This document shows positions 1 to 21,753 of a stretch of 21,753 bases of DNA, in pieces (within the stretch, counting starts at the first letter, position 1; every line of letters begins with the position of its first letter). The stretch lies in the IMG/VR virus record IMGVR_UViG_3300035698_026699, positions 1-21,753 of that record; one strand, 5' to 3'. The stretch is from a virus. A program made the position numbers and the translations under genes. The notes beneath the pieces were generated by a model. The model was given only the letters and a program-made list of their open reading frames with translations. It did not search any database and was not told where the DNA came from.

Positions 1-634
1 CGTGATTAAACATCACGGTTCCGATAGCACCGGATCCCGCGCCTGAATCAACAACTAGGTCGCCTACTGCAAACTCTTGACCTGGTACAAGACCATTGTA
101 GTAGAGAAGGTTTTTGGCGTACTTGACTAGAAGCTCGATGTTGCCATCAGCGTCTATTTGGTTGACGGTAAGCATCTCGTCGTCGTTGTCCGTCATTACC
201 AGTTTGTCGCCATACATAACGTCCTTGAAGTCCTCCGCCGAGTCGGAAAACTCATCTCCTGTAGTAGCCCTGATGCCACTATCCGAATCGATGTCCTTGT
301 TGTAGAGCAACGCCGGAATGATGATCGAAGAGGCACCTATGGTCGGTTCTACCCCGCCTGTCACCAGACCGGTTGTGATGTCATACTCTTCTCCGGTATC
401 TGTGTGTACCAGATAGATCCCTACCGAATCGGTATCAACGTCCGCATCGGTTTTGAGATCCGGGTATGAGGCCGTTAACCCCGAAGCGTTTGCATAGGCT
501 CCCAGTGCCGCCTTCGTCTCTACTTGGAAGATCGTTCCGAAGTAGATTGGGCGAAGGGTCATGATAGGCCCTTCAAAGGCGAACCCGTCAGTGGTTACCT
601 CGATCCAAACGTTCGGTTCTCTGTATGCTTTCAT
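1..634 (-). CDS. Tail-type virion protein, N-terminal part (cut by window edge)
   Basis: The first 211 residues are open in frame from an ATG at 634 to the window edge, so the C-terminus is missing. A GAGGTGG ribosome binding site lies 4 bases before the ATG. The protein begins MKAYREPNVWIEV and then alternates short beta-rich stretches with acidic Asp/Thr-rich loops, which fits a virion surface or tail protein. It is the last visible gene of the head/neck series, after two connector-type proteins; in contractile-tailed phages this place is usually held by the tail sheath or tube. I recognise no diagnostic motif, so tail sheath is a positional guess. No hydrophobic membrane segment is visible. 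Confidence 0.75.
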   Translation of the reverse strand, partial: MKAYREPNVWIEVTTDGFAFEGPIMTLRPIYFGTIFQVETKAALGAYANASGLTASYPDLKTDADVDTDSVGIYLVHTDTGEEYDITTGLVTGGVEPTIGASSIIIPALLYNKDIDSDSGIRATTGDEFSDSAEDFKDVMYGDKLVMTDNDDEMLTVNQIDADGNIELLVKYAKNLLYYNGLVPGQEFAVGDLVVDSGAGSGAIGTVMFNH

Positions 635-647
635 TTCACCACCTCGT

Positions 648-1310
648 CTAGTCGTCCTTTACCCACGTGACGATGGGCGGATGGGTACCATCTGCCTGAT
701 CACCCTCGCCTGTGTGGATGAAAGGAACGTACAAGCGTTCAATGTTATCTCCTCGTGACTGATACCTATAGACGGTGTGGAATGTAAGGTTGACCACGAC
801 TCCTGCATTCCATACTCTGACATTAGTACCTTCTCCCTCGTATTGGATTATACGGGGCGCACCGATGCCTCCCAAATCAACTTTCCTATAATTGAACTCG
901 CTGGAGAAGAAGCCTCGATGCATCTGCAGAACAAAGAATACGATCTGCGCCAGGTTCTCAGCCTCTTCCTGATTAGAGGAAAGGCAGCTTATGGTTACAG
1001 CACACCCGAACAGACTGACATGTGTACTCTTTCCAGTCCCCCAATCGTACTCGGTTAGGTTCTTGCCGAGACTGTCGTATTCCTTGAGTTCCTGGATGTC
1101 ACTCCTGGACACCAGAAGCGCCGGGGTCGACTTGAATATCTCCGGGTTCTCCACATTTGTCCCCTGGATCAGGATCCCCGTCTTGTCCTTGTCCCTCTCC
1201 CAGTGGTACACGTTCCCTGCGTTCTCCTCGATCCCCACTATCTTCCCACTCGAGAAGAATTCCCGCAGGAAGTCTATGAAGTTCATTCGGACATGTGCTA
1301 GTGGTTGCAT
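648..1310 (-). CDS. Putative neck / tail-completion protein
   Basis: A 220-residue protein with a GGAGG ribosome binding site 6 bases before the ATG. It starts with an amphipathic helix (MNFIDFLREFFSSG, from residue 9) and continues as a mixed alpha/beta domain whose last third is beta-rich. It lies between the zinc-ribbon connector protein and the tail-type protein, 13 bases from the latter. Such a place and size suit a neck or tail-terminator protein (roles like T4 gp14/gp15 or lambda gpU). The role rests on position and general fold; no family signature was recognised. It could also be a minor head-completion protein. Confidence 0.72.
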   Translation of the reverse strand: MQPLAHVRMNFIDFLREFFSSGKIVGIEENAGNVYHWERDKDKTGILIQGTNVENPEIFKSTPALLVSRSDIQELKEYDSLGKNLTEYDWGTGKSTHVSLFGCAVTISCLSSNQEEAENLAQIVFFVLQMHRGFFSSEFNYRKVDLGGIGAPRIIQYEGEGTNVRVWNAGVVVNLTFHTVYRYQSRGDNIERLYVPFIHTGEGDQADGTHPPIVTWVKDD

Positions 1311-1376
1311 GCTTCACCTCCGGGATAGGCTCTCCCGGCCTCACGTGGATGACTGGCTCTTGTATCAAAAACCATC

Positions 1377-2213
1377 CTACAGGTCTTTTTCTATCCATAT
1401 GTGGTAGTCTCTCTTAGGGGTGAATTTCCAGATGTTACGAACATCCAGCTTGGACAGGATATCATCGGGAGGCACCTTCACCGCCGAGAGTAGCTGCCTA
1501 ATCGTGGCTCCCATCCTCGATGTCTTCACCCTGACTGTATCTACCTTCCACCGTGCATTCTTGTTGTCTATGAGCACATCACCCTTTTTTAGTTCTGGGA
1601 CATTGGTAGTCCACATGGTCCTGATGTCGGGCGAAGTGGTGGTGACCCCTAGATCTCGCAGGGTCTGGACCTTCTCGTCGAAAGCTACGTAGAGCAGAAT
1701 GGGATCGTAGAAGCCCCCCATGAACTTGGTGTTGTAGCACACCGGGCAACGCGATGAAGTGCTGGCTGATAGCGAATCGCTGTAACAGGCCACGCAGTGG
1801 GGGCCCCAGGTACGCTTAATGAGCGCCAAGCACTTGAAGCCTGAGTAGAACTGAAGTTGTATGTTGTTTCTACGCACCATCTCCTGTGCTACTGCATCCT
1901 GCTCGTACTGAAAGTGTTCAACCTCAGAAGGCTTGATGTCTACCGTGGTTGGTGGCGCCCCTCCGTCTGTTACAGTGCCAGTCAACTTGTAGTAAATGGT
2001 AATGTTTGGGTTGAGCATCCTGGCTGTCCAGTCGTGGTAATACTCCTTGGCTGTGATATCCGTAGCCAGGGGTTCCCATGGACCATCGGGAGATTCGCTT
2101 CTAAAGATGTTGACTAGCTCTGTATACCCAGCGGGGATATTCTCTATCTCCCACTTGAGAGTGAAGGCATTGGGTACGTACAGGAGGATGTCGAATTCCT
2201 TAAACCGGACCAT
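1377..2213 (-). CDS. Head-tail connector-type protein with a zinc ribbon
   Basis: A 278-residue protein. Residues about 10-95 look like an all-beta, fibronectin-III-like domain (WEIENIP, EPLATDI, YYKLTGTV). Residues 140-159 hold two CxxC pairs (C140/C143 and C156/C159) 12 residues apart, a typical zinc ribbon, followed by GGFYDPI. The C-terminal half has a beta-rich segment including VPELKKGDVLID, of a kind common in connector proteins. I recall similar Cys-rich proteins in the neck region of large tailed phages, but cannot check it here. The start ATG shares one base with the upstream stop (TAATG), with AGGA as ribosome binding site, so translation is probably coupled. Precise role is inferred from position. 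Confidence 0.72.
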   Translation of the reverse strand: MVRFKEFDILLYVPNAFTLKWEIENIPAGYTELVNIFRSESPDGPWEPLATDITAKEYYHDWTARMLNPNITIYYKLTGTVTDGGAPPTTVDIKPSEVEHFQYEQDAVAQEMVRRNNIQLQFYSGFKCLALIKRTWGPHCVACYSDSLSASTSSRCPVCYNTKFMGGFYDPILLYVAFDEKVQTLRDLGVTTTSPDIRTMWTTNVPELKKGDVLIDNKNARWKVDTVRVKTSRMGATIRQLLSAVKVPPDDILSKLDVRNIWKFTPKRDYHIWIEKDL

Positions 2214-2650
2214 TACAGATTCCTGTAAGGCGAAGAGATTCGCCCTAATCCGCCTCTGAGATTCAAGGCCATTTTGATCCTTGTCATCTCGGCCTCTGTA
2301 GATGACTTGAGTTCACCCTTGAGGGCTTGGTATTCCTCGAAACACTGGTCATCTATACTGTTGCCTGATTCGGAGTACACGATGTTGTTACGGCCTCTCC
2401 TGAAGGCCGCCCTCTGCAACAGTGCATACATGGCCATGTCGATGAACAGGGTGTCACTCGGAAAGGTCTTGAAAGTCCATGTGCCTATAAGGGGTGGGGA
2501 TGTATTGAAGCGGTCGAGGGCCCGGTCACAGGCCCTCGCCACTGTCTTGGTATTGAACTCTTCCTCGCGCCCTAGTAGACGGTTAGACTCTTTGTAGTCG
2601 TCCAGGTCATCTCGCACCATCGTTATGTACTGTTCCCTGGTCTGACCCAT
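2213..2650 (-). CDS. Putative head-tail adaptor protein
   Basis: A 145-residue, mostly helical protein. The opening segment (YITMVRDDLDDYKESN), the helical middle and a beta hairpin near LIGTWTFKTFPSDTL resemble the head-tail adaptor class that binds under the portal (HK97 gp6 / SPP1 gp15-like helical bundles). That resemblance is by general pattern only. It lies downstream of the capsid gene and directly before the zinc-ribbon connector gene, where adaptors usually sit. The ribosome binding site before its ATG is weak (GAGTGATG), so expression may depend on coupling with the gene that ends 18 bases upstream. Confidence 0.68.
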   Translation of the reverse strand: MGQTREQYITMVRDDLDDYKESNRLLGREEEFNTKTVARACDRALDRFNTSPPLIGTWTFKTFPSDTLFIDMAMYALLQRAAFRRGRNNIVYSESGNSIDDQCFEEYQALKGELKSSTEAEMTRIKMALNLRGGLGRISSPYRNL

Positions 2651-2668
2651 GAGTCATCACTCGTCTAT

Positions 2669-3625
2669 CTACGCATCGCTGCTAGGAAGCTCCAGGTACC
2701 CCTTCTTGGCGAGTTCCTCGGCTACCAGCGCGATGAGGGGAGTCTTGTTGATCTTGATTGGGACTTCGATCTCTTCCTGTGCGGCAAGAGCAAGGATGTC
2801 CTGCTTCTTGAAGCCTCCGAGGGCATCTACAAGAACATCCAGGACCACTGTATCAATAGGCTGTTCTCCCATTGCTAGCTCTGCGGCCTCGTCCTCGCTA
2901 AGGACTTCTGTCGATTCGATCGTCTCTTCGGCTATATCTTCGGACCCTTCCTCGATGATCTCCTCGACGTCAGCCTTGTTCATGGCCCTGAGGTCTTCGG
3001 GAGAAAGAGACTTACCTTCCCCGGTGCCGGGGAAAGCCTGAGATATCCCTCCGGACCTGTCAGCTCCACCTGCCCCGGAAGCACTGACTTCCGACTCGAT
3101 GTACTCGCCATGCTTCTTGAGGTCATCAGCAGACAGCCTCCTGGGCTTTCCGGTAGAGATCTCTACCTCGCGCCTGTCAGCGTCGGGCGGAGGGGTGGGA
3201 GGAAGAGGGATCGGCTTACCATTCGCCATATCTTCGGCAGTAAGTAGCCTGGCGTTGCGCCCAGGACCAAAGGGCATCCCTATCGGGGCCCTGTGGGTAG
3301 CCATGTTGTGTTCTGCCCTTGAGAGGGTCCGACGCCTTCTTTTCTTGTTCTTGTGTACCATATGGTCTCGAACCTCCTCTGCGGACATGGTCTGGCCCTT
3401 CGAACGCCCCCCTGCCCCGCTGGAACTAGTCTCAACGGAGCCTGGGGGGAGTTCCTCTATCGTGATAAGGCCTTCAGACTTCCATTCTTGCGTCACCGCA
3501 TCCTCAGGGGAACCCTCCTTGATTTCGATGGGGGGTGAAGTGAACCCAGGGGCTAGGGTGAAGTCGCCTATCGACAGGTTAGGTGAGGACCCTCTTTGGC
3601 CCTTGTGGTGTATTCGACAGAGCAT
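2669..3625 (-). CDS. Capsid-linked protein with six LSxEDL-type motifs and a SAP/HeH-like C-terminus
   Basis: A 318-residue protein encoded right after the capsid gene. Most of it is Pro/Gly/Ser/Glu-rich and probably disordered. Six copies of a short motif, roughly [LM]-[ST]-x-[AE]-[ED]-[LMV], occur near residues 79, 100, 127, 163, 206 and 241 (for example LLTAEDM, RLSADDL, SLSPEDL). A basic patch KNKKRRRR lies at 92-99. The last 60 residues (KKQDILALAAQEEIEV, then KTPLIALVAEELAKK) resemble a SAP/HeH/Rho-N helix-extended-helix unit, which in other proteins binds nucleic acid or partners. The ATG has GGAAGG 9 bases upstream. A seven-codon mini-reading frame (MKEGMK-stop, 3645-3625) ends on this ATG as TAATG and might couple translation. 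Possible roles are a head fibre, decoration or head-linker protein; not recognised. Confidence 0.7.
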   Translation of the reverse strand: MLCRIHHKGQRGSSPNLSIGDFTLAPGFTSPPIEIKEGSPEDAVTQEWKSEGLITIEELPPGSVETSSSGAGGRSKGQTMSAEEVRDHMVHKNKKRRRRTLSRAEHNMATHRAPIGMPFGPGRNARLLTAEDMANGKPIPLPPTPPPDADRREVEISTGKPRRLSADDLKKHGEYIESEVSASGAGGADRSGGISQAFPGTGEGKSLSPEDLRAMNKADVEEIIEEGSEDIAEETIESTEVLSEDEAAELAMGEQPIDTVVLDVLVDALGGFKKQDILALAAQEEIEVPIKINKTPLIALVAEELAKKGYLELPSSDA

Positions 3626-3656
3626 TATTTCATACCTTCCTTCATGGCCTTATAGA

Positions 3657-4550
3657 CTATGCCTGCGGGATAGCGAGCCTGGCGATGCCATAGACATTAC
3701 CGAAGCTCAGGCCCATCTCGTAGGTCACTTCGAACTGGATCATCTGGAAACGCTTCTCGAGCTCGAACTGAAGCTCCTCGAGTGTGTAGTGCTTGCCTAT
3801 GAACTCGGGGTCAGTCAGGCAGTAGACGTGTCCAGGAGTGATGATGTCGTCCTTGACGGTCACAACGACCTCGCGCCCGAGGATGCTTGCGGAAGTCCAT
3901 CCTTCGGTTGCGGTGTCGCCAGCCTTGATGTCAAGATCTACGGCGTTCCACTGGAGAAGCCTGTTGAAGTCCGCTTTACGCATCAGAAGACGCTTGGACT
4001 CCAGCTCGTTGGCGTCGAGCACGTTGAAGAGGTTGACGAAGTCTTCTCTGGTGGGAACCAGGATCGAGGTACCGGCAACGGTGTTACCGGTCGCTGTGAC
4101 GGCGGCGTCCATGAGGTCGACGAAGTAGCCGTCCTTCTGCTTGATGACCTCGGCAGATCCGTTCTTCTCGATGAAGTCGGTGATAGGGTAAGGATATACC
4201 CTGATCTGCTGCTTGGTCTTCCAGTAACGCGGGGTCATGATCTTGAAGAAGGTGACGATGTACCTCTCGCCCTGGATGAACTGTCCAGTAGGCTGGGCGT
4301 CCATGTCCATGACGAAGGCGACCGCGTCCGGGTCGATCCATTCCTGCTTGTAGATCACGTCGTAGGTCTGGTCGACATAGCACTCGGGCACTGTGATCGG
4401 CTTCGAAGGGATGAACTTCTCCAGGAAGGAGTCCTCATAGACCTTCGTTGCCAGGACATCCTGCGATGTCTCCGCGACCTTGTCCATCCCGTCCTGGGAC
4501 TTGACCAGTTCGAGGAACTCGCGGTTCACGGCTGTTGCTGTTACGCTCAT
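3657..4550 (-). CDS. Probable major capsid protein (HK97-fold)
   Basis: A 297-residue protein with a strong ribosome binding site (AAGGGGGTGACC) and a clean start. It begins with a helical N-arm, includes a segment like an E-loop/P-domain (VTFFKIMTPRYWKTKQQI), and has a C-terminal A-domain-like stretch with ILGREVVVTVKDD, VYCLTDPEFIG and the final EMGLSFGNVYGIARL. These features and the length fit phage capsid proteins of the HK97 fold. The gene follows protease, scaffold and small-protein genes and precedes connector genes, the usual place. Codon choice looks more regular here than in neighbours, as expected for a highly expressed gene; the antisense strand therefore carries long empty reading frames. 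The assignment rests on context and pattern, not on a database match. Confidence 0.82.
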   Translation of the reverse strand: MSVTATAVNREFLELVKSQDGMDKVAETSQDVLATKVYEDSFLEKFIPSKPITVPECYVDQTYDVIYKQEWIDPDAVAFVMDMDAQPTGQFIQGERYIVTFFKIMTPRYWKTKQQIRVYPYPITDFIEKNGSAEVIKQKDGYFVDLMDAAVTATGNTVAGTSILVPTREDFVNLFNVLDANELESKRLLMRKADFNRLLQWNAVDLDIKAGDTATEGWTSASILGREVVVTVKDDIITPGHVYCLTDPEFIGKHYTLEELQFELEKRFQMIQFEVTYEMGLSFGNVYGIARLAIPQA

Positions 4551-4563
4551 CTAGGTCACCCCC

Positions 4564-5022
4564 TTACGGTAGGATGTACTGGCTGACGATCTCTATGAGA
4601 GCCTCGCCGCCATTGGCCTTGGTTGCGGCAGGAACTTCGAGAAGCCTGCCAAATACGGTTTTGCCACTTGCGGCTTCCTTCCAGTATCCATCTTCCACGG
4701 TCAGAAGTGCATACTCGGTGTAGCCGATGGCTGCGTCCACGAACCAGTCGGTGAGCATCTGGATGCGGCCTTCGATGACGGACGTTCCGCCACTGGCGTA
4801 CACATCGCCGATTTCGTCGCGTCGCCCTGTGTCCATGAAGACCGGCACTGGGACACCCGAAGGGTCGCCAGAGATCTTACGAATAGTACGCTCTCCGAGC
4901 GTACTGTTCATAAGCAGGTCTACCATTTCGCCTGCCTCGAACGTGGGCTTGACGCCCGCTACAAGCTCAATCTTGTAGAATCTACGCTCGAAGAGATCAG
5001 GCAGCGTCTTGATATTGATCAT
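4564..5022 (-). CDS. Putative head decoration or capsid-associated protein
   Basis: A 152-residue protein ending 13 bases before the capsid gene start. The ribosome binding site (AAGGAGGAG) is strong, suggesting high expression. The chain looks beta-rich with Gly turns (KPTFEAGEMVDL, VYASGGTSVIEGRI, YTEYALLTVEDGYW) and has no membrane segment. A small, well-expressed, beta-rich protein immediately upstream of the capsid gene is often a capsid decoration or stabilising protein (lambda gpD-type role), but no specific family is recognised. Confidence 0.7.
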   Translation of the reverse strand: MINIKTLPDLFERRFYKIELVAGVKPTFEAGEMVDLLMNSTLGERTIRKISGDPSGVPVPVFMDTGRRDEIGDVYASGGTSVIEGRIQMLTDWFVDAAIGYTEYALLTVEDGYWKEAASGKTVFGRLLEVPAATKANGGEALIEIVSQYILP

Positions 5023-5036
5023 TACCTTTCTCCTCC

Positions 5037-5417
5037 TTATCTAGCGATTGACAGTAACCGTTGAGTCAATTCGCCGACACCGGGATCTCTTTGTCTCAGA
5101 CTTTTGATTTCCGCAACCTTGGCTACATCTGCCGAAGTACTAGGCAAATGATCCGCCATATATGCTAGCTTCTCGAGTTCCGATGATGGCTTCTGTGCAA
5201 GCCTGAAAGCCTTCTCTGGGAATGACATTCCGCTCGGGAAATGGACTGCTCCTGCTTTCTCCAGGGCCTCAGTTATCTCTACGGCCTTGGCGAATTTAAG
5301 CAAAACCTCCTTCTCTCTGTCTCGCTGCGCGAGCATGCCTTCGGAGGCTCTCAGCTCTGCAGCTCCCTGTTTGAGCAATCCTGTCAAGGCCTTCACGCCT
5401 ATGGATAATGAATCCAT
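5037..5417 (-). CDS. Small helical head-region protein
   Basis: A 126-residue, almost wholly helical protein with a strong AAGGAGATTCC ribosome binding site. It has an N-terminal coiled-coil-like stretch (KQGAAELRASEGMLAQRDREK) and several amphipathic segments of the form K-x-A (LLKFAKAV, LEKLAYMA, AKVAEIKS), which recur in many proteins of this cluster. It lies between the scaffold genes and the capsid genes, so an internal head or assembly role is likely. No family recognised. Confidence 0.65.
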   Translation of the reverse strand: MDSLSIGVKALTGLLKQGAAELRASEGMLAQRDREKEVLLKFAKAVEITEALEKAGAVHFPSGMSFPEKAFRLAQKPSSELEKLAYMADHLPSTSADVAKVAEIKSLRQRDPGVGELTQRLLSIAR

Positions 5418-5426
5418 GGAATCTCC

Positions 5427-5744
5427 TTATACCCCAGGTTGGCCGGTGGTCTGAAGGTACTGGTCCTCGATCCTGTTGTGACGAGCGATATCTTCGTCGG
5501 TATCCTCGCCACCAAAAAGCTCCCTAAGCTCATCATCTAGCCTGGCCTGGCCTGACGAAAGAGCGATGGCTAGCTTCTCCATTACCGAAGCGGTCTTCAG
5601 AGCACCTTCTGGGACTACCGAGACCTCTTTAGTCTCGGGTTCGAACCCCAGGATAGATGCGAGCTTACCCATGGAGCTTATTTCGCCCTGGGGCGATGCC
5701 TCCTCCACAGGCTCAAGCAAGCTACCTACCTGGAGAGATTCCAC
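5427..5744 (-). CDS. Small acidic head-assembly protein
   Basis: A 105-residue, acidic, helical protein. It starts with GTG; this start shares one base with the stop of the preceding scaffold-like gene (TAGTG), with GGAG just upstream, so its translation is probably coupled to that gene. Two hydrophobic-x-K-x-A helices (MGKLASIL; LKTASVMEKLAIAL) resemble those in the scaffold-like protein next door. It may be a second scaffold or core protein, or a fragment of a once larger one. The C-terminal third (GGEDTDEDIARHN) is polar and acidic. Confidence 0.65.
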   Translation of the reverse strand: MESLQVGSLLEPVEEASPQGEISSMGKLASILGFEPETKEVSVVPEGALKTASVMEKLAIALSSGQARLDDELRELFGGEDTDEDIARHNRIEDQYLQTTGQPGV

Positions 5745-6829
5745 TACTCTCCGTAACCGTTCTCTCTGAGGGCAGCAGCGATGTTAACGATGGAAGCTAC
5801 CTTGTCTTCGCCGACCACTTCAGCCTCAGCATCCTCGATAGCGTTGCCAACCTGGAGCAGTATCTCGGCCTCTTCCGGCTCCAGCGAAGCGGGATCGTTG
5901 AGTGCCTTGTCGGCGATGGCGTCGATGATCTGAGAGGCCTCGGCAGCATCAGTGATATCTGCCTCACCCTCTACAGGGGCCTCGTCTACCGGCTCCTCGA
6001 CCATAGGCTCCTCGGCGGCCAGGGCCTGGTCTTCGGCGATCTTGGTAAGAAGGCACTCACGCCCGAGCCTACGCCCGTAAGCACGAATGTCTTCCTCACT
6101 GGATGCCTGCTTCTGAGCCTCTGCTAGCTTCTTTAGAGAACCCATCTTAACCTCCTCGTTTTCTTCCAGCTCTTTCATGGCCGTTTTTTGTCCGTCTGCG
6201 TAGCTCTCCTGCATGATTCTGGCGGCTTCCTCTTCTCCCACCTTGGCAGCAAGCTTCGTAAACGGAGCGCCTAACCTCTTGCGGAGGTCGAGTGATGCGT
6301 GCTTGGCTACTAGGCCCCCAAGGAGATCTGCGCCCTCCCTGATACCTTCTTTCCAGCCCTGGTTGAATGCAGCGGATTTCTTGACATCGCTCGCGGTGTC
6401 ACCGCCGCCCTCAGGGGTCCTCTCGGTCTCCTTAATAGGGGGATTAAGAAGGTTTGCGATCGTTGGGGCGGCTGCGTCTGGAGTAGACCCGCCACCATCG
6501 CCTTGGCCGAGTCCCTTGCCAAGAACGATGTCGACATCTTCCTTGGCGGGGCGTGCCTCTGTGCGAGGTTTCTCTTCAGGAACCACTTCGCCGATCTCCG
6601 GCTTGGGGTTCTCCTGAGACTTATGAGTGTCCATCTCTGGACTCTCTCCGTGCTTCTTCATCTCCTGGCGGAGAAGAGCGAAGTTCTCGTCGCTAAGGCT
6701 GGAGATCTTCGCTCCAGCTTCCTTACCATCCCCGTTCAGCAGCTCGTCCATAGCTTCCCGAACATCATCGCTAGCTGGCGGGCGATTGTCCGAAGCCATC
6801 TTCATGAGCCTATCCGTTAGGGTGCCCAT
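5744..6829 (-). CDS. Scaffold / prohead core-like protein
   Basis: A 361-residue, highly charged, Glu/Ala/Lys-rich protein with long predicted helices, a Pro/Gly-rich middle (about residues 85-145) and an acidic Ala/Glu-rich C-terminus ending in ASIVNIAAALRENGYGE. Composition and place between prohead protease and capsid genes fit a scaffolding or core protein (T4 gp22-type role) that fills the prohead and is removed before packaging. I chose the ATG at 6829 because AAGGAGGAAACTCT lies directly before it. An in-frame ATG at 6871 would add 14 residues but has no clear ribosome binding site. Many K-x-A helices are present, possible protease sites or interaction helices. Confidence 0.75.
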   Translation of the reverse strand: MGTLTDRLMKMASDNRPPASDDVREAMDELLNGDGKEAGAKISSLSDENFALLRQEMKKHGESPEMDTHKSQENPKPEIGEVVPEEKPRTEARPAKEDVDIVLGKGLGQGDGGGSTPDAAAPTIANLLNPPIKETERTPEGGGDTASDVKKSAAFNQGWKEGIREGADLLGGLVAKHASLDLRKRLGAPFTKLAAKVGEEEAARIMQESYADGQKTAMKELEENEEVKMGSLKKLAEAQKQASSEEDIRAYGRRLGRECLLTKIAEDQALAAEEPMVEEPVDEAPVEGEADITDAAEASQIIDAIADKALNDPASLEPEEAEILLQVGNAIEDAEAEVVGEDKVASIVNIAAALRENGYGE

Positions 6830-6919
6830 AGAGTTTCCTCCTTGTCCATGCGATATTCCCTTTCCGGCCATTTTCTACTTTACCTTTTTCGGTGTCGAAA
6901 TCCAAAAGCGGGCTGGATC

Positions 6920-9514
6920 TCATAGTCCGTAAGCCCCCTTCAAAATCTCTTGGCCGATGTAGCTATCTCGAACTATGTTGTTGATAGATGCCGTCTTGGT
7001 AAGCACCGCATCTTCCAACGCTCCGGTTACCATGTCTCTTACGTCAGGGTGCCTCGCAATGACAGCCGCAACTTTAACCTGGTCCAGGTTACCCACGTCT
7101 CGGACGTATGCCGAATACAGGGCTGCTGCTTCCGGATGATTGATCCTGACGACCCTAGCTGTCTTCACCCGATCTGGTGACCACTTCCTTCCCGCGATGT
7201 AATGTGGATACATCGATCTCTTTCTCATAATAGGTCTTACGATCTGAGCTATTTTAGGGTTGAAATGTTGCATAATGTCGAATGTCGGGGCTTCCTGAGG
7301 GGGAGCAGAGGCGAACCTAGCCCCCTCCCTGTATGCCAGCTTGGCCTGTGGTTCAGAAGTTCCCTTGGTGATAATGATGCAGGTGTATTCAGATGGCTTG
7401 AGGGGTATCTTCATGGCCCCGAGGGTAGCAAGGACCTCTGGCAGTGGATGCTCCGAAAGCTGCTTGAGAACGTGCTCCGGCATGTCTGGATCCGACTCGC
7501 TGGTGTCCTGGCCCAGCTCCCGCAATTCTTTGGATTTGCCGTGCACGAAGTCCTTGGGTATGAACTTGTTTTCCTTGTCGTCAGGCCCTGTTTTCTCGAT
7601 GGTAGCATCCTTCTCTTCTTCTGGGTGAAGAGAGGCGTACTTGGCTCTCATGTCGTGCATTTCGCCCAGGATAACAGAGGATATATCGCTCCTCTTGGCT
7701 ATCTTCTCCATGCCACCGCTGCTGGGGTCGGCGGGAATAGTAACGATGCTGACGTCGAAGAAGGCTGGATCCTGGTTGATCGCCATAACCCTACGGCCAT
7801 CAGGGTAGAGCCTGTTCATCTCGTTTTTGAGGTGTGTGCAGTACTGCGCCCTGGTTGAAGCTTTGTTGCCACATATGGAGCATATATCGTAAGGAACCCT
7901 GCAGCCCATGCTGACTTCGATCTTCTCGCCATTCTCTATCTTCTCTATGTACTTCGCGATGCGAGGATCCTTGCGATCGATTGCTACTATGACCTCTACT
8001 CGCTTAGCATAGGGAGCGTCGTTGTAGACAGCGAAGATCACTCGGCCATGTGCCTTCTTGGGGTCCTTGTTTTGATGATGGAGGAACAGGCGAGCGTGAT
8101 GGAAGGTCTTGTGGTACTTCTGGAGAGCAGACTCAGGGAAGAAGTCTCCGTTGAGATTCGAGTTGTGTACTACGATACCATTCACAACATAGGAGTTGTC
8201 CTCCTCTACATGTAAATTGTATACAGTACCTTCCCACTCCATTCGCTGCACCTCAATAATGCGAGACAATATGAATCCATCTGGATGTATATACGCCTCT
8301 ACATTTTGAGGAGTGGAACCAGTGAAGTTAGATGCCCCCATATGCAGTTCATATATGGGATTACCGTTATAGAAGTTGGATTTTGTATTATGACGGCCAT
8401 TGATGGTGCCCACAATACCGAGTCTTGCTGCGAGTAGCCTGACATCGTACAGAAGCTGGAATGAAGCTGAACTTATACGTAATGAACCATCGTTGGCATT
8501 GTGGCCATCACCCTTGGCGTATGCTCCGAAGAAGGCTTCCTGCCAGATAAATGGCATAGTGAGAATGTCATTGCTCAATTTCTTAGATACTGCCATCGAA
8601 CCGATGTGGTAGTAACAAAAACGAGCGAAATCTGTCCAACGTAACTCGACCCTGGACAGTGTTTGCTCGTGAGTCACATGTACTGAATGACCGAGGGCTT
8701 TTGCCGCATTCTCAATTTCAGATGCTTCATCCGAGCCAGATACTACAAACACCACTCCCGCTATATCATCCTGCCGGTTAACGTGTTTCTCGTAATCGTA
8801 CCGCCTGACTATGCATCCTTCTGCTGCATACCAACCAGCAAGCACCGCTATGGCCTCACTCCCCCATTGCTCGATAAGTGGCGAATCTTCCGTAGTTGGG
8901 AAAGGTTGCATAAGGTAATCGCCCTGCTGGACCTCGCCTATAGCAAGCCACTCGGGTTCCAAGGCTTTTATGAAATTTGTACGCCCTTCTTCGAGGGATG
9001 TGCTTGCGGCTCTCTTGCACAAGTGCCGTCTACGTTCCTTCCGAAGAATATCGCGAGGAATGACCCTAAACTCGTGGTTGGGCGTGGCCATGATAGCTGG
9101 TTGTAATCTAGGGTACCCTGCGACACTCAGCGCAACAAGACCTTGGCTATGCGGACGATCCTGAACGGCCAGGACTTTCTGGTATCTGTTCTCATGAGTC
9201 AAGACTTCTTCGCCAGCCCCAACATCTTCTATAGGCTTGAGGCCATCTCGGGTTGTAACCATAGATCCAGCAGGAAAACACCCCCAATATTCACCAGCAC
9301 CTAGGATATTGACTCTGAAGTACAGGAACCTATCTGGCATCTTCTTGGGATAGCTATCCCAGAAGTCCTGCATCTCTGCGGTCATCGGGATTACCGATGT
9401 TGCAGCCTTGGTAAGGAACTGAGACGAATCGCCGGGCATGGGCTCGAAGTTGCTATCAAACGCATCTCTCGCGTGAGCCTGTCCTTGGCTGACTACGTAC
9501 TTATACAGTGACAT
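6920..9514 (-). CDS. Prohead maturation protease precursor interrupted by an intein
   Basis: An 864-residue precursor: N-extein 1-78, intein 79-451, C-extein 452-864, giving a 491-residue product after splicing. The extein junction would read GEYWG-SNLNGDFFPESAL, resembling the N-terminal substrate loop of T4 gp21-type prohead proteases. Likely catalytic residues are a His in LFLHHQ (479/480) and Ser535 in EVSMGC. C545, C548, C559 and H561 form a probable zinc finger, which I recall from large-phage homologues. The C-terminal part after about residue 600 is helical and rich in K-x-A segments, and may be an assembly domain or be self-cleaved. Such enzymes cleave scaffold and capsid N-termini during head maturation; the scaffold and capsid genes follow directly. 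The ribosome binding site (AGGGATG) is moderate. Confidence 0.87.
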   Translation of the reverse strand: MSLYKYVVSQGQAHARDAFDSNFEPMPGDSSQFLTKAATSVIPMTAEMQDFWDSYPKKMPDRFLYFRVNILGAGEYWGCFPAGSMVTTRDGLKPIEDVGAGEEVLTHENRYQKVLAVQDRPHSQGLVALSVAGYPRLQPAIMATPNHEFRVIPRDILRKERRRHLCKRAASTSLEEGRTNFIKALEPEWLAIGEVQQGDYLMQPFPTTEDSPLIEQWGSEAIAVLAGWYAAEGCIVRRYDYEKHVNRQDDIAGVVFVVSGSDEASEIENAAKALGHSVHVTHEQTLSRVELRWTDFARFCYYHIGSMAVSKKLSNDILTMPFIWQEAFFGAYAKGDGHNANDGSLRISSASFQLLYDVRLLAARLGIVGTINGRHNTKSNFYNGNPIYELHMGASNFTGSTPQNVEAYIHPDGFILSRIIEVQRMEWEGTVYNLHVEEDNSYVVNGIVVHNSNLNGDFFPESALQKYHKTFHHARLFLHHQNKDPKKAHGRVIFAVYNDAPYAKRVEVIVAIDRKDPRIAKYIEKIENGEKIEVSMGCRVPYDICSICGNKASTRAQYCTHLKNEMNRLYPDGRRVMAINQDPAFFDVSIVTIPADPSSGGMEKIAKRSDISSVILGEMHDMRAKYASLHPEEEKDATIEKTGPDDKENKFIPKDFVHGKSKELRELGQDTSESDPDMPEHVLKQLSEHPLPEVLATLGAMKIPLKPSEYTCIIITKGTSEPQAKLAYREGARFASAPPQEAPTFDIMQHFNPKIAQIVRPIMRKRSMYPHYIAGRKWSPDRVKTARVVRINHPEAAALYSAYVRDVGNLDQVKVAAVIARHPDVRDMVTGALEDAVLTKTASINNIVRDSYIGQEILKGAYGL
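8162..9280 (-). mobile_element. Intein with LAGLIDADG homing endonuclease, inside the prohead protease
   Basis: A 373-residue in-frame insertion with complete splicing blocks. Block A starts at Cys1 (CFPAGSMVTTRDG). Block B has T66-x-x-H69 (MATPNHEF). Block F is EGTVYNLHVEEDNSYVVN and block G is GIVVHN, with H372 and N373, followed by Ser+1 of the C-extein. Between them lie two LAGLIDADG (DOD) motifs: LAGWYAAEG at 147-155 (acidic residue E154) and FFGAYAKGDG at 250-259 (acidic residue D258). All splicing residues are present and the frame is open, so it is probably active. A hand count gives 41% G+C for 8281-8400 against 53% for extein 7741-7860, suggesting recent acquisition. The insertion lies beside the conserved substrate loop, a typical intein site. 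Confidence 0.93.
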
Positions 9515-9526
9515 CGGTTGTCATCC

Positions 9527-10012
9527 CTACTGGAATGCTCGAGCTTGAGTTTTCTCTACGAAATCCAGACCTACCTTGGCCCCGGAGAGAAGATTGGCAT
9601 TCATGTCAGGCATGCCTCTGGTTCTCTGGGCATCTGTGTTCACCAAGGTGCTGGCCAGATCCGAAGGGATCCCGTCAGTATCGTAATCCATGGTCTTCCT
9701 AAGGGCCGGTACCGCAAGCCTAGGGTGCTTCATGATGGACGGGGATAGATCGAATAGGGTGTCGAACGTTTCTCTCATGTCTTCGGTATCCATTTCGGGG
9801 TACCTCGACACGATAGTTCTCCACGCACCTATCCTGTTTCTGGTATCGCTGGATCGCTGTAGGCCCTTTGATATGAAGTGACCAGCTACCGGTACACCGG
9901 CACCGATGAGCGATCCTATGATGTAAGGTTTTGCAGCAGACATTCCTGAAGTGGCTGCGGCTGCGGTCTTCTCAACGTCTTCTGGTAGTGGTCTAATCTT
10001 TGCCATGCTCAT
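9527..10012 (-). CDS. Unknown head-region protein with one hydrophobic segment
   Basis: A 161-residue protein with a GGGGAGG ribosome binding site 8 bases before its ATG. Residues about 29-48 (YIIGSLIGAGVPVAGHFI) are hydrophobic and Gly-rich and could span a membrane or act as a buried helix; the rest is polar and helical. It starts 2 bases after the preceding gene ends and lies 12 bases before the prohead protease gene. A single possible transmembrane segment after the endolysin gene makes a holin conceivable, but the long polar C-terminal part argues against a standard one. An ejected or internal head protein is equally possible. Confidence 0.65.
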   Translation of the reverse strand: MSMAKIRPLPEDVEKTAAAATSGMSAAKPYIIGSLIGAGVPVAGHFISKGLQRSSDTRNRIGAWRTIVSRYPEMDTEDMRETFDTLFDLSPSIMKHPRLAVPALRKTMDYDTDGIPSDLASTLVNTDAQRTRGMPDMNANLLSGAKVGLDFVEKTQARAFQ

Positions 10013-10014
10013 TG

Positions 10015-10383
10015 TTATAGCCTCCCCGCAAGAAACATGTTGTCTTTACCTAATTGACTTCCGTACCTGACGCCTTTTTTCCTAGCATCAGATACGCCCC
10101 GTGTAAGCCCGTGTACTGTTTGGGCCGCTCCTGCGAATAGGCCTGCCGTGGCCTGTACACCTCTAGCCCCAAGACCCAATGACTTCCCCAAGCCTCTACC
10201 AGTCATGTATGATGAGATATCCTCGCCCATGCCTAGCCTCGACTGCTCTCCAGCATCAGCAGTAGTTCCTCCATATGGAGCCAACTGCCTTCTGCCCCCC
10301 GTAAAGCTACTGGTGCGACCTGGCCTGAGGCTGATGAAGGCATGTTTGAGTATCCCATCGAGCAGAGGCGTTTTCAAGATCAA
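10015..10383 (-). CDS. Gly-rich unknown protein
   Basis: A 122-residue protein that begins at TTG (10383), overlapping the previous stop in the four bases TTGA; the GGGAGA just before it is closer than usual, so the start is uncertain. The middle (GRGLGKSLGLGARGVQATAGLFAGAAQ, quoted here in pieces: GRGLGKSLGLGARG and TAGLFAGAAQTVHG) is Gly/Ala-rich and weakly hydrophobic, and the ends are basic. It lies between two other unknown proteins upstream of the prohead protease. Together with the 161-residue neighbour it might be a pair of internal or membrane-active virion proteins. No family recognised. Confidence 0.58.
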   Translation of the reverse strand: MILKTPLLDGILKHAFISLRPGRTSSFTGGRRQLAPYGGTTADAGEQSRLGMGEDISSYMTGRGLGKSLGLGARGVQATAGLFAGAAQTVHGLTRGVSDARKKGVRYGSQLGKDNMFLAGRL

Positions 10384-11198
10384 TCTCCCTGCAGAACCAT
10401 GTAGCGGAGTTGCTTTTCAGCGTTTTGCTTGGCGTTGACACAGGCCTCATGCTCTGCCCGCGACTGCTGTACGTCCGCATGAAGGTTCGCGTATTTCGTG
10501 AAGAGCCTAACAATTTCGGAGTCGGGATTGGCTACCCAATTGGCCTGCTTGACCAGGGCGGTTTCGTCTACGTGGACGCCCATTATGTCAACTTCCAGCA
10601 CTCTCTGAGCAAACTTATAGAGGGCGTCAATCAGCCCCGCCTGTTTGGGCATCATTTGACTGAGAGCCGTGTACCCCTGGTTCACCGACCCAGTTGCCCT
10701 GGCTTCGTCCTTGATGTATTCAAGAAGCTGGCCAGCCACCTTCTTAAATTCGTGCTCTCCGAGGCTCTTCCTCTTTCGCGCTTTCCTGGCTCTTGCATCC
10801 AGGGCCTCTACAACCATGGCGATCTTGTCGCAGGTAAGGTTTACGCTAGCCTCTTTTTTTGTATCGCCTCTGGAGAAGAAATCCCTAGCATACTCTTCCA
10901 GGAAAGATGTTCGCGGCTGAAGCGATGCTTCCTTGCTCACGTCACCTATCCCATCTATTGGGTCGCCTACCATCGGTGATGCCAACGGAAACTGGACATC
11001 GTCAGGCCCACTGCCCTTGCGTAGAGCTCTTTTGATGGAGAGGTTTGTGGCTTCGCATAGACGCTGGGTCTGTTTGCGATTGAGGTCCTCTTCCTCAGAT
11101 ATTGCCCTCACGCTTTCGCTCGGATCAACCTGGCTTTTGAGATATGCATCTCTAGCCTTGTCGGCCAAGCTGTTCAGTAAGCTGGTAGAGATCTCCAT
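10380..11198 (-). CDS. Unknown helical protein, head operon
   Basis: A 272-residue, largely helical protein, ATG start with AGGAGAAACGAGG upstream. The N-terminal 60 residues (DKARDAYLKSQVDPSE then EEEDLNRKQTQRLCEATN) look like a folded helical domain. Residues about 105-260 form long helices with K-x-A segments (DKIAMVVEAL, FKKVAGQLLEYI, LYKFAQRVLEV), ending in a coiled-coil-like tail (QQSRAEHEACVNAKQNAEKQ). It follows the endolysin gene and precedes the protease cluster. This is where many phages keep the portal gene, but length, composition and lack of portal features make it an unlikely portal. Minor capsid or internal protein are possible roles. Confidence 0.68.
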   Translation of the reverse strand: MEISTSLLNSLADKARDAYLKSQVDPSESVRAISEEEDLNRKQTQRLCEATNLSIKRALRKGSGPDDVQFPLASPMVGDPIDGIGDVSKEASLQPRTSFLEEYARDFFSRGDTKKEASVNLTCDKIAMVVEALDARARKARKRKSLGEHEFKKVAGQLLEYIKDEARATGSVNQGYTALSQMMPKQAGLIDALYKFAQRVLEVDIMGVHVDETALVKQANWVANPDSEIVRLFTKYANLHADVQQSRAEHEACVNAKQNAEKQLRYMVLQGD

Positions 11199-11215
11199 TG
11201 TGTTCCTCGTTTCTC

Positions 11216-11815
11216 CTATCTAGGAGTATACGCGAGAGAGACCATTCTTGAAAAAAGCAGGGATTCTGCTTCCATTCTAATGGTAGGCAAAAATCCTTCA
11301 AGACTCCCAGGGCATTTGTTGGGTTTGTGCTCCGGCCAGTCGTGATGTCCTGAGATTACCATACCCTTTTGGGACTTCCCGTAATGCAATCTCGAGTACT
11401 CTCCCTCGGGATTTAGCCCAAATATGAAGCACAGCAGCCCGCAGAGATTGGAGCAACTGGCTATCTGTGCCACGGTGGGGTCGTGCTTGGTCAAGTTTCC
11501 GACTACTAGGATGCCAACACTGTCGTGATTGTGGTGTTTAGCCTGGGCGCCCTGGTACTGCATGGGTCTGCCTATCGCAGCATAGCCGTCTGGAATTCCG
11601 TGGCCGTTGCCTATAAGAAAATGATAACCAAGGCCCGAAGACCACCTTGCTAGATGCCAACGATCTATCTCGTCCACTACGCTGGCTATTCCACGGGTGA
11701 TCTCACTGACATCATCGCGGACAGTAACTATGGGATAATCCTCGAAGTCATATGCGGCGTGATGAAGTATAAGGCGCCTCACGTGCTTCATCTTGTTCAT
11801 TCTATCTGTACGCAT
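11216..11815 (-). CDS. N-acetylmuramoyl-L-alanine amidase endolysin (Amidase_2/PGRP type)
   Basis: A 199-residue enzyme with the marks of the T7-lysozyme/PGRP amidase fold. The first strand is RRLILHHAA (H18/H19), then SSGLGYHFLIGNGHGIPDG, with Y64 in the usual active-site Tyr position, a central SVGILVVGN strand, and GHHDW...NKCPG, where H157/H158 and C168 would complete the His-His-Cys zinc site. It cuts the amide bond between N-acetylmuramic acid and L-Ala in peptidoglycan, releasing progeny. No signal peptide or cell-wall-binding domain is seen, so it should need a holin or similar; none is recognised nearby. AGGAGG lies 5 bases before the ATG. It is the first gene after the promoter at 11834-11866. 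Confidence 0.87.
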   Translation of the reverse strand: MRTDRMNKMKHVRRLILHHAAYDFEDYPIVTVRDDVSEITRGIASVVDEIDRWHLARWSSGLGYHFLIGNGHGIPDGYAAIGRPMQYQGAQAKHHNHDSVGILVVGNLTKHDPTVAQIASCSNLCGLLCFIFGLNPEGEYSRLHYGKSQKGMVISGHHDWPEHKPNKCPGSLEGFLPTIRMEAESLLFSRMVSLAYTPR

Positions 11816-11833
11816 TACAACCTCCTCTACTCA

Positions 11834-11866
11834 AGATTATACGATTCGGGCCTCAATACAAAAAAA
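11834..11866 (-). promoter_or_regulatory. Minus-strand promoter for the endolysin-head unit
   Basis: On the minus strand a perfect TATAAT (11841-11836) lies in the block CGTATAATCT. Upstream, 18 bases away, is a run of seven T (11866-11860) after CCCC, supplying a T-rich, weak -35 region. AGGCC sits between them (11853-11849). The ATG is only 20 bases after the -10 box, so the leader would be about a dozen bases and consist mostly of the GAGGAGG ribosome binding site. The same arrangement occurs before the gene starting at 20472. The match to sigma-70 is by eye. Confidence 0.7.
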
Positions 11867-11876
11867 GGGGTTGAGG
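11851..11876. promoter_or_regulatory. Dyad between divergent promoters (possible operator)
   Basis: CCTCAA (11851-11856) and TTGAGG (11871-11876) form a perfect 6-base inverted repeat separated by 14 bases that include the A7/T7 run. The right arm is also the -35 box of the plus-strand promoter, and the left arm lies in the spacer of the minus-strand promoter. A protein bound here could block or switch both promoters. Short dyads arise by chance, so this is a candidate only. Confidence 0.35.
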
Positions 11877-11898
11877 GAGAAGGTGTTAGTGGTATATT
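11871..11898 (+). promoter_or_regulatory. Plus-strand sigma-70-type promoter
   Basis: TTGAGG (11871-11876) and TATATT (11893-11898) are separated by 16 bases, matching the bacterial sigma-70 consensus at 4/6 and 5/6 positions. Transcription would start near 11905, giving a leader of about 30 bases before the AAGGAGG ribosome binding site of the plus-strand gene at 11934. It is back-to-back with the minus-strand promoter. Confidence 0.6.
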
Positions 11899-11933
11899 AG
11901 GCTCACCGTATGTTGCGAACTAAGGAGGTTAGA

Positions 11934-12245
11934 ATGGCAGGCCTGTCGGACACGCTCGCAATCCGAGAACCAGAAGGTCAGATCGAGACCGTGAAGAGGA
12001 TCAAGTGCAACGAGGGGCCACCCCAGATCGTTGCCTCTATGATCATACCAGTGCCCCAGAAGATCATGGCTACCAACGCTCCACCCATCTTCGAGGTTAA
12101 GCCCGTAGCTACATTGCCTATACTCCTGCCCGACAGGCCAGCCTGTGGCAGGCACGTATGGCGTGTCGGGGCTGGAGAGGGGGCAGATACCGCAACCTGC
12201 GGAAACTGCGAGCATGGTATCCCGGTGGACATGCCTAAGGGGTAG
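11934..12245 (+). CDS. Lone plus-strand gene of unknown function (moron-like unit)
   Basis: A 103-residue protein, the only supported plus-strand gene. The ATG at 11934 is chosen because TAAGGAGGTTAGA stands directly before it; an ATG at 11910 in the same frame lacks a ribosome binding site. The N-terminal two thirds are polar to mildly hydrophobic (PPQIVASMIIPVPQK, EVKPVATLPILLPD). The C-terminal 34 residues hold C-G-R-H and, 17 residues later, CGNCEH, a possible zinc-binding site of unusual spacing. The gene has its own promoter and its own terminator and opposes the surrounding late genes, the layout of a phage moron (an independently expressed accessory gene). No function assigned. Confidence 0.75.
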   Translation: MAGLSDTLAIREPEGQIETVKRIKCNEGPPQIVASMIIPVPQKIMATNAPPIFEVKPVATLPILLPDRPACGRHVWRVGAGEGADTATCGNCEHGIPVDMPKG

Positions 12246-12268
12246 TAGGCCATAGAATAGCTTTGAGC

Positions 12269-12297
12269 GGGGTCAGCTTCGGCTGGCCCCTTTCTTA
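12269..12297 (+). terminator. Intrinsic terminator with UUCG loop
   Basis: GGGGTCAGC (12269-12277) pairs with GCTGGCCCC (12282-12290), eight Watson-Crick pairs and one G-U, closed by a TTCG tetraloop and followed by TTTCTTA. It ends the plus-strand gene 23 bases after its stop. Its T-tract overlaps the last codon and stop of the terminase nuclease half on the other strand. No T-run follows the hairpin in the minus direction, so it should act mainly on plus-strand transcripts. Confidence 0.85.
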
Positions 12298-13041
12298 TAG
12301 ACTGTTGTCTTCGTTGACAACCATGTGGAGTATGGGGATTCTCATCACTATCTTGCGAGCCAGGTTCATGTACACACAGGCATGCAGCATGTCGTCGAAG
12401 GTTCCGTCTGGATGATCGTACTTCAACCTACCCCAGTGATCTTCTTCTGCATATTCAACCAGGAAGTCGACTGCGTAATCTTCGAAGTCTTCCCACACTG
12501 GAAGCGTGATATCTCCCTCAACGGTAATGTCTCTATGAAGGTCAGACAAGCACATCGTTCTATTCATCGAGAGCAGCTTAACATGCTCGTGATACTTCTC
12601 TACAAAGGTCTTGCCAATTCCGTAGTCAATCTGTACTACTCTGTCTCGCCCGATGGCCTTGGCTATATCAACATTCCTGCCACCAGCAGCGCCCCAGTCA
12701 GCTACTACGAAGTTGACATGGAACTCTCTAAGCTTGACGATGATCGAATCGACCTGGTCTTCCATGCTCATGTTCTTGGGAAGCTTGGACATGAAGACTA
12801 CTCTGGTCTCCTCAGGAGAGATCACCACTCCTATCATGAGGACCGTTTCGGCTCCGCCGTCGACGTTTCTTGCCCAGTCGATACCAGCTACGACATTCCT
12901 GCTGGTAACGTACTTCTTCGATATGGGATCCAAATCTTCCAGTTTGAACGCCAGTCTGTGTTCCCCACAGGCATCTCGTAACTGATTCTCCGTGAAGAAT
13001 CTGTCCGCAGAGTCCCAGGATATGCCGAAGATCTCATTCAT
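12295..13041 (-). CDS. terL: Terminase large subunit, nuclease half (separate frame)
   Basis: A 248-residue polypeptide if translation starts at the ATG at 13041, which overlaps the ATPase-half stop (ATGAATGA); the ribosome binding site is poor. It opens with the MNEIFGISWDS segment typical of the linker after the terminase ATPase domain, then carries the RNase H-like nuclease acidic residues: Asp in VVAGIDWAR, Asp in FVVADWGAAGG, and the Asp pair in GTFDDMLHA. This domain cuts the DNA concatemer during head filling. Its frame is +1 relative to the ATPase half, and the frame is open upstream only to 13083. It may be made by frameshifting, by coupled re-initiation, or the split may be a mutation or assembly error. 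All catalytic positions are intact. Confidence 0.85.
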   Translation of the reverse strand: MNEIFGISWDSADRFFTENQLRDACGEHRLAFKLEDLDPISKKYVTSRNVVAGIDWARNVDGGAETVLMIGVVISPEETRVVFMSKLPKNMSMEDQVDSIIVKLREFHVNFVVADWGAAGGRNVDIAKAIGRDRVVQIDYGIGKTFVEKYHEHVKLLSMNRTMCLSDLHRDITVEGDITLPVWEDFEDYAVDFLVEYAEEDHWGRLKYDHPDGTFDDMLHACVYMNLARKIVMRIPILHMVVNEDNSL

Positions 13042-13083
13042 CTTCTTGCCGAGTGGAATAGTGGGGGTCATTCCACTCAACCA
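13034..13083 (-). other. Frame-overlap zone of the split terminase
   Basis: Within these 50 bases both terminase frames are open: the ATPase frame runs to its TGA at 13036-13034 and the nuclease frame opens after a TAA at 13086-13084. A single +1 shift near ACT-C-GGC (about 13052-13046) would join HYST to GKKMNEIFG and give the continuous linker expected for a terminase. The region holds ATGAATGA, where stop and restart overlap by 8 bases. No strong slippery heptamer or RNA structure was evident by eye. Confidence 0.7.
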
Positions 13084-13921
13084 TTAGATCGTTCCAGTCA
13101 GTGAATGGAGACAATGGCTGTGGTACCCTGAAGCCCTCATACTCAGCGGACTCGTAACTTCTAACCCATCGCCCATCCTCAACAAATATTGGGGCTCTGC
13201 ACTTATCGCATCTAAGTCCCATAAGAGAGATGTTGCTAGGGCCTACAGATATCCAATGATGCTCCTGTAGGGTTCTGGACCCTACGGAGATTACCTTCAT
13301 ACAGTTAAAGCATGGCATGAGATACTCGTTCTGAGAAGACTTATTCCAGTACTGTTCTATGGGATTCTGCATACTGAGCGGGGTCCCGGAGAGGCTGATG
13401 ATCTTGTAGGGAGAGGTAAACATAGACTTGGTGGCGACGTACAGGTTGTCCGATATGGTGTCCTGGATCTCGTCCATGTTGATTCGGTCAGAAGTCGGGG
13501 ACCTGACATTGGCTTCACTGCTGGAGTTGGTGATCATAATAGTAGAGCCGTTGTTGAATCTCTTATGCCGAACGTTATTGACACATTCTGGCCCCGACAT
13601 GAACGGCCCGTCTACCGCTGGGGATTGGCTGATCATGGGCCATAATCTCTGGTAACTGAATGTCCTCAACTTGAGATCGTCCGGCGCACCATATAGTACA
13701 CTGAATCCTGGGATAGAGACGCATTCCACTACGGATTCTCCGGCCATCATAGAGCTCTTGCCTATCTGCCTACCGGCCTTGATAAGCCTCTTCTTCTTGG
13801 GACAGTCTATGATAGGGCGCAAGAATTCCATGGTAGACGGAACGCCATTCACTATAGGCTTTAGGGAGTACTTAACCCCAGGCTTGACGTACAGCATTGA
13901 TTCCATGAGTTGGGATCGCAT
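13034..13921 (-). CDS. terL: Terminase large subunit, ATPase half
   Basis: A 295-residue packaging motor domain. Walker A is KAGRQIGKSS (residues 48-57), Walker B is INMDEIQD with D150/E151, and the coupling motif is SLSGTP (177-181). A zinc ribbon, C204/C207 and C238/C241, follows, as in GpA-like terminases. The domain hydrolyses ATP to drive DNA into the prohead through the portal. I use the ATG at 13921 (AAGG upstream, 16 bases after the previous stop); a GTG at 13987 would add 22 Ser/Thr-rich residues overlapping the previous gene. The frame ends at WNDPHYSTRQEDE just where the nuclease domain should begin; that domain continues in another frame. Confidence 0.9.
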   Translation of the reverse strand: MRSQLMESMLYVKPGVKYSLKPIVNGVPSTMEFLRPIIDCPKKKRLIKAGRQIGKSSMMAGESVVECVSIPGFSVLYGAPDDLKLRTFSYQRLWPMISQSPAVDGPFMSGPECVNNVRHKRFNNGSTIMITNSSSEANVRSPTSDRINMDEIQDTISDNLYVATKSMFTSPYKIISLSGTPLSMQNPIEQYWNKSSQNEYLMPCFNCMKVISVGSRTLQEHHWISVGPSNISLMGLRCDKCRAPIFVEDGRWVRSYESAEYEGFRVPQPLSPFTDWNDLMVEWNDPHYSTRQEDE

Positions 13922-13937
13922 AAGCAGTACCTTGGAA

Positions 13938-14939
13938 TCACTGGTCGAGGTAGTCGGACTTTCCGAAGTCAACATCGCGTGGGTCACTTATGTCCCCATC
14001 TATCTCTGCCCTTGATATGAAATCTGGCATCAGGCCTAGCTTTATAGCTCTGGCTTCTTGAATCACTAACTCCACAGCTTCTAGAGGATTGGTGGCTACC
14101 TTAGTATTCACCACCCTCCTCTCTGACAAGACCTTCTCGAGGGTAGCTATCGTTTTTGTTGCCGCACTCCCTGAACGAAGTCTGAAATCCTTGTTGGTAT
14201 CAAAACAGGCATCCTTCAGTTGCTGGGCCTTGATCATTTCTAAGGCAGTAATGTTGTCGATATCCTGGAGCGGGGCCCCGTGCCAGGTCAGAAGATGCTT
14301 GGATACCTGCTGGATGATGGGCTTTACGTACTCGATGTGCTTATCTTCTGAAGGGATGTGCATCATCTTGCCATACTTAAGCCAGTCGTTGTGATTCATA
14401 TCGCCCACGCACCAGTAGAACTTCATAAAGATAGTTATCTCTTCGGTAGACCATCTACAGAACGGGGCTCGGGGATCCGAGGCAAGCATCTGGCTGATAT
14501 TCTCCGGCGCAATACCCTGCCACAGCATAACGCAGACTGCTCTACGTAATGGCACGCACCTGGCATCGTCCACGACCGCTTGCATCACTTTCTCTGGATA
14601 GCTGCCGGGGTCTTCCTCGCTCATACGTATCCACTCATACAGAGGGGATATACCTAGAGCTTCTGCCTGAGAAGGGGTAAAGGAGTATGACCTATCAGGC
14701 ATGCTAGCCTCATACTTCATAATCTCGTACTTATCATGCATGAAATCCCAGACGTTTTTGACTCGGGGCTTAGATGAGTCCCTACCGAAAGTAACGTCCG
14801 GAATATAGAAATCGAGGCTCCGTAGGTGCGCTAGCGCTATTTCGAACTTCTCGCCGCTATATGCGAAGGCCTTTAAGGCGCCAAGGTATGGCACCTTATA
14901 GATATCTACCGATCTGTTCGTCTTCGGCTTCCGCCTCAT
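13938..14939 (-). CDS. Unknown protein before the terminase, possible HTH (small terminase candidate)
   Basis: A 333-residue protein of unrecognised family. Residues about 131-172 (LRRAVCVMLWQGIAPENI, then CRWSTEEITIFMKFYW) have the pattern of a helix-turn-helix followed by a second helix, of the kind that senses DNA ends. The N-terminus is basic (MRRKPKTNRS). It directly precedes the terminase ATPase gene, the usual place of the small terminase subunit, which recognises DNA for packaging. It is larger than most small subunits (about 150-200 residues), so this is a positional inference. AGGTAATGG serves as ribosome binding site. Confidence 0.68.
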   Translation of the reverse strand: MRRKPKTNRSVDIYKVPYLGALKAFAYSGEKFEIALAHLRSLDFYIPDVTFGRDSSKPRVKNVWDFMHDKYEIMKYEASMPDRSYSFTPSQAEALGISPLYEWIRMSEEDPGSYPEKVMQAVVDDARCVPLRRAVCVMLWQGIAPENISQMLASDPRAPFCRWSTEEITIFMKFYWCVGDMNHNDWLKYGKMMHIPSEDKHIEYVKPIIQQVSKHLLTWHGAPLQDIDNITALEMIKAQQLKDACFDTNKDFRLRSGSAATKTIATLEKVLSERRVVNTKVATNPLEAVELVIQEARAIKLGLMPDFISRAEIDGDISDPRDVDFGKSDYLDQ

Positions 14940-14942
14940 CCA

Positions 14943-17105
14943 TTACCTGTTTTTCATTACCACCTTAGCCTGGCTGAAGCGCTCTTTGATCTCAGTCAGT
15001 CCATCCAACGTTGCTTCAACCATGCCGGGATCTAGCCCTATACTGCCAATTCTGGCGATAACGAGGAGCCTCGTCAAGACATCCTCCGCCACAGCAAGGG
15101 TTTCCAGGTGGTCTACGAAATAACCAACATTCTCTTTCGACAGGAAGTTGAGGTTGAATATCTTGTTGATACTCTCCCCACCCTCTGTCATGTCTGCGGT
15201 CTTGTGTATCTCTTCAGTTTCATGCGCCCAGGCTTTCGTCACTATCGGCATAACGCGCTCTGGCGTGAGCCTGGACACTACGCTAGCTATCTTCATTACG
15301 TTCTCGATCGGAGGTACATGAGGAGCGATAGCGTGTTCATAGTCCGCTCCACCAAAGTCCCATTCCGAAACCAAGTGAGACGCCGCTTCCTTCTCAGCGT
15401 CTTCTGTTCGGCGGACCTCTATGGCTGTAGGAGGCACGAAGACCTCAGCCTGTTCGCCTGCACCCATCTTCTCCAGGTCTACCGAATCCACTTCTGCTCC
15501 ACATATAGCAGCCAGGAATGCTATTTTGGGTATGTCGCCAGTCTCGATGTTCCTGATGCCCCTGCCTTCGAGCATGGACTGTCTCTGGTACATCCTTACT
15601 GAGCCAGTAGCCTTCTTGGTGAACTCGAGAATGGAACCCTCGAATCCCCTCTCTGCAGCCAACTGAGCCAGCTTGATGGCCGAGTCTTCCGTGGCTAGTA
15701 TCTTGACCTGGTTCTCAGGAAGGGGGGTAAACCTCATGTCGTGAGGGATGTAGAAGTTGCCACCATCGTGATCTATGAGTTCGGGAGCTACGTCTGGGCT
15801 GATCCTGGTAGGGACCTTGTAGGCATCCGTCTTTATAAGATGAATGTGCTCCATGGTGCTCAGGTCCACACCCTTGACGTGAAGGTCCGCCCCTTCGTCA
15901 GAGTAGATCGCGTCGATCCTGAAGGGTCTAGTACAGAATGCTTTCCCTTCGGAGTTCTTGATATAGAACCCCTTGACGCCCTCTGAGATATTGCCATCCG
16001 GTAGCACCATGTTTTCGGATGTCCTCCGACCAGGGAACTGTCCGGTTATGGAATAGTTCTCGCAGTTCGCGAAGAGCATCTTTCCTGGCATGTCACCATC
16101 CCAGTCCATCATCGGGTATGCGACCCCTACGGACGGTCTACCGCTGGACAGCATGACCTCGTAGGTACCGAAGGTTGATACCATCCCGGGCTTGTGCCTG
16201 ATGACATCGGTAAGGTTCCTATCTATCACCCTTGTCGCCACTTCCTCGCCACGAGTAACGGTAGCGCCTTCCCCTCTATCCGCATCTTCCAGTAGCTTGG
16301 TTCCTGTCTTGCCAAAATCAGCCGCTAGGCACCTGACACCGTAGCTGGATAGCTCCTCTTCGGCCACCTCTCTGCTGCCGTATGACCCCAGTTTGACCGA
16401 ATAGATATCGACGTCGGTCTTTCGAATAAGGGCGGCATCATATTGGGCATACTTGCCAGAAACGAATCTCTTGTCACTGGCCTCTTTCGCCATCTCTAGA
16501 GCCTGTCCCCTTGTGGCATAAGCAACAGAAGCTTTCTTTACGGTATCTACAAATACCTCTGATGCAGAGGCATACCTGTCGAAGTCACTATCTATCACAG
16601 CACCGACTTCTGTCATCCTCGAAAGATCCAGGGAGGACATCTTGGAAGGATCTCTCCATGATGCATGGTTGTCGGTGCCCGGTGAGGCTTCGATGTTGTC
16701 GTATGCGGTGAGATTATCGGATGAGAGTCCCTTGTAGGGATTGTGACCGCTCGATAGCCCCTTCTCTACACCAGGAGTCATGTAATGCCAGGAGTGGTCG
16801 ATCTGATCGTAGAACACATCAAACTGACATAGGTCGCTGTTGCGTATGATGATAGGGAAGAGGAGAATCCTCCCTCCGATTGTTATGGTCACTCCCCCAA
16901 CGCCAACTCCGTTGGCGAAGTCCTTGTGGGTGAACTGGAAGTGGGGCTTCCCCTGTACCACGAAATCAGGGAACTCTTTGGCGAAAGAGTTTCGGATCTT
17001 TTCTATCCACAGATTAGTATCCGTGCCTAGATCCTTACCCACCTTGACGATATAGTCCTCGCTCTCGGGAGGAACGAAGAAAGGCTTGTCGCTAGCGTAT
17101 GTCAT
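14943..17105 (-). CDS. Large virion-type protein of unknown function
   Basis: A 720-residue protein, the largest uninterrupted one here. The ATG at 17105 is preceded by AAAGGAGTGGTC, so I prefer it to an in-frame GTG at 17168 (21 more residues, no good ribosome binding site). Residues about 66-92 form a hydrophobic beta-rich core (GGVTITIGGRILLFPIIIR), followed by a soluble mixed domain. Several K-x-A helices appear (VKKASVAYATRG, IKLAQLAAERG, MKIASVVSRL, IHKTADMTEGG), and the last 70 residues are helical (NVGYFVDHLETLAVAEDVL). No enzyme motif was seen. The place before the terminase and size suggest a structural or injection protein; it is not recognisable as a portal. Confidence 0.75.
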   Translation of the reverse strand: MTYASDKPFFVPPESEDYIVKVGKDLGTDTNLWIEKIRNSFAKEFPDFVVQGKPHFQFTHKDFANGVGVGGVTITIGGRILLFPIIIRNSDLCQFDVFYDQIDHSWHYMTPGVEKGLSSGHNPYKGLSSDNLTAYDNIEASPGTDNHASWRDPSKMSSLDLSRMTEVGAVIDSDFDRYASASEVFVDTVKKASVAYATRGQALEMAKEASDKRFVSGKYAQYDAALIRKTDVDIYSVKLGSYGSREVAEEELSSYGVRCLAADFGKTGTKLLEDADRGEGATVTRGEEVATRVIDRNLTDVIRHKPGMVSTFGTYEVMLSSGRPSVGVAYPMMDWDGDMPGKMLFANCENYSITGQFPGRRTSENMVLPDGNISEGVKGFYIKNSEGKAFCTRPFRIDAIYSDEGADLHVKGVDLSTMEHIHLIKTDAYKVPTRISPDVAPELIDHDGGNFYIPHDMRFTPLPENQVKILATEDSAIKLAQLAAERGFEGSILEFTKKATGSVRMYQRQSMLEGRGIRNIETGDIPKIAFLAAICGAEVDSVDLEKMGAGEQAEVFVPPTAIEVRRTEDAEKEAASHLVSEWDFGGADYEHAIAPHVPPIENVMKIASVVSRLTPERVMPIVTKAWAHETEEIHKTADMTEGGESINKIFNLNFLSKENVGYFVDHLETLAVAEDVLTRLLVIARIGSIGLDPGMVEATLDGLTEIKERFSQAKVVMKNR

Positions 17106-17183
17106 GACCACTCCTTTGGGGAAGCCAGAATATGTCTCCTCTACTATGGAGTTTACTTCGAACCCCACAGAAGACCAAATAGC

Positions 17184-17558
17184 CTAGGGCTTGTACAGTA
17201 TGCTGGCGACGCCAACCCCAGGAGGCGAAACCACTGGCCCGCCCGCATTTGACATAGTTCCGGGTATCATTACGGAGGCGTTATTGGCCTGTAGGTACGC
17301 CAGGACTGCAGCCGCTTCCGCCTCAGCTTCTTTATCGAACATCCCTCGCTGGAAGGACACGATCGCCTCTGCCATAATCTCGGCCCTCTTGTTAGACATG
17401 ATGTCCTGGTGCTGAGTAACGTCTAGGTCTGGGCTAACGATAAGCCCTCTGTCGTATGCCAGGATCTGCTGTTCTGCAGCCATTAGAATTGTCTGGAGTC
17501 CCACAGCCGCAGAAGCCCACGCAGCCTGCTTTGCTGCCAAGAGTAAGTCTTTCAGCAT
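17184..17558 (-). CDS. Small Ala-rich helical protein
   Basis: A 124-residue protein. The ATG at 17558 has GGGGGA 6-7 bases upstream and overlaps the previous stop by 7 bases, a normal phage junction; longer forms would run deeper into the upstream gene. It is Ala-rich and helical (MLKDLLLAAKQAAWASAAVG, KEAEAEAAAVLAYLQ), with a Pro/Gly-rich C-terminus (GGPVVSPPGVGVAS). Weakly amphipathic helices could associate with a membrane or an oligomer. No family recognised. Confidence 0.62.
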   Translation of the reverse strand: MLKDLLLAAKQAAWASAAVGLQTILMAAEQQILAYDRGLIVSPDLDVTQHQDIMSNKRAEIMAEAIVSFQRGMFDKEAEAEAAAVLAYLQANNASVMIPGTMSNAGGPVVSPPGVGVASILYKP

Positions 17559-18085
17559 GAAGTCCCCCGTGCTACGTCCATGGCCTCTAGACAAGCCCTG
17601 TCAGACATCTCGAAATTCATGTTGGCGGATATACTGCCCCTGTACTCATCGAGCAACATATCAAGAGCCGTTGCGACCATCCTCGGCTCTCCGCATTCAC
17701 CTGCGGCCACTGAGTAAGCAAGGTCGAGTAGGCTTATCGGATGATTCTCGGGATCCCGGAGCCTGTGAAGTAGCATAGACATACCACCGTGCAGCCCGTC
17801 ATCCTCTTCTGCCATCTTCTCTCGGCATATCGATTCAAGATCCCTTAATGTCATGATAGTAGGGGTCTCTGATTCTGTTTCGATGTGCTTCCCCGTAAGG
17901 AGGATGTACTTCCAGGTGGCATCGTTAAGGGCTGCTCTGCTTCTTTCTAAACTGGCCTGGAGTGCGTCTCGCTCCAGGTCTGGCAAGCCCTCAGCACCCA
18001 GTAAGACCTGTAGCTCCCTGGCCATGGCGGCACATGACTCCATCTTGCCCTTGGCTCTGGCGATCCTGCGCTTCCTATTCAGCAT
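17552..18085 (-). CDS. Unknown helical protein
   Basis: A 177-residue, helix-rich, charged protein with a basic start (MLNRKRRIARAKGKM). Middle helices are polar (ERDALQASLERSRAALND). It overlaps the upstream gene by 11 bases and the downstream gene by 7, with no strong ribosome binding site, so coupled translation is likely. Cys residues are scattered without a metal-binding pattern. No family recognised; part of a run of six small genes between the spike and the large virion protein. Confidence 0.62.
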   Translation of the reverse strand: MLNRKRRIARAKGKMESCAAMARELQVLLGAEGLPDLERDALQASLERSRAALNDATWKYILLTGKHIETESETPTIMTLRDLESICREKMAEEDDGLHGGMSMLLHRLRDPENHPISLLDLAYSVAAGECGEPRMVATALDMLLDEYRGSISANMNFEMSDRACLEAMDVARGTSC

Positions 18086-18302
18086 CTTTCGAACCGACGC
18101 TGGTTAGGAAGCTGGCCGCCTCTATCAGTTGTTCCCCTAGCGCCTTAGCATCTGTGACGTTGATGTTGAATTGATGCTTCCTGTTTGGGCAATGCATCAC
18201 GAGCATCAGGTTCTTGGAGGTGCCTCCGAATGACTTGGACACCGACATAAGCACCTCTACAGTAGGGTTAGTAGTTGGTTCGTTTTCCTTCTTCTGACCC
18301 AT
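18075..18302 (-). CDS. Small unknown protein
   Basis: A 75-residue protein with a strong AGGAGG ribosome binding site 9 bases before the ATG. The N-terminal 15 residues are polar (MGQKKENEPTTNPTVE); the rest has strands and a helix (NLMLVMHCPNRKHQFNI, ALGEQLIEAASFLTS), suggesting a small alpha/beta domain. No motif recognised. Confidence 0.6.
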   Translation of the reverse strand: MGQKKENEPTTNPTVEVLMSVSKSFGGTSKNLMLVMHCPNRKHQFNINVTDAKALGEQLIEAASFLTSVGSKDAE

Positions 18303-18305
18303 TTT

Positions 18306-18533
18306 CTATTCCTCCTGACTGTCTTCTTCTGCCAACGCTTCTTCTGTCTTCTTGGCCTGCGCCGCGAGCATGATGTCGTGCTGTGTCCTGATAGATGCCG
18401 GAAGCTCTCCACATACCACGAGCCTATGCATCTCTTGGAGATTGAGTGAGACTTCGAACTCGCCGTCGACCCCATCGAACCGCACTGCTGTCCTGAATGT
18501 GATCTCCTCTATGCCCGGATGCCTAGCTATCAC
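18306..18533 (-). CDS. Small unknown protein (GTG start)
   Basis: A 75-residue protein starting with GTG at 18533 and preceded by AAAGGAGAGGACA, a good ribosome binding site that supports this start. The first half is beta-like (EEITFRTAVRFDGVDGEFEV) and the C-terminus is acidic and helical (KKTEEALAEEDSQEE). It overlaps the upstream gene by 11 bases. With the next 75-residue gene it forms a pair of similar size but no visible sequence similarity. Function unknown. Confidence 0.6.
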   Translation of the reverse strand: MIARHPGIEEITFRTAVRFDGVDGEFEVSLNLQEMHRLVVCGELPASIRTQHDIMLAAQAKKTEEALAEEDSQEE

Positions 18534-18870
18534 TGTCCTCTCCTTTCACCTTATCTATGAATGACTGGATGTCATCGAAGGTCTCGGTATCTAGATCCTC
18601 CATGCTGCTGTCCGGATTTGCCTTTATCGCCTCTATGCTTTCGGGCGAGATACGTGTCACCTGGAATCGAGATACATTGCCACATAGGCCTATGTCTTTG
18701 TAGGCTTCTAAGACAAGACCCTGAATCAGGCCTATCGGCTTATCGCCTATCGCTAGACAGACCATCCCCATCGTATCTATCTTGATAGTGATCTCTTCTG
18801 TAAGTACCTCCGAGACTATCGAGGCTATGCGCTCCTCTGAGGGCTTCCAGTCCGTCAGTTTCTTAGTCAT
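18523..18870 (-). CDS. Small unknown protein
   Basis: A 115-residue protein whose ATG overlaps the preceding stop by 8 bases (GGATGACTAA), with AAGGAG and GGAGG upstream. It has a mixed alpha/beta N-terminal part (ERIASIVSEVLTEEITIKID, VCLAIGDKPIGLIQGLVLEA) and an acidic C-terminal tail (DLDTETFDDIQSFIDKV). No family recognised. It may be a tail-assembly or baseplate accessory protein, judged only by its closeness to the spike gene. Confidence 0.6.
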   Translation of the reverse strand: MTKKLTDWKPSEERIASIVSEVLTEEITIKIDTMGMVCLAIGDKPIGLIQGLVLEAYKDIGLCGNVSRFQVTRISPESIEAIKANPDSSMEDLDTETFDDIQSFIDKVKGEDSDS

Positions 18871-19015
18871 CCTCCAACACTCCTTCCGGCTGTGGTATCC
18901 CGCTTTCCTTCACCATTCCAGACCCATCCTTCATTTCCTTCTTGCCATCAACGTAAACATAAGGATCATCCTCAATTACATCAACTTCCTGAACTTCTTC
19001 CCTCTTCTCCGTCAT
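18863..19015 (-). CDS. Very small acidic protein
   Basis: A 50-residue acidic protein (MTEKREEVQEVDVIEDDPYV at the start, ending GVLEDD). The ATG at 19015 overlaps the spike-gene stop as ATGA and has GGAAAGGGA upstream, so I use it rather than an in-frame ATG at 19081 lying inside the spike gene. Low-complexity, probably disordered; no function assigned. Confidence 0.5.
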   Translation of the reverse strand: MTEKREEVQEVDVIEDDPYVYVDGKKEMKDGSGMVKESGIPQPEGVLEDD

Positions 19016-19863
19016 ACCAGTCCCTTTCCTACGAACAGATTGCTCGAACCCTGGCCATGAATCCCGCCCGTCTTCCAGCATCTGGTCCTGGCGGTTAGAA
19101 CTCTATCCAATGGGTCGCCATCACTACCTATGAGTACAGCCAGGGCATCGTCTACGCTGATCTTACTCCCGGGTGCCTTAATCCCTATATCGCCGGTTGA
19201 ACCATTGAATGAAAACGATGCTTCCCCCATAGGAGTTTGGGCCTTGATGTTCAGGTTGGGCCCGGTCACTCTACCTGATAGTGGATTGATGAGCAACTGA
19301 ATGGTGATGTCAGATAGTGCGCTCAGATCTAGAGCCAGCTTGCCATCCACGGTAGTGAGCATACCCTTGATCATTTCAAGGGTTATGGGTACACCATTGG
19401 GGCTACCGGCTATACTGAGATTGACCTTGGTATTGTTCCCCTCTGTGCGAACCATTTTGTGGTAAAATGTTGTGTTGAATGAAAGGAGCTTGCCCATCAT
19501 CTGAACTATGCCTGTGGCCTTGTTGGCTATGAACCCGGTAACCTTGTCGGCCATGGCTGCGATCATCCCACCAGATCGTACCCGGACATGGGCCCCATCA
19601 GGGTCCCCCATTATCTCATCGCCAGGCACGGTATCTTCTGCGGCCCTGGCCTCGCTGGCCTCTTCTGTAATCTCCTCAGGCTGACCAAAATAGTAGTATG
19701 AGCGACCCTCTCGTATCGCTAGGACTCTGGTTCCATACTCCGGAACCTTGTCGCCCTTCATGAGTCTGACTCTATTGATTACTCTACTGCCACCACCGCC
19801 CTGAACCTGTACGGCTATGGTACCAGCTTCAACGTCGACTTCATTCACTATTCCGATCGGCAT
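19012..19863 (-). CDS. Baseplate spike-like protein (gpV/gp5 type)
   Basis: A 283-residue protein. Residues 1-65 look like the OB-fold of baseplate spikes (MPIGIVNEVDVEAGTIAVQV, then GDKVPEYGTRVLAI and YYYFGQPEE). Residues 80-270 are repetitive short strands with Gly, Asn and Thr (VRVRSGGMIAAM, NLNIKAQTPMGEASFSFNG, GDIGIKAPGSKISVDDA), as in a trimeric beta-helical stalk. The C-terminus has GIHGQGSSNLFVGKG, resembling PAAR-like ends of spike proteins. Such spikes pierce the outer membrane or cell surface at the tip of a contractile tail. GAGAGG precedes the ATG. Family resemblance is by pattern only; a tail fibre base is a weaker alternative. Confidence 0.75.
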   Translation of the reverse strand: MPIGIVNEVDVEAGTIAVQVQGGGGSRVINRVRLMKGDKVPEYGTRVLAIREGRSYYYFGQPEEITEEASEARAAEDTVPGDEIMGDPDGAHVRVRSGGMIAAMADKVTGFIANKATGIVQMMGKLLSFNTTFYHKMVRTEGNNTKVNLSIAGSPNGVPITLEMIKGMLTTVDGKLALDLSALSDITIQLLINPLSGRVTGPNLNIKAQTPMGEASFSFNGSTGDIGIKAPGSKISVDDALAVLIGSDGDPLDRVLTARTRCWKTGGIHGQGSSNLFVGKGLV

Positions 19864-20209
19864 GGTCTACCTCTCTTACAGTCCCCTTGTCCAGGAACTC
19901 TACCCTAGATGCGCGAACGCTGATCTTGCCGCCCTGTGCCTTGGGGGCAGACTCCAACTCGCCTTCGAGGTATACGGCACTCTTGCGACTGAGGAAGTTG
20001 AGGCAGTCCCTGGCTAGTATGCCCCACGTGACCACGGACACGTAGCAGCTTTTTTCGCGCCTTACCTGATCACTGGTCTTGAACGTCTGGTTGTTGGCAA
20101 GAAGAAACTCGGTGCACTCGATCCCATCAATGTGGTTGATCTTCCTGGGGTCAGTGACGAGTTGCCCTGCCAGCACCACTAGATTAGTGGGCGGTATTCT
20201 TCTGTCCAT
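19841..20209 (-). CDS. ssb: Single-stranded DNA-binding protein
   Basis: A 122-residue protein with the bacterial SSB OB-fold pattern: NLVVLAGQLVTDPR at the start, GIECTEFLLANNQTF, SCYVSVVTWGILARDC, FLSRKSAVYLEGEL and KISVRASRVEFLD. It would coat single-stranded DNA in phage replication or recombination. It lacks the acidic C-terminal tail (typically ending DDDIPF) used to recruit host partners; the end here is EVDHADRNSE. It lies among packaging and virion genes instead of in a replication cluster. Its ATG has no clear ribosome binding site and follows the previous stop by 5 bases; it overlaps the spike gene by 23 bases. Confidence 0.85.
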   Translation of the reverse strand: MDRRIPPTNLVVLAGQLVTDPRKINHIDGIECTEFLLANNQTFKTSDQVRREKSCYVSVVTWGILARDCLNFLSRKSAVYLEGELESAPKAQGGKISVRASRVEFLDKGTVREVDHADRNSE

Positions 20210-20214
20210 AGGTG

Positions 20215-20472
20215 TTAATCGTCTGCACCGAACAATCCGAGGAGTCTCCTGATTGAGGTTTCAGACTTTCCTTTCGATGAGTGCTCTACTCTTCTGACGT
20301 TCTTGGAAGTTTGACCCTTTCGTACGGTGTGATCCTGTCCGGAATTACCCCTCAACTTCTCGTTACGCACCACGGGCTTACCGTCAGTTTCCTTCATGCT
20401 CGGACTGAATATGCCAGCCAGGGAATCGGTCTTGGCCGCTCTCTTCTCTATCAGCTCATCAAGTAGCGTCAT
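20215..20472 (-). CDS. Small basic protein, first gene of its unit
   Basis: An 85-residue, Lys/Arg/Ser-rich protein, mostly low complexity, with a C-terminal hydrophobic end (SIRRLLGLFGADD). GAGGAGG lies 4 bases before the ATG, and the promoter -10 box is 18 bases upstream, so it is the first gene of the unit holding SSB, spike and terminase. Basic charge and low complexity suggest nucleic-acid contact, but no family is recognised. Confidence 0.62.
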   Translation of the reverse strand: MTLLDELIEKRAAKTDSLAGIFSPSMKETDGKPVVRNEKLRGNSGQDHTVRKGQTSKNVRRVEHSSKGKSETSIRRLLGLFGADD

Positions 20473-20488
20473 TGCGCCTCCTCAGACT

Positions 20489-20522
20489 AGAGTATACGTC
20501 CAGAGGCCTGGTAACAAAAAAA
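20489..20522 (-). promoter_or_regulatory. Minus-strand promoter for the SSB-terminase unit
   Basis: On the minus strand TATACT (20496-20491) lies in CGTATACTCT. A T7 run (20522-20516) after CCCC lies 19 bases upstream, with AGGCC in between (20509-20505). GAGGAGG follows, giving a leader of about a dozen bases. The layout nearly repeats that of the promoter at 11834-11866. Here the T-run also serves as the tail of the upstream terminator, so ending of one unit and starting of the next are physically fused. Confidence 0.65.
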
Positions 20523-20544
20523 GGGGGGGTAGATATCCCCCCCC
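20516..20544 (-). terminator. Strong intrinsic terminator
   Basis: On the minus strand a run of G (20543-20537) pairs with seven C (20529-20523) around the loop ATATCTA, a perfect 7-bp G-C stem, followed at once by seven T (20522-20516). It lies 5 bases after the stop of the 263-residue gene and separates the right-edge genes from the unit beginning at 20472. Confidence 0.9.
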
Positions 20545-20549
20545 TCTCC

Positions 20550-21341
20550 TCAGATAGGGCTACAGACAGTCTCGATTCTCCAGACCACCTGGTAGCCCCG
20601 CAGTTTGCCCTTCTCCGACACTCTGGCCCTAACAAGGATCCCGCCCCTCTTCGTAAAGGAGCTGAATTTAGTTATGGCGTCGAGGATGTTCAGCGGAGCA
20701 ACAAGCTCCACTACATCGAACCCCGCCGCCCTACTGTCAAACTCAGCGACGGATTCGCTGAGGGTTGAGGACAGCCTCTCCTGGTCCTCAACAATCCGCC
20801 GGACCTTGGTCGATCTCCACCACGACTCCTGCTCGGGAGACATTGGGTGGCGAGTTACCCTGAGCAGACTCTTGGCCCCGTTTTTGATGAAGACGGCGGC
20901 CTGGACTGCCTCTTCGGAGTCTGGTCTCCGCCGGAAGAAACCGTTCCACCAGTCGTGGTCGAAGTGAAAGGTGGACTCTTTCGAGATCCCGCAAAACCCC
21001 CGGAGGATCTTGGCGAAATCCTCCTTGTCCCTCTCGTTGAGGGCGTGGTATTGGAGGTCCTCCTTCTGGAGGAACAGGCTCCAGCGGGCCACTGCCGCTG
21101 GGAGGCGCTCGGCATCCCGCCGATAAACCTGGAGCCTGCGAAACGCAATCTCCTGGAGACCTCTCAGGTGCAGCCACTGCACCTGCTCCTCTCTGGGGAG
21201 ATAGCAGATCTCCCCCTTGGCAGGCCAGGAGGCCATGACCTCCAGCACCTGCTCCGGGGTAGTGTTCCACCAGCACCCCCTGATCTTTACCTGCAGAAAG
21301 CGCACCCTCTGCCTTATGGAAGGATTTTTACCTTCCATCAT
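20550..21341 (-). CDS. Unknown Trp-rich basic protein
   Basis: A 263-residue, basic, Trp-rich protein (RGCWWNTTPEQVLEVMASW, HFDHDWWNGFFRRRPDSEE, SPEQESWWRSTKVRRIVED). The C-terminal 80 residues include strands that may form a small beta domain (DVVELVAPL, GGILVRARVSEKGKLRGYQV). It starts inside the end of the upstream gene (14-base overlap) with AAGGAAAGGGG upstream, and is followed by a strong terminator. G+C is high (65% by hand count in 21061-21180) against about 53% in a sample from the protease gene. No enzyme motif or family recognised; different composition suggests different origin or a different gene class. Confidence 0.68.
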   Translation of the reverse strand: MMEGKNPSIRQRVRFLQVKIRGCWWNTTPEQVLEVMASWPAKGEICYLPREEQVQWLHLRGLQEIAFRRLQVYRRDAERLPAAVARWSLFLQKEDLQYHALNERDKEDFAKILRGFCGISKESTFHFDHDWWNGFFRRRPDSEEAVQAAVFIKNGAKSLLRVTRHPMSPEQESWWRSTKVRRIVEDQERLSSTLSESVAEFDSRAAGFDVVELVAPLNILDAITKFSSFTKRGGILVRARVSEKGKLRGYQVVWRIETVCSPI

Positions 21342-21753
21342 ACACCCCTTTCCTTATTGCCTCCAAGATCTCCTCCACAGTGAACCCTACCGGGAGGTCC
21401 TTTTCCATGCAATAGCGGCCCCTCGAGAACCCGTCAGGGGTCCTCTCATAGAGGCTATGGTAAGCCTCTACTACTCCCCTGACGAGAGGCACCTCTTCCA
21501 TTATCTCTATCCCGGAGGTGTCGGCGATAGCGACTTCCGAATCTAGAATCGCGTGCCAGGCGGGCAGGTCCCTGGCAAGGCACTCTACCTTGCTAAGGCC
21601 ATGGTACTCCTGCCACGGGGACGTACCCTCGAACTTATATCCCGAGGGTACCCACGTAACGGCCTTCTCGTCCGGGACCGAGTAGGCCATGATGGAGGTG
21701 CCCCCCAGCCTCTCCGCCCAGAAGGAGGCGTGGAGGGCATTGAGGGCGAAGCA
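21328..21753 (-). CDS. Unknown protein, C-terminal part (cut by window edge)
   Basis: The reading frame is open to the window edge, so the N-terminus is missing; at least 141 residues are visible, starting CFALNALHASFWAERLGG. An internal ATG at 21690 has a poor ribosome binding site, so translation more likely begins outside the window. The segments KFEGTSPWQEYHGLSKVEC and LPVGFTVEEILEAIRKGVY indicate a soluble mixed alpha/beta protein. It overlaps the 263-residue gene by 14 bases and shares its G+C-rich composition, so the two are one operon. No family recognised. Confidence 0.65.
   Translation of the reverse strand, partial: CFALNALHASFWAERLGGTSIMAYSVPDEKAVTWVPSGYKFEGTSPWQEYHGLSKVECLARDLPAWHAILDSEVAIADTSGIEIMEEVPLVRGVVEAYHSLYERTPDGFSRGRYCMEKDLPVGFTVEEILEAIRKGVYDGR

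Follow-up and report, generated by a model that had tools for sequence, protein, structure and literature searches.

Inteins as such are well known, and those of phages have mostly been reported in nucleic-acid enzymes. According to the available portions of a mycobacteriophage survey (Kelley et al. 2016, PMC5050341), inteins are placed at functional motifs and at several sites per gene, five of them in TerL1, and splicing and active endonucleases have been demonstrated for some. The hosts in Table 1 of that study comprise, in the same portions, terminases, RecB, RDF, methylases, portal and others, with no prohead protease among them; one 'hypothetical protein' host accounts for 11 inteins in cluster C1. 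An intein of a Methylococcus capsulatus prophage lies in a head gene resembling Mu F (gp30), for which the accessible passages of Ward et al. (2004, PMC517821) suggest splicing control of head morphogenesis. For the Jug phages, the available text of PMC12363816 describes prohead protease genes that are fragmented, highly divergent or both, in a clade that has many group I introns and some Intein_splicing proteins; these may be related protease-intein cases.

The locus presented here lies on a single 21.8-kb metagenomic contig (21,753 nt, the whole stretch analysed and hereafter the window) and combines an intein with a T4 gp21-type prohead protease gene. Its features are:

6920-9514, minus strand: ORF of 864 aa with no internal stop
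9281-9514, minus strand: N-extein of 78 aa, ending in ...GAGEYWG, aligned with the N-termini of the intein-free Vibrio D69 and Salmonella Arash proteases
8162-9280, minus strand: intein of 373 aa (C1 to N373), ORF residues 79-451, at the insertion point called site a below, supported by domains and fold
9098-9280, minus strand: N-terminal part of the Hint splicing domain, Hint_2 match at residues 79-139, with C1 at 9278-9280
8813-8842, minus strand: LAGLIDADG motif 1, LAGWYAAEGC, its acidic residue being intein E154
8501-8524, minus strand: LAGLIDADG motif 2, AYAKGDGH, its acidic residue being intein D258; LAGLIDADG_3 match at residues 325-382
8159-8224, minus strand: C-terminal splicing region VYNLHVEED...VVHN plus Ser+1, TIGR01443 match at residues 431-452
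6920-8161, minus strand: C-extein of 413 aa plus stop, the protease core, with HH.N (H480, 8075-8077) and SMG (S535, 7910-7912), both invariant segments
3657-4550, minus strand: major head protein ORF, downstream of the protease (phrog_2522, 5.2e-12)

Anatomy, fold and composition of the intein

The initial annotation had proposed a complete LAGLIDADG intein at 8162-9280, and every element that it named was found: the nucleophile C1, a TxxH block, two endonuclease motifs, the HN dipeptide and Ser+1. In the ORF translation the intein runs from CFPAGS to GIVVHN and is followed by S452. Block B reads T66PNH69, with T66 and H69 invariant in alignment A5, H372-N373 closes the element, and both LAGLIDADG acids (E154 and D258) are present. 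Comparison with intein, Hint and LAGLIDADG profiles, which had been suggested as a check, placed three models above their cut-offs on the window protein: Pfam LAGLIDADG_3 (1.2e-8), Pfam Hint_2 (2e-6, narrowly, at 28.7 vs 28.4 bits) and NCBIfam TIGR01443 intein_Cterm (26.7 bits vs a cut-off of 15.6, its best stretch, 431-452, reaching Ser+1). Pfam Intein_splicing (1.7e-6) and Hint (0.0044) stayed below theirs.

An AlphaFold model of the intein built with eight relatives (pLDDT 85.8, pTM 0.84) aligns over residues 1-373 with intein endonucleases in VIA-align, Foldseek being concordant. The top PDB match is the TliVMA intein (7qsu; Z 29.2, 310 aligned residues, 3.2 Å), and PI-SceI (1vde) reaches Z 23.8. 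Going by this predicted structure, the likeness to intein endonucleases is far beyond chance; a PDB sequence search with the intein at E 0.01 returned no match.

Splicing is read here from sequence, which leaves some room for an intein that has decayed and lost splicing, its segment persisting as a domain or the two cleaved parts cooperating. Such decay sits poorly with a window intein in which every canonical splicing residue and both acids of the endonuclease are present, and with a frame that is unbroken across all 373 intein codons, and we consider it very unlikely.

Recent arrival of the intein had been proposed from a G+C content of 41%. That figure did not stand, since it describes only the first 140 nt of the intein on the plus strand (41.4%); the whole intein has 48.2%, compared with 52.0% in the extein and 52.7% in the window. 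What did stand is the foreign composition: at 46.4%, the intein GC3 is lower than in every one of 28 other ORFs (50.4-80.2%) chosen for comparison among the minus-strand entries of the ORF list, and a foreign origin of the window intein is likely. Across 15 inteins from relatives, GC3 falls within 8 points of the own extein in 11, the larger gaps being those of L009 at site a (higher) and of L013 at site c, L283 at site d and L316 at site c (lower). A GC3 that differs from the rest of a single metagenomic contig could also arise if assembly or binning had wrongly joined the intein to the protease. Both boundaries are exact, however, and 8 other contigs, two of which are near-copies, carry an intein at this site, so that such an artefact is extremely improbable.

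The protease gene and its intein-free homologues

The host gene had been annotated as a T4 gp21-like protease, and both profile and fold evidence agree. The extein matches the PHROG head maturation protease family phrog_18299 (1.1e-9), as do 45 of 46 relatives, and a tblastn search with the C-extein matched 217 phage records, the named ones including the 'capsid maturation protease' of Gordonia Stormageddon and the 'prohead protease' of Rhodococcus E3. Pfam Peptidase_S78 gave no match at E 0.1 on the window protein and weak matches in 4 of the 46 relatives (best 0.0032); searched against the PDB, the protease sequence profile reached neither T4 gp21 nor any other meaningful match. The fold was approached through a 46-row alignment and an intein-free IMG/VR relative, L152 (same contig as L018), rather than the window protein; the two are 54% identical over C-extein residues 1-155. 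With a pLDDT of 85, and mostly >90 in the core, the L152 model retrieves T4 gp21 first in VIA-align (5jbl_A; Z 10.6, 128 aligned residues, 3.0 Å), followed by herpesvirus proteases at Z 10.5 down to 5.4. Foldseek alone is weaker: gp21 (5jbl_B) comes second, behind an MlaD model, with E 0.014.

Across the 46 rows of alignment A6, H93 and S144 are invariant, and from the fold family and this invariance we infer that they are the catalytic His and Ser. A Cys/His motif, CS.C...YC.H, is conserved in these proteases C-terminal to the Ser. The identity of the protease also fits its head context, given the major head protein ORF at 3657-4550 and the terminase pieces also present in the window.

The insertion directly precedes N.NGDFFP, in agreement with the claim that the intein splits the protease right before its NLNGDFFP segment. 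In the window the junction reads YFRVNILGAGEYWG, then the intein, then SNLNGDFFP. It is continuous in the two closest intein-free homologues, e.g. LHINAMGAGEYYG-SNRNGDYFP, in which GAGEYYG is followed at once by SNRNGDYFP. An extein-only alignment had been proposed as a further check: none of six aligned intein-free homologues has the intein segment.

Taking together this anatomy, the conserved residues, the fold, the empty-site homologues and the same-site relatives in other phages described below, the locus is with high confidence an intein of class 1 type whose LAGLIDADG homing endonuclease has two motifs; it is inserted at N.NGD of a gp21-type protease gene and is predicted to splice and to spread by homing. 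The 864-aa precursor would be translated whole. The Hint domain would excise residues 79-451 through attack by Cys1, transfer to Ser+1 and cyclisation of Asn373, and G78 would be joined to S452 in a protease of 491 aa, the total previously put forward for the exteins (78 + 413 = 491). The endonuclease would cut intein-free gene copies in co-infecting phages and so carry the intein into the same site. Splicing, DNA cleavage, homing and an inactive precursor are what we infer from these elements.

Inteins in related proteases

The searches turned up no close relative of the contig, nor, in IMG/VR, of the whole 864-aa protein. A scan with alignment A1, whose query included the intein so that its ranking favours intein carriers, gave at least 547 relatives, with inteins in 7 of the best 80 loci. 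A core scan (A4) with no intein in the query gave inteins in none of the best 80 of 308 relatives, by blastp and profile, and in none of five genome contigs checked alongside. Using the cores of three intein carriers (A7), 9 of the best 80 of 93 relatives had inteins, six of them already found, and further carriers came from searching with intein alignments made for each of sites a to d; these counts differ from prevalence, each scan keeping its nearest 80 and the intein scans targeting inteins.

Protease inteins were found on 26 contigs besides the window, each with a protease profile match, and tentatively on three more (L097, L348 and L349). L009/L010, L067/L147 and L329/L338 are near-copies, and the 8 other contigs with an intein at site a become 7 if L009/L010 are counted once. 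Six contigs (L009, L010, L012, L283, L322, L091), and tentatively L350, have at least two inteins per protease, the L091 protease having three (sites a, b and d). For L012, reading TAG as Gln was wrong; its frame is opened by TGA as Trp.

The junctions, read directly from the sequences, define six insertion points:

Site a, between G and SN.NGD (or NAD, NSD): window, L008, L009, L010 (cut by the contig end), L011, L012, L091, L094, L095; tentatively L097 (cut by the contig end)
Site b, between SMG and C: L009 (cut by the contig end), L010, L012, L067, L147, L091, L324, L325; tentatively L350 (short), L348, L349
Site c, between HH and CNKD (or CNKG): L013, L283, L316, L345, L346
Site d, between Y or W and C.H: L091, L263, L283, L322, L326, L350
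Site e, between YDT and CSIC: L322
Site f, between N.N and D preceded by C or S: L323, L327, L329, L338 (intein identical to that of L329), L330

All six lie in or beside invariant or near-invariant segments of the 46-row alignment A6 (N.N.D, H.NK, SM, C..C, YC.H). Among its 46 intein-free rows, the +1 residue is Cys in 39 at site b and in 45 at site d, and at site a it is Ser in 20, Ala in 9, Cys in 8, Pro in 6 and another residue in 3. At site c the same rows all have V, I, K, Q or D, the window protease having Gln, and all five site-c carriers have Cys. RHHCNKDP also occurs in an intein-free Methylococcales contig (L233), where the Cys may mark either a pre-adapted site or the relic of a lost intein.

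A maximum-likelihood tree was built of 59 inteins, 32 from proteases (including the distant L348 and L349) and 27 others from the same searches, these 27 not being representative of inteins at large. The window intein and seven other complete site-a inteins form one group (100/99), and so do the five site-c inteins (100/100), while the number of changes required is three for site b, two for site d and, lacking support (30/0), one for site f. Over all six site labels the tree needs 6 changes where the minimum is 5, compared with 19.7 on average in shuffles, none of 200 being as low. Sites a, b, c and d each form one group in a 37-intein tree, as do a and b in a 33-intein tree. Inteins thus group largely by site, which indicates that they mostly stay with their own site, as homing predicts; judging from the tree, repeated invasion of sites b and d is probable.

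The nearest relative of the window intein is that of L091 at site a (46-48% identical). The same-site IMG/VR inteins are 29-46% identical to it, five of the seven complete ones falling at 40-46%. Of six same-site pairs with the window, compared with L012 left out and over extein alignments of differing length, five have a higher identity in the intein than in the extein: L008 (44% and 31%), L009 (43% and 30%, the extein being a join with L010), L094 (40% and 30%), L095 (42% and 28%) and L091 (46% and 42%). L011 goes in the opposite direction (29% and 32%). The excess in intein identity fits transfer, or may alternatively reflect slower intein evolution.

Residues of both activities are kept almost throughout the 32 inteins analysed, a set that leaves out the partial L010 site-a intein, the cut L009 site-b and L097 inteins, the duplicates L147 and L338, the short L350 insert and an extra L348 insert. 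C1, T/S66, H69 and N373 are present in 32/32 and H372 in 31/32; the first endonuclease acid (E or D) is found in 32/32 and the second (D) in 31/32, being lost in L009 at site a. In block F, the Asp (residue 361 of the window intein, which keeps it) occurs in 24/32. This upkeep would be hard to explain unless the inteins splice and, mostly, cut DNA.

The siting of the inteins invites a regulatory reading, in which the intein is also, or mainly, a switch: the protease would be off until excision, the rate or condition sensitivity of splicing would time head maturation, and several inteins would demand several excisions. All six sites are in or beside conserved motifs, including the presumed catalytic SMG and HH.NKD, up to three inteins share one gene, and the same idea is put forward in the accessible text of Ward et al. 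(PMC517821) for the Mu F-like gene. On the other hand, inteins occupy conserved motifs in many other genes as well, as the consulted portions of PMC5050341 indicate, many relatives are intein-free (as are the best 80 of 308 in the extein-core scan), and the endonuclease acids are nearly always kept, as expected for a homing element. A switch is thus unlikely as the account of the intein, although a timing role is possible. A broader version is also improbable, namely that large uncultivated phages generally have an intein hot spot in the gp21-type head protease and that inteins stacked at its catalytic segments act as timers, the enzyme being off until one to three excisions and capsid maturation waiting for head assembly. 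The homing intein remains the reading we prefer.

In the relatives surveyed, inteins seem to favour the gp21-type protease, a host that has drawn little notice: an essential capsid-assembly protease invaded repeatedly, at six points and with up to three inteins per gene, in phages known only from metagenomes. It is a natural system in which to ask whether inteins are no more than selfish elements or can gate an enzyme that, if active too early, could spoil head assembly. Many new inteins predicted to splice beside protease active-site segments come with it. It also carries a warning for annotation, since intein-bearing proteases can pass for hypothetical giants.

Comparison with known systems

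In the literature on inteins in phages or in head/capsid proteases, covered largely through papers outside subscription and in part through excerpts, no report of a prohead protease intein was found. Among isolates, none of 277 records matches 80% of the window protein at a single place. An isolate protease search gave 295 records and 296 places; of the 60 matches listed, some of the 21 non-Mycobacterium ones start after site a and are no test of it. In a further search (216 records) all 30 matches listed start at residue 1 or 4 and extend without gaps to residue 223 or beyond.

Three candidates were set aside. The cluster C mycobacteriophage protease was considered as the 'hypothetical protein' host of Kelley et al. 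and has no intein-sized gap over residues 1-222 in the 39 Mycobacterium matches listed (of 196 records). Tunturi_5 and MT835926 came up by tblastn as possible intein-bearing proteases. The Tunturi_5 protease gene encodes 287 aa, which leaves no room for a LAGLIDADG intein, and in MT835926 the sequence after the intein was read by eye as a methylase.

A separate observation concerns PHROG 27806 ('DNA methyltransferase', 798 positions), whose match to the protease is confined to positions from 437 onward, as would be expected with an intein in front; none of the seven inteins scanned matches it.

The T4 gp21-type proteases resemble the window protease in fold (via L152), in head-gene position and in the invariant His and Ser segments, but the PDB sequence search gave no gp21 match and the window gene has an intein inserted. 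The Methylococcus Mu F-like intein shares with ours a head-assembly gene as its host, but, in the parts of that report available, the gene is not a protease and the intein has no recognisable endonuclease. Mycobacteriophage inteins, as described in the accessible parts of PMC5050341, are alike in motif siting and in having several sites per gene, and differ in host genes; the absence of a prohead protease from their host table, within those parts, bears out the initial view of a capsid protease as a less usual intein host.

By tblastn, inteins of isolated phages matched over the full intein length in 51 records, at 23-28% identity among the 40 matches listed. Many of these isolate matches lie in genes annotated as methylases, and the inteins of DNA methyltransferases (P1-like dmt, mycobacteriophage methylases) are alike over the full length, but their host gene is another one and they are more distant than most same-site IMG/VR inteins. 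Plasmids gave 132 records; in the 20 listed the match is confined to residues 79-452, the intein and one further residue, and 19 of these 20 are under a Dam-type methyltransferase annotation. The class 1 LAGLIDADG inteins (PI-SceI, TliVMA, Pfu/Pho) share with the window intein the whole-length fold, C1, TxxH, HN, the +1 nucleophile and both motifs, but they occupy other host genes and have about 12-20% identity in structural alignments. The element is therefore of a known type, and its host gene, a capsid maturation protease, is a newly seen intein hot spot within the isolate records and the literature, partly in excerpt, that we covered.

Proteases with several or atypical inteins

The following protease loci, on IMG/VR contigs carrying relatives of the gp21-type prohead protease, are considered here:

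from 2761, plus strand: triple-intein protease in L091 (IMGVR_UViG_3300044959_000131), with a longer stretch in L321 at 100-5136
6091-9799, plus strand: protease with two inteins in L012 (IMGVR_UViG_3300028299_000364)
1942-7119, plus strand: protease inserts in L350

The head protease of L091 harbors three inteins, at sites a (between G and SN.NGD), b (between SMG and C) and d (between Y or W and C.H). In this L091/L321 protease, inteins account for 1130 residues of the 1679-residue stop-to-stop frame, of which 1466 residues lie within L091 as cut.

Two inserts were found in L350, a short intein-like one without a clear endonuclease at SMG and a full intein between DDY and CSH. The site-a intein of the L009 protease presents GAG in place of GDG in its second endonuclease motif, and this endonuclease is perhaps on its way out; the same gene carries a second intein. 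L348 and L349 each encode a putative distant protease, recognized as such by eye and not matched in the protease profile search, with an intein between SMG and C. An additional intein directly before CTIVASV in L348 is perhaps indicative of a seventh insertion site.

The frame of the double-intein protease of L012 is open only if TGA is read as tryptophan, with seven TGA codons, one of them within the HPW block. A stop lies between VP and DECS in the L161 protease, at a place where several relatives have W.

Terminase and adjoining ORF in the window

12295-13080 and 13034-13987, minus strand: large terminase (phrog_675), two overlapping ORFs in different frames
14943-17168, minus strand: ORF of 741 aa near the terminase, adjoining 13938-14939

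The N-part of the terminase aligns with phrog_675 positions 44-309 and the C-part with 356-550; the split is a frame break, real or from sequencing. The 741-aa ORF returned zero matches in Pfam, PHROGs and NCBIfam within the limits applied.

Site c without an intein and PHROG 27806

near 6001, Methylococcales MAG contig QVQF01000100.1: protease of L233

The L233 protease has no intein and presents Cys at the site-c position (RHHCNKDP), which V, I, K, Q or D occupies in all 46 aligned intein-free rows.

The protease match to PHROG 27806, annotated as DNA methyltransferase, starts only at position 437 of the 798 in the profile. Possibly the family represents a protease that carries an intein and received its methyltransferase name by mistake, from the inteins of methylases.

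Follow-up and report, generated by a model that had tools for sequence, protein, structure and literature searches.

A frame break in the terminase large subunit gene of an uncultivated tailed phage that is probably not programmed

When a phage terminase large subunit (TerL) gene is found in two reading frames, does it describe a packaging motor made in an unusual way, or an ordinary gene whose frame has been broken? The question is raised by the window studied here, i.e., the whole of a 21,753-bp IMG/VR record, which is a metagenome contig of an uncultivated tailed phage. On its minus strand, the ATPase part of TerL is encoded by an ORF of 317 amino acids (13987-13034) that begins with GTG and ends with ...EWNDPHYSTRQEDE-TGA, the stop being at 13036-13034; its last stretch has also been given as ...FTDWNDLMVEWNDPHYSTRQEDE-TGA, and its C-terminus reads HYSTRQEDE. 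The nuclease part lies in the +1 frame, which is open from just past a stop at 13086-13084 and offers TTG 13080, ATG 13071, and ATG 13041 as candidate starts (Table 1). The two frames share 13083-13034. Weighing the evidence set out below, we favor an ordinary one-polypeptide terminase with a non-programmed frame break in a single contig, at a probability of about 0.85.

Table 1. Positions of the terminase parts, the break, and associated features in the window
Feature	Position	Strand	Basis or remark
TerL ATPase part, GpA_ATPase with zinc-ribbon cysteines	13034..13987	-	frame 0; ORF and Pfam/PHROG matches
TerL nuclease part	12295..13083	-	+1 frame; catalytic acidic residues retained; PHROG match
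Frame-change interval	13039..13057	-	after conserved Tyr (frame 0), before invariant Asn-Glu (+1)
Perfect 9-bp inverted repeat	13051..13078	.	arms 13051-13059 and 13070-13078, 10-nt loop; overlaps the frame-change interval
Gene upstream of terL	13938..14939	-	homologous to and syntenic with the pre-terL gene of L117 (tblastn 3.9e-17)

In homology terms, both halves are one gene of the phrog_675/GpA_ATPase type with a T4 gp17-like fold. The ATPase half matches Pfam PF05876 (GpA_ATPase, 1.4e-17) and the phrog_675 TerL family (3.7e-33), and the nuclease half matches positions 356-550 of phrog_675 (3.5e-10); read through as one protein, the two cover positions 44-550 of the 576 (7.1e-46). Similarly, a profile built from 91 relatives gives 394 bits to the joined protein versus 227 and 153 to the separate halves. 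When codon usage is learned from the remaining genes of the window, frame 0 is preferred upstream of the break and frame +1 downstream of it. On the basis of these domain and family matches and this frame preference, the earlier note was correct in describing a TerL split over two overlapping frames. Its statement that both halves keep all motifs is likewise borne out by the residues that are invariant in all 50 aligned sequences (P0002 numbering). Upstream of the break these are R73, Q74, K77, D172, and E173, which together with the PF05876 match represent the Walker-type motifs and DE catalytic pair of a TerL ATPase, as well as C226, C260, and C263; downstream they are N317, E318, and the acidic residues D370, D430, D531, and D532 of an RNase H-fold nuclease. 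Foldseek also gives matches to the TerL nuclease domains of G20c and P74-26. An AlphaFold2 model of the read-through protein forms one TerL with a mean pLDDT of 89, and its best structure matches are T4 gp17 and Sf6 gp2, with the D6E terminase also among them. Because of the frame break, a single continuous polypeptide with both TerL domains is not encoded in the window contig. The rest of the window appears unbroken, and neither TerL half appears decayed.

The position of the frame change can be narrowed by comparison with relatives, in which a conserved Tyr lies seven residues ahead of the invariant Asn-Glu; in 74 of the 115 distinct linkers, it forms YP or YS. In the window, this Tyr is the TAT at 13060-13058 in frame 0, and the Asn-Glu is at 13038-13033 in frame +1. 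Most joins placed after the TAT score 393.7-394.4 bits in the 91-relative profile, whereas earlier joins score about 387-390 bits, with about 390 for the C5 run, and others less. Together, the two frames and the profile scores confine the change to about 13057-13039; within this interval, codon usage alone permits no finer placement. The HYST/GKKMNEIFG join proposed in the earlier note is a good one, but it is not unique, since several joins score almost equally. An extra base in the C5 run was also considered; it is possible but less favored, as the profile prefers a break after the TAT. In protein terms, the break sits just ahead of the conserved NE[VI][LF]G helix at the entry to the nuclease domain, and in the AlphaFold2 model it falls between a predicted helix at 298-305 and the NE[VI][LF]G helix at 312-319.

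To see how other phages cross this junction, loci were gathered from viral and genome contigs by scans driven by alignments, with GenBank phages added. Among the 248 loci are 163 distinct TerL proteins (21-42% identical); in each of them a single open frame runs through the junction, and no split is seen at this place. Loci L116 and L147 are cut by contig ends, and early matches ending near it (L020, L022, L024, L025, L027, and L029) proved to be continuous, cut by a contig end, or intein-bearing. No close relatives emerged from single-sequence scans with either TerL half or with the capsid protein, and an exact search for the junction pattern gave no match. The closest relative found is L117 (also L197; IMGVR_UViG_3300009149_000739), a 13-kb contig whose TerL is 42% identical and is encoded by an uninterrupted ORF of 534 amino acids. 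As the scan that yielded it ranked matches on the ATPase half alone, a split relative would not have dropped down the list. L117 resembles the window in the TerL C-terminus (NLARK...PIL.M) and in its neighboring genes, sharing the gene that precedes terL and the large one preceding it in turn, as well as the gene at 10380-11198 and the prohead protease. It differs in its continuous TerL, in lacking the 9-bp inverted repeat, and in having a prohead protease without an intein. The shared gene directly upstream of terL is possibly the small terminase. The phrog_675 TerL proteins of SPO1 (gp2.11), Salmonella phage Arash (gp1), and Vibrio phage D181 agree with the window in domain order, motifs, zinc-ribbon cysteines, and the helix of the pre-nuclease linker; however, their genes are continuous, whereas the frame of the window is broken once at the linker. 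Uninterrupted relatives and the absence of a conserved overlap, named in the earlier note as grounds against a special gene organization, are thus what the 163 distinct proteins and the syntenic L117 present.

The layout of the break could nevertheless be read as a functional one, in which translation terminates at the TGA (13036-13034) and restarts from ATG 13041, which overlaps it, so that separate ATPase and nuclease proteins assemble. The ATG indeed overlaps the TGA (ATGAATGA), a restart at Met-Asn-Glu would cost no conserved residue, and in the model the break falls close to the domain linker, with a predicted helix on either side. Other neighboring genes of the window also overlap briefly, undecayed halves are what a functional split predicts as well, and with the nearest relative found just 42% identical, the split could be confined to the lineage. 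However, no relative among the 163 has a split, and the overlap is not conserved. ATG 13041 has no Shine-Dalgarno sequence, its energy of -1.7 kcal/mol being weaker than the random-site median of -3.2, while the anti-Shine-Dalgarno energies of many other genes of the phage are -7 to -14. In addition, the TGA stems from AAT-GAG, the codons of the invariant Asn-Glu, and the ATGAATGA overlap exists because Met-Asn-Glu is coded at the conserved position. When 157 intact relatives are read in the shifted frame, 30 of them likewise reach a stop that has a potential start codon no more than 12 nt away, which is ATG in 10; chance thus easily produces such a stop-start layout, and it is not strong evidence. 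No paper on a 'split terminase' turned up in a search of the literature. We consider this two-protein reading improbable. A functional split would mean that the terminase ATPase and nuclease can work as separate proteins, which bears on inter-domain communication.

A programmed +1 ribosomal frameshift giving one full-length terminase appears slightly less probable still. Within the overlap, a proline tRNA might slip into the +1 frame at a CCC-C run (13067-13063), and translation would then yield a normal joined protein. However, with a join at this run, the conserved Tyr is lost and the score falls 4-5 bits below that of joins after the TAT. Between 13057 and 13039, no codon could re-pair in +1 from the P site, the sole CCC-C being upstream of the Tyr. 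An RF2-like stop context is absent, downstream RNA structure is no better than in shuffled sequences (z -0.35 to 0.26), and the 5' arm of the hairpin lies upstream of the shift interval. None of the 163 distinct TerL proteins uses a frameshift at the junction. Even when taken jointly, a motor of two polypeptides through ATGAATGA stop-start coupling and the product of a +1 signal are unlikely for this lineage.

What distinguishes the site of the break is a perfect inverted repeat, GAGTGGAAT-10 nt-ATTCCACTC, with an unusual RNA fold (z -2.6). Among 153 relatives, arms of at least 9 bases were found in the same 60 bases in none, and an arm of 8 in one. The window holds five perfect 9-bp inverted repeats whose loops do not exceed 20 (4885-4905, 13051-13078, 20764-20792, 21165-21185, and 21623-21651), about 3.5 times the roughly 1.4 of a Markov expectation; by arithmetic from the expectation, the chance that one such repeat falls on a given 16-nt target is roughly 0.3-1%. 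The weight of the repeat is moderate because it was spotted after the fact. Indel errors in Illumina reads are raised at inverted repeats (PMC4719071), and inverted repeats are hotspots of template-switch mutation (PMC7202029). Since the break coincides with the repeat, an indel linked to the hairpin is the most likely origin.

In the non-programmed reading that we favor, a net one-base change (or its equivalent modulo 3) within the about 19 bases at 13057-13039 would have broken the frame, and the hairpin of the repeat may have caused it. Of the four options listed in the earlier note, a real indel and an assembly error are supported, while the programmed frameshift and the coupled two-polypeptide terminase are not. 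A sequencing or assembly error has about an even chance of being the explanation; a real recent mutation, by quasi-palindrome template switching or polymerase slippage, is a serious but less favored possibility. The quasi-palindrome template switches described in E. coli lacZ reporters (PMC7202029) resemble the window in that a frame is changed at a short inverted repeat. They differ in that, for the window, a template switch that made the two arms identical is inferred. A comparable case is present in the collection itself: the TerL frame of the IMG/VR locus L037 is broken near 4301, where a one-base gap appears in comparison with L027 and L029; both of these are 99.95% identical to it and have an intact TerL. 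It is probably a lone assembly error or mutation, and it indicates that lone terL indels do occur in the collection, in about one among 160 genes. A frame break that lies on a hairpin in one metagenome contig and is absent in 163 relatives should not be taken for gene architecture.

An intron or intein interrupting terL would be a further way to divide the gene. Group I introns are carried by phrog_675 terL genes of Bacillus phages (PMC11878797) and by the terL of one staphylococcal phage (PMC5618024), and intein-like inserts occur in the TerL of some relatives, e.g., L024. The interrupted terL genes of Bastillevirinae and Twort-like phages are like the window in having a divided terminase coding sequence, but theirs contain large self-splicing inserts, whereas the window has just a net one-base frame change. 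The length across the break is native in the alignment, as in L026 (DDPNYSRQKYFNE), and Rfam gives no match in the window. With no insert present, we regard this explanation as refuted.

Several relatives and neighboring genes do have insertions of their own. The TerL ORF of L024 and L025 (4291-7605) contains an intein-like insert directly after a Walker A-like GRQLSKS. Long TerL ORFs of about 960-990 amino acids occur in L125, L127, L159, L162, L164, L170, and L176; their inserts lie at the first nuclease motif, around query residues 360-411, and are possibly inteins. In the window, an intein of about 373 residues (79-451; 8162-9280, minus strand) with Hint and LAGLIDADG domains is located in a prohead-protease-like gene (9514-6920), its insertion point being GEYWG/SNLNGDFF; the same site in the prohead protease of L117 is uninterrupted (FYGCNLNGDWF). 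The homologue of the 10380-11198 gene directly follows terL in L117, whereas an extra block (11216-12294) separates the two in the window. On the minus strand, this block contains an Amidase_2 gene (11815-11216); on the plus strand, 11910-12245 is a possible ORF, which would run opposite to the general gene direction.
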